In this document: one piece after another, positions 1 to 64,000 of the stretch
Layout: each line of letters opens with the position of its first letter
How positions within the stretch are numbered: the stretch's first letter is position 1
Origin: Corticimicrobacter populi
Lineage (GTDB): Bacteria; Pseudomonadota; Gammaproteobacteria; Burkholderiales; Burkholderiaceae_B
Direction of reading: 5' to 3'
Assembly (NCBI RefSeq): GCF_003123725.1
Contig: NZ_QETA01000001.1
Coordinates: 930,001-994,000, forward strand
Length of the DNA stretch: 64,000 bases
Notes under the pieces: model-generated
Told to the model about the DNA's origin: nothing
What the model saw: the letters and a program-made list of their open reading frames with translations, nothing else
Databases searched by the model: none
Made by a program: the position numbers and the translations under genes

Positions 1-429
<429 letters not shown>

Positions 430-454
430 TCATCTGTCGTACCGCTCGTAGCGT

Positions 455-2890
455 TCAGAAATCGTAGCGCACGTTCAGCATTGCGCTGCGTGGCTCGCCC
501 CAGGTATAGGTACTATAGAAGTCCATCATCGTGTAATACTTCTTGTCGAAGATGTTGTTCACGGTAAGTGAAGCAGACAACTTCTTGTTGAACTGATAGC
601 GGGCCATGGCATCGAACAGCCAGTAGCCATTGATGGTGTGGCGTACCGTGCCGGCGGTCGGTCGGTACACATCCCCCCAGGTCTTGCTCTGCCAGCGCGC
701 GCCACCACCCAGTGTCAGGCCACGCAGGTCACCCTCGAAGCGATAGCTGGTGTAGAGCATGAACTGATGTTCAGGCGAAATGGTCGAGATTTTTTCACCA
801 TCCTGTCGTGCCACCTGATGGTTGTAGCCGGCCTGGATCTGCCAGTTCGGCGTCAACTGACCTGAAATCTCGGCCTCGAAACCCTTGGTCTTGACGCCCT
901 GTACTGCCCGGAAAGCATCGCCACCGCTGGGTGTTCTGCCCCCTGTTGCCACCGCATAATTATCCTGTTGGAGCTGGAATACCGCCAGGCTGGCATTCAG
1001 GCGTCCGTCCAGAAATTCGGCCTTGATGCCCGCCTCATAATTCTCTCCCTTGAGCGGGTCCAACGTACTGCCTGATTCTGTCTGTTCTGACTGTGGCTTG
1101 AAGATACTGGTATAGCTGGCATACACCGAGAAATTGCGATTCAGATCATAGACAGCCCCCAGATAAGGCACGACCATGTCGGACTCACGGATATCCTCAC
1201 GCTTGTAATTGGCAAGGCGTGCGCCAAGGATCAGCTTGAAATCATCATGCAGATTGAGCCGGGTCGAGGCATAGAGGCCGTTTTCTCGGGTCACTTCATG
1301 ATTGGTAAAGACACTGCCCTGCGACCAGTCAGGCTCGGGCACGTTGCCGTTCCACTGGTAGTAGTCAGCAACGGCATTGTTATATCCAGTCTGTGCCCCC
1401 CGCCCGGTATTGCGCCAGACACGGCGCGAAATGCTGCCACCCAGCACCAGCTCGTGCTCGCGGCCAAACAACTCATATGGACCGCTGGCATAGAAATCCC
1501 CTGCATTGCTGGTCGTCTTGCCCTTGTAGCGCCCCAGCCAGAGACTCGTACCCGATCCATTGGCGGGGTCGGGATTGCCGGCGGCTGCTGCGCCCAGCGC
1601 GGCATCGTAGCCATTGATCTGGTGGTTGAGCTGCAGCTTGGCCATCCAGCCGTTGTCGAAATGATGCTCCAGAGTGGCAAAGGCGCTGCGCGTGTACTGT
1701 TCCCAACGGCTCCAGTTGGCACCATTGTTGAATGAACGCGGCATGTCATTGAAATTGCCATTGCTGTCGTAGATCGGGATACCACCCCAGCTCGACGCCT
1801 TGGGATCATTATCCTGCCAGTCCGCGCCCAGCGTCAGCAACGTATCGGGCGTGAGATCGACTTCAGCGATACCGTAGAACACCGTGCTGCGTCGTGAATA
1901 GCGATCGACCTCGGCGTGCTTGTCCTGCCAGGCTGCCACTGCCCGGCCCCGGATTCGGCCCGAGGCATCGAGCGGACCGCCCACATCCAGCTCGGTCCTG
2001 TAGGTATCCCATGAACCGGCAGCAGCACTCAGGTGCCCCTGGAAATCACGAGTAGGCTTTTTGCGGATCAGGTTGAGCGTTGCTCCGGGATCGCCGCTGC
2101 CGGTCAATAGCCCTGTGGCCCCCTTGAGCACCTCAACGCGATCATAGATCGCCATATCGCTCAACGTATTGCCTGCCGAATAGGCTGAATTGCGCTCCAT
2201 CGGCATGCCGTCATACTGGAAATTCTGGATCGCAAAGCCACGTGCCAGGTATTGTGTCCGTTCACTGTCATAGGTCACGATATTGACACCCGGCGTATGA
2301 CGGATCACATCGTCAATCGAGGTCAGGTTGAAATCATCCATGCTCTGGCGTGTGACCACGCTGATGGACTGCGGTGTTTCGCGCGGCGTCAGTACCATGC
2401 GGGTTGCGGTGGCAATCGTACCGGGGGTATAGGAACCACTGCCTTCTGTGATGTCACCCAGCGCATTGGCCATGACCGTGACCTGCTCCAGTGACTGTAC
2501 GGTCTCCGATGACGTATTTTCGTGGCGTGGCTCCAGGATGTAGCCATCGGCCGTGCGCACGGCTGCATAGCCTGATCCTGCCAGCAACAGGCGAAAACCC
2601 TCGGCAATCGAATGACGCCCCTGCAAGCCTGCTCCCGTCCGGCCCTCGAGGGCCCCGGCATCCATCACCAGCGCCACGCCGGACTGGCGTGCGAAATCGT
2701 TGAGTACTTGCTGCAACGGCCCTGCCGACACGTCATAGGTGCGAATACCGTCCGGATGCTGGGCCGTCTGCGCCAGAGCCGTCTGGCTGGTCCAAGGCGA
2801 CAAGGCAGGCAACAGCACCAGTGCCATGCCGATCGCGGCGGCAAGGGGAGCCCGGTTGAATACCGGACGAATGGAAAAACGGGAAACCAT
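455..2890 (-). CDS. TonB-dependent siderophore receptor with N-terminal signalling domain
   Basis: An outer-membrane receptor of about 811 residues of the FecA/FpvA type. After a signal peptide (hydrophobic stretch ending near SQTALAQ) comes an STN (secretin/TonB N-terminal) domain containing YDVSAGPLQQVLNDFARQSG, which relays ligand binding to a FecR protein. Then follow a plug domain (TPRETPQSISVVTRQSMDDF, VEVLKGATGLLTGSGDPGA) and a 22-strand-type barrel ending in the terminal aromatic YDF. The plug wording is typical of hydroxamate or catecholate siderophore receptors; the ligand is not known. The ATG at 2890 was chosen because AAGGAC lies before it and the signal peptide starts there; a longer frame reaches 2923. 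It is the last gene of sigma-FecR-receptor, all leftward, so ligand-induced and iron-repressed expression is expected. Confidence 0.93.
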   Translation of the reverse strand: MVSRFSIRPVFNRAPLAAAIGMALVLLPALSPWTSQTALAQTAQHPDGIRTYDVSAGPLQQVLNDFARQSGVALVMDAGALEGRTGAGLQGRHSIAEGFRLLLAGSGYAAVRTADGYILEPRHENTSSETVQSLEQVTVMANALGDITEGSGSYTPGTIATATRMVLTPRETPQSISVVTRQSMDDFNLTSIDDVIRHTPGVNIVTYDSERTQYLARGFAIQNFQYDGMPMERNSAYSAGNTLSDMAIYDRVEVLKGATGLLTGSGDPGATLNLIRKKPTRDFQGHLSAAAGSWDTYRTELDVGGPLDASGRIRGRAVAAWQDKHAEVDRYSRRSTVFYGIAEVDLTPDTLLTLGADWQDNDPKASSWGGIPIYDSNGNFNDMPRSFNNGANWSRWEQYTRSAFATLEHHFDNGWMAKLQLNHQINGYDAALGAAAAGNPDPANGSGTSLWLGRYKGKTTSNAGDFYASGPYELFGREHELVLGGSISRRVWRNTGRGAQTGYNNAVADYYQWNGNVPEPDWSQGSVFTNHEVTRENGLYASTRLNLHDDFKLILGARLANYKREDIRESDMVVPYLGAVYDLNRNFSVYASYTSIFKPQSEQTESGSTLDPLKGENYEAGIKAEFLDGRLNASLAVFQLQQDNYAVATGGRTPSGGDAFRAVQGVKTKGFEAEISGQLTPNWQIQAGYNHQVARQDGEKISTISPEHQFMLYTSYRFEGDLRGLTLGGGARWQSKTWGDVYRPTAGTVRHTINGYWLFDAMARYQFNKKLSASLTVNNIFDKKYYTMMDFYSTYTWGEPRSAMLNVRYDF

Positions 2891-2954
2891 GTCGAGTCCT
2901 TGTGAGGTTGCTTTCCTGCACATAGACGGACGAGTTGAAAAAAGCGGAACCTGC

Positions 2955-3956
2955 TTATGGCTGTTGCACCCCGACCCAGGTGAGATACGGTGTCATGCTG
3001 CGCAATCTGAGCGCAGGAAAGCTGCGCTGCAGCAGTTGCAGCGCCTGCTCCGGCCGGTCCAGCGGCAATACTGCGGACACCCGATAGCGGGCCAGGGCCT
3101 GTGTATCGAACAGCAGGTAGCCACGCCGGTGGCGACCCAATTCTGCCAGCACTTCTGGCAAGGGTCTGTCCTGAACGATCAACTGATGATCATGCCAGGC
3201 CTGCTCCGTCGTAGCGATATCAATGCGTTGCTGTGGACCGTAGCCGGCTGCCGTGACAGCAATCTGCTGCCCTGCCTCAAGCACCCGGGTTTCAACGCGA
3301 TCTGCTGGCTGTATCGATACTCTGGACTCCAGCATGGTCAGTTGTGCCGCCTCTGGCGTCAGGCTGACAATAAAACGGGTCCCCAGGGCCTGCATGTCGC
3401 CAAACGGGGTTACCACCACGAATGGCCTGTCAGGATCGGGCGCGACATCGACCCAGATACGCCCCTGCAATAGCCTCACAATCCGGCGTCCGCCTGACAG
3501 CTCGATATCGACAGCCGTGCTGCCATCCAGTGCCAGCAGCGTACCGTCCGCCAATTTTTGCTGCTGCCATTGCCCCGCAGGCGTGCTGACATCGGCCAGC
3601 AGAATAGCGGCGGGATAGGCCCTGAAGAACAGCCAGACCGGGATCGACAGCAGCAGGCACAGCACGGCCATGCGTACGTTGCGGCGCAGCCGTTCGCGAC
3701 GCCTGCCGATGTTCTCGAAACTGTGCTCGAGCGCGCGTCGCGCCGGACCGGACAGCGCACTGTCTCCAGCCCCGACCTGTTTCACCTGTCCGATCAATGC
3801 TTCCAGAGCCGATGCCGCTTCGGCATGCAGCGGGTCATGTTGCTTCCAGCGCTCGAACTCATGTTCGATCGTGCGGCGATCCTCGGTATCGTCGTCCGAA
3901 CTCAGGCGCACCAGCCACTCTGCTGCCTGGGCACGGATGGTTGGTTCGTCACGCAT
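2955..3956 (-). CDS. fecR: FecR-family sigma factor regulator
   Basis: An inner-membrane regulator of about 333 residues that would relay the signal from the receptor's STN domain to the neighbouring ECF sigma factor. The N-terminal cytoplasmic part (AAEWLVRLSSDD, FERWKQHDPLHAEA) is the sigma-binding DUF4880-type region. One membrane segment lies near residues 85-105 (MAVLCLLLSIPVWLFF). The periplasmic FecR domain contains LADGTLLALDGSTAVDIEL and FGDMQALGTRF. The start ATG lies inside the last codons of the sigma gene (8-base overlap, ATGCGTGA), pointing to translational coupling. A longer frame to 4043 runs through the sigma gene and was rejected. The receptor follows 64 bases downstream. 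Confidence 0.93.
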   Translation of the reverse strand: MRDEPTIRAQAAEWLVRLSSDDDTEDRRTIEHEFERWKQHDPLHAEAASALEALIGQVKQVGAGDSALSGPARRALEHSFENIGRRRERLRRNVRMAVLCLLLSIPVWLFFRAYPAAILLADVSTPAGQWQQQKLADGTLLALDGSTAVDIELSGGRRIVRLLQGRIWVDVAPDPDRPFVVVTPFGDMQALGTRFIVSLTPEAAQLTMLESRVSIQPADRVETRVLEAGQQIAVTAAGYGPQQRIDIATTEQAWHDHQLIVQDRPLPEVLAELGRHRRGYLLFDTQALARYRVSAVLPLDRPEQALQLLQRSFPALRLRSMTPYLTWVGVQQP

Positions 3957-4473
3957 GATCGGGAAATGCCGTCTGGCAATGCAGCAAGGCCTGCACCAGG
4001 TATTTGCGCACCATGCGGGTCGAGACGCCCAGGGCCTCGGCAATGGTGCTTTGCGGCATGTCTTCCAGATAATGCATGAGAAACGCCTGGCGAGGCCTGG
4101 GAGGCAGGGACTCGAGCATGATGCTGATGAGTTCGAGCGCCTGCAGTGTCTCGAGTATCTGTTCGGGCGAAGGATAGCCAGGGCAGGATTCCGCCATGGC
4201 TGCCAGCTCGGCGAGATAGCGCTGCTCGATCATTTGCCGGCGCGCCCGGTCGATCAGCAGATGCTGTGCAGTGGTCGTCAGAAACGCCTTGGGGGTACGC
4301 ATGCCAGATAGCGCATCCCGCGACAGCATGACCTTGAGGAAAGTATCCTGAGTCAGGTCTTCGGCATGATGCGCGCAGCCCAGCTTGCGTCGCAGCCAGC
4401 CGTAAAGCCAGCCGCGATGATCGCTGTATAGCTGTTCGATCGCGCCTTGCAGCGATTTGTCTGTCTGGAACAT
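3949..4473 (-). CDS. fecI: ECF RNA polymerase sigma factor, FecI type
   Basis: A 174-residue extracytoplasmic-function sigma factor. Region 2 is visible as LYSDHRGWLYGWLRRKLG and AEDLTQDTFLKVM. Region 4, with its helix-turn-helix, is visible as LPPRPRQAFLMHYLEDMPQS followed by TIAEALGVSTRMVRKYL. It belongs to the iron-starvation FecI group, which activates the adjacent receptor gene when the FecR partner passes on the receptor signal. A Fur-like box sits immediately upstream, so iron repression is likely. It is co-directional with and overlaps the FecR gene. A second, diverged copy of the same cassette lies at 30740-34819. Confidence 0.94.
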   Translation of the reverse strand: MFQTDKSLQGAIEQLYSDHRGWLYGWLRRKLGCAHHAEDLTQDTFLKVMLSRDALSGMRTPKAFLTTTAQHLLIDRARRQMIEQRYLAELAAMAESCPGYPSPEQILETLQALELISIMLESLPPRPRQAFLMHYLEDMPQSTIAEALGVSTRMVRKYLVQALLHCQTAFPDHA

Positions 4474-4481
4474 GCCAAATA

Positions 4482-4500
4482 AATCGATGTGATTCTCATT
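4482..4500 (-). promoter_or_regulatory. Fur-box-like site upstream of fecI
   Basis: Read on the minus strand the 19 bases are AATGAGAATCACATCGATT. I count 14 of 19 matches to the Fur-box form AATGAGAATCATTCTCATT, with the left half (AATGAGAATCA) perfect. It lies 9 bases upstream of the fecI ATG, where bound Fur would block transcription or initiation. It was found by eye, not by a weight matrix. Confidence 0.5.
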
Positions 4501-4548
4501 TTATGTTCCAGAATAACATAAACGTCACTCACATACCCTTGGCCCGGA

Positions 4549-5418
4549 TCAAGCCAAAGGTGCTGCAGCCGCAGCCAGCCCGATGCCTGCTTCCAGACTG
4601 CTGCCAGCCATGGATTGAAAAGCCTGTTCTGCCGCTTGGATCCGATTTTCGACAGAGGTAACATCCTGAGCTGTCTGCCTATCCTGCTTTGCCGTTTCCT
4701 GAAGTTTTTTCTTGATGGCCTCAAGCAGCGATTTCAGCGCCTGAATCGTTTCCTGCATTGATCGGGCATCCTCCCGCTTCTGTCGCGCCTCCTGCTGCCG
4801 TTCAGCCGAAGCTGCCTGTCCGCGCACATCAATGACAGCACTGCCTGTCAAAGAGGCATTATCAGGGGATCGCGATGCGTCGGCTTCTTTCGAGGGCACA
4901 TCATGTCCTGACGCTTCCTCCAATCCTGACACAGCAGAAAGTGAGGCTGTCTCTGCCTGTGCCCCTTCGGTCACCGCAGGTGACGCAGTACCGACGGATG
5001 CTTGCCCGCTGCTGCCTCCGTCAGCGCCACTTGAGCCCAATACCGCTGCCAGCCCCTGAATCTGCGAAGCCAGTTGTTTCAGTTGACGCAGGATACCCTT
5101 GACACTGGCACCATCCGACATCATCAGCAGGGCTTTGAGTCGGGCAATTTCGCGCTTGATTTCCTCCAGCCTCGCCCGTGCCAGTTCCTTGCGCGCGTCC
5201 AACGCATCCTGCTCCAGGCGTTGCAATGCTTCCGCCATTTTTCCAGTTTCCTGGAAACGCTTTTTTGCCCACTCGCTCAATGTGACCGACACATCAGAAA
5301 ATGCATTTTTATCGGTATCAAGCAACTGTTGACTGCCAGGACTTTCCGATTTTCCTGTGGAACGTGGGGAATTCAAGGAAATCAAAGTGCCACTATTGAA
5401 CGAAACGGAAGTCACCAT
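4549..5418 (-). CDS. Unknown coiled-coil protein
   Basis: I do not recognise this 289-residue protein. It has no signal peptide or membrane segment. The first 40 residues are rich in Ser, Thr and Asn (VTSVSFNSGTLISLNS), a composition seen in some proteins exported without a cleaved signal. Residues about 45-120 are a charged helix (EALQRLEQDALDARKELAR, LEEIKREIARLKALL). Residues 125-200 are a low-complexity Ala/Ser/Gly/Glu linker, and residues 205-275 a second coiled coil (QKREDARSMQETIQALKSLL). The C-terminus is small and hydrophobic (GLAAAAAPLA). The ATG has an AAGAGAA site upstream. It is co-directional with the fecI cassette 75 bases further on, but the Fur-like box between them suggests separate transcription. 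A structural or secreted role is only a guess. Confidence 0.75.
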   Translation of the reverse strand: MVTSVSFNSGTLISLNSPRSTGKSESPGSQQLLDTDKNAFSDVSVTLSEWAKKRFQETGKMAEALQRLEQDALDARKELARARLEEIKREIARLKALLMMSDGASVKGILRQLKQLASQIQGLAAVLGSSGADGGSSGQASVGTASPAVTEGAQAETASLSAVSGLEEASGHDVPSKEADASRSPDNASLTGSAVIDVRGQAASAERQQEARQKREDARSMQETIQALKSLLEAIKKKLQETAKQDRQTAQDVTSVENRIQAAEQAFQSMAGSSLEAGIGLAAAAAPLA

Positions 5419-5532
5419 ACTGTTCTCTTCGCCATTTTCCCAATACTGGTATACGGCAGAAAAAAGGAATTTTTTACGGGCGACTCCGTTCCGGTTGCTT
5501 CAGCGCATATCGTTCATCCTGCACAAAACACA

Positions 5533-6318
<786 letters not shown>

Positions 6319-6365
6319 TCAGCAGATTATAATGATCGTCCCTGAATGAATAGCCTGCATATACG

Positions 6366-7217
6366 ATGCGCCTGGGCCGATCCCGCCAAAGCAGCAATAT
6401 AGAAGACCGCCGCCGGAATGGCCCGCGAGCAGGCCGTGCCGGCATCGGCCTGGGCACCATTGTCCTGGCACTGGTGGCGCTGTACTTCGGCGTCGATCCT
6501 GCCGTGGTGCTGCAAATGGCTGATCAGGGCGCCTCGTCACCGGCACCGGCCACCCAGACCACGGGAGCGCCGACCGACGCACAGGGCCAGTTTGTTTCCC
6601 GTGTGCTGGGCGAAACCGAAGATACCTGGCGCACCATTTTCAACGAGCAGACCAATGGTCGCTACCGCGATGCCACACTGGTGCTCTACCGCGGTGCCAC
6701 GCCGACCGCCTGCGGCACCGGCCAGTCGGCGATGGGGCCGTTTTACTGCCCGGCCGATACGCGTGTCTATATCGACCTGGCCTTTTTCGACCAGATGGCC
6801 AGCCAGATGAATGCGCCTGGGCAATTTGCCCAGGCCTACGTGATCGCTCATGAGATCGGCCACCACGTACAGCACCAGCTTGGCACGCTCGAACGCGTCA
6901 ATCGCCAGCGCGCTGCAGCGTCCACGAGCCAGGCCAACCGGCTGTCGGTGCGCCTGGAGCTGCAGGCTGACTGCTATGCGGGCGTCTGGGCCCATCATGC
7001 CGATGCCGCCCGCCAGATCCTCGAGGCCGGTGACATCCAGGCGGCACTGGACGCCGCCAGCGCCGTCGGTGACGACACACTGCAACGTCGCCACCAGGGA
7101 CAGGTCGTGCCTGATTCGTTTACACACGGTTCCGCCCAGCAGCGCATGCAATGGTTCAGTCGCGGCCTGAACAGCGGACAACTCCAGGATTGCGATACTT
7201 TTTCCGTATCTCCCTGA
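6366..7217 (+). CDS. ypfJ: YpfJ-like neutral zinc metallopeptidase
   Basis: A 283-residue membrane-anchored putative zinc protease of the YpfJ/KPN_02809 family. The N-terminus is arginine-rich (RLGRSRQSSNIEDRR), followed by a single hydrophobic anchor near residues 25-42. The zinc motif HEIGHH is at residues 162-167 and the third-ligand region is LQADCYAGVWA. The order of features and the length are normal for the family, whose physiological substrate is not known. The start is the first ATG of the frame, 72 bases from the divergent SDR start. The YkgJ-like gene follows 20 bases downstream, possibly on the same transcript. Confidence 0.9.
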   Translation: MRLGRSRQSSNIEDRRRNGPRAGRAGIGLGTIVLALVALYFGVDPAVVLQMADQGASSPAPATQTTGAPTDAQGQFVSRVLGETEDTWRTIFNEQTNGRYRDATLVLYRGATPTACGTGQSAMGPFYCPADTRVYIDLAFFDQMASQMNAPGQFAQAYVIAHEIGHHVQHQLGTLERVNRQRAAASTSQANRLSVRLELQADCYAGVWAHHADAARQILEAGDIQAALDAASAVGDDTLQRRHQGQVVPDSFTHGSAQQRMQWFSRGLNSGQLQDCDTFSVSP

Positions 7218-7237
7218 TTCCTCTATCTCTCAACATC

Positions 7238-7687
7238 ATGTCCATCCCGCAGATTATCAGGCCGGCTGCCAATGAAAGCATGCTCGAGAACCCGTGCCTC
7301 AATTGTGGTGCCTGCTGCGCCCATTTCCGGGTTTCCTTCTACTGCGGCGAGATCAACGATGGGCAGGGAGGTTCCGTCCCCCCTGAGCTGACGACACAGA
7401 TCGGCCCCTTGCGAGCCTGCATGAAAGGGACTGAACATGGCGGCGCACGCTGCATCGCCTTGCGTGGGGAACTTGGCCAGCCAGGTATCCATTGCGCCAT
7501 CTATACCCTGCGGCCTTCCACCTGCCGGGACTTTCCTGCCTGGGAGCTTGATGGCAGCCCCAATCCGGACTGCCAGCGCCTGCGCATGAAGATCGGTCTG
7601 CCTCCCCTGCCCCCTCTGATCAACGAAGATGATGATGACCAGGATCCCAGCAATACGCCACCGGGCCAGCATGACATTGCCGCCTGA
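7238..7687 (+). CDS. YkgJ-family cysteine-cluster protein
   Basis: A 149-residue cytoplasmic protein of the YkgJ (CxxCxxCC) family, thought to hold a zinc or iron-sulfur site. The signature reads CLNCGACCAHF near the N-terminus. It is followed by further conserved cysteines in RCIALRGELG, HCAIYTLRPSTCRDFPAW and NPDCQRLR. The acidic tail (NEDDDDQDPSN) is outside the domain. The reaction is unknown for the family. I started at 7238 (MSIPQIIRP) because earlier in-frame ATGs lie inside ypfJ. It is co-directional with ypfJ. Confidence 0.88.
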   Translation: MSIPQIIRPAANESMLENPCLNCGACCAHFRVSFYCGEINDGQGGSVPPELTTQIGPLRACMKGTEHGGARCIALRGELGQPGIHCAIYTLRPSTCRDFPAWELDGSPNPDCQRLRMKIGLPPLPPLINEDDDDQDPSNTPPGQHDIAA

Positions 7688-7763
7688 GGGCACAATTTGA
7701 CCTAAAGCAAGCGCTTCATCGAAGATCACCGGCAGGCCTGAAGAACTGTTATAGAATCTGCGC

Positions 7764-8219
7764 ATGCCCGCCCGACGCTACGCCCCTCGCTACGCTCATG
7801 GCTTCATGCGCCTTCTGGTCTGCATGGGCCTGCTGCTGTGGCTGGCCCGGGCCATGCTGCCAACCGGCTACATGCCCGATGGAGATGCCTTACGCCAGGG
7901 CAATCTGTCGTTGATATTCTGTTCTGCAGAAGGGCATGGCGATCCCGCCGCTCGGACCGCCTGGTACGAGCAAGAAGGCCAAGCACTGCCGGGCCTGCTC
8001 GATACCGGCGACGAAAGTCCTGCGACAGATATGGCGACCTGCCCATTCGCTTTGATGGCGGGGGCGGTCCCCCCACCATCCACACAGGCACTCCCCGGCC
8101 CCATGATCCGGCTGACGCGTGCCCCATTGCCAGTGCTCATGCTGCCGGCTGCGACCCCGGCACCCGCCGGGCCGCCTCTTGGATCACGGGCCCCGCCTGC
8201 CCATATCTTCACCACATAA
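7764..8219 (+). CDS. DUF2946-type small membrane-associated protein
   Basis: A 151-residue protein with an N-terminal hydrophobic segment (LLVCMGLLLWLARAMLPTGYMP), a central cysteine pair (LIFCSAEG, TCPFALMAG) and a C-terminal GSRAPPAH. The order TGYMP - C - CPFA - RAPP fits the DUF2946 family, small proteins often encoded beside copper-handling genes; their function is not established. It is the first gene of the copper/cytochrome cassette; the SCO gene follows 83 bases later. TATAGAAT shortly before the start could be a -10 element but has no clear -35 partner. It is probably anchored in the inner membrane with the cysteines outside. Confidence 0.75.
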   Translation: MPARRYAPRYAHGFMRLLVCMGLLLWLARAMLPTGYMPDGDALRQGNLSLIFCSAEGHGDPAARTAWYEQEGQALPGLLDTGDESPATDMATCPFALMAGAVPPPSTQALPGPMIRLTRAPLPVLMLPAATPAPAGPPLGSRAPPAHIFTT

Positions 8220-8302
8220 TTTCCGGACATATCTGTCCGGGCATGCCGTGCCACAGGCAGGGCATGCAGCACCATCATAGAGACAGAACAAAGGATTTTC
8301 CG

Positions 8303-8905
8303 ATGAGTCTTCATTCAAGCCGGCGCCTGTTCCTTGCCGCCATGGGCGCGTTGACACTGGCCGTGGCCGGTTGCAGCCAGAGCGATGAACTGACCGATAT
8401 CAATGGCATCGACCTCAGCACCGCCAATCTCGGCAAGTCATTCGAGCTGACCGATACCGAAGGCAATACCCGTACCCTCAAGGACTTCGATGGCAAGGCC
8501 GTCATGATCTTCTTCGGTTTCACGCAATGCCCCGATGTCTGCCCGACCGCACTCTATCGTGCCACCGAAGTCAAGCAGATGCTGGGCGACGACGCCGACA
8601 AGCTGCAGGTTCTCTTCATCACGGTCGACCCGGAGCGCGACACACCGGAAATCCTGAAATCGTATGTCACGGCCTTCGATCCGGGTTTCATCGGCCTGTA
8701 CGGCGACCTGGATCGCACCGCCAAGACGGCACGCGACTTCAAGGTGTACTACGAAAAAGTCCCGACCGCGTCGTCCTACACCATCGACCATACGGCACTG
8801 AGCTATCTCTATGACACCAAGGGCCGCTTGCGCCTGGCGCTCAGGCATACCCAAACGGCTGATGAATACGCTGCGGATATCCGCAAAGTACTGGCAGCCA
8901 ATTGA
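8303..8905 (+). CDS. SCO1/SenC-family copper metallochaperone (lipoprotein)
   Basis: A 200-residue thioredoxin-fold protein that would deliver copper to, or reduce, the CuA site of a cytochrome oxidase. A lipobox (TLAVAGC, lipidated Cys24) places it on the periplasmic face of the inner membrane. The copper ligands are in CPDVC (Cys76, Cys80) and His163 in TIDHTALSYLYD, all intact. The SD AAAGGA precedes the ATG at 8303; the longer frame back to 7838 crosses the DUF2946 gene and was rejected. The PCu(A)C chaperone follows 26 bases downstream. A second, more diverged SCO protein is encoded at 10371 in the same cassette. Confidence 0.93.
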   Translation: MSLHSSRRLFLAAMGALTLAVAGCSQSDELTDINGIDLSTANLGKSFELTDTEGNTRTLKDFDGKAVMIFFGFTQCPDVCPTALYRATEVKQMLGDDADKLQVLFITVDPERDTPEILKSYVTAFDPGFIGLYGDLDRTAKTARDFKVYYEKVPTASSYTIDHTALSYLYDTKGRLRLALRHTQTADEYAADIRKVLAAN

Positions 8906-8931
8906 TCGCCGTCACATCAAAGGAATAAGAC

Positions 8932-9462
8932 ATGAAAACCCTGATTACCCGTACCCTCGCCCTCGCACTGGCCACGACCGCTTTTTCGGCCTGGGCCGAT
9001 CACGCTGACCATACCGCCCAGCATCAACCCGTTCAGATCGAACAGGCCTGGGTGCGCGCAACTGTACCCCAGCAGACCGCCACGGGAGCCTTCATGCTGA
9101 TCACGGCCGATGCCGACAGCAAGCTGGTCAAAGCGGCTTCGCCCCTGTCGGACAAGGTCGAAGTGCATGAGATGAAGATGGACAACGATGTCATGCGCAT
9201 GCGCCAGGTCGAGAACCTGCCCCTGCCTGCCGGTCAGACGGTGGAGCTCAAGCCGGGCGGCTATCACATCATGATTCTGGACTTGAAGGAACAGATCAAG
9301 GAAGGTGACCACGTCCCGCTGACGCTGACCGTCGAGGATGCCAGCGGTCAGCAGGCCGACATCGAAGTACAGGCACCTGCCCGCGCCCTGGCTGCCGGCA
9401 ATGGTCACAGCGGCCATGGCGATCATGGTCAGATGCAGCATGATCAGTCGCACAAGCATTGA
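8932..9462 (+). CDS. PCu(A)C-type periplasmic copper chaperone
   Basis: A 176-residue exported protein of the DUF461/PCu(A)C family, which binds Cu(I) and passes it to SCO or directly to CuA. The signal peptide ends near AFSAWA. The copper ligands are visible as EVHEM, MRMRQV and GYHIMI, matching the H...M...H.M pattern. The C-terminus is an extra His/Met-rich tail (GHSGHGDHGQMQHDQSHKH) that could be a further copper-binding site. The SD AAGGAATAAG precedes the ATG. The next gene starts inside its last 23 bases. Confidence 0.93.
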   Translation: MKTLITRTLALALATTAFSAWADHADHTAQHQPVQIEQAWVRATVPQQTATGAFMLITADADSKLVKAASPLSDKVEVHEMKMDNDVMRMRQVENLPLPAGQTVELKPGGYHIMILDLKEQIKEGDHVPLTLTVEDASGQQADIEVQAPARALAAGNGHSGHGDHGQMQHDQSHKH

Positions 9463-9799
9463 TACGCGACTGGCTCGCACCTTGAGAACAGCACTGGGTA
9501 CCAGCAGCATTGCCCTGCTGCTGGTACCCAGTGCCTCGGCAGCGGGTGACGTGCTGCCGCTGGCACGCCAGAAAACCTGTATGTCCTGTCATGCACTGGA
9601 CCGCAAAATGGTCGGCCCCGCCTACCAGGATGTGGCGGCTCGCTACGCAGGACAGCCTGATGCCGTGGCACGACTGACACAGACCATCATGCAGGGCGGT
9701 CGCGGCAACTGGGGTCCTGTGCCAATGCCACCGAGCCCCAGGGTCACGCAGGTCGAGGCAGACCAACTGGCACGCTGGATACTTTCGCTGCAACCATGA
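9440..9799 (+). CDS. Class I c-type cytochrome (c551-like)
   Basis: A 119-residue exported monohaem cytochrome c. The signal peptide has a basic region (RTSIDTRLARTLR), a hydrophobic core (SIALLLVP) and a cleavage-like SASAA. The haem motif CMSCH is at Cys47-His51 and a methionine ligand is likely in PVPMPP. The size and the sequence MVGPAYQDVAARY fit cytochrome c551/c5-like electron carriers of the periplasm. The start at 9440 overlaps the copper chaperone gene by 23 bases; an ATG 15 bases earlier is possible. The signal-peptide region contains a perfect 19-bp inverted repeat (9491-9534). The stop overlaps the next start (ATGA). Confidence 0.88.
   Translation: MISRTSIDTRLARTLRTALGTSSIALLLVPSASAAGDVLPLARQKTCMSCHALDRKMVGPAYQDVAARYAGQPDAVARLTQTIMQGGRGNWGPVPMPPSPRVTQVEADQLARWILSLQP
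9491..9534 (+). repeat. Perfect 19-bp inverted repeat inside a cytochrome gene
   Basis: GCACTGGGTACCAGCAGCA is followed by a 6-base loop (TTGCCC) and its exact reverse complement. The transcript would form a very stable hairpin 51-94 bases after the start codon of the cytochrome gene, inside the signal-peptide coding region. It has no T tract after it, so it is not a standard terminator. Confidence 0.9.
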
Positions 9800-10374
9800 C
9801 GGCGCGACAACAACTACTGATCGGTCTGCTGACTGGTGCACTGGCCTGGTGCCTGGGCTATCTCATCGCGCCACCCATGACCGGGCGTACAGCGCTCGGC
9901 TACCAAGCACTTCCCGAAGGCATGGCTGTGGCCGCAAGCACCGGCGAACAATCCATGGTGGACAACGGACGCCGCCTCTATGCCGATGCCTGCCTGTCCT
10001 GCCATCAGCCCCTGGGACAAGGACTTTCCACAGTCTTCCCCCCCCTGCGTGGCACAGACTGGGTCACAGGCTCGCCGGAACGGCTAGTCCTGGCAGTACT
10101 GCATGGCATTACTGGCCCCATTCAGGTCAACGGCACAACCTTCAACAGTTTTATGCCTGGTTTCAGCCAGCAACTCAATGATGAGGAGCTGGCTGCTGTC
10201 CTGAACTATATTCGCAACAGCTGGGGCAACCAGGGCAGCCCCCTGGATTCCACCCTGGTTGCCGACGTGCGTCAGCGCTCGGCAACACGCCAGGCCCCAT
10301 GGCGCAGCCAGGCAGAACTGGAGTCATTCCTGGACGATCTTTTTCCTGAGACAACGGAGCCAGGCACCCCATGA
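9796..10374 (+). CDS. Membrane-anchored c-type cytochrome
   Basis: A 192-residue monohaem cytochrome c. The N-terminal segment (LLIGLLTGALAWCLGYLIAPP) looks like an uncleaved anchor or signal. The haem motif CLSCH is at Cys66-His70, followed by the typical FPPLRGTDWV and a probable axial methionine in FNSFMPGF; LNDEELAAVLNYIRNSWGN closes the domain. It resembles the small cytochromes that feed electrons to periplasmic reductases or oxidases. It overlaps its neighbours by 4 bases at each end, so all these genes are probably translated together. The redox partner is not in the window. Confidence 0.9.
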   Translation: MTARQQLLIGLLTGALAWCLGYLIAPPMTGRTALGYQALPEGMAVAASTGEQSMVDNGRRLYADACLSCHQPLGQGLSTVFPPLRGTDWVTGSPERLVLAVLHGITGPIQVNGTTFNSFMPGFSQQLNDEELAAVLNYIRNSWGNQGSPLDSTLVADVRQRSATRQAPWRSQAELESFLDDLFPETTEPGTP

Positions 10375-11009
10375 AGCCCTTGCAGAAAACCCTGCTTGCC
10401 ATTGGTGGCGTGCTGCTGCTGGCCGTGGCGGCACTCTACCCGACCACCCGCGGCTTCCAGGCGCTGACAGCCGATACCGCGCGGCGCGTTGAACTGGCCC
10501 AGGATCCCAGGCCGTTGCCATCCATGACGCTGGTCGACCAGCAATGGCAGGCCTTCGACCTGCAAGCCTATCCGGGCCATCCGGGCCGCTGGACCGTGGC
10601 AACGCTGGTCTACACACAGTGCACGGCCATCTGCCGCGCCAGCGCCACCGGGCTGGCGTATATCCAGGAGGCACTGGCTGAACATCCGGCACTGGAAGGA
10701 CGCGTGCAGTTGCTGACACTCAGCTTCGATCCGGCTCGCGACACGCCTGAGCAACTCGATACCTATGCACGCCAGTTGCGGGCACGCGCTGACATCTGGC
10801 GCTTTGCCACCGTGACACAGGAAGCCGACCTGCTGCGTATGCTGAACCTGTTCGATATCATCGTACTGCCGGATCGCATGGGCGGCTATGATCACAATGC
10901 AGGCCTGTTCCTGATCAACCCGGAAGGTCGCATCATGCGTGCCTACGACGTCACCCGCCCAGATCTTGTGCTGGCCGATCTGCTGGCATTTTCCGCACTG
11001 GCACCATGA
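10371..11009 (+). CDS. Second SCO-family protein
   Basis: A 212-residue SCO/SenC-type thioredoxin-fold protein anchored by one N-terminal membrane segment (LLAIGGVLLLAVAALYP). The copper-binding pair is CTAIC (Cys84, Cys88) and the histidine is in YDHNAGLFL (His175), so the metal site looks complete. LLTLSFDPARDTPEQL matches the family's conserved strand. It differs from the first SCO (8303) in lacking a lipobox and in having a longer spacing between domain motifs, which suggests another target. It overlaps both neighbours by 4 bases. Confidence 0.9.
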   Translation: MKPLQKTLLAIGGVLLLAVAALYPTTRGFQALTADTARRVELAQDPRPLPSMTLVDQQWQAFDLQAYPGHPGRWTVATLVYTQCTAICRASATGLAYIQEALAEHPALEGRVQLLTLSFDPARDTPEQLDTYARQLRARADIWRFATVTQEADLLRMLNLFDIIVLPDRMGGYDHNAGLFLINPEGRIMRAYDVTRPDLVLADLLAFSALAP

Positions 11010-11575
11010 CACTACGCCGCTGCTGGTCCCATCCCCTGATCCCCGGTCTGCTGTTGCTGTTGACCGCACTGGCACGCCCCTGGCTGGAAGCCTCGATGGC
11101 ACGACACATGGCGCTGGAATTGCCGGCCCTGTTCATCGTGGGCTGGCTGTCGGCACGACATCTCAGACCTGCCGCGGGCACGCCGTTCTGTGCCTGGAAC
11201 CAGGAAGGCATCCCGGCCCTGCTGCTGGCCTCGCTGATCACACTGTTCTGGATGATCCCTCTGGCACTGGATGCAGCCGTCCTCGACCCAGCCGTGGCGG
11301 TGCTGAAAGTCTGTTCGGTCATCGCTGCCGGCTTGCTGGCCGGCTGGTGCTGGCCCCGCCTGCACCTGATCGTGCAGGCCCTGTTTCTCTTCAACTGGAC
11401 CGCCATGAACCTGCTGATCGGCATCCTTTACATCGGAGCCCCCCAGCAATTGTGCAGCACCTATCTGGCTGACGACCAGCTCTGGGCCGGACGTGGTCTG
11501 ATCACCTGGAGCATGGTCGCCATGGGTGGCTGGATCGGCTGGTGGGTCTTTCAGTTAAGGCGCAGGTTGCGCTGA
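11006..11575 (+). CDS. Unknown multi-pass membrane protein of the copper/cytochrome cassette
   Basis: A 189-residue hydrophobic protein with about five or six membrane segments (for example LIPGLLLLLTALARPWL, LPALFIVGWLSA, IPALLLASLITLFWMIPLAL, VCSVIAAGLLAGWC, MVAMGGWIGWWVFQL). I do not recognise a named family, but LCSTYLADDQLWAGRGL between the last two helices looks conserved-domain-like. Position and coupling (4-base overlap with the second SCO gene) suggest a role in oxidase assembly or copper delivery. Its 3' end overlaps the convergent PAS-GGDEF-EAL gene by 25 bases. Confidence 0.8.
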   Translation: MTLRRCWSHPLIPGLLLLLTALARPWLEASMARHMALELPALFIVGWLSARHLRPAAGTPFCAWNQEGIPALLLASLITLFWMIPLALDAAVLDPAVAVLKVCSVIAAGLLAGWCWPRLHLIVQALFLFNWTAMNLLIGILYIGAPQQLCSTYLADDQLWAGRGLITWSMVAMGGWIGWWVFQLRRRLR

Positions 11576-13698
11576 ATCTGAAGACTGTCGATCAGATCGG
11601 CACAGCTCATCGGCCTTCCGAGCAGGAAGCCCTGAGCCTGATCGCATTTCTGGCGTTGCAGCCAATGATGCTGGCGTTCGGTTTCTACCCCTTCAGCCAA
11701 CACCTCCAGCCCCAGCTTGTGCGCCATGGCAATGATCGCGCTGACTACGGTCGCCTGGCTGTCGGCCTGCTCGATTTCATTGATGAAAACACGGTCGATC
11801 TTGAGTCGCTGTACCGGAAAGCGGATCAGATAGGATAGGCTGCTGAAGCCCGTGCCGAAATCATCGATGGCGATGCTCACACCACGCTCACGCAACTGCG
11901 TCAGGATCGGCAGTACATCCTCGACACTATCCATCAGCGAGGTTTCCGTAATCTCCAGCTCGATAAGGCGCGGATCAGCCTCGCATTCCCGCAGGGTATC
12001 GTTCAAACTCGCAAGAAAGTCTTCGTGGATCAGTTGATGCGGGGACACATTAATGGCAATCCGCAATTCCGGCTCGCCCAGCACTGCACGCACTTGCCCA
12101 ATCTCTTCGCAAGCGCGACGCATGACCCAGGCTCCTATCGGTACGATCAGGCCACTGCTTTCAGCAATCGGAATGAACTGATCCGGACCGACGCTGCCCC
12201 AGACCGGATGCTGCCAGCGCAGCAATGCCTCAAGGGCGACCACCTTGCCGGTCGCCACATCATATTGCGGCTGATAGGCCAGCCAGAACTGATTGCGGTC
12301 AATGGCTGTTTCGAGTGCCTGCTCAAGCTCGTGGTGACGCGCCACGCGCTGGGCCATTTCCTGAGAAAAGGCCTGACACTGTGAGCGACCGCGCCGTTTG
12401 GCCTCGTACATGGCCATATCCGCGTACATCATCAGCGCGGCTGAATCCGTGGCATGATCAGGAGCCAGACTGATACCCAGGCTGGCCGTAATACGGAATT
12501 CATACTCATTGACGCGAATTGGCGTACCCAGGCGTGCCAGCAGTTTGGCGGCCAACCGCCGAGCATTGTCGAGGCTGCCGATATCAGGCAGCACAACGAT
12601 GAATTCATCCCCTCCCAGCCTGGCCACCGTATCGCTTTCACGTACGGCCTTGCGCAGCCTTTCGGCGACCTGAGCCAGCAGGTGGTCACCAATATGGTGT
12701 CCCAGCGAATCATTGATGCGCTTGAAGTTATCTAGGTCAATCAGCAACACACCCACCGAGTTGCCATACCGACTGATCCGTCTGAGCGCTGTATCGAGTC
12801 GGTCCTGCATCAGGACGCGATTTGGCAAACCGGTCAGAATATCGTGGTGGGCAATATGCTGGATATATTCATCGGCACGCTTGCGCTCGCTGATATCGAA
12901 CGCCATCGCCAGAAAGCCTGACACCCCCTCGCTGGCATCCTTGAGCGCAGACAGTGTCAGTTGCACCGGAAACTTGGAGCCATCCCGACGCACATACATC
13001 CACTCCTGCCCGCTGCCGCGTGCATGGCTGGCATACGCGACAAACAGACTGAAATCCTGAGGTCCCGCATTGTCGATATGTGCATGCGACAACTCCTGGA
13101 TTCGCAAGCGTATTTCTTCACCATCATGGATTTGCAGCAAATTGACCCGCCCGACCAGATCGGCGGCCTTGTGCCAGAGCATTTTCTCGCTGGTCGGATT
13201 CATGGATACGATCGTGCCCGAAAGATCCGTGGCGATGATCGAAAACGGTGCCGCCTCGATCATCGCTTGTGCCAGGTGCTGTGCCTTGGCGGCCTCGTTC
13301 TGGGCCTGCCTGCGTGCCGAGGCATCGTAGACCGACACCATCACCCAGGTTTCGCCATCGACCGGCAAGGCGTTGAGGCCCACCTCAACAGCCAGTTCCG
13401 ATCCATCCTTGCGACGGCCCCTGACCTCGCGTGAGGCCCCCATGACCCGGCTGACCGGATTGTCCATGAATGAACGCCGCATCCCCTCGTGGCGGGGACG
13501 ACTGCGCGAAGGAATCAGAACGTCGATGGACTGCCCATGCAACTGCGCCAGTTCATAGCCGAACAGGCGCGACGCATAAGTATTGGTATAAGTGATGATC
13601 CCGTTCTGATCTGTCAGCAACATGGCAAATGGCATCGAATCGACGATGCCATTCACCATGTTGCGCATTTCAGAGAGACCTGTTTCGTTTTGCTTCAT
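11551..13698 (-). CDS. PAS-PAS-GGDEF-EAL cyclic-di-GMP signalling protein
   Basis: A cytoplasmic protein of about 715 residues without membrane segments. Two PAS sensor regions come first (MPFAMLLTDQNGIITYTN; APFSIIATDLSGTIVSMNP), the second with a PAC tail. The diguanylate cyclase domain has an intact GGDEF (ARLGGDEFIVVLPD). The phosphodiesterase domain has EALLRW, INVSPHQL, ELEITETSLM, DDFGTGFSS and LKIDRVFI, so both catalytic sites look complete and the net activity cannot be predicted. Start choice is uncertain: the ATG at 13698 was taken, but a GTG at 13713 or internal ATGs near 13668 are possible because none has a clear SD. It is convergent with the copper cassette. Confidence 0.93.
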   Translation of the reverse strand: MKQNETGLSEMRNMVNGIVDSMPFAMLLTDQNGIITYTNTYASRLFGYELAQLHGQSIDVLIPSRSRPRHEGMRRSFMDNPVSRVMGASREVRGRRKDGSELAVEVGLNALPVDGETWVMVSVYDASARRQAQNEAAKAQHLAQAMIEAAPFSIIATDLSGTIVSMNPTSEKMLWHKAADLVGRVNLLQIHDGEEIRLRIQELSHAHIDNAGPQDFSLFVAYASHARGSGQEWMYVRRDGSKFPVQLTLSALKDASEGVSGFLAMAFDISERKRADEYIQHIAHHDILTGLPNRVLMQDRLDTALRRISRYGNSVGVLLIDLDNFKRINDSLGHHIGDHLLAQVAERLRKAVRESDTVARLGGDEFIVVLPDIGSLDNARRLAAKLLARLGTPIRVNEYEFRITASLGISLAPDHATDSAALMMYADMAMYEAKRRGRSQCQAFSQEMAQRVARHHELEQALETAIDRNQFWLAYQPQYDVATGKVVALEALLRWQHPVWGSVGPDQFIPIAESSGLIVPIGAWVMRRACEEIGQVRAVLGEPELRIAINVSPHQLIHEDFLASLNDTLRECEADPRLIELEITETSLMDSVEDVLPILTQLRERGVSIAIDDFGTGFSSLSYLIRFPVQRLKIDRVFINEIEQADSQATVVSAIIAMAHKLGLEVLAEGVETERQHHWLQRQKCDQAQGFLLGRPMSCADLIDSLQIQRNLRLN

Positions 13699-13921
13699 GG
13701 AGGTCGATGTCACAAGCGACGACGATCGAGCGCTCCATCTGCATCACGGATGAATTAACCGATCCTTGCATCACTGTTGCCTTTTTATTTCCCGAAAAAC
13801 CGGGAGAAACGTAATAAAAAAGAACTGAACGTGTGTGTTATTTAAAACACAGTGCGATTTTGTAATAAAAAATCAATTGCAAGGCAATGGCAATCTGGGT
13901 ACGACTTGAGTTTGGTCAAGC

Positions 13922-14446
13922 TCAGAAAGAATAGCGGTAATTGAGCTGCACCATATCCAGACCGGGATTTGGGCGCTTGATGCCAGCATTCGAATAATGA
14001 GACAGGCGCAGACCGATTTGCTGTGAAGACGACATCTGCCAGCCAATGCCAAGCTGGTCGGAAAACTGGAATGCCGTACTCAGGTTCTTGTCTGCAAATC
14101 GTGTACGGTTGAACGCACTCACGCCAATACCGGCTTCAAGGAAAACACTGTCGGTCATCCACCAGCGGAACATTGGCGTGGCAGCAACTTGCCACAGACT
14201 CGACGGCTTGCGCGAACCACGGGCGTGCCAATAAGCTACGCCGGCTTCAAGAGAGAGGTCGAACAGGGGACGGGAGTCGGATCCCTGGTAGGACCACAGC
14301 ACCGGAGACGTCCAATAGGCCTCGACACGCTCCATGCTGCCCGTAGCCCCGACACGCACACCCACGCCACCATTATCGGCGTGAGCGGCAGAAATACCAG
14401 AAACAGCCAGTGCCAGGGCACAAGCCAGTCGCGTCATTTTTTGCAT
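13922..14446 (-). CDS. pagL: PagL-like lipid A 3-O-deacylase
   Basis: A 174-residue outer-membrane barrel protein with a signal peptide ending near AAHA. The C-terminal RLSHYSNAGIKRPNPG is the PagL signature, with His150 and Ser152 at the places of the known catalytic His and Ser. The protein ends in YRYSF, a barrel-insertion terminus. PagL removes the 3-O acyl chain of lipid A in the outer membrane. At the spacing of the catalytic Glu of Pseudomonas PagL (His+14) an Asp (Asp164) is found here, a conservative change that may affect activity. The ATG at 14446 follows AAAAGG at good distance. It is the only gene between the c-di-GMP protein and the chemoreceptor. Confidence 0.85.
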   Translation of the reverse strand: MQKMTRLACALALAVSGISAAHADNGGVGVRVGATGSMERVEAYWTSPVLWSYQGSDSRPLFDLSLEAGVAYWHARGSRKPSSLWQVAATPMFRWWMTDSVFLEAGIGVSAFNRTRFADKNLSTAFQFSDQLGIGWQMSSSQQIGLRLSHYSNAGIKRPNPGLDMVQLNYRYSF

Positions 14447-14775
14447 TTTTAACCTTTTAAATCAAGACTCATGGCTGTTTAAAACGCCAGGTTGCCCCTC
14501 ATGATATTGCTAAGCACAACCGCTGTCTTTAGACAGTGACATTTTACAACACATGACATGGCGGTTTTTTGGTGTCAAGCGCCAGCAAACAGATAGGTAG
14601 CGCGATTTTCATGCATGCATTTGTTTCTATTTCCGACAAAAATACCAGGGAATATTTTGTTTGTGCTATCGTCTCACTCATATATATGACTGCATGTTAG
14701 TACATTTTTCACAATGGTCGCTCACAGCGCCGATTGCCACCTTCCGTTTGCTTCTCAATTCCGTAGGCCCATCCG
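14447..14775. other. AT-rich intergenic region between divergent pagL and chemoreceptor genes
   Basis: This 329-base gap holds the promoters of two divergent genes and is richer in A and T than its surroundings. On the plus strand a possible promoter is TTGTTT (14657-14662), 18 bases, then TATATA (14681-14686). On the minus strand a TTGACA lies at 14573-14578 but has no good -10 at proper distance. I see no small gene or RNA. Confidence 0.4.
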
Positions 14776-16347
14776 ATGACCTGGTTCAACAACCTGAAGA
14801 TTTCAGCCAAACTCCTGATATCCTTTATCACTCTGCTCATATTGATGACCATCGTCGGTCTGTTTGCCGTCTGGCAAATGTCCCAGGTCAATGGCGCAGC
14901 CAACGAGATTGCACGCCATTGGGCACCCAGCGTACGTATCAGTCTGACACTCGAGCGCGTCCTGGCGCGAGTCCGTTCCACTGAGTTCCAGCACATCCTC
15001 GGTGACCAGGCCCGCATGGCATCCCTGGAGAAAAGCCTGTCGGATCGCTACGGTGAATTCAAGTCTCTCGCAGCCGAATACCATCAGCTTGGCCTGAACG
15101 GGACCGAGCAGGCACGCCTCGACGAATTGCTCAAGACACTGGATGCCTACCTTGTAGCCCACCGGGAAATCCTCGCGACCTCACGCGCTGGAGCCAAGGA
15201 TGCCGCACTGGCACTGACATCGGGGGCATCCCTCAAGGCCTACCGGGATATCGAAAAACAATTCTCCGATCTTCGCAAATTCAGCCAGGAAGGCATCGAT
15301 GACGCCACCGCACAAGCCGATGCAGCCTATGCCTCGTCACAGCGCTGGATCATCGCCCTGCTCGGCTGCGGCGTACTGATTGGACTCCTGATGGCCGGAC
15401 TGGTGTCCCGAGCCATCAGCCGACCCCTGGACGCCGCCCTGAAATTATCACAACGTGTCGCCGAACAGGATCTGACTGCCGAGGTCAACGTACACAGTCG
15501 AGACGAAACCGGTCAACTGATGCAGGCGCTCAATACCATGAACGCCACCCTGTCCGGCGTGATCGGCAACGTGCGTCAGAGCACCGCCGTCATCAGCGCC
15601 GCAGCCAGTGAAATTGCCAGCGGCAACGCCGACCTGTCGAGCAGGACCGAATCGCAAGCGTCCAGCCTCGAGGAAACCGCCGCTGCCATGGAGCAATTGA
15701 CAGCGACCGTTCGGCAGAATGCCGACAATGCTGATGCGGCGCGCCAACTGGTCAATACGGCAGCGCAACTGGCAGGCGAAGGTGGCGAAATCGTCGAGCG
15801 CGTTGTCTCCAACATGGGAGCTATCCGCCAGACTTCAGGCAAGGTCGGCGACATTATCGGCGTCATCGATGGCATTGCCTTCCAGACCAACATCCTGGCA
15901 CTCAATGCTGCGGTGGAGGCCGCACGCGCCGGTGAACAGGGCCGTGGCTTTGCCGTGGTAGCCAGCGAGGTACGCAACCTTGCACAGCGATCGGCCGCTG
16001 CCGCACGTGAAATCAAAGAACTGATCGACGGATCGATCGAACAGGTTCGCGCTGGAGCCGACCTGGCCGACCAGGCGGGGGCTTCCATGCAACGCGTCGT
16101 GGATTCTGTGCGCCAGGTAACAGTCATCATGGGCGAAATCGCTGTCGCCAGCCGTGAGCAGCATACCGGCATCGAAGAAGTCGGCCATGCCGTGACACAG
16201 ATGGATGAAAGCACGCAGCAAAATGCCGCCCTGGTCGAACAGGCAGCTGCGGCCGCCCATTCCTTGCGTGATCAGGCAGTCGTGCTTGAAGAGTTGATGG
16301 CGATGTTCAAGTTGAAGCAGTCGGTACGCGTTGCACTGGCGGCCTGA
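14776..16347 (+). CDS. Methyl-accepting chemotaxis protein (Tar/Tsr type)
   Basis: A 523-residue chemoreceptor. The first membrane segment is near residues 11-32 ([21 protein letters not shown]). A periplasmic four-helix-bundle ligand domain follows, then a second membrane segment ([20 protein letters not shown]), a HAMP domain ([19 protein letters not shown]) and the signalling domain. The hairpin tip contains [20 protein letters not shown], the CheA/CheW contact region. The ligand is unknown. There is no C-terminal NWETF-like tether for CheR. Adaptation helices ([19 protein letters not shown]) are present. No che genes are nearby. Confidence 0.94.
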
Positions 16348-16502
16348 CGACACACTGGCCGGGCTCTGCATTGAAGTCCGGCCACACCTGTTTGTTCTCA
16401 ACGCATGGGGTCGCATGTTTTCATGCTTCGACAATACTTGTCGCACGCCCAAATTAAACACGCCTGATTGAATGCAGCCAAGAAAAAGCGCTGGCTGAAC
16501 GC

Positions 16503-16531
16503 AAAAAAGCCCGGTATGAACCGGGCTTTTT
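16503..16531 (-). terminator. Rho-independent terminator after the tRNA-Asn pair
   Basis: AAAAAAGCCCGG, a 6-base loop and CCGGGCTTTTT form a 7-bp GC-rich stem with T tracts on both strands. It lies 8 bases beyond the second tRNA gene and can also stop rightward transcription from the chemoreceptor gene. Confidence 0.85.
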
Positions 16532-16539
16532 CTTGAATC

Positions 16540-16615
16540 TGGCTCCCCAACCTGGACTTGAACCAGGGACCTGCGGATTAACAGTCCGTCGCTCTACCGA
16601 CTGAGCTATTGGGGA
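16540..16615 (-). tRNA. tRNA-Asn (anticodon GTT), downstream copy
   Basis: A 76-base gene, read on the minus strand from TCCCCAATAGCTCAGTCGGT to an encoded CCA end. The acceptor stem TCCCCAA pairs with TTGGGGA. The anticodon loop CTGTTAA gives GTT (Asn) and the T arm is GGTTCAAGTCC. It is identical in sequence to the copy at 16649-16724. Confidence 0.97.
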
Positions 16616-16630
16616 TCAAACAAGCTATAA

Positions 16631-16636
16631 ATTATA
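16631..16636 (-). promoter_or_regulatory. Extended -10 element in the spacer between the two tRNA-Asn genes
   Basis: The minus strand reads TATGCTATAAT, an extended -10 with a perfect TATAAT placed 15 bases before the second tRNA gene. A -35-like TTGGGG at 17 bases would lie in the acceptor end of the first tRNA. The second copy may therefore have its own promoter. Confidence 0.4.
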
Positions 16637-16648
16637 GCATAGTTTTTT

Positions 16649-16724
16649 TGGCTCCCCAACCTGGACTTGAACCAGGGACCTGCGGATTAACAGTCCGTCG
16701 CTCTACCGACTGAGCTATTGGGGA
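16649..16724 (-). tRNA. tRNA-Asn (anticodon GTT), upstream copy
   Basis: A 76-base gene identical to the copy at 16540-16615, including the encoded CCA. The cloverleaf arms are complete. The 33-base spacer to the next copy suggests the pair arose by tandem duplication. Confidence 0.97.
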
Positions 16725-16739
16725 TCAGTGAAGTCCGTT

Positions 16740-16769
16740 ATTCTAGCATAGGTAAAACCAGAAAAACAA
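16740..16769 (-). promoter_or_regulatory. Promoter of the tRNA-Asn pair
   Basis: On the minus strand TTGTTT (16764-16769), an 18-base spacer and TGCTAGAAT (extended -10, TAGAAT at 16740-16745) precede the first tRNA by about 15 bases. The -10 region matches the one in the spacer between the copies. Confidence 0.5.
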
Positions 16770-16780
16770 ACCCCAATTTT

Positions 16781-17581
16781 TTATTTCGAATCCGAGGCGA
16801 CCTCTTCTTCGGAACTGCCATCGTCCTGAACGGGGCGCTGCCCGCTGAGGATGGATTTGATCTTGAGCTCGTCCTCATCAGGCTCGCCGCGGGCTTCCCG
16901 CTCAGCCGTCTTGACCCCCTTGTGACGCACATCGGCACCATGCACCAGGTAGATGACGCGTTCGGCCATGTTTTTGGCATGATCGCCGATGCGCTCGATG
17001 GCGCGGGCGATGAAAATCATGTCGATGGCGCGGGAGATGGTGCGCGGGTCTTCGATCATGTAGGTGATCAGATGGCGCAATGCAGCCTTCCACTCGCGAT
17101 CGACAGCCTTGTCGCGACGCACAACCTCGGCAGCCTGCACGGCATCAAGGCGGGCAAAGGCATCCAGCGTCTGGCGCAGCATGTCCAGTACATCGCTGGC
17201 CATGTGGTGCAACTCGATGAGTGGCATTTCACGCGAGCCACCTTCGTAGATGCGGCGTGTCACCGAGGCGACCTTGCCTGCCTCGTCACCACATCGCTCC
17301 ATGTCGGTCAGCATCTTGGAAACCGCCAGCAGCATGCGCAGATCAATGGCGGCCGGCTGGTGCCGGGCCAGCACATGGCTGATGTGCTCGTCAATCTCGA
17401 CTTCCATCTGATTGACTTCTTTCTCGTGCGTACGCACCTTTTCAAGCAGCGCAAGATCACCATCGGCCAGTGCCAGGGCAGCCGTGTTGATCATGGTTTC
17501 GACTACGCCGCCCATGCGCAGGAAGCTGGAGCGTACAAGCTCCAGATCCGTGCTGAACTGCGTATAAGTATGCTCGGCCAT
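16781..17581 (-). CDS. phoU: PhoU-family phosphate signalling protein
   Basis: A protein of about 266 residues made of two three-helix PhoU domains. The metal-binding signatures are present: AVSKMLTDMERCGDEA in the first half and FIARAIERIGDHAKNMAE in the second. PhoU represses the PhoR-PhoB response when phosphate is plentiful and restrains the Pst transporter. The C-terminal 35 residues (acidic, GQRPVQDDGSSEEEVASDSK) are an extra unstructured tail. AAAGGAG lies before a double ATG; the second ATG (17581) has better spacing than the first (17584). No pst, phoB or phoR genes are in the window. Confidence 0.93.
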   Translation of the reverse strand: MAEHTYTQFSTDLELVRSSFLRMGGVVETMINTAALALADGDLALLEKVRTHEKEVNQMEVEIDEHISHVLARHQPAAIDLRMLLAVSKMLTDMERCGDEAGKVASVTRRIYEGGSREMPLIELHHMASDVLDMLRQTLDAFARLDAVQAAEVVRRDKAVDREWKAALRHLITYMIEDPRTISRAIDMIFIARAIERIGDHAKNMAERVIYLVHGADVRHKGVKTAEREARGEPDEDELKIKSILSGQRPVQDDGSSEEEVASDSK

Positions 17582-17656
17582 CATGGCTCCTTTCGATTCA
17601 ATCTATGAATACCGACCCAAGCGTGAAGCATATGACCTTTATGTGACAGGCATATG

Positions 17657-18361
17657 TCAAAGCGTCGCATCCCCCAGGCGCTGGATGCCGTTTTCGCCGG
17701 CCAGCAACGCAATGCGGGCCGGGGCCAGCGCAAAGAGCCCGCAGCAGACAACACCGGGGATATTGTTGCAGGCCGATTCCAGTTCTGCTGGCGACACGAT
17801 GTTCAGGCCTGACACATCGAGGATGCAATTGCCATTGTCGGTCACGAAGCCTTCGCGCAACACCGGCTTGCCGCCGTAGGCTTGCAGGCGGCGAGCCACC
17901 GACTGGCGAGCCATCGGGATCACTTCCAGCGGCAGCGGAAACGCACCGAGGCGCTGTACCAGCTTCGAGTCATCGGCAATGCAGACGAAACGCTGCGCTA
18001 CCGAGGCGACAATCTTTTCGCGAGTCAGCGCGCCGCCGCCTCCCTTGATCATGCACAGGTTGGCATCGATCTCATCGGCACCATCCACGTAGACCGGCAT
18101 GCTCGTCACGTCGTTCAAGTCCAGGACAGCAATGCCCGCTGCCTGCAGGCGCTGGGCGCTGCGCTCGGAACTGGCCACGGTCCCCCTGAAACGATTCTTG
18201 AGTACCGCCAGTTGATCGATGAAGCAGTCTGCCGTCGAACCTGTGCCCACACCGATGACGACACCCTCGGCCAGCAAGGGTTCGATCAGCTCGATGGCCG
18301 CTGCCGCAGCTTGCTGCTTGAGCGTCTGCGCGGATACGCGGGGAGAGGTGGCTTCAGACAT
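17657..18361 (-). CDS. rpiA: Ribose-5-phosphate isomerase A
   Basis: A 234-residue cytosolic enzyme interconverting ribose 5-phosphate and ribulose 5-phosphate in the pentose phosphate pathway. The substrate-binding motifs are [21 protein letters not shown] and [11 protein letters not shown], followed by the conserved EVIPMA; length and order are normal for RpiA. The ATG at 18361 has AGGA upstream and begins after a frame extension that would enter rmuC. It lies 53 bases after rmuC on the same strand and 75 bases before phoU. Confidence 0.96.
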
Positions 18362-18414
18362 GTTTTTATCCTGTGTAGCTTGTTCAAAAATCCAACTGTC
18401 GGGCCGCGAGGCAT

Positions 18415-19611
18415 TCAAAGCGGCGGCGAGGCATCATCTGTTTCTTCAGTTGCTGTATGGTCCTGCTGTGCGTCGGGCAACACCTCGACCGCCTTGAGGC
18501 TGCTCAGCATAACTCTCGCTCGGGTTTCGGTCTGGCCGATTTTATTGCTTGCTGTCTCCAGCGTCTTGCGCACACTGGCCAACGCATCCCCGAATTTCAG
18601 GAATTCGGACTTTACGGTACGCAGCATGCCCCAGACCTCGGACGACCGCTGCTCGATGGCCAGCGTGCGAAAGCCCATCTGCAGGCTGTTGAGCAAGGCT
18701 GCCAGCGTGGTCGGCCCCGCCAGGTTGATGCGCAGCCGCTGCAGGCGATCGGCCATGCCCGGCAGGCGCAATGCCTCTGCGTACAGTCCTTCGGTCGGCA
18801 GGAACATCACGGCGAAATCGGTCGTGTGCGGTGGCGCGATATAGCGCGAGGCAATCAGCTTGGCCTGGACTTCGAGAGCGCGCCCCAGAGCCTGTGCGCA
18901 TTGGCGCACAGCTTCCTGATCACCCTCCTCCTGGGCCTGCATCAGACGTTCGTATTCTTCCTTGGGAAACTTGGCATCGATCGGCAGCCAGACTGGCCCT
19001 TGCCCATCCGTGCCGCCTGGCAGACGAATCGCAAATTCAACCACGGCATCGCTGCCCGGCACGGGTTTGACATTGGCTTCGTACTGTCCGCCCGTCATGG
19101 TGTCTTCAAGCAGACGCGCCAGCTGAACTTCGCCCCAGATCCCGCGCGACTTGACGTTGGTGAGTACCCGTTTCAGGTCACCCACCCCTGCTGCCAGGCT
19201 CTGCATCTCACCCAGCCCCTTGTGCACGGCATCAAGCCGTTCGGACACCAGCCGGAAGGACTCACCCAACCGCTGTTCCAGGGTGGCATGCAGCCTTTCA
19301 TCCACGGTCTTGCGCATTTCTTCCAGGCGGGCCGCATTTTCGGTGCGAATATCACGCAGCTCCTGCGTGATCGCCTGGCGCGTATCCAGCATGCGACGTT
19401 CCGTGGACTCGGTCAGCGTATGCAATTGCAGTGTCAGATCGCGCGTGAAACGACTCAGTGATTCTGCATGCTCCTGCCGTGCAGCGGCCGCTTCCTGCAC
19501 CAAATCGCGACGCAAGGCCGCAAAGGCGCGTGGCAATACCACGATCAGGACCAGCAGCGCCGCCGCTGCCAGTATCAGCGGCAGCAACGGCAGCCAGGAT
19601 TCAGGCTGCAT
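18415..19611 (-). CDS. rmuC: RmuC-family DNA recombination protein
   Basis: A 398-residue protein with an N-terminal membrane anchor ([19 protein letters not shown]), a long coiled coil (residues about 35-150) and the RmuC nuclease-like domain ([47 protein letters not shown]). RmuC limits rearrangements at inverted repeats; the biochemical activity is not settled. The start ATG overlaps the end of the Spx/ArsC-like gene by 11 bases, so the two are likely co-translated. It ends with an acidic tail ([12 protein letters not shown]). Confidence 0.93.
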
Positions 19612-19963
19612 CGAAACGCTTCGTGTAGGCTTTTTCGCTGAAACCCACGCCGACCTCTCCGTCTGCGGCAACGGCCAGGGGCCGCCGGACCAGTGCAGGA
19701 TAGGCCTCGATCAGGGCCAGCCAGCCGGCCTCGTCACTCACGGCGCGCTGCGCATCGGAAAGGTTGCGCCAGGTCATCGAGGCACGATTGACCAGCTTTT
19801 CCCAGCCCCCCAGTTGTGCTGCCGCATCTCGCAGCAACGCAGGGTCCAGTGGATGGTCTCGATAATCCACAAAGGCATGGGAAATCCCGTGCGCATCAAG
19901 CCATTGGCGAGCCTTGATGCAGGTGCTGCACTTGGTCAGTCCGTACAGGGTCAGGGTACTCAT
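19601..19963 (-). CDS. Spx/ArsC-like thioredoxin-fold protein
   Basis: A 120-residue protein of the ArsC/Spx/YffB family. The N-terminus LTLYGLTKCSTCIKARQWL carries a CxxC-like pair (CSTC), followed by the family's WLDAHGISHAFVDYR. The C-terminal part (RRPLAVAADGEVGVGFSEKAY) has the RRP motif. Proteins of this group act in glutathione-dependent reduction or as regulators; the substrate is unknown. A strong SD (AAGGAGCGTTC) precedes the ATG at 19963. Both neighbours overlap it: potI by 4 bases and rmuC by 11, so it is embedded in the potFGHI-rmuC run. Confidence 0.88.
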   Translation of the reverse strand: MSTLTLYGLTKCSTCIKARQWLDAHGISHAFVDYRDHPLDPALLRDAAAQLGGWEKLVNRASMTWRNLSDAQRAVSDEAGWLALIEAYPALVRRPLAVAADGEVGVGFSEKAYTKRFDAA

Positions 19964-20769
19964 GAACGCTCCTTGCGGTTCTGCATGCGGTGGGCCAGGA
20001 TGGCGCACAGCCCCACCACCAGGATGAAAATGGTTGCCAGGGCATTGACTTCGGGCTTGAGGCCCAGGCGCACGCGGGCAAACACTTCGAGCGGCAACGT
20101 GGTGTAGCCCGGTCCTGACAGGAACGAGGCTACCACCACATCGTCCAGCGACAGCGTGAACGACAGCAGCCAGGCCGAGGCCAGGGCCGGCGCGATCAGC
20201 GGCAGCGTGATCAGGAAGAATACCTTGAGCGGGGTGGCCCCCAGGTCAAGCGCGGCCTCCTCGAGAGAACGATCCATGTCACGCAGCCGCGACTGGATAA
20301 TCACAGCCACATAAGCCACGCACAGCATAACGTGCCCCACCCAGATGGTGAACATGCCACGGCCTGCCGGCCAGCCCAGCACCGAACCCATTTCGACAAA
20401 CATCAGCAGCAGGGAAATGCCCAACACGACCTCAGGTACCACCAGAGGCGCGCTCAACATGCCGGCGTACAGCGTAAAGCCCCTGAAGCGCCCCATACGG
20501 GACAGCACCACACCAGCCCAGGTGCCAATTACGACAGCCGCCGTGGCCGTCAGAAAGGCAATCCGAAACGATAGCCAGGCCGCACGCAACAGAGCATCGT
20601 CGTTGAACAGTGCGTAGTACCAGCGCAGTGAAAAGCCCGTCCAGTCAGTCACCAGCGACGAGGCGTTGAAGGAATAGACGATCAGCGTAATGATCGGGAT
20701 GTACAGAAAGGCAAAGCCCAGTCCCAGTGCCAACCAGCGGCCATATGCACGATTGCTGCCCATGCTCAT
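19960..20769 (-). CDS. potI: Putrescine/spermidine ABC transporter permease PotI
   Basis: A 269-residue inner-membrane permease with six membrane segments. The EAA loop that contacts the ATPase is visible as EEAALDLGATPLKVFFLITL. It pairs with PotH to form the channel of a polyamine importer. The ATG at 20769 overlaps the potH stop by 4 bases; a start at 20763 (MGSN) is also possible. Order potF-potG-potH-potI on the minus strand is the usual one. Confidence 0.94.
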   Translation of the reverse strand: MSMGSNRAYGRWLALGLGFAFLYIPIITLIVYSFNASSLVTDWTGFSLRWYYALFNDDALLRAAWLSFRIAFLTATAAVVIGTWAGVVLSRMGRFRGFTLYAGMLSAPLVVPEVVLGISLLLMFVEMGSVLGWPAGRGMFTIWVGHVMLCVAYVAVIIQSRLRDMDRSLEEAALDLGATPLKVFFLITLPLIAPALASAWLLSFTLSLDDVVVASFLSGPGYTTLPLEVFARVRLGLKPEVNALATIFILVVGLCAILAHRMQNRKERS

Positions 20770-21674
20770 CGGCTCCTCTGGTCCATCTGCTTGACTTGGT
20801 TGTACTGGAACAGCGCCAGTGGCACCAGCAGCAGCAGAATCATGATGCAGGTCACGGCGGCGGCCGTCGGCCAATCGGTATTATTGAAGAACTCGGTCCA
20901 CAGCAGGCGGCCAATCATCAGCGTGTTGGCTCCCCCCAGCATCTCCGGAATGACGTACTCGCCCACCGACGGGATGAACACCAGCAGCGCACCGGCAATC
21001 ACGCCCGGACGCGACAGCGGCAGGGTCACCTGCAGAAAGGCTTGCCAGGGCCGAGCACCAAGATCATAGGCGGCTTCGAGCAGCCGGTTGTCGAGCTTGA
21101 CCAGGTTGGCATACAGCGGCAGGATAAAAAACGGCAGATAGGTATAGACCATGCCGATGTAGACAGCCAGATCAGTCCGGTAGATTTCCAGAGGGGCATC
21201 GATGATACCCAGCCCTCTCAGCAAATTGTTGAGCAGACCATCATTGCGCAGAATGCCCACCCAGGCATAGACGCGCAGCAGTTGCGAGGTCCAGAACGGC
21301 AGGATCACCGCCAGCAACAGCAGCCCGCGAATCGACGGGTGGGCGCGGGCGATGTGATAGGCCAGCGGATAGCCGATCAGGATACAGCACAGCGTGGTCA
21401 CGGCGGCCATCTTGATCGAGCTGAGATAGGTCGCCACATACAGGCTGTCCGTCAGCAGCAGGATATAGCCGCGCAGGTTGAGCTGGATGCTGATGACCTC
21501 GTCCTTGAACTCGGCCAGTGGCGTGTACGGGGGAATGCCGAAATCGAGATCCGCAAAGCTGATCTTGAGTACCAGCACGAACGGGGCCAGAAAAAACAGC
21601 AGCAACCACGCAAACGGCGGCGCAATCGCCAGTGTGCGCTGCGTCGGCAGCCAGCGCTTCCAGTCGATCTTCAT
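20766..21674 (-). CDS. potH: Putrescine ABC transporter permease PotH
   Basis: A 302-residue inner-membrane permease. The first segment is FAWLLLFFLAPFVLVLKISF, and the EAA motif LEAAYDLGARPWQAFLQVTLP lies before the last helices. It is typical of the PotH/PotB family, which forms the polyamine channel with PotI. It overlaps potG and potI by 4 bases each. Confidence 0.95.
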   Translation of the reverse strand: MKIDWKRWLPTQRTLAIAPPFAWLLLFFLAPFVLVLKISFADLDFGIPPYTPLAEFKDEVISIQLNLRGYILLLTDSLYVATYLSSIKMAAVTTLCCILIGYPLAYHIARAHPSIRGLLLLAVILPFWTSQLLRVYAWVGILRNDGLLNNLLRGLGIIDAPLEIYRTDLAVYIGMVYTYLPFFILPLYANLVKLDNRLLEAAYDLGARPWQAFLQVTLPLSRPGVIAGALLVFIPSVGEYVIPEMLGGANTLMIGRLLWTEFFNNTDWPTAAAVTCIMILLLLVPLALFQYNQVKQMDQRSR

Positions 21675-22816
21675 GTTGCCAGCACCGTCGCGCTGTCATC
21701 GTCCCAGCTGATGTAGACCTCATCATCGATGCCCGGCGCGTCGCTCTGCGCCAGCGCCAGACTGGGCACGCTGGCCTCGATCTGCTTGCCGGAGTCGAGA
21801 CGGATCTGGTAGAGCGCGTAGCTGCCCATCCAGGCCAGATGGCTGACTACGCCATGCGCCCAGTTGCTGTCTTCAGCAGGCTGTTCACGCAGAACCTGGA
21901 TGCGCTCGGGACGAATAGAAACGTATACCTCCATCCCCAGCGGCTCGCTGATCCCGTGACTGACATACAGCGGCCGACTCAGTTCGTCGCACTCGATCGA
22001 AACATGGTCGGGCTCATCCACCACGATAGTACCCGTGAACAGATTGGTCGAACCGATGAAGCCTGCCACGAAACGGGAATTGGGAAAGGCGTAGACATCG
22101 TGTGGCGTGCCACACTGGATGATCTGCCCATCGGTCATGACCGCCAGCCGGTGCGCCATGCTCATGGCCTCATCCTGATCATGAGTCACCATGATGCAGG
22201 TCACGCCCACACGGTCCAGGATGCGTACCAGTTCAAGCTGGGTCTTCTGACGGATCTGCTTGTCGAGCGCCGACATGGGCTCATCGAGCAACAGCAGCTT
22301 GGGGCGCTTGACCAGGCTGCGGGCCAAGGCCACACGTTGCTGCTGCCCCCCCGAGAGCTGCTGAGGCTTGCGTCGCGAATACTGGCCCATCTGCACCAGG
22401 TCCAGCGCCTCGAATACCCGTTCGTGGATTTCGTTGGCCGGCACGCCTTCCTGCTTGAGGCCAAAGGCCACATTGCTGGCCACGCTCATGTGCGGAAACA
22501 GTGCATACGACTGGAACATCATATTGACCGGCCGGCGATACGGCGGCACATGGGTGATGTCTTCACCGTCGAGCAGGATCTGGCCCGAGGTCGCCTGCTC
22601 GAATCCGGCCAGCATGCGCAGCAACGTCGATTTGCCGCACCCCGAACTGCCCAGCAACGCAAAGATCTCGTTGCGTCGCACGGACAAATTGACGGAGCGG
22701 ACCGCCACCGTATCATCGAAAATCTTGACCAGATCGGCGATCCTGACGAATTCGTCGGGATCGCCTGACAGCGGTGCCTGTGCCAGCGGGCGTGCGGAGG
22801 GTTCTGCCGGGGACAT
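21671..22816 (-). CDS. potG: Putrescine ABC transporter ATP-binding protein PotG
   Basis: A 381-residue ATPase that powers the PotHI permease. The Walker A motif is GSSGCGKSTLL, the signature QLSGGQQQRVALARSL, Walker B LLLLDEPMSALD and the switch histidine VTHDQDEA. The C-terminal TOBE domain (YVSIRPERIQVL) is present. Residues 1-20 (Ala/Pro-rich) precede the ATPase fold. The potF gene ends 38 bases upstream, on the same strand. Confidence 0.95.
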   Translation of the reverse strand: MSPAEPSARPLAQAPLSGDPDEFVRIADLVKIFDDTVAVRSVNLSVRRNEIFALLGSSGCGKSTLLRMLAGFEQATSGQILLDGEDITHVPPYRRPVNMMFQSYALFPHMSVASNVAFGLKQEGVPANEIHERVFEALDLVQMGQYSRRKPQQLSGGQQQRVALARSLVKRPKLLLLDEPMSALDKQIRQKTQLELVRILDRVGVTCIMVTHDQDEAMSMAHRLAVMTDGQIIQCGTPHDVYAFPNSRFVAGFIGSTNLFTGTIVVDEPDHVSIECDELSRPLYVSHGISEPLGMEVYVSIRPERIQVLREQPAEDSNWAHGVVSHLAWMGSYALYQIRLDSGKQIEASVPSLALAQSDAPGIDDEVYISWDDDSATVLAT

Positions 22817-22854
22817 CGAGAAGACGTTTCCTATTCGAATCAGTGAGCGAAAAA

Positions 22855-23955
22855 TCAGCGACCGGACTTGAGCTCAGCCCACATGCGGGTCTGCAGGCGC
22901 TGGATGGCCGGCGGCTGCTGCTTGATCACGAACAGCGTGCTGGCCACTTCGGGCGTCGGATAGATCATAGGGTTATCGGCCACGTCCTTGACCACGAAGT
23001 CCCGTGCCGTCTTGTTGGCATTGGGATAGAACATGGTGTTGGTGATTGCGGCATGCACCTCGGGGGTCTCGATGTAGTTGATGAAGGCATGTGCCTCCTT
23101 CACGTTCTGGGCGCTGGCGGGGATCGCCATCACATCGAACCAGGCAGGCGCACCGCCCTGAGGGATGAAGTAATTGATATCGTAGCTTTTGCCGGCCTCC
23201 TGGGCGCGGCTGCGCGAGATCATCACATCACCTGAAAATCCGTAGACCATGCAGAGGTCGCCGACGACCAGTTCGTCGATGTAGCCGGACGAACTGAACT
23301 GGCGGATATAGGGCCGGATCTTCTTGAGGACGTCGAGCGCTTCGCGATAGTCTTCCGGCTTGTCGCTGTTGGGATCCTTGCCCAGGTAGTGCAGCACCGC
23401 AGGAAAGACCTGGGCCGCTTCGTCGAGCATGGAAATGCCACAGCCAGCCAGTTTCTCTGCGTTTTCGGGTTTGAACAGGATATCCCAGTTGTCGAGCGCC
23501 ACATCCGGCCCCAGGATCTCGCGGGCCTTGGTCACGTTGTAGCCCAGGCCATTGGTGCCGTAGCCCCAGGGGATCAGGTATTCATTGCCAGGATCGACCT
23601 CGGCCACCAGCGCCATGATGGCGGGGTCGAGGTGCGACCAGTTGGGGAGCTGGGTCTTGTCCAGCTTCTGGAAAATGCCGCCTTCGATCTGACGGGCGGC
23701 GTAATGCGTGGAGGGCACCACCACATCGTAGCCGGAATTGCCTGCCAGCAGCTTGGCCTGCAGCGTGTCGTTGCTGTCGTACACGTCGTAGCGGGCCTTG
23801 ATGCCGGTGGCCTTTTCGAAGCCGGAAATCGTATCGGGTGCCGTGTATTCGGCCCAGTTGTAGACGTTGACGACCTGCTGCTGTGCCTGCGCAAGTCCTG
23901 CTGCCGCCAGCAGCGCTGTGCCGCATGCCAGTCGAGTCAGTTTTTTCAGATGCAT
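22855..23955 (-). CDS. potF: Polyamine-binding periplasmic protein PotF
   Basis: A 366-residue exported solute-binding protein, with a signal peptide (LTRLACGTALLAAAGLAQAQ). The sequence VVNVYNWAEYTAPDTISGFE at the start and DVVVPSTHYAARQIEGG are characteristic of PotF/SpuD putrescine-binding proteins. It captures polyamines for PotGHI in the periplasm. The ATG at 23955 begins the signal peptide; the frame opens 4 codons earlier. It is the first gene of the leftward run potFGHI-arsC-like-rmuC. Confidence 0.95.
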   Translation of the reverse strand: MHLKKLTRLACGTALLAAAGLAQAQQQVVNVYNWAEYTAPDTISGFEKATGIKARYDVYDSNDTLQAKLLAGNSGYDVVVPSTHYAARQIEGGIFQKLDKTQLPNWSHLDPAIMALVAEVDPGNEYLIPWGYGTNGLGYNVTKAREILGPDVALDNWDILFKPENAEKLAGCGISMLDEAAQVFPAVLHYLGKDPNSDKPEDYREALDVLKKIRPYIRQFSSSGYIDELVVGDLCMVYGFSGDVMISRSRAQEAGKSYDINYFIPQGGAPAWFDVMAIPASAQNVKEAHAFINYIETPEVHAAITNTMFYPNANKTARDFVVKDVADNPMIYPTPEVASTLFVIKQQPPAIQRLQTRMWAELKSGR

Positions 23956-24043
23956 GGTGTGCCCCACTTGGTTGGCTGGTTACCCCTTAAAGGGCGGAAT
24001 AATAAAGCCATTTTGCATTGGGAGGCCAGTGCGAATTGCAACT

Positions 24044-24784
24044 TTATGCCCCCTGCCGGGCGATCTGTTGATAATGTACAAAAATGGCTTGCCAATACGC
24101 TTCGGCAGCCGTGCCTGCCAGCTTGAGCATCGATCTTTTCAGCCGCATCAGGTTGTTCTGCCGGTCCTGAGCGCTGCACCCGCCGGCTCGGGCCCGGTCA
24201 AAGTCGATCAGCCAGGCCTCGCCTGCCGGATCGAGCAGGATGTTGTGTGCATTGAGATCGGCATGCCAGACTCCGGCAGCATGCATGTCGGCAATGGACT
24301 GCGCGACCCGTGCGGGATCGGCCTGGGCCATGCAGTCGGCCAGCGGCACGGCATGTTCCACCCGCTGGGTCAGCAATGCCGCGCGATACAGCACGCCGGC
24401 ACTGCGCCAGTATGCCGCCGCAAGCGGCCTCGGTACCCTCAGTCCGGCATGCCATAGCATCTCCATGATGCGGAATTCGGCAAACGAACGCGTTTTCGAT
24501 TCCCCCTGCCAGACATAAAGGTCCCGGCTGATACGCGCCACCAGTCCGCCACGGCGATATTGTCTCAGCACCGCCTGTCCCCAGGGGCCCTCGACAAACC
24601 AGGCCGCCTGGCGACCACCCGATGACACGGCATTGATATGTGCCGATGCATAGCTGCCTGGTTGCCAGACGCTGGCATCCAGCCCGGGCACCTGCACTGC
24701 GTACAGCATGGCGGCACCCTTGCCCAGGCTGCGATGGAGCGCAATGGCGCTGGCCGGGTCTGCCACCGAAACCGGCTGCGTCAT
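24044..24784 (-). CDS. kdkA: 3-deoxy-D-manno-octulosonic acid (Kdo) kinase, KdkA-like
   Basis: A 246-residue kinase-like protein of the Kdo/WaaP family that would phosphorylate the first Kdo of lipopolysaccharide at the inner membrane. The nucleotide and catalytic parts are AWFVEGPWGQAVLRQYRRGG, HADLNAHNILLD (catalytic Asp in HAD) and the metal-binding IDFDRAR. The C-terminal SMLKLAGTAAEAYWQAIFVHY is typical of KdkA. The frame continues 75 codons upstream, but the ATG at 24784 overlaps the haemoglobin stop by 4 bases and starts the domain. No other LPS genes are adjacent. Confidence 0.88.
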   Translation of the reverse strand: MTQPVSVADPASAIALHRSLGKGAAMLYAVQVPGLDASVWQPGSYASAHINAVSSGGRQAAWFVEGPWGQAVLRQYRRGGLVARISRDLYVWQGESKTRSFAEFRIMEMLWHAGLRVPRPLAAAYWRSAGVLYRAALLTQRVEHAVPLADCMAQADPARVAQSIADMHAAGVWHADLNAHNILLDPAGEAWLIDFDRARAGGCSAQDRQNNLMRLKRSMLKLAGTAAEAYWQAIFVHYQQIARQGA

Positions 24785-25215
24785 GACTTGCCCTCGCGAT
24801 TGCGCATCCAGTCGGCAATGCCGTAGAAACTTTCCAGCATCTTGTCCATCAGCGGCTCGGGGAATCCCTGATCCTGCATGGCACGCCCCATGCAGACCAC
24901 CCACTGATCGCGTTCGGCACGACCGATCGAAAAAGGCAGGTGGCGGGCACGCAGGCGCGGATGCCCAAAACGCTCGATATAGTGATTGGGACCGCCGGTA
25001 TAACCGCACAGGAACCAGAACAGGCGATCACGGGCCTGATCCAGCGACGGGCCGTGGGTCGCTCGCAGCGCCTGCAGGTCAGGCTCGAGATCCATCAGGT
25101 CATAGAACCTGTCCACCAGGGCCCTGATGCCGGCCTCACCGCCCATTTCATCAAACAGGCTGCCGGTGGGGGCATCCTGTGCGATGCTCGCCCCACTTAT
25201 ATTGTCTTGCGTCAT
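24781..25215 (-). CDS. Group II truncated haemoglobin
   Basis: A 144-residue cytosolic haem protein of the truncated haemoglobin group II (trHbO-like). Signatures: DRFYDLMD (B helix Tyr), FGHPRLRARHLPFSIG (proximal His region) and RDQWVVCM (G8 Trp). Such proteins bind oxygen, NO or peroxide; the role here is not shown. GAGGG lies about 8 bases before the ATG at 25215; the ATG at 25224 would be too close. The gene starts 1 base after the permease stop and overlaps the Kdo kinase by 4, so the three form a compact unit. Confidence 0.92.
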   Translation of the reverse strand: MTQDNISGASIAQDAPTGSLFDEMGGEAGIRALVDRFYDLMDLEPDLQALRATHGPSLDQARDRLFWFLCGYTGGPNHYIERFGHPRLRARHLPFSIGRAERDQWVVCMGRAMQDQGFPEPLMDKMLESFYGIADWMRNREGKS

Positions 25216-25216
25216 G

Positions 25217-27715
25217 TCACGCATCCCTCAATACCGCCAGCGGCGGCGTATGGAGTACCTGGCGCAGCACCAGGCTGCCGCCTGCCCACGCCGCCAGCAT
25301 GCCGGCCAGCGGCCCTGCCAGCCAGACCCAATAACCTGCCACGACATCGAAATCGAAAATATATCGGGCCAGGGCCTGTGCTAGCAGAACGGCAGCTGCC
25401 GACGCCAGCAAACCAGCCGTGAATCCGGTCAGCAGCAGCTCATAGCGCTGCACCTTCGCCAGCCAGACCCGGCCCGCACCGAGTGCGCGCAGAATGCCGG
25501 CTTCGCGGCGGCGTTCGTCCAGCGTTCCCGATAGCGCGGCTGCCAGCACCAGAATACCTGCCGCCAGCGTAAAGCCGAACAACAACTGCACCGCTGCCAC
25601 TGTCTGATCCAGTACCTGGCGCAATTGCAGCAGTGTGGCCGTCACATCGAACACCGTCAGGCCGGGCATGGCCCGCACCATGTCGCGCAACGCGGCCTGC
25701 CCGCCATCCGGCAGATGAAAGGACGTGATCCAGGTGCGAGGCGCACGCTCCAGCGCGGCGGGCGACAGAACGGCGAAAAAATTGACCTGCATACTGTTCC
25801 AGTCCACCTGGCGAATGCTGCTCACTGACACGTCCACCAGATCCCCCGCCACGTCGAACGCGATTCGGTCTCCCAGGCTGATGCCAAGTCGTCGGGCCAA
25901 CTCTTCCTCAAGCGATACTTCCTGGGCTGCGCCATCCAGCGCCCTGCCCTGCACGATCCGGTTATGCCCGGGCAAGGCATCGGCATAGGACAGATTGAAC
26001 TCCCGTTCGGCCTGACGCTGCGCGCGCGGATCCTCGTAGCGGGTCGGATCGACGGCCTCGCCATTGATGGACACCAGGCGACCACGGATCATGGGTGCCA
26101 GTTCGGGCGAACTGACGCCTGCCTCGAGCAGGGATTGCCGCACGGCATCGCGCTGGTCGTCCTGGATGTTGATGACGAACCGATTGGGCATGTCGACTGG
26201 CAGGCTGGCCTGCCAACTGCCGACCAGGTCGGTACGTGCCAGCGCCAGGACCAGGATGGCCATCAATCCCAGCGCCAGCGTGACAACCTGTGCCAGGACA
26301 CCGGCACGCCGGCGTCTCATGCCGGCCAGGGCCATACGCCAGGCGGACGTCCGCCCACCCGCCCGCGCCAGCCAGCCGGCCAGCGTCAGACCAGTGTGCG
26401 CGGCCAAGGCAAAAATCAACGCAGCGCCCGTAAAACCCAGGGCCACCATCCCACCCAGTCGCCAATCACCCGCAAACCATGCCAGCAGCAGCGTCAGCCC
26501 GATCAGGCCAGGCGCATAGTCGAGCATCGCGCCACGGATGTTGCCTTCGACCTGTGCGGGTCGCAGCACGCGCATCGGCGGCACTCGTCGTAACCGGTCA
26601 AGTGCTGGCCAGGCAAAGGCCAGCAACAGCCAGAGTCCCAGCAAGGCCGCTCGCAGTGCCGGCCAGAGACCGACGGGGGCCAGCGTTTCAGGCAGCAGAT
26701 CCCCCAGAATGGCCAGCAAGGCGCCATGCGCGGCATAACCCAGCCCCATACCTGCCAGCGCGGCGACCAGCCCCGCCATGAGGAACTCAGCCAGCAGCAG
26801 CGCCGTGATATCGGCCTGGGTACTCCCCAGGCATCGCATCACGGCCATGCCGGCACGATGGCGCTGCAGGAAACGCCGACTGCCCAGGGCGATGGCCAAT
26901 GCCGCCATCATGGCGGCCGTCAGCGCCACCAGTGACAGGAACTGTTGTGCCCGCACCAGTGTGGCATGCACGGCAGGCCGCCCTTCTTCCAGGGTATCCA
27001 GCCGCAAACCAGTCTTGAGCTGCGGTGCCAGCCAGCGCTCCCACTGCCCGACCTGTTCTGGCGTGCCAGCCACCAGCAGCGCATAATCAATCCGGCTACC
27101 CGGCACGATCAGCCCTGATCGTGCCAGATCCTCGGCACTCAGCATCAGCCTGGGAGCCATCGTGGTCAGGCGCATCTCGCGATCCGGCTCGTACGTCAGC
27201 ACACCCTCGATACGCAAGGTCAGGTTGCCCAGGGCCAGACTGTCACCCAGCTCGGCACCCAATGCAGCCAGCAGGCGCGGCTCAGCCCAGACGCTGCCGG
27301 GTGCCGGTGCGCCGCGCTCCCATTGGCCGACAGCATCCTCGGCCGTGCGTGCCACGCGCACCTGGCCACGCAACGGGTAGCTGGCGCTGACGGCCTTGAC
27401 TGAAGCCAGTTGCATATCCTGTCCGAAGCGCGCCATCGACGGGAACTGCCAAGTATGCGCCAGTTGCAGACCACGCTGTTGCGCCTCCTGCTCCCAGCCA
27501 TTCGACAGCGGCGTATCCGACCTGAGCACGCTATCGGCACCCAGCATCTGACCCGCCTCGCGGCTCAGGGTGCGCTCGACCCGGTCAGCCAATAGGCCAA
27601 CACCCGCGAGGGCTGCCACGGCCACCAGCAAGGCAAGACACAGCATGCCCAGTTCTCCTGCCCGTGCGTCACGCCAGGCGAAACGGATGGCTTGCTGCCA
27701 GAAGCGGCGTGTCAT
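25217..27715 (-). CDS. Large FtsX-like ABC transporter permease (YbbP family)
   Basis: An 832-residue inner-membrane protein with a lone N-terminal segment (LGMLCLALLVAVAALAGVGLL), a large periplasmic region and two MacB/FtsX-type four-helix blocks, the last ending near LVLRQVLHTPPLAVLRDA. LRQVLDQTVAAVQLLFGFTL and RREAGILRALGAGR are typical FtsX motifs. It matches YbbP, the permease partner of the ATPase YbbA, in a putative lipoprotein or lipid export system. No ATPase gene is next to it, so the partner must be elsewhere. The ATG at 27715 starts MTRRFWQQAIRFAWRD. It reads leftwards, divergent from the TRAP operon. Confidence 0.88.
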   Translation of the reverse strand: MTRRFWQQAIRFAWRDARAGELGMLCLALLVAVAALAGVGLLADRVERTLSREAGQMLGADSVLRSDTPLSNGWEQEAQQRGLQLAHTWQFPSMARFGQDMQLASVKAVSASYPLRGQVRVARTAEDAVGQWERGAPAPGSVWAEPRLLAALGAELGDSLALGNLTLRIEGVLTYEPDREMRLTTMAPRLMLSAEDLARSGLIVPGSRIDYALLVAGTPEQVGQWERWLAPQLKTGLRLDTLEEGRPAVHATLVRAQQFLSLVALTAAMMAALAIALGSRRFLQRHRAGMAVMRCLGSTQADITALLLAEFLMAGLVAALAGMGLGYAAHGALLAILGDLLPETLAPVGLWPALRAALLGLWLLLAFAWPALDRLRRVPPMRVLRPAQVEGNIRGAMLDYAPGLIGLTLLLAWFAGDWRLGGMVALGFTGAALIFALAAHTGLTLAGWLARAGGRTSAWRMALAGMRRRRAGVLAQVVTLALGLMAILVLALARTDLVGSWQASLPVDMPNRFVINIQDDQRDAVRQSLLEAGVSSPELAPMIRGRLVSINGEAVDPTRYEDPRAQRQAEREFNLSYADALPGHNRIVQGRALDGAAQEVSLEEELARRLGISLGDRIAFDVAGDLVDVSVSSIRQVDWNSMQVNFFAVLSPAALERAPRTWITSFHLPDGGQAALRDMVRAMPGLTVFDVTATLLQLRQVLDQTVAAVQLLFGFTLAAGILVLAAALSGTLDERRREAGILRALGAGRVWLAKVQRYELLLTGFTAGLLASAAAVLLAQALARYIFDFDVVAGYWVWLAGPLAGMLAAWAGGSLVLRQVLHTPPLAVLRDA

Positions 27716-27751
27716 GATCTGCATGTGACGGCATATCCTGCGGAGAGTTTT

Positions 27752-27780
27752 TTGTGCAAGCATTTTACAGGCGCTAAAAT
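27752..27780 (+). promoter_or_regulatory. Possible promoter of the TRAP operon
   Basis: TTGTGC (27752-27757), a 17-base spacer and TAAAAT (27775-27780) precede dctP by about 50 bases. Found by eye. Confidence 0.3.
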
Positions 27781-27829
27781 GCGGCGTTTGACATATTCAT
27801 TTTATAAGTTGATCCAAGGAGAAGACACC

Positions 27830-28816
27830 ATGATCCGCACCCCCTGGATGCGTTCGCTGCTGGCTGCCGCCTGCGTCGCGGGCGCCGCCTTCAGCCAGCC
27901 TGCTGTTGCCGCCGATTCACTCAAGATGGCTTATGCGCTGTCGGCCAATTCGCACTATGGTGCGGGTGGCAAGGCGTTCGCAGAATCCTTCGAAAAGAAC
28001 ACCGATGGTCGCTTTGCCATCGAGCAATTCGGCAACAGCGCCCTGGGCGGTGAACGCGAAGTCATCGAAGGCCTGCAACTGGGCACCATTGACCTGGCGA
28101 TTCTGTCGACGGGTGCCACGCTCAATTTCGTGCCGGCCACCGGTGTGTTCGACATTCCGTTCCTGATGCGCGACCTGGACCATGCCCGCGCCGTGCTCGA
28201 CGGCCAGATCGGCACCGATATGCTGGGTGAATTCTCCAAGCGCGGTCTGGTTGGCCTGGCCTGGGGCGAACAGGGCTTTCGTCACCTGACCAACAGCGTG
28301 CGCCCGGTCCGCACGCCCGAAGATGCCAAAAACCTGAAAATCCGTACTACGGAAAATCCCATCCACATTGCCGCCTTCCGCGCCATCGGCATCCTGCCCA
28401 CGCCCATGGCATGGCCGGAAGTGGCAACGGCACTGCAGCAAGGCACCATCGATGGGCAGGAAAACCCGCTGTCGGTCATCGTCTCGGCCAAGTTGTCGCA
28501 ACTGCAGAAATATGCATCGCTGACCGGACATGTCTATGCGCCCGCCGTCATCGTGGCCTCCCCTGACCTTTTCGACAGCCTGTCCGACGAAGACAAGCAG
28601 AAATTGATCGAAGCGGGCCAGGCTGCCGGTGCGGCAATGCGTGCCTATGTTGATGATGTCGAGAAAAACGGCGTGGCACAACTCCAGGCCGAAGGCATGG
28701 AAGTGGTCACCGACGTCGATCGCGAAGCATTTGCAGCGGCAGTCGAAACGGTCTATCCCGAGTACTACAAGAAGTTCGACAAGCAACTGATCGATTCGAT
28801 CCGCGCTGTCCAGTAA
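27830..28816 (+). CDS. dctP: TRAP transporter solute-binding protein, DctP family
   Basis: A 328-residue exported binding protein with signal peptide (SLLAAACVAGAAFSQPAVAA). The body shows family motifs: YALSANSHYGAGGKAFAE, EREVIEGLQLGTIDLAI and GIPF-like FDIPFLMRDL; the conserved arginine helix reads KIRTTENPIHIAAFRAIG. It binds an organic acid in the periplasm for Na+-driven import; C4-dicarboxylates or sugar acids are likely but not proven. The start at 27830 has AAGGAGAAGACACC; the longer frame to 27692 was rejected. dctQ follows 27 bases later. Confidence 0.93.
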   Translation: MIRTPWMRSLLAAACVAGAAFSQPAVAADSLKMAYALSANSHYGAGGKAFAESFEKNTDGRFAIEQFGNSALGGEREVIEGLQLGTIDLAILSTGATLNFVPATGVFDIPFLMRDLDHARAVLDGQIGTDMLGEFSKRGLVGLAWGEQGFRHLTNSVRPVRTPEDAKNLKIRTTENPIHIAAFRAIGILPTPMAWPEVATALQQGTIDGQENPLSVIVSAKLSQLQKYASLTGHVYAPAVIVASPDLFDSLSDEDKQKLIEAGQAAGAAMRAYVDDVEKNGVAQLQAEGMEVVTDVDREAFAAAVETVYPEYYKKFDKQLIDSIRAVQ

Positions 28817-28843
28817 TCTCTTCCGCGATCCTATCGTTGCATC

Positions 28844-29356
28844 ATGCGTCTACTCTGCCTCATTGACCAGGCGCTCTTTCGCCTGGTTTCCGCTGCGGTC
28901 CAGATCCTGCTGCTGGCGGCCGTGGCCGCCGGCTTCTTCCAGGTGGTGGCCCGTTTCGTCCTGCACAGCCCGCTCGACTGGAGCGAAGTGGCCACGCGGG
29001 CCATCATCATCTGGACCGTGCTGCTGGGTACGGCGCTGGCGTTCCGCCATGGTGCCATGATCAGCGTGGATATGCTGCGCAGCATCATGGCCCGGCGCGG
29101 GCTTCGCTGGTTCTCCGACATCATCGCCCTGACCTGCATGAGCTTCCTGCTCTTTCTGGCCTGGATCGGTGGGCAGATGACCTGGCGGGTCCGCTTCCAG
29201 ACCGTGCCCAGCCTGGAGATCTCGATTTCCTGGATCTACCTGGCAATCCCGGTCGGTGCCACGCTGGCCGCCATCGGCGTGCTGGCCCACTGGGTCGAGC
29301 AGCGTCGCAAGCCCCTGGCTGATCATGCCAGTTCCGTGAATCCCGATACGCCCTGA
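28844..29356 (+). CDS. dctQ: TRAP transporter small permease DctQ
   Basis: A 170-residue inner-membrane protein with four membrane segments (VQILLLAAVAAGFFQVVAR; AIIIWTVLLGTALAF; TCMSFLLFLAWIGG; IYLAIPVGATLAAIGVLAHW). The DctQ-type WSEVATRA motif is present (LDWSEVATRAIIIWT). It forms the membrane part with DctM. dctM starts 5 bases after its stop. Confidence 0.93.
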   Translation: MRLLCLIDQALFRLVSAAVQILLLAAVAAGFFQVVARFVLHSPLDWSEVATRAIIIWTVLLGTALAFRHGAMISVDMLRSIMARRGLRWFSDIIALTCMSFLLFLAWIGGQMTWRVRFQTVPSLEISISWIYLAIPVGATLAAIGVLAHWVEQRRKPLADHASSVNPDTP

Positions 29357-29361
29357 CCGCC

Positions 29362-30642
29362 ATGTCCCAGTTGATGATTTTCTCCATGGTCGTCTTTTTC
29401 GGCCTGTCGATTCCTGTCGCCGTGGCCATCGGCCTGTCTTCGATGCTCGGCATTGCCCTGACCGAGCGGCTGACCTGGCTGGTCGTGGCGCAACAACTCT
29501 TTGCCGCCCTCGACAAGTACCCGCTGGTCGCGATTCCTTTCTTCATCCTGGCTGGCAACCTGATGGAGGCCGGCGGCATCTCGGCGCGCATGGTCGATTT
29601 CGCCAAGAGTCTGGTCGGACGCCTGCAGGGCGGCCTGGCCTGCGCCTGCGTGCTGACCTGCATGATCTTCGCCGCCGTGGCCGGTTCCAGCGTGGCCACG
29701 ACCTTTGCCGTGGGGGCCATCCTGATCCCGGCCATGGTGCGCCACGGTTACCCGGCACCGTTCGCGGCCTCGCTGCAGGCAACGGCCGCCGAACTGGGCG
29801 TGATCATCCCGCCGTCGATCCCGATGATCCTGTTTGCCGTGTCCACCGACACATCGACCGGCGAACTGTTCATCGCCGGCGTCGGCCCCGGCCTGCTGAT
29901 CGGCATCGCGCTGATGTTCTATGTCTGGTTCCATGCCCGCCGCCATGGCCTGGGCAAGGATGACGGCAAGGACCGTCTGACAGTCGGTGCCGCGCTGCGT
30001 CGCTCCTGGCTGGCACTGTTGATGCCGGTCATCATCCTGGGCGGCATCTACGGCGGTGTCTTCACCCCCACCGAAGCCTCGGTGGTCGCTGTGGTCTACG
30101 CCCTGCTGGTCAGTATCCTGATCTACCGCACCATCCGCTTCAGTACGCTGTCGCTGGTGCTCAAGCGCTCGGCAGTCTCCAGCGCCGTGATCATGTTCAT
30201 CATCGCCAATGCCGGCGTGTTCAGCTTCCTGCTCAATCGGGCCGGCGTGCCCGATGCGCTGGGTGCCTGGCTGAGCCAGTTGTTCAGCGACAAGATGACT
30301 TTCCTGCTGGGCGTCAACCTGGCGCTGTTCGTCATCGGCATGTTCATCGAGACCTCTGCTTCGATCGTGGTACTGGCCCCGCTGCTGCTGCCGGTGGCCG
30401 TGCAGTTCGGCATCGATCCGGTGCATTTCGGCGTGATCATGATCGTCAACCTGGCGCTGGGCATGATCACCCCGCCACTTGGGGTCAACCTGTTTGCCGC
30501 CAGTACGGTATCCGGCGTGCCGCTGGAAAGAATGATGCGACCGCTGGTGCCGTTCGTACTGGTGACGCTGGCCTGCCTGGCCCTGATCACCTATCTGCCA
30601 GGGCTGTCGCTGGGTCTGCGGGACCTGGCCTACGGATACTGA
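29362..30642 (+). CDS. dctM: TRAP transporter large permease DctM
   Basis: A 426-residue membrane protein with about twelve segments, the ion-coupled channel of the TRAP system. Typical sequences are PFFILAGNLMEAGGIS, AGSSVATTFAVGAILIPAM, VIIPPSIPMILFAVST and ETSASIVVLAPLLLPVAVQFG. Length and order are normal for the family. A 12-bp perfect inverted repeat follows the stop. Confidence 0.95.
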   Translation: MSQLMIFSMVVFFGLSIPVAVAIGLSSMLGIALTERLTWLVVAQQLFAALDKYPLVAIPFFILAGNLMEAGGISARMVDFAKSLVGRLQGGLACACVLTCMIFAAVAGSSVATTFAVGAILIPAMVRHGYPAPFAASLQATAAELGVIIPPSIPMILFAVSTDTSTGELFIAGVGPGLLIGIALMFYVWFHARRHGLGKDDGKDRLTVGAALRRSWLALLMPVIILGGIYGGVFTPTEASVVAVVYALLVSILIYRTIRFSTLSLVLKRSAVSSAVIMFIIANAGVFSFLLNRAGVPDALGAWLSQLFSDKMTFLLGVNLALFVIGMFIETSASIVVLAPLLLPVAVQFGIDPVHFGVIMIVNLALGMITPPLGVNLFAASTVSGVPLERMMRPLVPFVLVTLACLALITYLPGLSLGLRDLAYGY

Positions 30643-30656
30643 TCCACGGGCTGTCT

Positions 30657-30689
30657 TGAAGCCAGCCTGCCCAGGGTAGGCTGGCTTCA
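30657..30689 (+). terminator. Perfect hairpin between convergent dctM and receptor genes
   Basis: TGAAGCCAGCCT, a 9-base loop and AGGCTGGCTTCA make a 12-bp perfect stem. There is no T tract on either side, so it may act on both strands only weakly or with Rho. Confidence 0.45.
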
Positions 30690-30739
30690 GCTCCAGGCAA
30701 AGGCAGGGTCGCGCCCCACCTGATGCCTGAACGGCATCC

Positions 30740-33232
30740 TTAGAACTCGTAGCGCATGCTCACATTGATGCTGCGCGGTGCGCCCCAGGTGTAGAACAGT
30801 CCTTGCGCATTGAAGTTGGTCACACCGGCAAAGTATTTCTTGTCCAGCGCATTATTGAGGTTGGCATGGATACTGAGCCGGTCATTGACCTGATAGCGTG
30901 CCATCAGATCAAGCAGCCAGTAGGCTTCCTGACGCAGTTCCGCCGTGCCGCGCTGTACCGAAATCGCACTCTGCCAGCGGGTGGCCGCGCCGACCGTCAA
31001 CCCGCGCAGCGAACTCTCTCCAAACTGATAGGTTGTCCCCAGCTTGAACTGGTGTTTGGGCGTGGTGCTGGCACTGTTCAGATCGCTGCTGTTCTGCACA
31101 TAGCTGCCCTGCACCTGCCAGCCACGCGCCACCTCACCGGAAAGCTCCAGCTCGTAGCCCTTGCGGATCGCGCCCGAAACCGCCGTGTAATACTCCTCGC
31201 CACGCACATTCATGCCCGCCACTTCGGCGGTATTGTCGGTCCGCATCCAGAAGTAGCTGGCACTGGCATTGAGACGCCGGTCAAAAAACTCACCCTTGGC
31301 ACCGACCTCATAAGTGATGCCTTCTTCAGGATCCAGCGTCCGATCATCAATATCCTTGGCGCTCTGTGCCTGAAAGATGCTGGCATAGCTGGCATAGACC
31401 GAGACATCCTGCGCCACATCAATCACCAGACCGGCATAGGGCGTGACCACAGCCTTTTCATGCAGGTCGTAGTTGTACCAACCGACATCGGTCACATCCT
31501 TCTGCCGATAATCGGTCACCCGCGCACCGACGATCAGCTTGACCGGATCGGCCAGCGAAAAGCGGCCGGCAGTATAGGCATACCAGCGGTCATTGCTGAA
31601 ATAATCGTCTGAATAGTTCTGGTTGTCGGCAGGCTGCGGCACGATACTGCCACCCTGGCTGAAATCGACACCGTTCAGCACTTCATCGGGCTGGCTGGAC
31701 CTGAGCAACGTCGTCCGATGCCGGGATGCGCCGACACCGAACAGCAACTGGTGCTCCTGCCCGAAAAGCTCGAACGGCCCCTGCAGATCGAACATGACAC
31801 TCTGGTCGCGCGATTTGATGTCCTTGTACAAACCGTACTGGGCTGTCACCGGCACGGCATAGCGCAGTGAACCGATACGCATATTGGGCGTCTGGATACC
31901 CTCGTGCGCCACTTGCAGCTTGCCCGTCCAGCCATTGGCAAAACGATGTTCCAGGCGGGCGAAAGCATTGAGAGAGTTCTGTCGGTAACCGGCCCAGTCT
32001 GCGCCGATATTGAAATCACGTGGCATCAGGGGCACCGCGTTGCCCTTGCCGTCAAACCCCTGGATCGGCGTGGTGCCTCCAGCCCCCCGTACTTCACGCT
32101 CGCGCCAGGTCAGCCCTGCGCTCAGCACGGTATCGGGCGTCAGGTCGTATTCCAGCGTGCCATATACCATCGAACTGTCGGTATCCTTGCCATTGAAGGT
32201 CTTGGCATCTCTGCGCGCGGCCACCAGCCGGCCACGCAAGCTGGCATCGGCATTCAATGGGCCGCTTACATCGGCATCGGCACGGTAGGTATCCCAACTG
32301 CCGGCTCCCGCCGTGACGCTGGCCTGGAACTCACGCGTGGGCCGCTTGCGAATCAGATTGACGGTCGCGCCATAGGCACCGTCACCATTGATCAGGCCGG
32401 ACGAACCCTTGAGCACCTCGATGCGGTCGATCTCGGCCATGTCGTCGAAGCTATGAACGATATGGCTGTTCCAGCCCCAGCCATTGCTATAGCGGCGATT
32501 GCCGTCAGTCTGCAGATTGACCTTAGAACCCCGGACATTGAAAGTGGCCATGTCATTCTGCCGCGTCACCGTCACACCGGGCGTCTGCTCCATCACATCA
32601 GCCAGTGTTTCCAGCTTGAAGTCGTCCATGCGCTGGCGCGTCATCACGGTCACCGATTGCGGCGTCTCGCGCAGCGTCATCTCCAGGCCCGTCGCCGTTC
32701 TGCTGGGACCGGTTGCCGTATAGCTGCCGGTACCATCTGTCGTGCCATCGGCAACTCCCTGTACTGTAACGGCATCCAGCATCTGGGTATTGCCACGCCC
32801 CATCTGGCGAATCGGGCGCAGGGCATAGCCGCCACCTGCACGCGCCTGCGCCTCGATACCCGAACCGGCCAGCAACGCAGCCAGCCCCGCCTCTGCCTCG
32901 TACCGGCCCGACAGCCCAGGGCTATGTCGTCCTTGCAGCAAGGCAGCATCGTAGGTCAGGTTGATGCCAGCCTCGCGCGCAAAGCGCAGCACCGCTGCAT
33001 CAAGCGGGCCGGACGGAATACTGTAGCTGCCAGATTCGACAGCAGGCACCGGTCTGCCAGGCTCCTGGGCCAGCACCGGCCGGCCATCCACGCCAAGGGC
33101 GAACCCCAGCGACAGGCATATCAAGGCTCCCTGCAAGGCACGCGCCAAAGGGGTACGCTGAAAATGCACAAATTCGGCAGAGGAAACGGAAGTGGCAGCC
33201 GATGCTTGCGTCGGTCTGGAGGTCAGGGTCAT
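30740..33232 (-). CDS. TonB-dependent siderophore receptor with signalling domain (second set)
   Basis: An outer-membrane receptor of about 830 residues. It has a long N-terminal signal region (LARALQGALICLSLGFALG), then an STN domain (YSIPSGPLDAAVLRFAREAG), a plug (LRETPQSVTVMTRQRMDDF, IEVLKGSSGLINGDGAYGA) and a barrel ending in YEF. The architecture is the same as the receptor at 455-2890 but the sequence is clearly diverged, so a different siderophore is likely. The ATG at 33232 was chosen over a TTG at 33262. It is the third gene of fecI-fecR-receptor. Confidence 0.93.
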   Translation of the reverse strand: MTLTSRPTQASAATSVSSAEFVHFQRTPLARALQGALICLSLGFALGVDGRPVLAQEPGRPVPAVESGSYSIPSGPLDAAVLRFAREAGINLTYDAALLQGRHSPGLSGRYEAEAGLAALLAGSGIEAQARAGGGYALRPIRQMGRGNTQMLDAVTVQGVADGTTDGTGSYTATGPSRTATGLEMTLRETPQSVTVMTRQRMDDFKLETLADVMEQTPGVTVTRQNDMATFNVRGSKVNLQTDGNRRYSNGWGWNSHIVHSFDDMAEIDRIEVLKGSSGLINGDGAYGATVNLIRKRPTREFQASVTAGAGSWDTYRADADVSGPLNADASLRGRLVAARRDAKTFNGKDTDSSMVYGTLEYDLTPDTVLSAGLTWREREVRGAGGTTPIQGFDGKGNAVPLMPRDFNIGADWAGYRQNSLNAFARLEHRFANGWTGKLQVAHEGIQTPNMRIGSLRYAVPVTAQYGLYKDIKSRDQSVMFDLQGPFELFGQEHQLLFGVGASRHRTTLLRSSQPDEVLNGVDFSQGGSIVPQPADNQNYSDDYFSNDRWYAYTAGRFSLADPVKLIVGARVTDYRQKDVTDVGWYNYDLHEKAVVTPYAGLVIDVAQDVSVYASYASIFQAQSAKDIDDRTLDPEEGITYEVGAKGEFFDRRLNASASYFWMRTDNTAEVAGMNVRGEEYYTAVSGAIRKGYELELSGEVARGWQVQGSYVQNSSDLNSASTTPKHQFKLGTTYQFGESSLRGLTVGAATRWQSAISVQRGTAELRQEAYWLLDLMARYQVNDRLSIHANLNNALDKKYFAGVTNFNAQGLFYTWGAPRSINVSMRYEF

Positions 33233-33305
33233 GGCTTTATTTCGCGAATGAGAGTGAGTCAAAAATCGGTTTCACTCAATAAGCCGAAGCAAAACGAAAA
33301 ACCCC

Positions 33306-34313
33306 TCAATTTTCGTGAAGCGCCCCTACGGATACCCAATATCGCGTCAGATAACGAATACGCACCGGCTGGGTCTGAGCCAGCAACTGCAATGCTCGAT
33401 CAGTATCCTGCAGATGAAACACCCCTGACACACGCAGGCCCGCTACCGCGGCATCCCAGCGCAACACCCCTGCACGATAGCGCGCCAATTCGCCCAGCAC
33501 GAGCGAGAGCGGCATGTCTTCGCCGGCAATCACGCCTTGCGTCCAGCCATCGACCTGCATGCCCTGCATATCCTCAGTAGCAATCAGATCAGTGCCAAGC
33601 AGGTATGTCTCGCCAGGCTTGACGATATGGACGGCTTCAAGGGAGTTTTCCGGGTACAGGGCCACGGCACCTTCCTGCACCCCGACGCGCACGCCTTCCT
33701 CCATCAGCCGCACCGTGAAGCGTGTACCCAGCGCTTGCAGGCGTCCAAACGGTGTCTGTACCCAGAAAGGCCGCCGGACAGGCTGACCGATATCGGCCCC
33801 GGTACGGATGGCAATCTCGCCGCGCGTCAGGATGACGCGCCGCAGCGGACCAAAATCGGTACGGACAGCACTGTCCGTATTCAGGTGCAGAACCGTGCCA
33901 TCGTCCAGTTGCCACTGGTGCCGCTCGCCCATCACCGTGCTGGCATCCGCCACCAGTCGTTGCCAGGGCGTATGGCGATGGGCCATCCATCCCAGGCCGA
34001 CCAGCAGCCCACCCAGCGACAAGGCCTGCAACGCGCTACGGCGCTGTGCCTGCCTGCGGGTACGCTGTGTCTGAACCCGATCCAGCGCATGGCTCAGCAA
34101 AGGGGCCGGCATGCCGGCAAAAGGCTGCGACAGTGACGTGATTCGCTCCCAGGCCAGCGCATGCAACCGATCAGTGAGCAGCCAGCGTTCGAACGAAGCA
34201 TGCGTCTGTTCGGAAGGCTCGCCATGATGCAGACGGATCGACCAGGCAATGGCAGCCTCGATCACGACCTCGGGGATCAAGGCAGGGCCACCCTGTCGCA
34301 GATTCATGCTCAT
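33306..34313 (-). CDS. fecR: FecR-family sigma factor regulator (second set)
   Basis: A 335-residue inner-membrane regulator. Cytoplasmic part: EAAIAWSIRLHHGEPSEQT and FERWLLTDRLHALAWERI. The single membrane segment is near residues 95-110 (LSLGGLLVGLGWMAH). The FecR domain has LDDGTVLHLNTDSAVRTDFG and FGRLQALGTRFTVRL. It would couple the neighbouring receptor (STN domain) to the sigma factor encoded just upstream, which it overlaps by 4 bases. Confidence 0.93.
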   Translation of the reverse strand: MSMNLRQGGPALIPEVVIEAAIAWSIRLHHGEPSEQTHASFERWLLTDRLHALAWERITSLSQPFAGMPAPLLSHALDRVQTQRTRRQAQRRSALQALSLGGLLVGLGWMAHRHTPWQRLVADASTVMGERHQWQLDDGTVLHLNTDSAVRTDFGPLRRVILTRGEIAIRTGADIGQPVRRPFWVQTPFGRLQALGTRFTVRLMEEGVRVGVQEGAVALYPENSLEAVHIVKPGETYLLGTDLIATEDMQGMQVDGWTQGVIAGEDMPLSLVLGELARYRAGVLRWDAAVAGLRVSGVFHLQDTDRALQLLAQTQPVRIRYLTRYWVSVGALHEN

Positions 34314-34819
34314 GTCTCGAAGCGTGCCGCATAGCAGGCACGCAACCCTTTGGCGATATGGCGCTCTACCGTGGCCACCGATACGCCAAGGCGCTCGCCG
34401 ATCTGCCGGCAGGTCAGCCCCTCGAGCTGCGCCAGCAAAAAGGCATTGCGCACCACCGGCTTGAGGGTATCCAGCATGCGGTCGATCTCGGTCAGGGCTT
34501 CCATCAGAATCATGCGCGTCTCGGCCGAGGGCACTTCTGACTCGGGCAGGCTCGCCAGGGTCTCAAGCCAGGCCTGTTCCAGATCACGCCGACGCCAGTG
34601 ATCGATCACCAGGCCTCTGGCGATGGTGGCCAGCAAAGCCCTCGGTTCACGCACCTGAATAGGTGCCTGACGCATCAGCAGCCGCATGAAAACGTCCTGA
34701 GCGAGGTCGGACACATCACCGGCGTTGTCGAGCCGGCGACGCAGCCAGCCCTGCAACCAGCCATGATGATCGACGTACAGCATCTGCACTTCCTGCTGCA
34801 CTACGCCCTTGTCTGCCAC
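34310..34819 (-). CDS. fecI: ECF RNA polymerase sigma factor, FecI type (second set)
   Basis: A 169-residue ECF sigma factor. Region 2: LYVDHHGWLQGWLRRRLDN and VSDLAQDVFMRLLM. Region 4: LKPVVRNAFLLAQLEGLTC and GERLGVSVATVERHIAKGL. I chose the GTG at 34819 because GAGGG lies 9 bases upstream and the protein then starts VADKGVVQQEVQMLY, as in FecI proteins; a GTG at 34861 is possible. A Fur-like box lies upstream. It is distinct from the sigma factor at 3949-4473. Confidence 0.92.
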   Translation of the reverse strand: MADKGVVQQEVQMLYVDHHGWLQGWLRRRLDNAGDVSDLAQDVFMRLLMRQAPIQVREPRALLATIARGLVIDHWRRRDLEQAWLETLASLPESEVPSAETRMILMEALTEIDRMLDTLKPVVRNAFLLAQLEGLTCRQIGERLGVSVATVERHIAKGLRACYAARFET

Positions 34820-34862
34820 TGCCGGATACCCTCGTGTTTCAGGACGGCATGCGCCACCCACG

Positions 34863-34881
34863 GATAAGAATTGTTTTTATT
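34863..34881 (-). promoter_or_regulatory. Fur-box-like site upstream of the second fecI
   Basis: The minus strand reads AATAAAAACAATTCTTATC. I count 13 of 19 matches to GATAATGATAATCATTATC, with the right half best. It lies 43-62 bases upstream of the chosen fecI start, consistent with iron repression. Confidence 0.4.
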
Positions 34882-34950
34882 TTATATTACAGGGTAAAAA
34901 TCGAACAACTTGCGTGAGGTGTGCGGCAAAACACCGACACCATCACAGGC

Positions 34951-36330
34951 TCATGCGTCCTCGCCACGCAGGCGGGCCAGTGCTTCGTCGAGCCGGTCCA
35001 CGGCCCATATCTCCAGTCCTTCGATCGGTTGCCTGGGGGCATTGGCCGACGGAATCAGCGCAATGCCAAATCCCAACTTGGCGGCTTCTCGCAAGCGCTC
35101 CTGCCCGCGAGGTGCAGGACGGATTTCCCCTGCCAGGCCTACCTCACCAAAGGCCACCAGCCCCTTGGGCAGCGGCCGATTACGCATCGACGACATAATG
35201 GCCAGCAAAACCGGCAGGTCGGCCGCGGGTTCGGCAATCCGCACGCCTCCGACTGCATTCAGAAAAACATCCTGGTCGAAGGTGGGGATCCCGGCATGCC
35301 GATTCAGCACTGCCAGCAACATGGCCAGCCGGTTGCTCTCCAGGCCCACGGTCAGGCGACGCGGGTTGGGCACATGGGCGCTGTCGACCAGCGCCTGGAT
35401 CTCGACCAGCAGCGGCCGGCTGCCTTCCTGCGTCACCATGACGCAGGCTCCGGGCACCTGTTGCTCGTGGCGTGACAAAAACAGCGCGGACGGATTGGCC
35501 ACCCCCTTGAGGCCCCGGTCGGTCATGGCAAACACGCCCAGTTCATTGACTGCGCCAAAGCGGTTTTTGATGGCCCTGACCAGGCGGAACGAAGAATGTG
35601 TATCCCCTTCGAAATACAGCACCGTATCGACGATGTGCTCCAGCACCCGCGGGCCGGCCAGAGCCCCTTCCTTGGTGACATGGCCGATCATGATGATGGC
35701 GGTGCCTGTCTGCTTGGCAATGCGCGTCAGTTGCGCAGCGCACTCGCGCACCTGTGCGACCGAACCGGGCGCTGAACTCAGTTCCCCCGAGTAAAGAGTC
35801 TGGATAGAATCGATCACCGCCACGGCGGGCCGATGCTGGGCCAGCGCAGCCTGAATCGCCTCCAGGCGGATTTCCGACAGCAGATCAACCTGCCCCGTCT
35901 CGACACCCAGCCGGCGCGCACGCAGCGCCACCTGGGCCGCCGACTCCTCACCTGTCACGTACAGTACCGGCACGCGCCCCGACAGGGCGGCCATGGCCTG
36001 CAACAACAGCGTCGACTTGCCAATACCGGGATCACCACCAATCAGTACCACGGCCCCTTCGACCAGGCCACCCCCCAGTACCCTGTCGAACTCATCGAGC
36101 CCGACGGGGGTGCGCGGCAGTTCCTGCGCCTCGACCTCGGCCAGTTTGCGCACGGTCACGTCACTGCCTGCCAGCGGAGCAAAGCGATGCGCCGCCCCGG
36201 CGGCGGGCGCATCGGCGATCACGCTTTCCTCAAGCGTATTCCAGGCATTGCAATGCGGACACTGCCCTTGCCACTTGGGTGTACGGCCGCCGCATTCGCT
36301 GCATATGTACGCGGTTTTTGCCTTTGCCAT
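34951..36330 (-). CDS. radA: DNA repair protein RadA
   Basis: A 459-residue RecA-like helicase that helps branch migration in recombinational repair. The N-terminal zinc finger is CSECGGRTPKWQGQCPHCNA. Walker A is GGDPGIGKSTLLLQ, the RadA-specific KNRFG motif is in AIKNRFGAVNELGVFAM, and the C-terminal Lon-like domain ends near IALIPSANAPRQPIEGLEIW. The length is typical. It is divergent from hpnC, with about 124 bases between the starts. Confidence 0.97.
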   Translation of the reverse strand: MAKAKTAYICSECGGRTPKWQGQCPHCNAWNTLEESVIADAPAAGAAHRFAPLAGSDVTVRKLAEVEAQELPRTPVGLDEFDRVLGGGLVEGAVVLIGGDPGIGKSTLLLQAMAALSGRVPVLYVTGEESAAQVALRARRLGVETGQVDLLSEIRLEAIQAALAQHRPAVAVIDSIQTLYSGELSSAPGSVAQVRECAAQLTRIAKQTGTAIIMIGHVTKEGALAGPRVLEHIVDTVLYFEGDTHSSFRLVRAIKNRFGAVNELGVFAMTDRGLKGVANPSALFLSRHEQQVPGACVMVTQEGSRPLLVEIQALVDSAHVPNPRRLTVGLESNRLAMLLAVLNRHAGIPTFDQDVFLNAVGGVRIAEPAADLPVLLAIMSSMRNRPLPKGLVAFGEVGLAGEIRPAPRGQERLREAAKLGFGIALIPSANAPRQPIEGLEIWAVDRLDEALARLRGEDA

Positions 36331-36454
36331 CGATCCCTGCCCTGTCTGCTGTCAAAACGAGAATTGCAAGTCTAACGTATCGCCCTGGAGACACCGCCCA
36401 GGCAATTGACGCTTATCCATCCACGCCAGGGCCGAGCCAGCCTAAAATGCCGCC

Positions 36455-37294
36455 ATGTCCGTCGATCACTATGAAAACTTCCCTGTGGCCTCATGGCTGC
36501 TGCCACCGGCCATCCGGCCTGCCGTCGTGACCATCTATCGTTATGCCCGCCATGCCGACGACCTGGCCGACGAGGGCGATGCCACGCCCCAGGCCAGGCT
36601 GGCTGCCCTGCAGGCATGCCGCGCCGCACTGCATGCCCGCCTGCAGGGACAACCCGTGCCCGCAGGGCCTGGACAGGCAGAACTGGACGCCCTCTGCACC
36701 CCGCTGGCAGCCATCGTGGCGCACCATGGACTGTCGCGGGTGCCCTTCGACAACCTGCTGAATGCTTTCGAGCAGGATCTGACCACGCATCGCTACGACA
36801 GCTATGCGGCACTGCTGGACTATTGCCGCCTGTCAGCCAACCCGGTCGGCTATCTGATGCTGTCGCTGTTCGGCGTCGGCGGCCCCGATGCGCTGCGCGA
36901 ATCCGATGCGATCTGCACCGGTCTGCAGTTGGCCAACTTCTGGCAGGACGTCGCCATCGATCTCGACAAGCAGCGCATCTACCTGCCCCAGGAAGACCTG
37001 CGCCGTTTCGGTCTGGACCCGGCGCAGCCGGACACATGGGCCACGGCACCTGGCTGGCGACCACTGATGAAATTCCAGATCGATCGCACCCGCCGCCTGT
37101 TAAAATCCGGCTGGCCGCTGACCCGACGGATTCCCGGTCGCTGCGGCTGGGAGCTGCGCCTGATCGTCCAGGGTGGTCTGCGCATTCTCGACAGGATCGA
37201 AGCTGCCGATTTCGATGTGTTCCGCCACCGCCCCGTACTCGGCAAGCGAGATGGCCTCATAGTGCTGTGGCGGGCATTGCTGAACCAGATATGA
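36455..37294 (+). CDS. hpnC: Hydroxysqualene synthase HpnC
   Basis: A 279-residue enzyme of the squalene/phytoene synthase fold. The two Asp-rich sites are YARHADDLADEGD and NFWQDVAIDLDKQRIYLP. In the HpnCDE route HpnC converts presqualene diphosphate to hydroxysqualene. It is the first gene of hpnCDE and its stop overlaps the hpnD start by 4 bases (ATGA). Confidence 0.93.
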   Translation: MSVDHYENFPVASWLLPPAIRPAVVTIYRYARHADDLADEGDATPQARLAALQACRAALHARLQGQPVPAGPGQAELDALCTPLAAIVAHHGLSRVPFDNLLNAFEQDLTTHRYDSYAALLDYCRLSANPVGYLMLSLFGVGGPDALRESDAICTGLQLANFWQDVAIDLDKQRIYLPQEDLRRFGLDPAQPDTWATAPGWRPLMKFQIDRTRRLLKSGWPLTRRIPGRCGWELRLIVQGGLRILDRIEAADFDVFRHRPVLGKRDGLIVLWRALLNQI

Positions 37295-38154
37295 CTCCCG
37301 ACGAATACTGCCAGGACAAGGCCGCCCGCAGCGGTTCGAGCTTCTATTACGCCTTCCTGTTCCTGCCGCCCGAACGGCGGCGCGCCATCACGGCTCTGTA
37401 TGCCTACTGCCGCGAAGTGGACGACGTGGTGGACGAGTGCACGGACCCGTCACTGGCCCGCATCAAGCTGGCCTGGTGGCGCGAACAGATCGCGGCCATG
37501 TACGAGGGTCGCGCCGAACATCCCGTCACCCAGGCGCTGGCACCGCATATTCATGTCTACGGGCTGGAGAAGGACAAGCTGCTGGCCGTCGTCGATGGCA
37601 TGGAAATGGACCTCGACCAGAGCCGCTACCTCGACTATGCCGGCCTGAAAAAATACTGCTGGCATGCGGCTGGCGTCGTCGGCGAAATGTCCGCCGCCAT
37701 TTTCGGCCATACCGAGCCGGCCACGCTGCTGTATGCAGAAAAGCTGGGACTGGCCTTCCAGCTCACCAACATCATCCGCGACATCGGCGACGATGCCCGG
37801 CGCGACAGGATCTACCTGCCCATCGACGATCTGCAGCGCTTTGGCGTCAAGGCGGCCGACATCATCAATGGCCGCTATTCCGAACAGTTCTCGGCACTCA
37901 TGGCATTCCAGGCCGAGCGGGCACGGCAAGCCTACCGCGAAGCCGTACAGTTGCTGCCCGAGGCAGACCGCCGGGCACAGCGTCCCGGTCTGATGATGGC
38001 AGCCATCTACCATGCCCTGCTCGATGAGATCGAACGCGAAAACTGGCAGGTCCTGCACCAGCGTATCGCCCTCACGCCACTGCGCAAACTTTTCCTGGCC
38101 TGGCGAGTCTGGGTCAGCGGTGGCCGCAGCCTGATCCGCCGCCTGTCGCGCTGA
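37291..38154 (+). CDS. hpnD: Presqualene diphosphate synthase HpnD
   Basis: A 287-residue squalene/phytoene synthase homologue that joins two farnesyl diphosphates to presqualene diphosphate. Asp-rich motifs: YCREVDDVVDECTD and TNIIRDIGDDARRDRIYLP. The start at 37291 overlaps the hpnC stop; the frame runs further upstream only as a shadow of hpnC. The substrate comes from IspA-type synthases (ispA is at 52469). Confidence 0.94.
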   Translation: MTPDEYCQDKAARSGSSFYYAFLFLPPERRRAITALYAYCREVDDVVDECTDPSLARIKLAWWREQIAAMYEGRAEHPVTQALAPHIHVYGLEKDKLLAVVDGMEMDLDQSRYLDYAGLKKYCWHAAGVVGEMSAAIFGHTEPATLLYAEKLGLAFQLTNIIRDIGDDARRDRIYLPIDDLQRFGVKAADIINGRYSEQFSALMAFQAERARQAYREAVQLLPEADRRAQRPGLMMAAIYHALLDEIERENWQVLHQRIALTPLRKLFLAWRVWVSGGRSLIRRLSR

Positions 38155-38182
38155 CCCTGCCGCCACATTACACGAGACTGCC

Positions 38183-39562
38183 ATGTCGCACGCCACGGAT
38201 TCCCTACATATCGCTGTCATCGGTGCCGGCTGGGCCGGCCTGGCGGCCACGGCCACCCTGCAGGAACTGGGATGCCGCGTGACCGTATTCGAAGCCGCCC
38301 ATCAGGCCGGCGGCCGGGCCCGGCGCTTGCCCTCCTCGACCGGTTTCGACCATCCACTCGACAACGGCCAGCATATCCTGCTGGGTGCCTACCGCGAAAC
38401 GCTGGCCCTGATGCAGAGTATCGGCATCAATCCAGACAAGGCCTTGCTGCGCCTGCCACTGCAACTGGGCAGTGCCGATGGCAGCTTCGGCCTGCGAGCC
38501 CCCCGCTGGCCAGCCCCCTGGCATGCGCTGGCCGCACTGCTGGAAGCAGACGGCCTGAATTGGTCGGAACGCCTTGCCGCCATCCGCCTGCTGCTGACGC
38601 TCAAGGGTGCCCGCTGGCAGGCTCCCGCCCAGGAAACCGTCGCCGGTCTGCTGCAGCGGCTGCGCCAGCCCGAAAGGCTGTGCCAACGGCTCTGGCATCC
38701 GCTTTGCATGGCCGCCATGAACACCTTGCCAGCCGAAGCCTCGGCGGCACTCTTTGCCACCGTACTGCGCGACAGTCTGGGTGGCTCGCGCCATGACTCG
38801 GATCTGCTGCTGCCGGCCCGCGATCTGTCGGCCCTCTGGCCCGACACCATCGCGCAAAGTGCCGACATCCGTTTTGGCCACACCATTCGCAAGGTTCACC
38901 TTGAACTGGCCCACGGCCTGCGACTCGACCAGTTTCCCACGATATTCGATGGTGTCATCGCCGCCATCCCGCCACACAACGCCCATCGCCTGCTGCACGA
39001 CTGTGGCGACCATGCTCTGCTGGCCCGTCTCAATGCATTCGACACCCAGCCCATCGCCACACTGTATTTCAAGCTGGCCAAACCCTGGAAGTTGCCGGCA
39101 CCGATGCTCATGCTGTGGGAAGACCATGAGCGTGGTCATGACGGCCAATGGCTTTTCGACCGCACACAACTGCTTCAGCCAGCCACTGCCGGACACAAGG
39201 CCACAGGCAGCGGTACGGAACTGGCCGTGGTCGTCAGCGCTGCCCAAGCCCTGCTGGAGCGGCCCCGCGAGCTGGCAATCGCCCGCCTGGAAGAACAGGT
39301 TCGCGAACAGATCGCCCGCCATCCTCGCAATCCGGGCCCGATGCCCGAGGTGATCGAGCATGCGCTGATGATCGAGAAAAAGGCGACATTCACCGCCCGG
39401 CCCGGGCTGGTGCGTCCTGCCACGGCCACGCACTGGCCAGGGCTGCGACTGGCGGGAGACTGGACGGACACCGGCTATCCCGGCGTTCTCGAAGGCGCGG
39501 TCCGCAGCGGCAAACAGGCTGCGCAGGAGCTGCATGCCTGGTTGAGCAGCGTCAAGGCATAA
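38183..39562 (+). CDS. hpnE: Hydroxysqualene dehydroxylase HpnE
   Basis: A 459-residue FAD-dependent amine-oxidase-fold enzyme reducing hydroxysqualene to squalene. The dinucleotide-binding motif is IGAGWAGLAATATL with the GGRARR motif following. The C-terminal FAD site is LRLAGDWTDTGYPGVLEGA. It starts 28 bases after hpnD. No squalene-hopene cyclase gene (hpnF/shc) follows; the next gene is thrC on the other strand. Confidence 0.93.
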   Translation: MSHATDSLHIAVIGAGWAGLAATATLQELGCRVTVFEAAHQAGGRARRLPSSTGFDHPLDNGQHILLGAYRETLALMQSIGINPDKALLRLPLQLGSADGSFGLRAPRWPAPWHALAALLEADGLNWSERLAAIRLLLTLKGARWQAPAQETVAGLLQRLRQPERLCQRLWHPLCMAAMNTLPAEASAALFATVLRDSLGGSRHDSDLLLPARDLSALWPDTIAQSADIRFGHTIRKVHLELAHGLRLDQFPTIFDGVIAAIPPHNAHRLLHDCGDHALLARLNAFDTQPIATLYFKLAKPWKLPAPMLMLWEDHERGHDGQWLFDRTQLLQPATAGHKATGSGTELAVVVSAAQALLERPRELAIARLEEQVREQIARHPRNPGPMPEVIEHALMIEKKATFTARPGLVRPATATHWPGLRLAGDWTDTGYPGVLEGAVRSGKQAAQELHAWLSSVKA

Positions 39563-39624
39563 AGCCGGTCATCAGCAAGTTCAGATGACCGATCCGCCTG
39601 GAAAGCGTCCGTCCAGATAGGCGT

Positions 39625-39654
39625 TCCAGAGTCCATTGATGAATGGACTCTGGA
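39625..39654. terminator. Perfect hairpin between convergent hpnE and thrC
   Basis: TCCAGAGTCCATT, a GATG loop and AATGGACTCTGGA form a 13-bp perfect stem midway between the stop codons of two convergent genes. It lacks T tracts on both sides. It could serve both transcripts. Confidence 0.5.
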
Positions 39655-39683
39655 CACCCGCGCTGCGTCATTTCCAGACAATC

Positions 39684-41096
39684 TCAGCCAGCGTGTGCCT
39701 CTATATAGCGTCGCACGGCCTGCGCATCGTTGTCCATGACTTCGACACGCTGCGGCAGTTGCTCAAGTTCCGCCAGGGCGGCGGGACGCGCCGGTTCGAT
39801 GCCGATAGCCTCGACAATGGTGGCAGAGAACTTGGCCGGCAAGGCCGTCTCGAGCACCAGCATCGGTACGCCGGCCTCGACATGGCTGGCCGCAACCTTG
39901 ACGGCATCGGCCGTATGCGGGTCGATCACCACGCCGGACGCGGCATGTACCGCACGAATCGTCTCCAGCCGGTCCTGATGGGTGCTGGAGCCGGACACAA
40001 AGCCGAACTCGCGCTCGAAACGAGACTGCTCGGCTGACAGATCGAACTGCCCTTCCGCTGCCAGCTGTGCCCACAGCGCCCGCACCCGCTCGGGATCGCG
40101 GCCCACCAGATCGTAGACGAAACGCTCGAAATTGGACGCCTTGGAGATATCCATCGACGGGCTGGACGTAACGTAGGTCTGGGCACTGGCGCGAGGACGA
40201 TAGATCCCAATGCGGAAAAACTCTTCCAGCACGTTGTTTTCGTTGGTTGCCAGCACCAGATGCCGGATCGGCAGGCCCATGCTGCGGGCAATATGCCCGG
40301 CCAGGATGTTGCCGAAATTGCCGGATGGTACGGCAAACGATACTTCGCCACCCGCGACATTGGCGCGCAGCCAACCATGGATGTAATACACCACCTGGGC
40401 AGCGATCCGGGCCCAGTTGATCGAATTGACCGCACCGATCTGGTAGCGACGGCGAAAATCGAGATCGCCGGCCAGTTGCTTGACGATGTCCTGGCAGTCG
40501 TCGAACATGCCATGCACCGCAATGTTGTGGATGTTGGCATCCTGCAGCGAATACATCTGCGCCCTCTGGAACGGGCTCATCAGGCCATGCGGCGACAGCA
40601 TGTAGACCGCCACGTTGCGCTTGCCGCGCAGCGCATACTCGGCCGCCGATCCGGTATCGCCGGAAGTGGCCCCCAGAATATTGATCTGCTGGCCGCGCTG
40701 GCCCAGAACATATTCGAAGACCTGGCCCAGAAACTGCATGGCCATGTCCTTGAAAGCCAGCGTCGGCCCTTCGGACAGTCCCAGCAGTGTCAGGCTGCCG
40801 CCTGCGTAGCCGGGCAGCGGCTTGAGCGGCACGATGGCCGCACTGGAGAACACGCCTTCGCGATAGGCTTCCGCCGTCAGGCGGCGCAGGTCGGCTGACG
40901 GAATATCGTCGGCAAACAGTCCCAGCACCTCGGCCGCCAGCTCGGCATAGCCCAGACTGGCCCAGGCCGAGAGATGCGGGCGAATGTCCGGCAGCGTTTC
41001 CGGCATCGCCAGACCGCCGTCGGGAGCCAGCCCCTCGAGCAGGACATCGGAAAAAGACTGCGGCACCATGCCGCCACGCGTGGAGATGTACTTCAT
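39684..41096 (-). CDS. thrC: Threonine synthase
   Basis: A 470-residue PLP enzyme converting O-phosphohomoserine to threonine. The N-terminus MKYISTRGG is the family start, the PLP lysine lies in LAFKDMAMQFLGQ, and LGATSGDTGSAAEYAL forms the phosphate loop. Length fits the long ThrC class. The start overlaps the hom stop by 4 bases, so the two steps of threonine synthesis are co-translated. Confidence 0.96.
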   Translation of the reverse strand: MKYISTRGGMVPQSFSDVLLEGLAPDGGLAMPETLPDIRPHLSAWASLGYAELAAEVLGLFADDIPSADLRRLTAEAYREGVFSSAAIVPLKPLPGYAGGSLTLLGLSEGPTLAFKDMAMQFLGQVFEYVLGQRGQQINILGATSGDTGSAAEYALRGKRNVAVYMLSPHGLMSPFQRAQMYSLQDANIHNIAVHGMFDDCQDIVKQLAGDLDFRRRYQIGAVNSINWARIAAQVVYYIHGWLRANVAGGEVSFAVPSGNFGNILAGHIARSMGLPIRHLVLATNENNVLEEFFRIGIYRPRASAQTYVTSSPSMDISKASNFERFVYDLVGRDPERVRALWAQLAAEGQFDLSAEQSRFEREFGFVSGSSTHQDRLETIRAVHAASGVVIDPHTADAVKVAASHVEAGVPMLVLETALPAKFSATIVEAIGIEPARPAALAELEQLPQRVEVMDNDAQAVRRYIEAHAG

Positions 41097-42418
41097 GCCA
41101 GGTTTTCCATACGAATCCGGGTCACGCTGGAGCGGACCTGCGGCAATTGCTCGATCAGGCCGATGGCCCGGTTGACGTCGCGCTCGACAGCCTGATGGGT
41201 CAGGAAGATGATGTCGGCACCGGAGTCTCCGTGCGGACGCTGGATCATCGAACCGATGGAAATCTCGGCCTCGGCCAGGATCCGGGCGATATCGGCCAGC
41301 ACACCCGGCTGGTCATCGACATGCAGGCGCAGGTAGTACGCCGTGCGGACATCCTCGATCGGCAGAATGGGCGTATCGGCCATGGCATCATGCTGGAAAG
41401 CCAGATACGGCACACGTTGCTCAGGCGCTGCACCCTGCAGGCGTGCCACATCGACCAGGTCGGCGATCACGGCCGATGCCGTCGGCTCTTCGCCTGCGCC
41501 CTGGCCGTAGTAAAGCGTGGGACCTACGGCATCGCCATGCACCAGCACGGCATTCATGGCACCTTCGACATTGGCCAGCAACCGGCCCTCGGGAATCAGG
41601 GTCGGATGAACACGCAGCTCGATACCATCGGGACGCAGCTTGGTGATACCCAGCAACTTGATGCGATAACCCAGATTTTCGGCATGGACAATGTCTTCCT
41701 GCGCCAGCTTGCTGATGCCCTCGACATGCGCGCGGTCGAACTGCACCGGTACGCCGAAGGCCATCGATGCCAGCAGCGTCAGCTTGTGCGCGGCATCGAC
41801 ACCCTCGATATCGAAAGTCGGATCGGCTTCGGCGTAACCCAGGCGCTGGGCATCTGCCAGCGCAGCCTCGAACGACAGCCCGCGGCTGCGCATTTCGGAC
41901 AGGATGAAATTGGTGGTGCCGTTGATAATGCCGGCTAGCCAGTTGATGCGGTTGGCGCTCAGGCCTTCGCGCAGCGCCTTGATGATGGGGATGCCGCCGG
42001 CCACGGCAGCCTCGTACACCAGCATCACGCCTTTTTCGCGGGCTGCGGCAAACAGCTCGTTGCCGTGGCAGGCCAGCAGCGCCTTGTTGGCGGTCACAAC
42101 ATGCTTGCCCTGGGCAATGGCTTCGCGCACCAGTTCAAGTGCCAGCGTATAGCCGCCGATCAATTCGACCACGATGTCGATTTCTGGATCGCGCACGACC
42201 TCGAAAGGATCGGTCGTGATGGCCGCTGCATCGCCTACCTTGCTGCGCGCCCGCGCCATGTCGCGTACGGCAATGCGACTGACTTCGATGCTGCGACCGG
42301 CCCGACGGGCGATTTCCCCGCCATTGCGACTCAGTACATTCCAGACACCGCCACCGACGACGCCCAGACCCAGCAACCCGACCTTGAGCGGTTTCATTTC
42401 AACAGACCACGGCTTCAT
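41093..42418 (-). CDS. hom: Homoserine dehydrogenase
   Basis: A protein of about 441 residues: NAD(P)-binding domain (VGLLGLGVVGGGVW), catalytic domain (GGIPIIKALREGLSANRI and the conserved GIINGTTNFIL) and a C-terminal ACT domain (LRLHVDDQPGVLADIARIL) for threonine feedback. Two in-frame ATGs 21 bases apart arise from a tandem duplication. The upstream one (42418) has AAGGGTGG before it and gives MKPWSVEMKPLKVG. The inner one (42397) matches the usual N-terminus but lacks a good SD. It is co-transcribed with thrC. Confidence 0.95.
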   Translation of the reverse strand: MKPWSVEMKPLKVGLLGLGVVGGGVWNVLSRNGGEIARRAGRSIEVSRIAVRDMARARSKVGDAAAITTDPFEVVRDPEIDIVVELIGGYTLALELVREAIAQGKHVVTANKALLACHGNELFAAAREKGVMLVYEAAVAGGIPIIKALREGLSANRINWLAGIINGTTNFILSEMRSRGLSFEAALADAQRLGYAEADPTFDIEGVDAAHKLTLLASMAFGVPVQFDRAHVEGISKLAQEDIVHAENLGYRIKLLGITKLRPDGIELRVHPTLIPEGRLLANVEGAMNAVLVHGDAVGPTLYYGQGAGEEPTASAVIADLVDVARLQGAAPEQRVPYLAFQHDAMADTPILPIEDVRTAYYLRLHVDDQPGVLADIARILAEAEISIGSMIQRPHGDSGADIIFLTHQAVERDVNRAIGLIEQLPQVRSSVTRIRMENLA

Positions 42419-42431
42419 TTCAACAGACCAC
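42393..42431. repeat. 21-base tandem duplication at the hom start
   Basis: TTCATTTCAACAGACCAC occurs at 42393-42410 and again at 42414-42431, a period of 21 bases. Each unit contains the ATG complement, so hom has two start codons in the same frame. Confidence 0.95.
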
Positions 42432-42618
42432 CCTTGCGGAACGATTTCCCCAGGCGCTGCGCACCGCACACACCGGGCAATTAAGATAAAACGGATAACC
42501 TGATAATCTAGCGCAAGGTCGGCGCTATCGCAAATCAATTCGTCGCTTGCAGCGCCAAATTCCTGTCATCGCTCTGTCATGACGTATTACGCTATGATGT
42601 TCCCGTTGTTTCCGGAGC

Positions 42619-43065
42619 ATGCGATTGAAACTGAGCAATGACACCAACCCCCTGCTGAACACCGTGACAGCCTACGGTGACGGCTATATCGAGGTCAACC
42701 GGGCGCGCTTCGAACACGCGGTGGCCTTTGGACCCGAGGGCGAGATCGGGCACTGGCCCGTGGCCTCCGCCGACGAGATCACCACTGAACTGCTCCGGCA
42801 GGCGGCCGGACTGCGCCAGGCCGCCACCGATCCGATGGCTTTTCTCGACGCCGACGAATCGTCGGCCATACGTCCGCCGAATGCGCCCGAAGTGCTGCTG
42901 GTCGGCACCGGCCCGCGTCAGCGCTTTCTCCACCCCAGTATCCTGCAGCCGCTCTTGCGGATCGGGATCGGTGTCGAAACCATGGACACCCAGGCCGCCG
43001 CCCGTACCTACAACATCCTCATGGCCGAAGGTCGCCGCGTGGTCGTCGCGCTGCTGCCCGCCTGA
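42619..43065 (+). CDS. Mth938-like (DUF498) domain protein
   Basis: A 148-residue cytosolic protein with the Mth938/NDUFAF3-like fold: ITAYGDGYIEVN-like TAYGDGYIEVNRARFEH, then PEVLLVGTGPRQRFLHP and GIGVETMDTQAAARTYNIL, which closely follow the family. The biochemical function is unknown; the human relative is a complex I assembly factor. It starts with ATG at 42619 (GGAGC upstream), divergent from hom, and is followed by bcp after 19 bases. Confidence 0.88.
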   Translation: MRLKLSNDTNPLLNTVTAYGDGYIEVNRARFEHAVAFGPEGEIGHWPVASADEITTELLRQAAGLRQAATDPMAFLDADESSAIRPPNAPEVLLVGTGPRQRFLHPSILQPLLRIGIGVETMDTQAAARTYNILMAEGRRVVVALLPA

Positions 43066-43084
43066 GCCAGACAAGGAGCCTTCC

Positions 43085-43555
43085 ATGACCCTCCCCACCA
43101 TCGGCCAACCCGCCCCGGACTTCACCGTGGACAGCACCCAGGGTGCCATCACGCTTTCCGCGCTGCGCGGCAAGGCGGTCGTACTGTATTTCTACCCCAA
43201 GGACAGCACGCCGGGCTGCACCACCGAAAGCCAGGATTTCCGGGATCTCCACGCCGAATTCCTGGCGCAGGACTGTATCGTGCTGGGCATTTCCCGCGAC
43301 AGCCTGCGCTCGCACCAGAACTTCACCGAAAAGCAAAGTCTGCCGTTTGCCTTGCTTGCGGATACCGATGAAACCGTCTGCACGCTGTATGGCGTGATCA
43401 AGATGAAAAATATGTATGGCAAACAGGTTCGGGGCATCGAGCGCAGCACTTTCCTGATCGACGCCAACGGCGTGCTCCGACAGGAATGGCGCGGCGTCAA
43501 GGTACCCGAACATGCTGCCACCGTCCTGCAAGCAGTCCAGTCTCTGGGGAACTGA
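43085..43555 (+). CDS. bcp: Thioredoxin-dependent peroxiredoxin Bcp (PrxQ)
   Basis: A 156-residue cytosolic peroxidase reducing hydrogen and organic peroxides. The peroxidatic site reads YFYPKDSTPGCTTESQDF (Cys after PG); the usual resolving cysteine five residues later is absent here (TTESQ), so it is of the one-Cys or other-Cys type. KNMYGKQVRGIERSTFLID is typical of Bcp. The start at 43085 follows AAGGAGCC. The phoH-like gene starts 3 bases after its stop. Confidence 0.93.
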   Translation: MTLPTIGQPAPDFTVDSTQGAITLSALRGKAVVLYFYPKDSTPGCTTESQDFRDLHAEFLAQDCIVLGISRDSLRSHQNFTEKQSLPFALLADTDETVCTLYGVIKMKNMYGKQVRGIERSTFLIDANGVLRQEWRGVKVPEHAATVLQAVQSLGN

Positions 43556-43558
43556 TCC

Positions 43559-45385
43559 ATGCCGTTGCCACCCTTGCCGACCAAGCCCGCCACGCTGCTC
43601 GATACCGACAGCCTGCCGGCCGTAAAGCCCGGCCGCAAAAACCGGCCTGCCAAGAAAGAAACGACCGCGCAGGTCACGCCCGTATCCCAGCCGGATACCG
43701 CTCCGGTCGCAATAGCGCCGCGCGGCAAGGCATCCTCGGCTGGCCTGCTGCTCTCGCCCAGCGACAAGCCCGTCGCCCACCGCAAGGCCAATACGCCTGT
43801 GACCTCGGCAGCGCCTGCGGCGGCCCAGCGTGCTGATACAACAGCCCCGCGTAGCAATACAGCACCTGTTACTGCGACTGTCGCCAGCCAGGCTCCGGCC
43901 CAGACCGACAAACGGGTGCCGTCCGCACCTCCCGCACCGGTCAAAGCGGCTGCAGGCAAGCATGCCGCCCGCGTCAAGACAGCCCGCAAGCCCGAGGCGC
44001 GGACCCTGTTCGTGCTCGACACCAACGTGCTGCTGCACGATCCTTCCTCGCTGTTCCGCTTTCAGGAACACGACATCTTCCTGCCCATGATGATGCTGGA
44101 AGAGCTCGACCACAACAAGAAAGGCATGTCCGAAGTGGCGCGCAACGCCCGCCAGGTCAGCCGTTCGCTGGACGAGCTGGTAGGACAGACTGCCGACATC
44201 GCTGCCGGTCTCCCGCTCAATGCGCTCGGCAGCAAGGAAGCCCGCGGCCGGCTCTACTTCCAGACCTCGGCAGTCCACAACAGCCTGCCGGCCGATCTGC
44301 CCATGGGCAAGGCCGACAACCAGATCCTGGGCGTGGTACACGCGCTGCAGCAAAAGCATGGCGACCGACCTGTCGTGCTGGTCTCCAAGGACATCAACAT
44401 GCGCCTCAAGGCGCGTGCGCTGGGGCTGGCGGCCGAGGATTATTTCAACGACCAGGTCCTGGAAGACTCCGACCTGCTCTACAGCGGCATGCTGGAGCTG
44501 CCCGCCAGCTTCTGGAACAAACATGGCAAGGACATCGAATCCTGGCAACAGGGCGGCCGCACCTTCTACCGGCTGCAGGGGCCGCTCTGCGCCCAGTTCC
44601 TGCCCAACCAGTTCGTCTACTTCGAAGGCGACATGCCACTGTACGCGCAGGTCCAGGAGGTCAGCGGCAAGACAGCCGTGCTGGCCACTCTGCGCGACTA
44701 CACGCACGCCAAGAACAACGTCTGGGGCGTCACCGCGCGCAACCGTGAACAGAACTTCGCGCTCAACCTGCTGATGAACCCGGAATGCGACTTCGTGTCG
44801 CTGCTGGGCCAGGCTGGTACTGGCAAGACATTGCTGGCGCTGGCCTGCGGTCTGGCACAGGTACTGGAGACCAAACGCTACTCGGAGATCATCATCACCC
44901 GCGCCACCGTGCCCGTCGGCGATGACATCGGTTTCCTGCCCGGCACCGAAGAGGAAAAGATGCTGCCCTGGATGGGGGCACTCGAAGACAACCTCGACGT
45001 GCTCAACACGGGCGACCAGCTGGGCAACAGCCAGGGCACCGAATGGAACCGCGCGGCCACCATGGATCTGATCCGCTCGCGCATCAAGGTCAAGTCGCTC
45101 AATTTCATGCGCGGCCGCACCTTCCTCAACAAGTTCCTGATCATCGACGAAGCGCAAAACCTGACGCCCAAGCAGATGAAGACCCTGATCACCCGTGCCG
45201 GCCCCGGTACCAAGGTCGTCTGCCTGGGCAATATCGCCCAGATCGACACCCCCTACCTGACCGAAGGCAGTTCGGGCCTGACCTACGTGGTGGATCGCTT
45301 CAAGGGCTGGCCGCATTCCGGGCACATCACCCTGCAACGAGGCGAACGCTCGCGACTGGCGGACTACGCGGCAGATACGCTCTAA
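43559..45385 (+). CDS. PIN domain-PhoH family ATPase
   Basis: A 608-residue protein. Residues 1-145 are an Ala/Pro/Lys/Thr-rich, probably unstructured extension. A PIN nuclease domain follows (LFVLDTNVLLHDPSSLF, MMLEELDHNKKG). The C-terminal PhoH domain has Walker A LLGQAGTGKTLLALA and the Walker B region LIIDEAQNLTPKQMKTLI. This PhoH2-like or YlaK type is thought to combine RNA cleavage with ATP-driven unwinding. The last genes of this rightward run are Mth938-like, bcp and this. A strong terminator follows. Confidence 0.93.
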   Translation: MPLPPLPTKPATLLDTDSLPAVKPGRKNRPAKKETTAQVTPVSQPDTAPVAIAPRGKASSAGLLLSPSDKPVAHRKANTPVTSAAPAAAQRADTTAPRSNTAPVTATVASQAPAQTDKRVPSAPPAPVKAAAGKHAARVKTARKPEARTLFVLDTNVLLHDPSSLFRFQEHDIFLPMMMLEELDHNKKGMSEVARNARQVSRSLDELVGQTADIAAGLPLNALGSKEARGRLYFQTSAVHNSLPADLPMGKADNQILGVVHALQQKHGDRPVVLVSKDINMRLKARALGLAAEDYFNDQVLEDSDLLYSGMLELPASFWNKHGKDIESWQQGGRTFYRLQGPLCAQFLPNQFVYFEGDMPLYAQVQEVSGKTAVLATLRDYTHAKNNVWGVTARNREQNFALNLLMNPECDFVSLLGQAGTGKTLLALACGLAQVLETKRYSEIIITRATVPVGDDIGFLPGTEEEKMLPWMGALEDNLDVLNTGDQLGNSQGTEWNRAATMDLIRSRIKVKSLNFMRGRTFLNKFLIIDEAQNLTPKQMKTLITRAGPGTKVVCLGNIAQIDTPYLTEGSSGLTYVVDRFKGWPHSGHITLQRGERSRLADYAADTL

Positions 45386-45413
45386 GATGAACTGATCGCT
45401 GCGATGTTCATGT

Positions 45414-45447
45414 AAAAAGGCCAGTCAAATAATCGACTGGCCTTTTT
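45414..45447 (+). terminator. Rho-independent terminator after the PhoH-like gene
   Basis: AAAAAGGCCAGTC and GACTGGCCTTTTT form a 13-bp stem ending in T runs. It can act in both directions, so it also faces the convergent dnaB gene. Confidence 0.88.
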
Positions 45448-45538
45448 CTTGACAACAAAAGAATGCGCTACATGGATCGCGGGGCAACAGCAAAGCCCTC
45501 AAGGGCGCGTTTTCTCCTGAGAGCGCAGCAATATAAAA

Positions 45539-46921
45539 TCAGTAGCCATTCGGCGTGAAATTCAGGAAGCGCGTGCTCGGTCCCTGGAAGGTCAGTCGCA
45601 CCGTGCCGATAGGGCCGTTACGCTGCTTGCCGATGATGATCTCGGCTGTGCCCTTGTCCGGCGTGTCCGGGTTGTAGACCTCATCACGATAGATGAACAG
45701 GATCAAGTCGGCATCCTGCTCGATAGCACCTGACTCACGCAGATCGCTCATCACGGGCCGCTTGTTGGGACGCTGCTCCAGGCTGCGGTTGAGCTGCGAC
45801 AGCGCAATCAACGGGCAACCCAGTTCCTTGGCCAGGCCTTTCAGCGAACGACTGATTTCGGAAATTTCGGTAGCGCGGTTTTCACCTCCCGAATTGCCCC
45901 CCATCAACTGCATGTAGTCGATGATGATCAGGCCGAGCTGACCGCACTGGCGGGCCAGGCGACGGGCTCGGGCACGCAGTTCCATCGAGTTGAGCGCAGG
46001 CGTCTCGTCGATATACAGCTGGGCCTCCTGCATCTTCTGCACCGCATGCGTCACCCGCGGCCAGTCGTCGTTGGTCAGCTTGCCGGTCCGCAGGCGATGC
46101 TGGTCGAGCAGGCCGACGGAACCCAGCATCCGCATGGCAAGCTGTACGGCACCCATTTCCATCGAGAACACGGCCACCGGCAGCCCCTGCTCGATCGCCA
46201 CGTGTTCGCCGATATTCATCGAAAACGACGTCTTGCCCATCGAGGGACGCCCAGCCACGATCACCAGATCGCCCGGCTGCAGCCCGGATGTCATGCGATC
46301 CAGGTCGTCGAAGCCGGTCGGCACGCCTGTAATGTCGGAATCACCCTCACGGTGGTAAAGCTCATCGATACGTTCGACTACCTGAGTCAGCAATGGCTGG
46401 ATTTCCTGAAAACCGTTGCTGCCACGCGCACCTTCCTGAGCAATCTGGAATACCCGTGATTCCGCCTCGTCCAGCAGTTGGCGGGCTTCCTTGCCCTGCG
46501 GATTGAGCGCACCGGAGGCAATCTCGTCGGCCACCGACACCAGCTTGCGCAGCATGGATCGCTCTCGCACGATTTCTGCATAGCGACGGATATTGGCCGC
46601 GGACGGCGTGTTGTGCGCCAACGCGTTGAGATAAGCCAATCCGCCGGCATCTTCGGATTTGCCAGCGCTATTGAGCGATTCGTGTACCGTAATCACATCG
46701 GCCGGACGAGCCAGATTGATCAGACGGGCGATATGTTGCCAGATTTGGCGATGATCATGGCGGTAGAAATCATCTTCGCCAAGCACATCAGCGATGCGGT
46801 CCCAGGCACCGTTGTCGAGCAGCAGACCGCCCAGGACGGACTGCTCTGCTTCTACCGAATGCGGCGGGACACGAAGATACTCAAGCTGGGAGTCGGGGGT
46901 GGGAGTCGTCTGTTCCATCAT
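45539..46921 (-). CDS. dnaB: Replicative DNA helicase DnaB
   Basis: A 460-residue hexameric helicase of the replication fork. The N-terminal domain reads VPPHSVEAEQSVLGGLLLD; the RecA-like C-terminal domain has Walker A IVAGRPSMGKTSFSMNI, Walker B LIIIDYMQLMGG and the arginine finger region LRESGAIEQDADLILFIYR. It has no intein. Its start overlaps the 3' end of the kinase-like gene by 41 bases and it has no clear SD, so it probably depends on translation of the upstream gene. Confidence 0.97.
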   Translation of the reverse strand: MMEQTTPTPDSQLEYLRVPPHSVEAEQSVLGGLLLDNGAWDRIADVLGEDDFYRHDHRQIWQHIARLINLARPADVITVHESLNSAGKSEDAGGLAYLNALAHNTPSAANIRRYAEIVRERSMLRKLVSVADEIASGALNPQGKEARQLLDEAESRVFQIAQEGARGSNGFQEIQPLLTQVVERIDELYHREGDSDITGVPTGFDDLDRMTSGLQPGDLVIVAGRPSMGKTSFSMNIGEHVAIEQGLPVAVFSMEMGAVQLAMRMLGSVGLLDQHRLRTGKLTNDDWPRVTHAVQKMQEAQLYIDETPALNSMELRARARRLARQCGQLGLIIIDYMQLMGGNSGGENRATEISEISRSLKGLAKELGCPLIALSQLNRSLEQRPNKRPVMSDLRESGAIEQDADLILFIYRDEVYNPDTPDKGTAEIIIGKQRNGPIGTVRLTFQGPSTRFLNFTPNGY

Positions 46922-47732
46922 TCAGAAGCAATTTCATCACGGCGCCACTGCGCACGAAGGCCTGCACGTCACGCCCCGGAATCCTGGCCAACAACCGCAA
47001 CAGCCAGGAAATCCGGCGAAAAATCCGCCCAATACGTACCAGTGCAGCCCTGACTGCCGGTTCGGGATGGGCCTGCAGGTAGGTATACAGCACATGCTGC
47101 CCCAGGCGCAACATGTCGTCGGCAGGATAACGAGGAGACATCATGACCGACTGGAGCATCTGGAAAAAATCATAGGCTTGAATCGCTGCCAACGGCAGCA
47201 CATCCCCCGCCGATTCCTCAAAATCAATGCGCCATATCTGCCCATCCTGTCCAAGCGTGAGATTGCGCAACTGCGCCCCGCCATGCCAGAATCCCTCGCG
47301 ATGAAAACGTGCCGTGTCCTGCACAGCGCGATCGAGCCAATGCAGACGTGCCGGCATATCCGCATCACGCAAGACATCGGTCAGGACGTCGCCCACATTG
47401 CGCATCACCAGAATATCGGGCGTGGACAACAGAACCTCAGGCACACGCTGACCATGCGCAAACAAATACTGGAGGCGCCGACCTTCGGCCTGTATATCAT
47501 TGTGCAACAAGGCAGCAGGAGCCGGCCTGACACCAAACAGCCAGCCACATACGCGCGACATCAGCCAGGCCCGAGCCCGTTTCGCCCACAAGGCCACGCG
47601 ACCCAGCGCATAGGCCTCGCGCCGTTTGATCACATAACGACCATCGGGCAGATCGATCTCGTCGATCCGTTCACCCTTCCAGTTGTCGGCATTGTCCAGC
47701 CAGCGGCGAAGATGTTCGGGCAGCGCGTCCAT
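46881..47732 (-). CDS. Degenerate lipopolysaccharide-kinase-like protein
   Basis: A 283-residue protein with a kinase-like fold of the Kdo/WaaP or BUD32 style. A likely nucleotide Lys is in YVIKRREA (Lys36). The catalytic loop reads FWHGGAQLRN: the usual HGD aspartate is Gly. The metal-binding motif IDFEE (Asp170) is kept. It therefore resembles a pseudokinase, or an atypical enzyme. An internal hydrophobic stretch (RAWLMSRVCGWLFGV) may bind membrane. It lies between rplI (other side of a terminator) and dnaB, whose start it overlaps. The function is unknown. Confidence 0.8.
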   Translation of the reverse strand: MDALPEHLRRWLDNADNWKGERIDEIDLPDGRYVIKRREAYALGRVALWAKRARAWLMSRVCGWLFGVRPAPAALLHNDIQAEGRRLQYLFAHGQRVPEVLLSTPDILVMRNVGDVLTDVLRDADMPARLHWLDRAVQDTARFHREGFWHGGAQLRNLTLGQDGQIWRIDFEESAGDVLPLAAIQAYDFFQMLQSVMMSPRYPADDMLRLGQHVLYTYLQAHPEPAVRAALVRIGRIFRRISWLLRLLARIPGRDVQAFVRSGAVMKLLLNDGTDDSHPRLPA

Positions 47733-47749
47733 AGGCCATTATAGAAATG

Positions 47750-47775
47750 AAAAAGCCGGCCAGGGCCGGCTTTTT
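47750..47775 (-). terminator. Rho-independent terminator of the rpsF operon
   Basis: AAAAAGCCGGC and GCCGGCTTTTT form a GC-rich hairpin with a T tract on the minus strand, 51 bases after the rplI stop. Confidence 0.85.
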
Positions 47776-47826
47776 GGATGCGTGGTCACGACCCCGCTGA
47801 CGGGGCCATGCAACACAGCAGACAGA

Positions 47827-48282
47827 TCAGGCCACGTCGCCTTCGACCTGCACCTTGATGCTGGCCTGCACGTCGGTGTGCAGGGCAACGATCACGTCGA
47901 ATTCACCGGTGGTCTTGAGCGGACCTTCCGGCAGGCGAACCTGCACCTTCTCGACGGTGTCGAAACCGGCTTCGCGCAGTGCGCTGGCGATATCGGCGTT
48001 GGTGACGGAACCGAACAGACGGCCATCGACACCGGCCTTCTGGACCAGCTTGAGCACATACTCGTTCAGGCGGGCAGCCACTGCCTCGGCAGCAGCCAGC
48101 CTTTCAGCCTGCAGCTTTTCGAGTTCGGCGCGGCGCGCTTCGAATTCCTTCAGTGCCGCTTCGGTGGCACGACGGGCCTTTTTCTGGGGGATCAGATAGT
48201 TGCGAGCGTAACCGTTACGCACGCGGACCACATCGCCCAGGTTGCCCAGGTTGGCGAGTTTTTCGAGCAGAATGACTTGCAT
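47827..48282 (-). CDS. rplI: 50S ribosomal protein L9
   Basis: A 151-residue ribosomal protein. It begins [19 protein letters not shown], with the conserved [15 protein letters not shown]; the C-terminal domain has [16 protein letters not shown]. It is the last gene of rpsF-priB-rpsR-rplI and lies 15 bases after rpsR. Confidence 0.98.
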
Positions 48283-48297
48283 TTCCAGGCCTCCAGC

Positions 48298-48570
48298 TTA
48301 TTTGTGGTTGTCGGTGTAAGGCAACAGGGCCAGGAAGCGCGCGCGCTTGACGGCCGTGTCGAGCTGGCGCTGGTAGTGCGCCTTGGTGCCCGTCAGGCGG
48401 GCCGGGATGATCTTGCCGTTTTCCTGGATGAAATCACGCAGGGTGTCCAGATCCTTGTAATCGATCTCTTCGACACCGGCTGCCGTGAAGCGGCAGAACT
48501 TACGACGCTTGAACAGCGGGTTCTGCTGGGTGAACTTGCGTTTTTCCTTGCGTTTTCCGAAGAAAGCCAT
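48298..48570 (-). CDS. rpsR: 30S ribosomal protein S18
   Basis: A 90-residue ribosomal protein with [20 protein letters not shown] and the C-terminal [18 protein letters not shown]. It binds S6 on the platform of the small subunit. Position in the operon is standard. Confidence 0.98.
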
Positions 48571-48632
48571 GATATGCCTCTTATTTCAATTTTCGGGCGT
48601 GCCCGAATGTTCGTATATCGCCAGCCAGAAGT

Positions 48633-48950
48633 TCAGGCGCTCTGGATGCCGACACTTGCCGGCTGCACCCTGGCCTGTTGCAGATGAAATTTGACTTTCA
48701 TCGAGCCTTTACGCGTTGCTGCCAGGAATCCCCTGGCTTGCAGCACCGAACCGGCCCCCGCATGTTGCAGCGACACGGCGAGATCGCCCAGTGCCACCGC
48801 ATCCAGCGTACAACTTACCTTGCGTGCCATTCCAGCCTCGATCTGTTCGGAATCATGCTGCAGCACCAGCTCCAGCACCGGGATACCCACCGGCGTGTAG
48901 CGCATGGGCTGGCATTCGATGATTACCGCTGCCAGATCGAACCTGTTCAC
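48633..48950 (-). CDS. priB: Primosomal replication protein PriB
   Basis: A 105-residue single-stranded-DNA-binding OB-fold protein that acts in PriA-dependent replication restart. The core shows MRYTPVGIPVLELVLQHDSE and ARKVSCTLDAVALGDLA. It starts with GTG and no strong SD, 19 bases after rpsF, in the position usual for beta- and gammaproteobacteria. Confidence 0.92.
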   Translation of the reverse strand: MNRFDLAAVIIECQPMRYTPVGIPVLELVLQHDSEQIEAGMARKVSCTLDAVALGDLAVSLQHAGAGSVLQARGFLAATRKGSMKVKFHLQQARVQPASVGIQSA

Positions 48951-48969
48951 TTTTTAGCTGGTTGCGAAT

Positions 48970-49368
48970 TTATTCCGACTGGTTGCTGCTGTCGTCCGCA
49001 TCAGCTGCGGCGGCGGCTTCCGTGGACACCTTGCGCGCTTCTTCGCGCTCGACCGACTTCATCATGGTCGAGGGCTCGGTGTGTGCCTTCTTGGTCTTGA
49101 TGACCAGGTGGCGCAGCACGGCGTCGTTGTAGCGGAAGGCGTGCTCCAGCTCGTCGAGCGTGGGCTGGTCGCACTCGATGTTGACGCAGACGTAGTGGGC
49201 CTTGACCAGCTTCTGGATCGGGTAGGCCAGTTGGCGGCGACCCCAATCTTCGAGACGGTGCACCTTGCCGCCAGCGGCAGTGACCACGCCTTGATAGCGT
49301 TCGATCATGGCGGGCACTTGCTCGCTTTGATCGGGATGCACGATAAACACTACTTCGTAGTGACGCAT
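48970..49368 (-). CDS. rpsF: 30S ribosomal protein S6
   Basis: A 132-residue ribosomal protein ([36 protein letters not shown]) with an acidic C-terminal tail ([15 protein letters not shown]). The SD AAGGAGTCTAC precedes the ATG at 49368; a longer frame to 49461 was rejected. A hairpin lies in the leader. It is the first gene of the operon. Confidence 0.97.
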
Positions 49369-49391
49369 GTAGACTCCTTGAGGATGTTCCA

Positions 49392-49414
49392 CCTGCGCGC
49401 CCCATGCGCACAGG
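49392..49414 (-). promoter_or_regulatory. Hairpin in the rpsF leader
   Basis: On the minus strand CCTGTGCGC, a 5-base loop (ATGGG) and GCGCGCAGG form a 9-bp stem (one G-T pair) 24 bases before the rpsF start codon. It could be part of an S6:S18 autoregulatory leader, but the characteristic CCG bulge was not found. Confidence 0.35.
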
Positions 49415-49546
49415 CAAGTAACAGCCCGCCCAGCCCGCCTTTTGCATGCACATCCGCGCACAAAAAGCCAACCAAGTCGAGCAAGAAACCCGGCATTATT
49501 GCCTGTTTCCAGAAAAATTACAAGACCTGCCCATCGACAGACTGGC

Positions 49547-50356
49547 TCAGATCGCTGTCCCGCCCTCGACTACCGCATAGGCGGAGTGATTGTGGATGGA
49601 TTCGAAATTCTCGGCCTGCACCTGATAGCCACGCACACCGGGCTGGGCCGCAACACGCACAGCCACATCGCGCACCAGATCCTCGACGAATTTCGGATTG
49701 TCATAGGCGCGCTCGGTGACGTATTTTTCGTCAGGACGCTTGAGCAGCCCCCACAGTTCGCACGAACCTTCGCGCTCGATCACGCCAATCAGTTGATCAA
49801 GATCGATGTCGCTATCCAGCAGCACCTTGACCGTGACATGGGAGCGCTGGTTGTGCGCCCCATACTCGGAGATAGTCTTGGAACACGGACACAGGCTGGT
49901 GACTGGCACCAGTACGGTCAGCACGAAATCAACCCCATGCTCGCGGGACGCGCGCGCCAGAAAATTGACCTGGTAATCCAGCAGACTGCGCACACCTGAA
50001 ATCGGCGCGGCCTTTTCCACAAAATACGGAAAAGAGACTTCGATATCGCCTTTTTCGGCATGCAGGAGTTCCAGCATCTCGCTTGCCATGTTGCCGAAGC
50101 GGCTGCGATCCAGCGGTGTACTGCGGTATTGCTCCAGCAGCGCAATGAAGCGTGACATGTGCGTGCCCTTCTCCGTCGCGGGCAGCGCCACGGTCAGGGT
50201 CCAGTCACCCACCGTGGCCTGCGCACCCGAAGCCGACGCAACCTGAAGAGGATGCCGCACGCTGCGGATCCCTACGCGCTGGATCGGCACCTGCCGGGTA
50301 TCCTGCGAACTTTGTACATCCGGCATGGCTGCCGGTGCTGCTGCGGAAGTATTCAT
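49547..50356 (-). CDS. folE2: GTP cyclohydrolase FolE2
   Basis: A 269-residue enzyme making dihydroneopterin triphosphate from GTP, the first step of folate synthesis, in the zinc-independent FolE2 family. Family signatures: [15 protein letters not shown] at the N-terminus, the catalytic-cysteine region [20 protein letters not shown] and the C-terminal [16 protein letters not shown]. The ATG at 50356 is the frame start. FolE2 genes are often induced under zinc limitation via Zur; a palindromic region upstream may be relevant. Confidence 0.94.
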
Positions 50357-50457
50357 GACTCACCTGCTGCGAAACGGCTCACACCGCTCCGGATAAGAAA
50401 GGAAAGGGACATTATCCAACAAACGCCGGATACGTTCCGGCAAAGACCCTGCCAAGC

Positions 50458-50492
50458 AGAATGTTTATGCGCGTTTTATGCATAAACATTCT
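50458..50492. promoter_or_regulatory. 13-bp inverted repeat upstream of folE2
   Basis: AGAATGTTTATGC, a 9-base spacer and GCATAAACATTCT form a perfect palindrome 102-136 bases before the folE2 start. It also contains GTTTTATGCATAAAC, a near-palindrome reminiscent of Zur-type AT-rich operators. It may be an operator or a weak stem structure. Confidence 0.4.
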
Positions 50493-50537
50493 CACATAGA
50501 CTTTGGCAATTGTTTTACTTATTTTGATAGCCAAATC

Positions 50538-50582
50538 AAAAATAGTCAAACACCTATGCCGGCACCTGCCCGGCATAGGTGT
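50538..50582 (-). terminator. Rho-independent terminator after dxs
   Basis: ACACCTATGCCGG, a 7-base loop and CCGGCATAGGTGT form a 13-bp stem just after the dxs stop. The minus strand continues TTTGACTATTTTTG, a loose T-rich tract. Confidence 0.7.
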
Positions 50583-50585
50583 CGC

Positions 50586-52469
50586 TCACGAGACAAAACG
50601 TGCGCGGATCGAAGCCTCAATGCCCACGGCGTCGAGCCCCAGTTGCGCCCACAGCGCATTCTGGTCACCATGATCGATGAAACGGTCCGGCAGCCCCAGT
50701 TGCAGCACCGGCACCGACAGTCCAAGTGAATTGAGGGCTTCGCATACTGCGCTGCCGGCTCCGCCCATGATGCAGCCATCCTCCAGCGTCACCAGGCTCT
50801 GGTGCGTGGCCGCGATCTGTTGCAGCAGCTCGACATCGAGGGGTTTGGCAAACCGCATATCGACCAGTGTGGCATCCAGCCTTTCGGCGGCTGTCAGTGC
50901 AGCCTGCGCAAGCGTACCAAAAGCCAGGATGGCAATGTCCTGCCCCTGTCGACGCAACACGCCTTTGCCCAGCGGTACCTCGCCCAGCCCAGGCTCGATC
51001 ACCGCACCACAACCGGCACCACGGGGATAGCGAACCGCCGCCGGCCCGGCGTAGTGGTAGCAGGTGCTCAGCAACAGGCGCGCCTCGTTCTCGTCAGACG
51101 GCGTGGCGATCACCATATTGGGAATGCAGCGCATGAAGGCAATGTCATAGTTGCCGGCATGCGTCGCACCATCTGCCCCCACCAGCCCTGCCCGGTCCAG
51201 TGCGAACGTCACGTCAAGATCCTGCAACGCCACATCATGGATCAGTTGATCGTAGGCACGCTGCAAAAACGTGGAATAGATCGCCACCACGGGTTTCTGG
51301 CCCTCACAGGCCAGCCCTGCTGCAAAGGTCACCGCATGCTGCTCGGCAATGCCCACGTCGAAATAGCGGCGGGGAAAGCGCTTCTCGAACTCGACCAGGC
51401 CACTGCCCTCGCGCATCGCCGGCGTAATGCCGATCAAGCGCGAGTCTTGCGCTGCCATGTCGCACAGCCAGTCGCCAAACACCTGAGTGAATGTGGTTCT
51501 GGGCGGAGCCACAGGCGGCTGGATGCCCAGCGCAGGATCGAATTTGCCCGGTCCGTGGTACAGCACGGGATCGGCTTCGGCCCGCTTGTAACCATGCCCC
51601 TTGCGGGTCACGACATGCAGGAATTGCAGACCCGGCAACGCCTTTAGATTCTGTAACGTCGGCACCAGCGCATCAAGGTCATGACCATCGATGGGACCGA
51701 CATAGTTGAAACCGAGTTCCTCGAACAGGGTCGCCGGCACCACCAGTCCCTTGGCATGCCCTTCCAGCCGGCGCGCCAGTTCGAACACAGGCGGCACATG
51801 CTGCAGCACGGCCTTGCCGACATTGCGAGCGGTCGCATAGAAACGCCCTGACATCAGTCGGGCCAGGTAACGATTGAGGGCCCCCACCGGCGGCGAAATC
51901 GACATGTCGTTATCATTGAGGATGACCAGCATGTCGATATCCGGCGTGACACCGGCATTGTTCATAGCCTCGAACGCCATGCCGGCCGTCATCGCGCCAT
52001 CGCCAATGACGGCCACATGCTGGCGCGCCACGCCGCTGTTGCGCGACGCCACCGCCATGCCCAGCGCCGCCGAGATGGACGTGGAAGAGTGTGCCGTACC
52101 GAAAGCGTCGTACTCCGACTCGCTGCGCTTGGGGAAACCGGAAATACCATCCTGTTGGCGCAGCGTGGCCATGGCCTCACGCCGCCCCGTCAGGATTTTG
52201 TGCGGGTATGTCTGATGCCCGACATCCCAGACAATCCGGTCGTCAGGTGTGTCATAGACATGATGCAGAGCCACCGTCAGCTCGACGGTACCGAGATTCG
52301 ATGACAGATGTCCACCTGTACGCGATACGGAATCGATTACATAGTGCCGCACTTCATCGGCCAGTTGTCGCAGACTGCGGCGATCCAGCAGCCGGACATC
52401 GGCAGGCGAGTCAATGCGCTCCAGCAGTGAATAGGAAGTCTGTGTCGTCATGGTGTCGTTTTCGCTCAT
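50586..52469 (-). CDS. dxs: 1-deoxy-D-xylulose-5-phosphate synthase
   Basis: A 627-residue thiamine diphosphate enzyme, the first step of the MEP route to isoprenoids. TPP motif: [18 protein letters not shown]; other signatures: [34 protein letters not shown] and [14 protein letters not shown]. The ATG at 52469 overlaps the ispA stop (TGATG). It is downstream of xseB and ispA on the same strand, the classical order. Confidence 0.97.
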
Positions 52470-53392
52470 CAACGCTCCCGCGCCACGATGAAATCGGCCA
52501 AAGCGGCAAGATTGGCCGCTGCACCGCCCAGGGGAGCAATTGCCTCGTGTGCCTGGCGTCGCAATCCGGCAGCCAGTTCGCGAGCCGGCTCCAGCCCCAG
52601 CAATGAAACATAGGTCGGTTTGTTGTCTGCCTGATCCTTGCCTGCCGTCTTGCCCAGCACTGCTGTGTCAGCCGTCACATCAAGGATGTCATCCACAATC
52701 TGGAAGGCCAGCCCGATGGCGCGTGCATAGCTGCGCAACGCCTGACGCTGCGGCGAACTGGCGGCCGCCACAATGCCGCCCAGCATGACGCTGGCCTCCA
52801 GCATGGCACCGGTCTTGAGGGCGTGCATGTTTTCCAGCTCCGGCTGTGTCATGCCCAGCCCCACATGGGCCAGATCGATGGCCTGTCCGCCCGCCATGCC
52901 GCGACTGCCCGCAGCAACAGCCAGCGTATGCACGGCCTGCACGATCAGGGCCGGGGCAATCGGCATTTCTGCCAACCACTCGAAGGCCAGTGGCTGCAGC
53001 GCATCCCCCGCCAGCATGGCAGTCGCTTCACCGAACCGGATATGCGCAGTCGGCTGACCGCGACGCAAGGCGTCATCATCCATGCACGGCAGGTCATCAT
53101 GTACCAGCGAGTAGGCATGAATCAGCTCAACTGCGGCCGCTGCACGATCAAGCCCGGCCTCGACGGCCGTCGCGCCCGCCGGATTGTTCAGACAGGTCTG
53201 CCCGGCCGCATATACCAGCAGCGCCCTGACCCGCTTGCCACCACCCAGCACGGCATAGCGCATTGCCTCGTGCAACGCGGTCGGCTCGCGGTCGGCCGGG
53301 ACCAGCCAGTTGTCCATGACCTGTTCGACGCGGCTGATGCGCTCACGCACCCAGCCGTCGAAACGGTCCGTCTGATAATGAATCGGACTCAC
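52469..53392 (-). CDS. ispA: Farnesyl diphosphate synthase (geranyltranstransferase)
   Basis: A 307-residue prenyltransferase. First Asp-rich motif: [17 protein letters not shown]; second: [30 protein letters not shown] follows. The product FPP feeds quinone, undecaprenyl and squalene (hpnCDE) synthesis. It overlaps xseB by 4 bases and dxs by 1 base, so the three are translated as a unit. Confidence 0.96.
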
Positions 53393-53622
53393 GCACGTTC
53401 TCCAGTCGCCTGCTCCAGCGGCCGCAGCAGATCCTGCTCCAGCACCTTGACCTGCTGTTCGGCCTGCTCGAGCTGCTGCTGGCAGGTCCGGGCCAGAGCC
53501 ACGCCACGCTGGTAGGCTTCGAGCGAGCGCTCAAGAGGCATATCGCCACGCTCCATGGCCGCCGCAAGCTGCTCCAGTTCTGACAGGGCAGCTTCGAATC
53601 CTTGCGGTTGATCTGTACTCAA
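53389..53622 (-). CDS. xseB: Exodeoxyribonuclease VII small subunit
   Basis: A 77-residue helical subunit of ExoVII (FEAALSELEQLAAAMERGD, MPLERSLEAYQRGVALAR). The start is a TTG at 53622 with GGAGG five to six bases upstream; no ATG fits the start of the domain. The C-terminal part (EQAEQQVKVLEQDLL) is typical. XseA is encoded elsewhere. Confidence 0.92.
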   Translation of the reverse strand: MSTDQPQGFEAALSELEQLAAAMERGDMPLERSLEAYQRGVALARTCQQQLEQAEQQVKVLEQDLLRPLEQATGERA

Positions 53623-53816
53623 GTACGCCTCCGTGGAGCAACGATAAAAAAGCGATTGTACAAAGAAGCACGCCGCTTGCAGCAAGAACCCACCCTGCAA
53701 TGGCGGGAAGCGCAGGGGCCATGGGGTACAATTGCCCCCTTTCTTCGCGCCTGCGCGGACGCATGAACGGCGTGCCGTCCCGCAGGCTTCACTGTCATGG
53801 CGGAGGGAAATCCCTG

Positions 53817-54959
53817 ATGACCGCACGCGACCGCATCGCGCTACCCCGTACCCAGTTGCCTGTCGAAGCCTATTTCGACGAAGCCCGCCTGCAGCGGGAA
53901 CAGGAACTGATTTTCAAGCAATCCGCGCTCTACGCCGGGCACACCAGCATGGTGCCCGATCCCGGCGACTGGCGCACGCTGGCGCACGAGCGCAACGGTC
54001 GCATCCTCATCCATCAACCTGCCGGGCAACACGCCCTGCTCTCCAACGTCTGCCGCCATCGCCAGGCCCTCATGCTGGGCGGTGAGGCTGGCCGCGTCGA
54101 CGGCCCGATCCATGATCGGGGCAATCTGCGCGACACCGGCGGCAATATCGTCTGTCCACTGCATCGCTGGACCTACAACGGTGAAGGCGAACTGCTGGGT
54201 GCGCCTCAGTTCGACAGCAAACCCTGCCTGAACCTGCAGCGATTTCCACTGCAATCCTGTCATGGGTTGCTGTTCGAAGGCCCGCGCAATGCGGCAGGCG
54301 ACCTCGGTCATCTTTTCTCGCGGCCCGAATTCGATTTCTCTGATTACGTACTTGATCACGTCGAACTCCACCAGTGCAACTACAACTGGAAGACGTTCAT
54401 CGAAGTCTACCTGGAAGACTATCACGTCGGCCCCTTCCACCCCGGACTGGGTCGCTTCGTCACCTGTGATGACCTGCAATGGGAGTTCGGCGACTGGCAC
54501 AGCCTGCAGCGGGTCGGTGTCCACCAGGCACTCTCTCAGCCGGGCTCGGACATCTACAGCCAGTGGCATGATCGACTGCTTGAATACCGGGAAGGCCAGG
54601 CACCGGACTTCGGCGCACGCTGGGTCACATATTTTCCGACCCACATGATCGAACTGTATCCTCATGTGCTGGTGCTGTCGACGCTGTATCCCCAAGGCCC
54701 GCAGGAAACGCTCAACGTGGTCGAGTTCTACTACCCGGAAGAAATCGCCGCATTCGAGCGCGAGTTCGTCGAAGCACAGCGTGCTGCCTACATGGAAACC
54801 GCCATCGAGGATGATGAGATCGCCGAACGCATGGATGCGGGCCGGCTGGCACTGTTCAAGCGAGGCATCTCCGAAGCCGGCCCCTACCAATCACCGATGG
54901 AAGACGGCATGCGCCACTTCCACGAATGGTACCGCCGCGTGATGGGCGAGCCCGCCTGA
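53817..54959 (+). CDS. Rieske-type ring-hydroxylating oxygenase, alpha-subunit-like
   Basis: A 380-residue protein with an N-terminal Rieske domain and a C-terminal catalytic domain with mononuclear iron. The Rieske ligands are Cys79-x-His81 (NVCRHRQALML) and Cys113-x2-His116 (VCPLHRWTY). They are 31 residues apart rather than the usual 16-17, because of an insertion (EAGRVDGPIHDRGNLRDTGG). The catalytic iron site is EDYHVGPFHPG (His203, His208). The substrate is unknown. No reductase or beta-subunit gene is near. GGAGGG lies before the ATG. It faces xseB on the other strand. Confidence 0.9.
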   Translation: MTARDRIALPRTQLPVEAYFDEARLQREQELIFKQSALYAGHTSMVPDPGDWRTLAHERNGRILIHQPAGQHALLSNVCRHRQALMLGGEAGRVDGPIHDRGNLRDTGGNIVCPLHRWTYNGEGELLGAPQFDSKPCLNLQRFPLQSCHGLLFEGPRNAAGDLGHLFSRPEFDFSDYVLDHVELHQCNYNWKTFIEVYLEDYHVGPFHPGLGRFVTCDDLQWEFGDWHSLQRVGVHQALSQPGSDIYSQWHDRLLEYREGQAPDFGARWVTYFPTHMIELYPHVLVLSTLYPQGPQETLNVVEFYYPEEIAAFEREFVEAQRAAYMETAIEDDEIAERMDAGRLALFKRGISEAGPYQSPMEDGMRHFHEWYRRVMGEPA

Positions 54960-55282
54960 TGGCAGACTGCCTGGTCGAGGTGACTCGGGACAGCGTCTGC
55001 ATGGGGGATGATGTCGATGCCCCCCACTTCCTGCGGCTTGCCCTGCCCGTAACCGTAACGCTGAAGGATGTGTTCCTGATGCTGGCAGAGAAGCATTATC
55101 TGCCTGGGATTGCAGGACAACACCATTACTGGGAAGCCTGGAGCGCAGGAAGATTGCTGGCGTCATTCACGGGTAACAGTGCAACACCCGAGCATTCTGC
55201 CTGCCTGATCGAGAAACTTGCCGAACATGCCACGGATGGAAAGTTCGGCATTGAATTCAAATACTACAGCGCGACGACCTGA
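54959..55282 (+). CDS. Unknown small protein of the post-Rieske cassette
   Basis: A 107-residue protein with no signal peptide or membrane segment. It begins ADCLVEVTRDSVCMGDD and ends FGIEFKYYSATT, with a conserved-looking centre KHYLPGIAGQHHYWEAWSAG. I do not recognise a named family; the style resembles small immunity-like proteins, which is inference. It overlaps the oxygenase stop (TGATG), so it is probably translated from the same transcript. The next gene begins 40 bases later. Confidence 0.7.
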   Translation: MADCLVEVTRDSVCMGDDVDAPHFLRLALPVTVTLKDVFLMLAEKHYLPGIAGQHHYWEAWSAGRLLASFTGNSATPEHSACLIEKLAEHATDGKFGIEFKYYSATT

Positions 55283-55322
55283 GCATGCAGCTGTCTATAG
55301 CCACCTTGCGTGCAAATCAACC

Positions 55323-55802
55323 ATGCGACGACGCAGAAACCTGAAAGGGGTTGCGGCGGGCATGGCTTCAGCCTTCATCTCCCGTTACAACGATGTGGAC
55401 GGCTACTGGGGCATGGGTATGATCTACCGCGATCTGTCGATCCGGTGCGTACACACTTTTCGCCTGGATCTATTGACAGGACATACCCTTCCATCGTTGT
55501 CATATACCTCGATGATGGCAAAAACCTATGGGCAGCGCCTGCTGCGCATGATTGAGCGCCATGGCCTCAGCCTGTCGCAGGTCAGCGAGGCCCGCATTGA
55601 GATTCTGTTCAATACACAGCAGCCCATGGGAGCGGCCGTCACGGATAGACGCTCACATGGAGACCCATTCTCCTGTACCGCATACATCCGTGATGACCTG
55701 GGCCATCTCTGGACATTCAGCCAGCAAGGACGCTGCCGGCGACACGACCCACGCAAAGAGCAACGCAGCACACGCAGAAATACGGATTTCCATGAAGCAT
55801 GA
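55323..55802 (+). CDS. Unknown protein with NDVDGYWGMG motif
   Basis: A 159-residue, basic protein without signal peptide. The N-terminus MRRRRNLKGVAAGMASAFI is followed by SRYNDVDGYWGMGMIYRDLS, which looks like a conserved core, and later by RRSHGDPFSCTAYIRDDLG. The C-terminal 25 residues are rich in Arg (GRCRRHDPRKEQRSTRR). I cannot assign a function. The gene overlaps the DUF5071 gene downstream by 11 bases. The ATG at 55323 was taken because the arginine-rich start is conserved-looking; the frame reaches back to 55218. Confidence 0.7.
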   Translation: MRRRRNLKGVAAGMASAFISRYNDVDGYWGMGMIYRDLSIRCVHTFRLDLLTGHTLPSLSYTSMMAKTYGQRLLRMIERHGLSLSQVSEARIEILFNTQQPMGAAVTDRRSHGDPFSCTAYIRDDLGHLWTFSQQGRCRRHDPRKEQRSTRRNTDFHEA

Positions 55803-56214
55803 CGTGACATACGACGCATCAACCGACATCAGCAGGCTCGTTCCCGGCCACAAAGGGGATTTCGATGCCTGTCATCGCCTGCTTGAGGCCAGCCCGGAAC
55901 AGATCCGACGCGTATTGCCGGAATTGCTGGTGTGGCTGCAAGACATCAACTGGCCCATTGCGCCCTATATCCTGAAAGCGCTGCGCCCGCTTGACGCGGC
56001 CCTGGCTCAGCCTGTCATGGACATCCTGGCGGGCGACGACGAAATGTGGAAATACTGGATCATCAGCAACCTGCTGCCACAGGTCAGAACCGAAGTACGG
56101 CAGGCATTGCACCCGCGCATCGTTGCCATCGCGAAGCAGCCAACGCCCGGCGAAGCGGCAGACGAAGTGAATCTGGCTGCCGCCGGGCTGCTGGCACAAT
56201 GGGGATCGGATTAA
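55792..56214 (+). CDS. DUF5071-like protein
   Basis: A 140-residue cytosolic protein. [37 protein letters not shown] and [16 protein letters not shown] fit the DUF5071 family, helical-repeat-like proteins of unknown function that occur near immunity-type genes. It starts inside the last 11 bases of the previous gene. Its stop shares the palindrome TTAA with the convergent htpX stop. Confidence 0.75.
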
Positions 56215-57095
56215 CCGCGCCCGCCAGCCTGCTGCAGCGCCTGGATACGCACCGGAATCGGCGGATGGGTCGCGAACAGCGCAGCAATCGCACCACCCCC
56301 TGTAATACCTGACGCCTCGAAGGTCTTGGGCAACTCGCCGGCCGGTACTCCCCCCAGGCGAGCCAGCGCACGGATCATCGGTTCACGCGAACCCAGCAGA
56401 TGAGCTGCACCAGCATCGGCACGGAATTCACGCTGGCGCGAGAACCAGGCCACGATAATCGACGCCAGAATGCCGAAGACGATTTCACAGACGATCACGG
56501 TGGCAAAATAACCCAGCCCGCCGCCCTTGTCGTTCTTGAGCACCACGCGGTCGATGAAGTAGCCCACCACGCGGGCAAAGAACACCACGAAGGTATTGAC
56601 CACGCCCTGGATCAGCGTGAGCGTGACCATATCGCCATTGGCAATGTGGGCGACTTCGTGGCCCAGCACGGCCATCACTTCCTCTTCGGTCATGCTGTGC
56701 AGCAGGCCGGTTGAAACAGCCACCAGCGAATCGTTCTTGAAGGCACCGGTGGCAAAGGCATTCGGCTCGCCTTCGTAAATAGCCACCTCGGGACGGCCGA
56801 TGCCGGCGCGATCCGCCAGTTGATGTACGGTATCGACCAGCCAGGCTTCACGATGGTCAGCCGGGGCATTGGGATCGATCACGCGCGCGCCGGTGCTCCA
56901 CTTGGCCATGGGCTTGCTCATCAGCAGCGAGATGAACGAACCCGTAAAACCGACCACGACCGAAAACACCAGCAGTGCCTGGATGTTCAGTCCCTGGGAC
57001 GTGATGTAGCGATCCACGCCAAGCAAACGCAACGTAATGCTCAGGACGACGATCACTGCCAGGTTGGTCATGAGAAACAGGGCAATACGTTTCAT
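56211..57095 (-). CDS. htpX: Protease HtpX
   Basis: A 294-residue membrane zinc protease for quality control of membrane proteins. Start [20 protein letters not shown]; zinc motif [15 protein letters not shown]; third ligand region [18 protein letters not shown]. The C-terminal [15 protein letters not shown] is typical. The ATG at 57095 begins the first membrane segment; an in-frame start 16 codons earlier is less likely. It is divergent from the DMT permease gene. Confidence 0.96.
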
Positions 57096-57233
57096 GGGCT
57101 GGAAATCCTGCAAAGGTTCAAGGTTGAAAGGCTTTGACGCCAAAATACCCGATCAGTTCCTGGCCGGGCACACGGCAGCGGAGTATAGTCTCTTGCTCTA
57201 AGTCAATTATCATCGGACAAGGCGAATTATCCC

Positions 57234-58079
57234 ATGCAGGCGCTCTGGATGCTGCTGGCGGCAGTCATGTTTTCCCTGATGGGCCTTTTCGTCAAGCTCG
57301 CCTCGCAGCAAGACATCACGCTGGCACAGATCGTCCTGTTCCGGGGCGTGCCCTCGGTGCTGCTGATCCTGTTCTGGGCACGCTCCGCACGCCAGCGTGT
57401 CTGGCCCACCCAATGGCGTCCCCACCTCTATCGCAACCTCACCGGCGTCACCGCCATGTGGCTGGGCTTCTATGCCTTGTCGCACCTGCCGCTGGCCACT
57501 GCCACCAGCCTGAGCTATACCGCGCCACTGTTCATCGCCGGCTGGATGCTGGCACAAAGCGGGCAGCAACGCGACCCGGTCTGCATCGCCAGCGTGGCGG
57601 TCGGATTCCTGGGAGTCCTGCTGATCCTGCGTCCCAGCATCGGTGCAGATGACACGTTGCCAGCGGCATTGGGCCTGCTGGGCGGTGCCTTTTCAGCCGT
57701 CGCCTACATGCAGGTCCGCCAGTTGGGCCGAATGGGAGAACCGGAATGGCGCACCGTGCTGCTGTTCTCGCTCACCGTCAGTTTCAGCAGTCTGCTGGGC
57801 CTCTATACGCTGGGCTGGCATCCGCTTGATCTGCAGGGCTGGCTGACCCTGATCGGTCTGGGCATCACCGGCATGCTCGGCCAGCTTTCCATGACGCGGG
57901 CGTTCGGCCTGGGATCTGCCCTGCTGTCAGCTGCGCTGCAGTACAGTACCATCATATTTGCAGTCATACTCGGCATTTTCTTTTTCGATACCTATCCGGA
58001 CACGCTGGCCTGGATCGGCATGGCCGGCATTGTCCTGGCCGGCCTGCTCTCGGTATGGCGCACCGTGACCCATCACTGA
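57234..58079 (+). CDS. EamA/DMT-family membrane transporter
   Basis: A 281-residue protein with ten predicted membrane segments in two EamA repeats (MFSLMGLFVKLASQQDITLA; SLSYTAPLFIAGWMLA; second repeat LPAALGLLGGAFSAVAYMQV, ALQYSTIIFAVILGIFFFD). The substrate is unknown; family members export metabolites or drugs. It starts 138 bases from htpX in the opposite direction. sseA follows 16 bases later on the same strand. Confidence 0.88.
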   Translation: MQALWMLLAAVMFSLMGLFVKLASQQDITLAQIVLFRGVPSVLLILFWARSARQRVWPTQWRPHLYRNLTGVTAMWLGFYALSHLPLATATSLSYTAPLFIAGWMLAQSGQQRDPVCIASVAVGFLGVLLILRPSIGADDTLPAALGLLGGAFSAVAYMQVRQLGRMGEPEWRTVLLFSLTVSFSSLLGLYTLGWHPLDLQGWLTLIGLGITGMLGQLSMTRAFGLGSALLSAALQYSTIIFAVILGIFFFDTYPDTLAWIGMAGIVLAGLLSVWRTVTHH

Positions 58080-58095
58080 CAATTTTGGAGACACC

Positions 58096-58962
58096 ATGCC
58101 CAACTACACCACGCTCGTGACGCCCGAAGCGCTCAAGGCACTGCTGGCCAGCGATCCTGCGGGCATCCGCATTTTCGATGCCCGTCACGACCTTGGCGAC
58201 CACGAGGCGGGACGACGAGCCTACAACACCGGGCATATCCCCGGTGCCCTGTTTCTCGACCATGAAACCGATCTGTGCAGCCCCCGCACCGGACGCAATG
58301 GTCGCCATCCACTGCCTGACCGCGCTGCATTCGCAGCACTGATCCAGGCCCAGGGCGTCGGCCCGCAGACCCAGGTCATCATCTACGATGCCAGCAGCGG
58401 CCCGTTTGCCGCCCATCTGTGGTGGATGCTGCGCTGGATCGGCCATGCCAACGTCGCCGTGCTGGATGGTGGCTGGCAGGCCTGGCGTTCCGCCGGCTAT
58501 GCGGTCGAAACCCAGTCACAGCCCCTGGCCGCCGCTGGCGCTCATCCCAAGGATCTGCCTGCCTCGCTGGTCGGCACGGTCGATGCCGCAGCCGTACAGG
58601 CCAATATTCCACTGCAACGCTTTACCATCCTGGATGCCCGAGCAGGCAACCGCTACCGCGGTGAAGTCGAACCCATGGATCCGGTCGCCGGTCACATCCC
58701 TGGCGCGCTCAACCGTCCTAACAGCGAAAACCAGGCCGCCGACGGGCGCTTCAAGCCGGCAACCACCCTGCGAGCCGAGTTCGAATCGGTACTGGGCGAA
58801 CGCAATCCCGGTGACATCGTGCACCAGTGCGGCTCCGGCATCACGGCATGCCACAATCTCCTGGCCATGGAAATCGCCGGCCTGACTGGCAGCCGGCTGT
58901 ATCCTGGCTCGTGGAGCGAATGGTGCAGCGACCCGGTTCGACCTGTTGCTACGGGTGCATGA
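58096..58962 (+). CDS. sseA: 3-mercaptopyruvate/thiosulfate sulfurtransferase
   Basis: A 288-residue protein with two rhodanese domains. The inactive first domain contains LGDHEAGRRAYNTGHIPGA; the second has the active cysteine in HQCGSGITACHNL, of the CG(S/T)G(V/I)T(A/S) type of mercaptopyruvate sulfurtransferases. It transfers sulfur to acceptors such as cyanide or thiols in the cytosol. SD TTGGAGACA. Convergent with polA. Confidence 0.92.
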   Translation: MPNYTTLVTPEALKALLASDPAGIRIFDARHDLGDHEAGRRAYNTGHIPGALFLDHETDLCSPRTGRNGRHPLPDRAAFAALIQAQGVGPQTQVIIYDASSGPFAAHLWWMLRWIGHANVAVLDGGWQAWRSAGYAVETQSQPLAAAGAHPKDLPASLVGTVDAAAVQANIPLQRFTILDARAGNRYRGEVEPMDPVAGHIPGALNRPNSENQAADGRFKPATTLRAEFESVLGERNPGDIVHQCGSGITACHNLLAMEIAGLTGSRLYPGSWSEWCSDPVRPVATGA

Positions 58963-58986
58963 CAATCGCAGGCCACCTTCTGCAAA

Positions 58987-61707
58987 TCAGTGTGCCTGCT
59001 CCCAGTTGTCACCCTCGCCCACCTCGGCGACCAGGGGCACCTTGAGCTCGGCAACCTCGCACATCAGCGCGGGCAAGGCATCGCGCAAGGTCTTGACCTC
59101 AGATAGCGGGACATCGAACACCAGTTCATCATGCACCTGCATGATCATGCGCGTGGCCAGCTTTTCTTGCTCCAGCCAGCGTTCGACCCGCACCATCGCC
59201 TTCTTGATCAGGTCGGCAGCAGTGCCCTGCATGGGGGCGTTGATAGCGGCCCGCTCGGCAGCCTGCCGGCGTGGCCCGCTGCCGCCCCGGATTTCCGGCA
59301 GCCACAGACGCCGGCCAAACACCGTCTCGACGTAGCCCAGCTCGCGTGCCGCGAGACGAGTTTCATCCATGTAGCGTGCCACGCCCGGATAGCGCATGAA
59401 ATAGCGGTCGATATAGGATTGCGCAGCATCGCGGGTGATCCCCAGATTCGATGCCAGCCCGAAGGCTCCCATGCCGTAGATCAGGCCAAAATTGATGGCC
59501 TTGGCGGCGCGGCGCTGCTCGGAGGTGACTGCATTCATCTCCACCCCGAACACTTCGGAAGCCGTGGCCCGGTGGATGTCTGCGCCGGCGGCAAAGGCTT
59601 TCTGGAGGTTTTCGTCATCCGAGACATGCGCCATGACCCGCAGTTCGATCTGTGAGTAATCGGCGGACACGATGCGACCACCATCCGTTGCAACAAAAGC
59701 CGCCCGCACGCGGCGGCCCGCCTCTGTACGAACGGGAATGTTCTGCAGGTTAGGGTCCGACGAAGCCAGCCGCCCCGTGATCACGGCAGCCTGGGCGTAG
59801 CGGGTATGCACCCGGCCCGTGGCAGGCTCGATCATGCGCGGCAGCTTGTCGGTATAGGTGGACTTGAGCTTGGAGAGGCCACGATAGTCGAGCAATGCCT
59901 TGGGCAGCGGATAGTCCTGGGCCAGTCGCGTCAACACTTCCTCGTCGGTCGAAGGCGCACCGCCGGCTGTCTTGCGCACGACCGGCAAGCCCATGCGACC
60001 GAACAGGATCTCTCCGAGTTGCTTGGGAGAATTCAGATTGAACGGCTGGCCGGCCAGTTCGTAGGCGCGCTGCTCGATCTGCAACATTTCCTGGCCCAGC
60101 GCATGACTCTGGTGTGCCAGTTCGTCGGCATCAATGCGTACGCCATTGCGTTCGATCGCCACCAGCACCGGCGACACCTCTATCTCCAGGCGATAGGTCG
60201 CCAGCAGGCCGGCTTCCGCCTCGACCCTGGGATACAGCACCTGATGCAATTGCAGTGTGAAATCGGCATCTTCGCTGGCGTAATGGGCAGCCTGGTCGAT
60301 ATCGACTTCGTCGAAGCCGATCTGCTTGGCCCCCTTGCCGCACAGTTGTTCGTACGTCACACCCTCGCGCCCCAGCCAGCGCCGGGCCAGGTCGGTCATG
60401 CCGACACCACGGTGCGACTCCAGCACATAGGCCTGCAGCATCGTATCGTGCTCCACACCTCCCAGCGCAATACCTTCATTGGCAAACACATGGGTATCGT
60501 ACTTGGCATGGTGCAGCACTTTGGGCGCAGCGGACGCCAGCCAGGGCCCCAGGCGGGCCAGGACTTCATCCCTGGGCAATTGCTCGACGGCATCCGGCCC
60601 CCTGTGTGCCAGCGGGATATAGCAGGCACGGCCCGGTGCGACCGCCAGTGAAATACCGACCAGACGAGCCTGCATTTCATTGAGAGACGTCGTCTCGGTA
60701 TCCAGCGCCACCAGTTCGGCCTGAGCCAGCAAATCTTGCCAGCGCTCGAAATCCGCCCATGTCAGGATGGTGTCGTAATTGACTTCGACCGGGCCGGCCT
60801 GCTGGACCTCTGCAGCAATCCGCGCATCGCCTTCGGGAATGCGACCGGCATCGCCACTCAATTCACGCAACCAGCTCCGAAAACCATAGCGCTCATAAAG
60901 GTCGAGCAGCGTATCCTGATCTGCTTCCCGCATGATAAGTGCATCCCAGTCAGCGGCATGCGCATCCAGGTCGCAATCGGTCTTGACCGTCAGCAGTTGC
61001 CGGGTCAGATTGAAATTGGGAATGGCGTCGCGCAGATTCTGCCCTGCCACACCCTTGATCTGCTCCGCCACCTCAATCAGTTTTTCGATGGAGCCATGCT
61101 CCGACAGCCACTTGACCGCTGTCTTGGGGCCGACCTTGGTCACGCCTGGTACATTGTCGACCGTATCCCCGATCAGCATCAGGTAATCGACGATACGCTC
61201 GGGTGGCACACCGAACTTGGCCAGCACACCGGCAGGGTCCAGGCTCTCGCCGCTCATGGTGTTGACCAGCGTAGTGTGCGCATCGGCAAGTTGGGCCAGA
61301 TCCTTGTCGCCGGTGGATATGATGGTCTGCATGCCGGCGGCCGCAGCCCGTACCGACAAGGTTCCGATCACGTCATCGGCCTCTACACCCTCGACCGCCA
61401 GCACGGGCCAGCCCAACGCTCTGACCGCCTGGTGAATCGGCTCGATCTGTCGTGCCAGATCTTCCGGCATGGAAGGACGCTGCGCCTTGTATTCGGGATA
61501 CAGGTCATCACGAAAGGTCTTGCCCCGTGCATCGAACACGCAGGCGGCATACTTTGCCTTGTGATCCTGCGTCAGCTTGCGTAGCATATTGACTACACCA
61601 TACAGTGCACCGGTCGGTTCGCCCTGAGCATTACGCAGATCCGGCATGGCATGATAGGCGCGGTACAGATAACTAGAACCGTCCACCAACAACAAGGTTT
61701 GACTCAT
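58987..61707 (-). CDS. polA: DNA polymerase I
   Basis: A 906-residue three-domain repair polymerase. 5'-3' exonuclease: LLLVDGSSYLYRAYHAMPDL and VEADDVIGTL. The 3'-5' proofreading domain has its motif DTETTSLNEM and YASEDADFTL, so it looks active. Polymerase motifs: DYSQIELRVMAH, RRAAKAINFGLIYGMGAF and QVHDELVFD. The start codon lies only 2 bases from that of the divergent LOG-family gene. Confidence 0.97.
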   Translation of the reverse strand: MSQTLLLVDGSSYLYRAYHAMPDLRNAQGEPTGALYGVVNMLRKLTQDHKAKYAACVFDARGKTFRDDLYPEYKAQRPSMPEDLARQIEPIHQAVRALGWPVLAVEGVEADDVIGTLSVRAAAAGMQTIISTGDKDLAQLADAHTTLVNTMSGESLDPAGVLAKFGVPPERIVDYLMLIGDTVDNVPGVTKVGPKTAVKWLSEHGSIEKLIEVAEQIKGVAGQNLRDAIPNFNLTRQLLTVKTDCDLDAHAADWDALIMREADQDTLLDLYERYGFRSWLRELSGDAGRIPEGDARIAAEVQQAGPVEVNYDTILTWADFERWQDLLAQAELVALDTETTSLNEMQARLVGISLAVAPGRACYIPLAHRGPDAVEQLPRDEVLARLGPWLASAAPKVLHHAKYDTHVFANEGIALGGVEHDTMLQAYVLESHRGVGMTDLARRWLGREGVTYEQLCGKGAKQIGFDEVDIDQAAHYASEDADFTLQLHQVLYPRVEAEAGLLATYRLEIEVSPVLVAIERNGVRIDADELAHQSHALGQEMLQIEQRAYELAGQPFNLNSPKQLGEILFGRMGLPVVRKTAGGAPSTDEEVLTRLAQDYPLPKALLDYRGLSKLKSTYTDKLPRMIEPATGRVHTRYAQAAVITGRLASSDPNLQNIPVRTEAGRRVRAAFVATDGGRIVSADYSQIELRVMAHVSDDENLQKAFAAGADIHRATASEVFGVEMNAVTSEQRRAAKAINFGLIYGMGAFGLASNLGITRDAAQSYIDRYFMRYPGVARYMDETRLAARELGYVETVFGRRLWLPEIRGGSGPRRQAAERAAINAPMQGTAADLIKKAMVRVERWLEQEKLATRMIMQVHDELVFDVPLSEVKTLRDALPALMCEVAELKVPLVAEVGEGDNWEQAH

Positions 61708-61709
61708 AG

Positions 61710-62384
61710 ATGACCCAGAATAAGTTACACGCCGACTGGCAGATAGACAGAATTATGTCAGAGATCCAGCAGGCGTCAGACGCACTCGCCCATATCGGGC
61801 AGGCGGTCAGCATTTTCGGCAGTGCGCGCATCCGCCAGGACTCGCCCTGGTACGCACAGACCCAGGATATCGCCGGTAGGCTTGCGACAGCAGGGATCGC
61901 AGTGATCGCCGGCGGCGGCCCCGGCCTGATGGAAGCAGCCAACAAGGGAGCCCATGAACAGGGCGGCACCAGCATTGGTCTGAACATCAGCCTGCCGCAC
62001 GAGCCGACCAATAATCCCTACCAGACACTCAGCCTGCCATTCGAATATTTCGTCTCGCGCAAGGCCGCCTTCTTCATGCACAGCATCGGCTACATTGCCA
62101 TGCCCGGCGGCTTCGGCACGCTTGACGAACTGTTCGAAGCCATGACCCTGATCCAGACCGGCAAACTACCGGCAGCACCCATCATGCTGGTCGGCAGCAG
62201 CTACTGGAACGGCCTGATCGACTGGTTGCGCGAACAACTGCAGACACGGGCGCTGATCGGCCCCAACGATCTCGGGCTGCTTGAAATCGAGGACGACACC
62301 GACCGTGTCGTCGAACGCATCATCCAGTTCGCCGGCTGCATCACGCAGGACGCAGGCTCTCGCGAGAGCTGCATCCTGCCCTGA
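61710..62384 (+). CDS. LOG-family protein (TIGR00730)
   Basis: A 224-residue protein with the motifs GGGPGLMEAANKGA and PGGFGTLDELFEAMTLIQTG of the Lonely-Guy family, which releases cytokinin-like bases from nucleotides or acts as a nucleotide monophosphate phosphoribohydrolase. The start at 61710 (MTQNKLHADWQIDRIMSE) is supported because the long LOG type has a similar WxxxRIMSE segment; a start at 61755 would drop it. It is divergent from polA and convergent with the ABC-F gene. Confidence 0.9.
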   Translation: MTQNKLHADWQIDRIMSEIQQASDALAHIGQAVSIFGSARIRQDSPWYAQTQDIAGRLATAGIAVIAGGGPGLMEAANKGAHEQGGTSIGLNISLPHEPTNNPYQTLSLPFEYFVSRKAAFFMHSIGYIAMPGGFGTLDELFEAMTLIQTGKLPAAPIMLVGSSYWNGLIDWLREQLQTRALIGPNDLGLLEIEDDTDRVVERIIQFAGCITQDAGSRESCILP

Positions 62385-62390
62385 CCGATT

Positions 62391-63989
62391 TCAGTCGATC
62401 CCGCGCGACGTCAGGTATTCGTCGTAGGTGCCGCGGTAATCGACCACTTCGCCACCGGGCATGATCTCGATGACCCGGCTGGCCAGCCCCGACACGAACT
62501 CACGATCGTGTGAGACGAAGAGCAGTGTGCCCTGGAATTTTTCCAGGGCGAACTGCAGCGACTCGATGGATTCCATGTCCAGGTGATTGGTCGGCTCATC
62601 AAGCACCAGCACGTTGTGGCGACCCAGCATTAGGCGACCGAAAGTCATGCGGTTCTTCTCGCCACCGGAGAGCACATTGACCTGCTTGACGATATCATCG
62701 GCCGAGAACAGCAAGCGTCCCAGGCTGGCACGCACGGCCTGGTCGTCGTCTCCGGGTTGGCGATAGTCTTCCATCCAGTCGAACAGGCTGACCTGGCGCT
62801 GGAACTGATCCGAGACATCTTGCGCCATATAGCCGCGATCGGCATTTTCCGACCACTTGACCGTGCCCGTATCGGGTGCAAGCTCTTCTGCCAGCAAGCG
62901 CAGCAGCGTGGTCTTGCCGACGCCATTGGCACCGATGATGGCAATCTTCTCGCCCGCCTCGATCATGGCCGAGAACGGCCGGATAACGGGCTGGTCATAC
63001 GATTTGGAGATATTCTCGACTGTCACGGCCAGCCGGTGCATGGGCTTGTTCTGCTCGAAACGAATGAACGGATTCTGGCGCGAGGACGGTTTGACCTCGA
63101 TGGTTTCAGCCTTGATCCTATCGATTTGCTTCAGACGAGAAGTCGCCTGGCGCGACTTGGACTTGTTGGCCGCAAAGCGACGCACGAAATCCTGCAGCTC
63201 TGCGACACGTTCCTTGGCCTTGGCATTGTTGGCACTGATCCGTTCACGCGCCTGCGTCGACGCCAGCATGTAATCGTCGTAGGTGCCCGGATAGATGCGC
63301 AGCTCACCATAGTCCAGGTCGGCCATATGGGTGCAGACCTGATTCAGGAAGTGGCGATCATGGCTGATGATGATCATGGTGGACTGGTAGCCGTTGAGCA
63401 CATCCTCCAGCCAGCGAATCGTATTGATATCCAGGTTGTTGGTCGGCTCGTCGAGCAGCAGCACATCGGGATTGGAGAACAGCGCCTGCGCCAGCAGCAC
63501 CCGCAGCTTCCAGCCCGGCGCGATCTCGCGCATGGGCAACTGATGCTGATCCACCGGAAACTCCAGGCCGAGCAGCAATTCGCCCGCCCTGGCTTCGGCG
63601 GTATAACCGTCGTACTCGGCGAATTTCGCCTCCAGTTCGGCGGCACGCATGTAATCATCTTCCGACGCCTCGGGATCGGCATAGATGGCATCGCGTTCAG
63701 ACATGGCCTGCCACATTTCGGTGTGGCCCATCAGTACCACGTCGAGCACGCGCACGTCTTCAAAGGCGAACTGGTCCTGGCGCAGCTTGCCCAGGCGCAC
63801 GCCCGGATCAAGCGAGACGTTGCCGGCGCTGGGCTCGAGGTCTCCGCCGATGATCTTCATCAGGGTCGATTTGCCCGAGCCGTTGGCACCGATCAGGCCA
63901 TAGCGGTTGCCATCGCCGAACTTGGCGTTGACGTTCTCAAAAAGCGGCTTGGGGCCGAACTGTATCGATAGATTGGCGGTGGAGATCAC
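62391..63989 (-). CDS. ybiT: ABC-F family ATPase, YbiT-like
   Basis: A 532-residue soluble protein with two ATPase domains and no membrane part. First Walker [15 protein letters not shown]; second: [14 protein letters not shown]. Signature motifs and Walker B with [11 protein letters not shown] and [10 protein letters not shown]; linker containing [17 protein letters not shown]. It matches YbiT of E. coli almost along its length ([20 protein letters not shown]). Such proteins act on the ribosome. It starts with GTG, 11 bases before the right edge, so the upstream SD region is cut off. Confidence 0.93.
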
Positions 63990-64000
63990 TATGCAGGAAT

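Follow-up and report, generated by a model that had tools for sequence, protein, structure and literature searches.

A probably acquired, composite patch of three small accessory genes behind a Rieske oxygenase gene of Corticimicrobacter populi

A compact patch of three small genes behind a Rieske oxygenase gene of Corticimicrobacter populi was probably acquired horizontally and appears to be a composite of three unrelated accessory genes. It occupies positions 54959-56214 of the window, the whole stretch of 64,000 nucleotides that was analysed. Sequence comparison showed that the patch is absent from relatives and adjoins an inversion, that genes 1 and 2 are low in G+C, that the three families are not linked to each other in the compared loci and that their relatives occur on mobile DNA. 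At least one of the genes may have a protective function.

Results

The left neighbour of the patch, outside its borders, is a conserved gene for the alpha-subunit of a Rieske/ring-hydroxylating oxygenase (53817-54959, forward strand), and matches to PF00355 and PF00848 confirm this assignment of the sequence-only reading. That reading had also described three co-directional genes of 107, 159 and 140 residues, the first overlapping the oxygenase stop and the third overlapping the second, and this layout holds in full. Gene 1 (54959-55282, forward strand) has one base of its ATG in common with the TGA of the oxygenase gene, gene 2 (55323-55802, forward strand) follows after a gap of 40 bases, and gene 3 (55792-56214, forward strand) overlaps gene 2 by 11 bases. 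At the right end, gene 3 overlaps the convergent frame of HtpX by 4 bases (56211-56214). HtpX (reverse strand) forms a block with a DMT transporter and a rhodanese gene (both forward strand) at 56211-58962. Of the six possible frames, the annotated one received the best codon score for gene 1 (0.205), gene 2 (0.011) and gene 3 (0.186), with the frame of gene 2 favoured weakly; nine neighbour genes scored 0.213-0.381. Relatives were found elsewhere for each of the three proteins.

We compared the locus with those of related genomes. Relatives of the oxygenase occur in 54 of 61 genomes, C. populi included (E ≤ 1e-60). Besides C. populi, 53 genomes matched the oxygenase; 29 of these relatives, none of the same genus, were compared at this place, and genes 1-3 stood behind the oxygenase gene in none of them; among the 30 oxygenase loci, matches were found at the C. 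populi locus only. This bears out the proposed insertion among housekeeping genes. The patch is missing from 29 of 29 relatives, so that the finding named in advance as speaking against an immunity or mobile cassette, namely its conservation in all relatives, was not obtained. In wider samples, gene 1 had relatives in two of the 398 other genomes from the order, and DUF5071, the family of gene 3, in none of 249 other genomes of the order and in four of 397 other genomes of the phylum. Among the 267 other genomes of the family, none had a relative of gene 2 at E ≤ 1e-3.

The surroundings of the patch differ from those in relatives as well. HtpX was present in nine of eleven stretches from relatives and had the orientation of the oxygenase gene in all nine, whereas it is reversed here; the patch lies at the left end of the HtpX-DMT transporter-rhodanese block, which is inverted in comparison to related genomes. 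The G+C content of gene 1 (0.559) and gene 2 (0.562) is below that of all nine neighbours (0.595-0.651), while gene 3 (0.598) falls within their range. Furthermore, two or more of the three families occurred together in only six of 187 compared sequences, all of which represent this same place. As no other compared locus contains two of the families, the patch is to be seen as a composite rather than a conserved operon.

As the sequence-only reading had stated, only the third protein belongs to a named family. Gene 1 did not match any entry of Pfam, NCBIfam, PADLOC or PHROGs, nor any solved structure by sequence (E up to 1 in each case), and there was no match in phage records. A total of 127 relatives are spread across several phyla, and a search of viral contigs gave one relative. 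The protein has a conserved RDSV..GDD..APH loop and an invariant W58. The predicted model (pLDDT 90.5) consists of two strands (residues 3-10 and 24-30), a helix (35-44) and three strands (57-62, 65-71 and 95-103). It can be superposed on the UBX domain of FAF1 (Z 8.6, 74 residues, rmsd 2.1, which barely exceeds the scores that the tool labels "common") and is also similar to structures of SUMO and ubiquitin. A Foldseek search gave nothing at E ≤ 1e-3 (best E 2e-3). Based on this confident model, gene 1 is predicted to have a ubiquitin-like beta-grasp fold. The chain ends in SATT, with no di-glycine as in a ubiquitin-like modifier. A frameshift at this end came into question, as long relatives extend about 20 residues further, and was rejected because a short subfamily ends likewise (FKYHSA-type, for example L066, L085 and L099). 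A literature search on beta-grasp proteins in immunity or integrons revealed no paper with a listing that describes gene 1.

Gene 2 carries the core SRYNDVDGYWGMG, which had been noted as unusual. The core is indeed present, but it is the signature of an R-x-N-D-x-x-G-x-W family and not a lone oddity: R21, N23, D24, G27, W29 and G32 are invariant in an alignment of 14 rows. Searches of Pfam, NCBIfam, PADLOC and PHROGs as well as of solved structures by sequence gave no match at E up to 1, and phage records gave none. A model built from seven sequences shows the order helix-helix-strand-helix-three strands-helix, and its comparison with the PDB returned nothing convincing (Foldseek best E 0.11, VIA best Z 5.0). 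Fourteen matches among genomes of the family (E 0.008 to 0.085) were set aside, and a match in genome G045 (E 4.4e-4) was regarded as chance, since its position, judged by eye, is within or opposite an NAD-kinase-like frame.

Gene 3 is a member of DUF5071 (PF16804), with 104.6 bits against a cut-off of 27 (E 5.4e-30) and coverage of profile positions 1-116 of 119. It also matches the chain of the solved protein Cthe_2751 in the PDB (E 2.2e-15). Cthe_2751 is an all-helical protein. According to its description (PMC3282739), it was negative in an assay for binding of double-stranded DNA and had its function left open by the authors. No paper was found in a literature search for DUF5071.

Relatives of the three genes were then placed in their own settings. 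For gene 1, relatives stand between the repeats of regular arrays at six of 84 loci, from five genomes, in the manner of single-gene integron-type cassettes; at the remaining 78 loci the interspersed-repeat count did not reveal an array flanking the gene. One array (L154) has hairpin repeats with RYYYAAC / GTTRRRY-type ends, and the ends at L092 are of the same kind. The integron integrase (TIGR02249) scored above the cut-off in four of four array-bearing genomes tested, Rhodopirellula maiorica (L110) being left out; in CA13 it is distant from the array, and for the other three the match was counted genome-wide. An array of palindromic repeats combined with an integrase in the genome is found for some gene 1 relatives. 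The C. populi genome has no integron integrase above the family cut-off, and the 40-base gap and the overlapping junctions leave no room for an attC site between the patch genes. The repeat count was used in place of an attC scan, which by pattern plus folding had been blank even in clear arrays in its first version. The second version was discarded as useless, since it reported 86 sites over 119,154 bases of control sequence and 817 over the 873,195 bases of the gene 1 loci, about the same density. The repeat count was positive at 0 of 29 control loci, which span about 4.1 kb each, compared to about 12 kb for most gene 1 loci.

Relatives of gene 2 come from 12 plasmid records, eight viral contigs and a single integron-type array of Vibrio. 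Two of those in viral contigs adjoin, by eye, repressor-like and tail-like phage genes. Another (L145) is nearly identical to a copy on a Pantoea plasmid, so that the viral label is no proof. For gene 3, five plasmid loci are available, and in all three that were read transposase genes lie within about 0.7 kb. Judged from these sequences, each patch gene comes from a family whose relatives occur singly and often on mobile DNA. The earlier idea of a mobile cassette is in this way supported at the level of the families, by integron-type arrays, plasmids and viral contigs.

An orphan immunity cassette had also been suggested, and its context was searched for. A Barstar gene lies two genes upstream of a gene 1 relative in one genome (G555), a Tsi6 match is near the relative of Paraburkholderia nodosa, and a sub-threshold SUKH match is near that of Thaumasiovibrio. 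In L071, which is closely related to the locus with the Tsi6 match, the gene calls contain no such frame. In Paraburkholderia graminis, an annotated haemagglutinin-domain gene is about 700 bases from the gene 1 relative. Among 96 small neighbours, taken from 37 of 80 loci (Actinomycetes, most Streptococcus and leu-operon loci excluded), SUKH-1 was matched twice and PAAR and Fic once each. Near-duplicate loci had been removed before counting from one of the sequence sets (A3) and from the neighbour sets. The commonest named families among close neighbours of gene 1 relatives (25 of 75 listed) are metabolic or housekeeping, such as aconitase-type, RrnaAD and CobS. Relatives of genes 2 and 3, with their surroundings judged largely from annotation or by eye, showed no immunity context. 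The host genome itself encodes the type VI secretion protein TssC as well as two frames with a TPS domain (2401 and 3996 residues), and has no RHS-repeat match. By eye, no toxin gene was recognised among the frames at 50000-62000, and a crude motif scan of the compared loci returned no RHS or VENN frames. The context suggests an immunity role for gene 1 only, where the Barstar, Tsi6, sub-threshold SUKH and haemagglutinin neighbours and the type VI and TPS genes of the host point to it.

Discussion

We propose that three unrelated accessory genes were acquired horizontally and were brought together where a local inversion had its breakpoint, and that the patch may be transcribed by read-through from the oxygenase gene. 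Each product would be a small, soluble, single-domain protein that acts by binding and protects the cell under certain conditions. The beta-grasp domain of gene 1 might cap an incoming antibacterial toxin via its RDSV-GDD-APH loop. An orphan immunity protein is our first choice for gene 1, though a tentative one, and an immunity role is less likely for genes 2 and 3. It may be speculated, with considerable doubt, that gene 1 founds a widespread, partly integron-borne family of stand-alone ubiquitin-fold inhibitors of toxins or phage proteins with this loop as the contact, and that the patch illustrates how single-gene cargo is built into a compact chromosomal operon at an inversion breakpoint.

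Patches composed of mobile cargo genes are a common occurrence, and the locus itself is in this respect ordinary. Its genes 1 and 2, in turn, represent two families that are unnamed in the four libraries scanned, each with relatives in distant bacteria. The confident fold model and the few invariant residues make the function of gene 1 directly testable, and should the protein be an inhibitor, many hypothetical proteins from several phyla would receive a role at once.

The main rival explanation, which we consider unlikely, is anti-phage cargo, in which at least one of the small proteins blocks phage infection. This would be in line with the integron-type arrays around relatives of genes 1 and 2, with the eight viral contigs of gene 2 and with PADLOC matches within a set of 79 genes close to gene 1 relatives, which include mad2, mad3, mad8 and AriA (best 25 of 56 families). 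Roughly one in ten of the integron cassettes that have been tested acts in this way. A review (PMC12409362) counts as anti-phage at least 16 of 179 cassettes in Vibrio cholerae and 9 of 57 in Vibrio parahaemolyticus. However, this base rate by itself amounts to only about 9-16%, many of the neighbour matches are in our judgement ATPase or methyltransferase models that fit other proteins too, and none of the three proteins matched a PADLOC family at E up to 1, which rules out only the systems described there.

That all three genes form an orphan immunity array against type VI or contact-dependent toxins is similarly improbable. The Barstar, Tsi6 and sub-threshold SUKH matches near three gene 1 relatives, the SUKH-1, PAAR, Fic and haemagglutinin neighbours and the TssC and TPS genes of the host speak for it, and toxin-free flanks are expected for orphans. 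Nevertheless, this context concerns gene 1 only, RHS is lacking in the host, RHS and VENN frames did not appear in the crude scan of the compared loci, and the accessible part of a polymorphic-toxin survey (PMC3482391) does not mention DUF5071.

A function of gene 1 as a ubiquitin-like modifier in protein conjugation is very unlikely. Its model resembles UBX, SUMO and ubiquitin (Z up to 8.6), but many beta-grasp proteins serve purely as binding domains, the glycine-glycine tail is missing, Foldseek had no match at E ≤ 1e-3, and by eye no E1-, E2- or JAB-like frames were noticed around gene 1. Metabolic accessory genes belonging with the oxygenase would fit the start of gene 1 within the oxygenase stop codon, which may couple translation. 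This explanation is largely refuted: of 61 genomes, 54 retain the oxygenase, but all 29 relatives compared lack the patch genes next to it, and relatives of the three genes adjoin unrelated genes.

Compared to known systems, gene 3 is like Cthe_2751 (PDB 3ut4, 3ut7, 3ut8; PMC3282739), being DUF5071 by Pfam and matching its chain by sequence. The model of gene 1 has its fold and strand-helix order in common with FAF1 UBX and SUMO, but differs in having no detectable sequence relation, no conjugation tail and another conserved loop. Integron cassettes of unknown function encode small, single-domain, unnamed proteins in one-gene cassettes (Sureshan et al. 2013, PMC3548836), and genes 1 and 2 both have some relatives of this kind. 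The patch differs in that its genes overlap or nearly touch without attC-like repeats between them, in a host without an integron integrase above the cut-off. Orphan immunity arrays, for example those of Vibrio type VI secretion (PMC5361080), differ from the patch in that it lies away from T6SS, RHS and CDI loci as far as these were read, has no match to a Pfam immunity family and has no cognate toxin that was found. Similar to these arrays, however, the patch consists of small, unlike, co-directional genes without a toxin, and some relatives of gene 1 lie near Barstar or Tsi6.

Reality and layout of the patch

Directly behind the Rieske oxygenase gene, three reading frames follow each other on the strand of the oxygenase (+), as the sequence-only reading had described. 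The oxygenase stop codon has one base in common with gene 1 (54959-55282), and gene 2 (55323-55802) starts 40 bases past gene 1. Gene 3 (55792-56214) shares 11 bases with gene 2 and 4 with the convergent HtpX gene. Both overlaps claimed earlier are present. The codon score was highest in the annotated frame for all three genes, weakly so for gene 2 (0.011 versus 0.213-0.381 in nine neighbours), whose other five frames scored negative. The G+C content is 0.559, 0.562 and 0.598 for genes 1, 2 and 3, compared with 0.595-0.651 in the nine neighbours. Neighbouring genes were read from their sequences as dxs, ispA, xseB, HtpX, DMT transporter, rhodanese, polA and LOG, while a family search stands behind the oxygenase name only. 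Elsewhere in the window, 16540-16724 holds a tandem pair of tRNA-Asn genes with the same anticodon.

Insertion at an inverted block

An oxygenase match was found in 54 of 61 genomes, including that of C. populi, and we compared its locus with 29 loci drawn from the 53 other oxygenase-bearing genomes; the genomes searched include no second one of the genus. Within flanks of about 1.5 kb, matches to genes 1-3 occurred in the C. populi locus only. Their absence behind the oxygenase in 29/29 other genomes bears out the proposed placement between housekeeping genes, and the patch is an insertion at this locus.

Eleven relatives provided longer stretches. HtpX is present in nine of these, always in the direction of the oxygenase (9/9). 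Four show the order oxygenase (forward), rhodanese (reverse), transporter (reverse) and HtpX (forward), three the same order without a detected rhodanese, and two oxygenase and HtpX, both forward; in two, HtpX, transporter and rhodanese are all missing behind the oxygenase. A reverse polA comes next in seven of the 11. In the window, the forward oxygenase and genes 1-3 are followed by HtpX (reverse), transporter (forward), rhodanese (forward) and polA (reverse). This comparison of gene order indicates that the HtpX, DMT transporter and rhodanese block (56211-58962) is inverted in the window, with the patch at its left end.

A composite of three families

Family profiles run over 187 sequences detected gene 1 in 93, gene 2 in 24 and gene 3 in 13. 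More than one of the three families was found only in the window and in five loci that represent this position of the C. populi genome, a test that reaches only the flanks, some of them short, because loci were fetched with one or another family as bait. The patch is a composite of three families, and the acquisition of three independent accessory genes is the best supported statement. It is real, acquired and ordinary as a locus; the two unnamed families, those of genes 1 and 2, are of moderate interest.

Relatives of gene 1 in operons and integron-type arrays

Searches of Pfam, NCBIfam, PADLOC and PHROGs with E values up to 1 gave no family for gene 1 or gene 2. The genome scan yielded 127 gene 1 relatives, with 80 loci retained, in Proteobacteria, Actinomycetes, Firmicutes, Planctomycetes, Verrucomicrobia, Hymenobacter and others. 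Some of these relatives are part of housekeeping operons. A LeuC-type/LeuD-type pair flanks the relative in four Psychrobacter genomes and in one from Acinetobacter (loci L065, L067, L069, L130 and L138), which is an unusual stable place for an accessory gene, and in Streptococcus a relative precedes a KsgA-type gene (these neighbours were named by eye and with Pfam).

A check for interspersed repeats found segments under at least three repeat matches in nine of 84 gene 1 loci and in none of 29 control loci, which were shorter. In six of the nine (L091, L092, L095, L110, L116 and L154), the relative is flanked by two repeat copies of a regular array. These loci represent five genomes: planctomycete CA13 (twice), Rhodopirellula maiorica, Rhodopirellula rubra, an Arenicella genome and G333, a genome of the window's order. 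The repeats of L154 fold as hairpins whose ends, of RYYYAAC and GTTRRRY type, are complementary. L092, which gave the best match of the scan (E 1e-19), has repeats with similar ends, and some copies do not fold into one rod. The integron integrase family exceeded its curated cut-off in 4/4 array-bearing genomes tested, a genome-level match that does not imply adjacency to the array, and in 0/14 control genomes; nor was it found over cut-off in the C. populi genome. In CA13 the over-cut-off copy is distant from the array, and the only pieces near the gene 1 relative, some 3 kb away if contig numbers correspond, are weaker integrase matches (98.7 and 92.2 bits). The CA13 array (L095, L091) holds two copies of the relative 4,008 bases apart, identical across a 300-base repeat. 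Based on the regular arrays and the integrase in tested genomes, some gene 1 relatives are integron cassettes; most gene 1 loci show no such array.

Relatives of genes 2 and 3 on mobile elements

Relatives of gene 2 (26-34% identity) were found on 12 plasmid records and eight viral contigs, one of which (L145) carries a copy nearly equal to that of a Pantoea plasmid. The class sample, with 368 other genomes, added a far weaker relative in one of them. The repeat check was positive for one of 15 gene 2 loci, a Vibrio vulnificus plasmid on which an integron-type repeat is directly followed by the relative and then by an IS30 element; no integron integrase over the curated cut-off was found on that record. 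Other relatives lie beside IS66 elements or, as judged by eye, near phage repressor-like genes. Across 14 aligned rows, R4, F18, R21, N23, D24, G27, W29, G32, L50, Y69 and H141 are invariant. The gene 2 model (pLDDT 81.4, built on seven sequences) had no convincing neighbour in the PDB. At locus L155 (G710:C36:72000-84300; positions 6834-7289 and 9849-12299), a distant relative lies a few kb from ubiquitin-like, JAB-like, ThiF-like and HsdM frames read by eye, surroundings that are possibly a defence island.

The assignment of gene 3 to DUF5071 was confirmed by family search. In the order sample (250 genomes) the family was found in C. populi alone; in the phylum sample (398 genomes) it was found in five, again including C. 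populi. Relatives were found on five plasmid records, and all three plasmid loci read have a transposase gene no more than about 0.7 kb away, from Rhizobium (annotated), Pseudosulfitobacter and Variovorax (both called by eye). None was noticed at four DUF5071 loci of the phylum sample within flanks of about 1.5 kb.

Possible functions

The proposed role of the patch products would be protection through binding. Among 79 close same-strand neighbours of gene 1 relatives, the commonest of the best 25 of 75 Pfam families are metabolic or housekeeping; the PADLOC models mad2, mad3, mad8 and AriA match some of these neighbours (among the best 25 of 56 families). A second set, of 96 small genes on the same strand and no more than 2 kb from the relative, came from 33 of 37 chosen loci; it has two matches to SUKH-1 and one each to PAAR, Fic and RelB (among the best 25 of 47 families). 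In genome G555 (locus L153, contig C3), a Barstar gene lies two genes upstream of the relative. Small co-directional genes surround the relative there (6264-9845), including Barstar and a chorismate-mutase-like gene; five of seven scanned have no Pfam family, and the run is possibly an immunity array. In Paraburkholderia nodosa, a Tsi6 match some 300 bases from the relative is just above cut-off (28.9 versus 26.9 bits), and the Tsi6 frame was not seen in gene calls of the near-identical Burkholderia sp. H160 locus. Near the Thaumasiovibrio relative, a SUKH-1 match is just below cut-off (24.4 versus 25.4 bits), and the relative in Paraburkholderia graminis has a gene annotated with a haemagglutinin domain some 700 bases away. 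Neither RHS nor VENN frames turned up when the collected loci were scanned with crude motifs. The host genome has T6SS TssC, two frames with TPS domains (2401 and 3996 residues) and no RHS match.

Together, the immunity-family neighbours and the host TssC and TPS-domain frames make orphan immunity a reasonable suggestion for gene 1. The immunity role proposed earlier is partly supported, for gene 1 only, by Barstar, Tsi6 and sub-threshold SUKH-1 near relatives; that gene 1 is itself an orphan immunity protein is our tentative first choice, somewhat against the odds. According to excerpts of PMC5361080, T6SS loci carry orphan immunity arrays, and the excerpted text of the polymorphic-toxin survey PMC3482391 does not contain DUF5071. 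That the three-gene set is anti-phage cargo seems unlikely; excerpts of the review PMC12409362 give a base rate of anti-phage activity of at least 16 of 179 and 9 of 57 tested Vibrio cassettes.

Comparison with known proteins

In 62 aligned rows of the gene 1 family, R10, S12, D17, D18 and W58 are invariant and D11, V13, G16, H23, L48 and Y102 nearly so. The AlphaFold2 model (pLDDT 90.5, pTM 0.81) has a ubiquitin-like order of elements and aligned with the FAF1 UBX domain (VIA-align Z 8.6, 74 residues, rmsd 2.1); Foldseek gave no match at E <= 1e-3. A predicted fold in common with ubiquitin-like proteins would not itself yield a function. PMC3548836 describes structures of cassette proteins that show new folds and have binding pockets. 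The DUF5071 protein Cthe_2751 has an all-helical fold and was negative in a double-stranded DNA binding test, according to excerpts of PMC3282739. Gene 3 resembles this solved protein (3ut4, 3ut7, 3ut8), and the predicted model of gene 1 resembles SUMO and ubiquitin (VIA-align Z 7 to 8).
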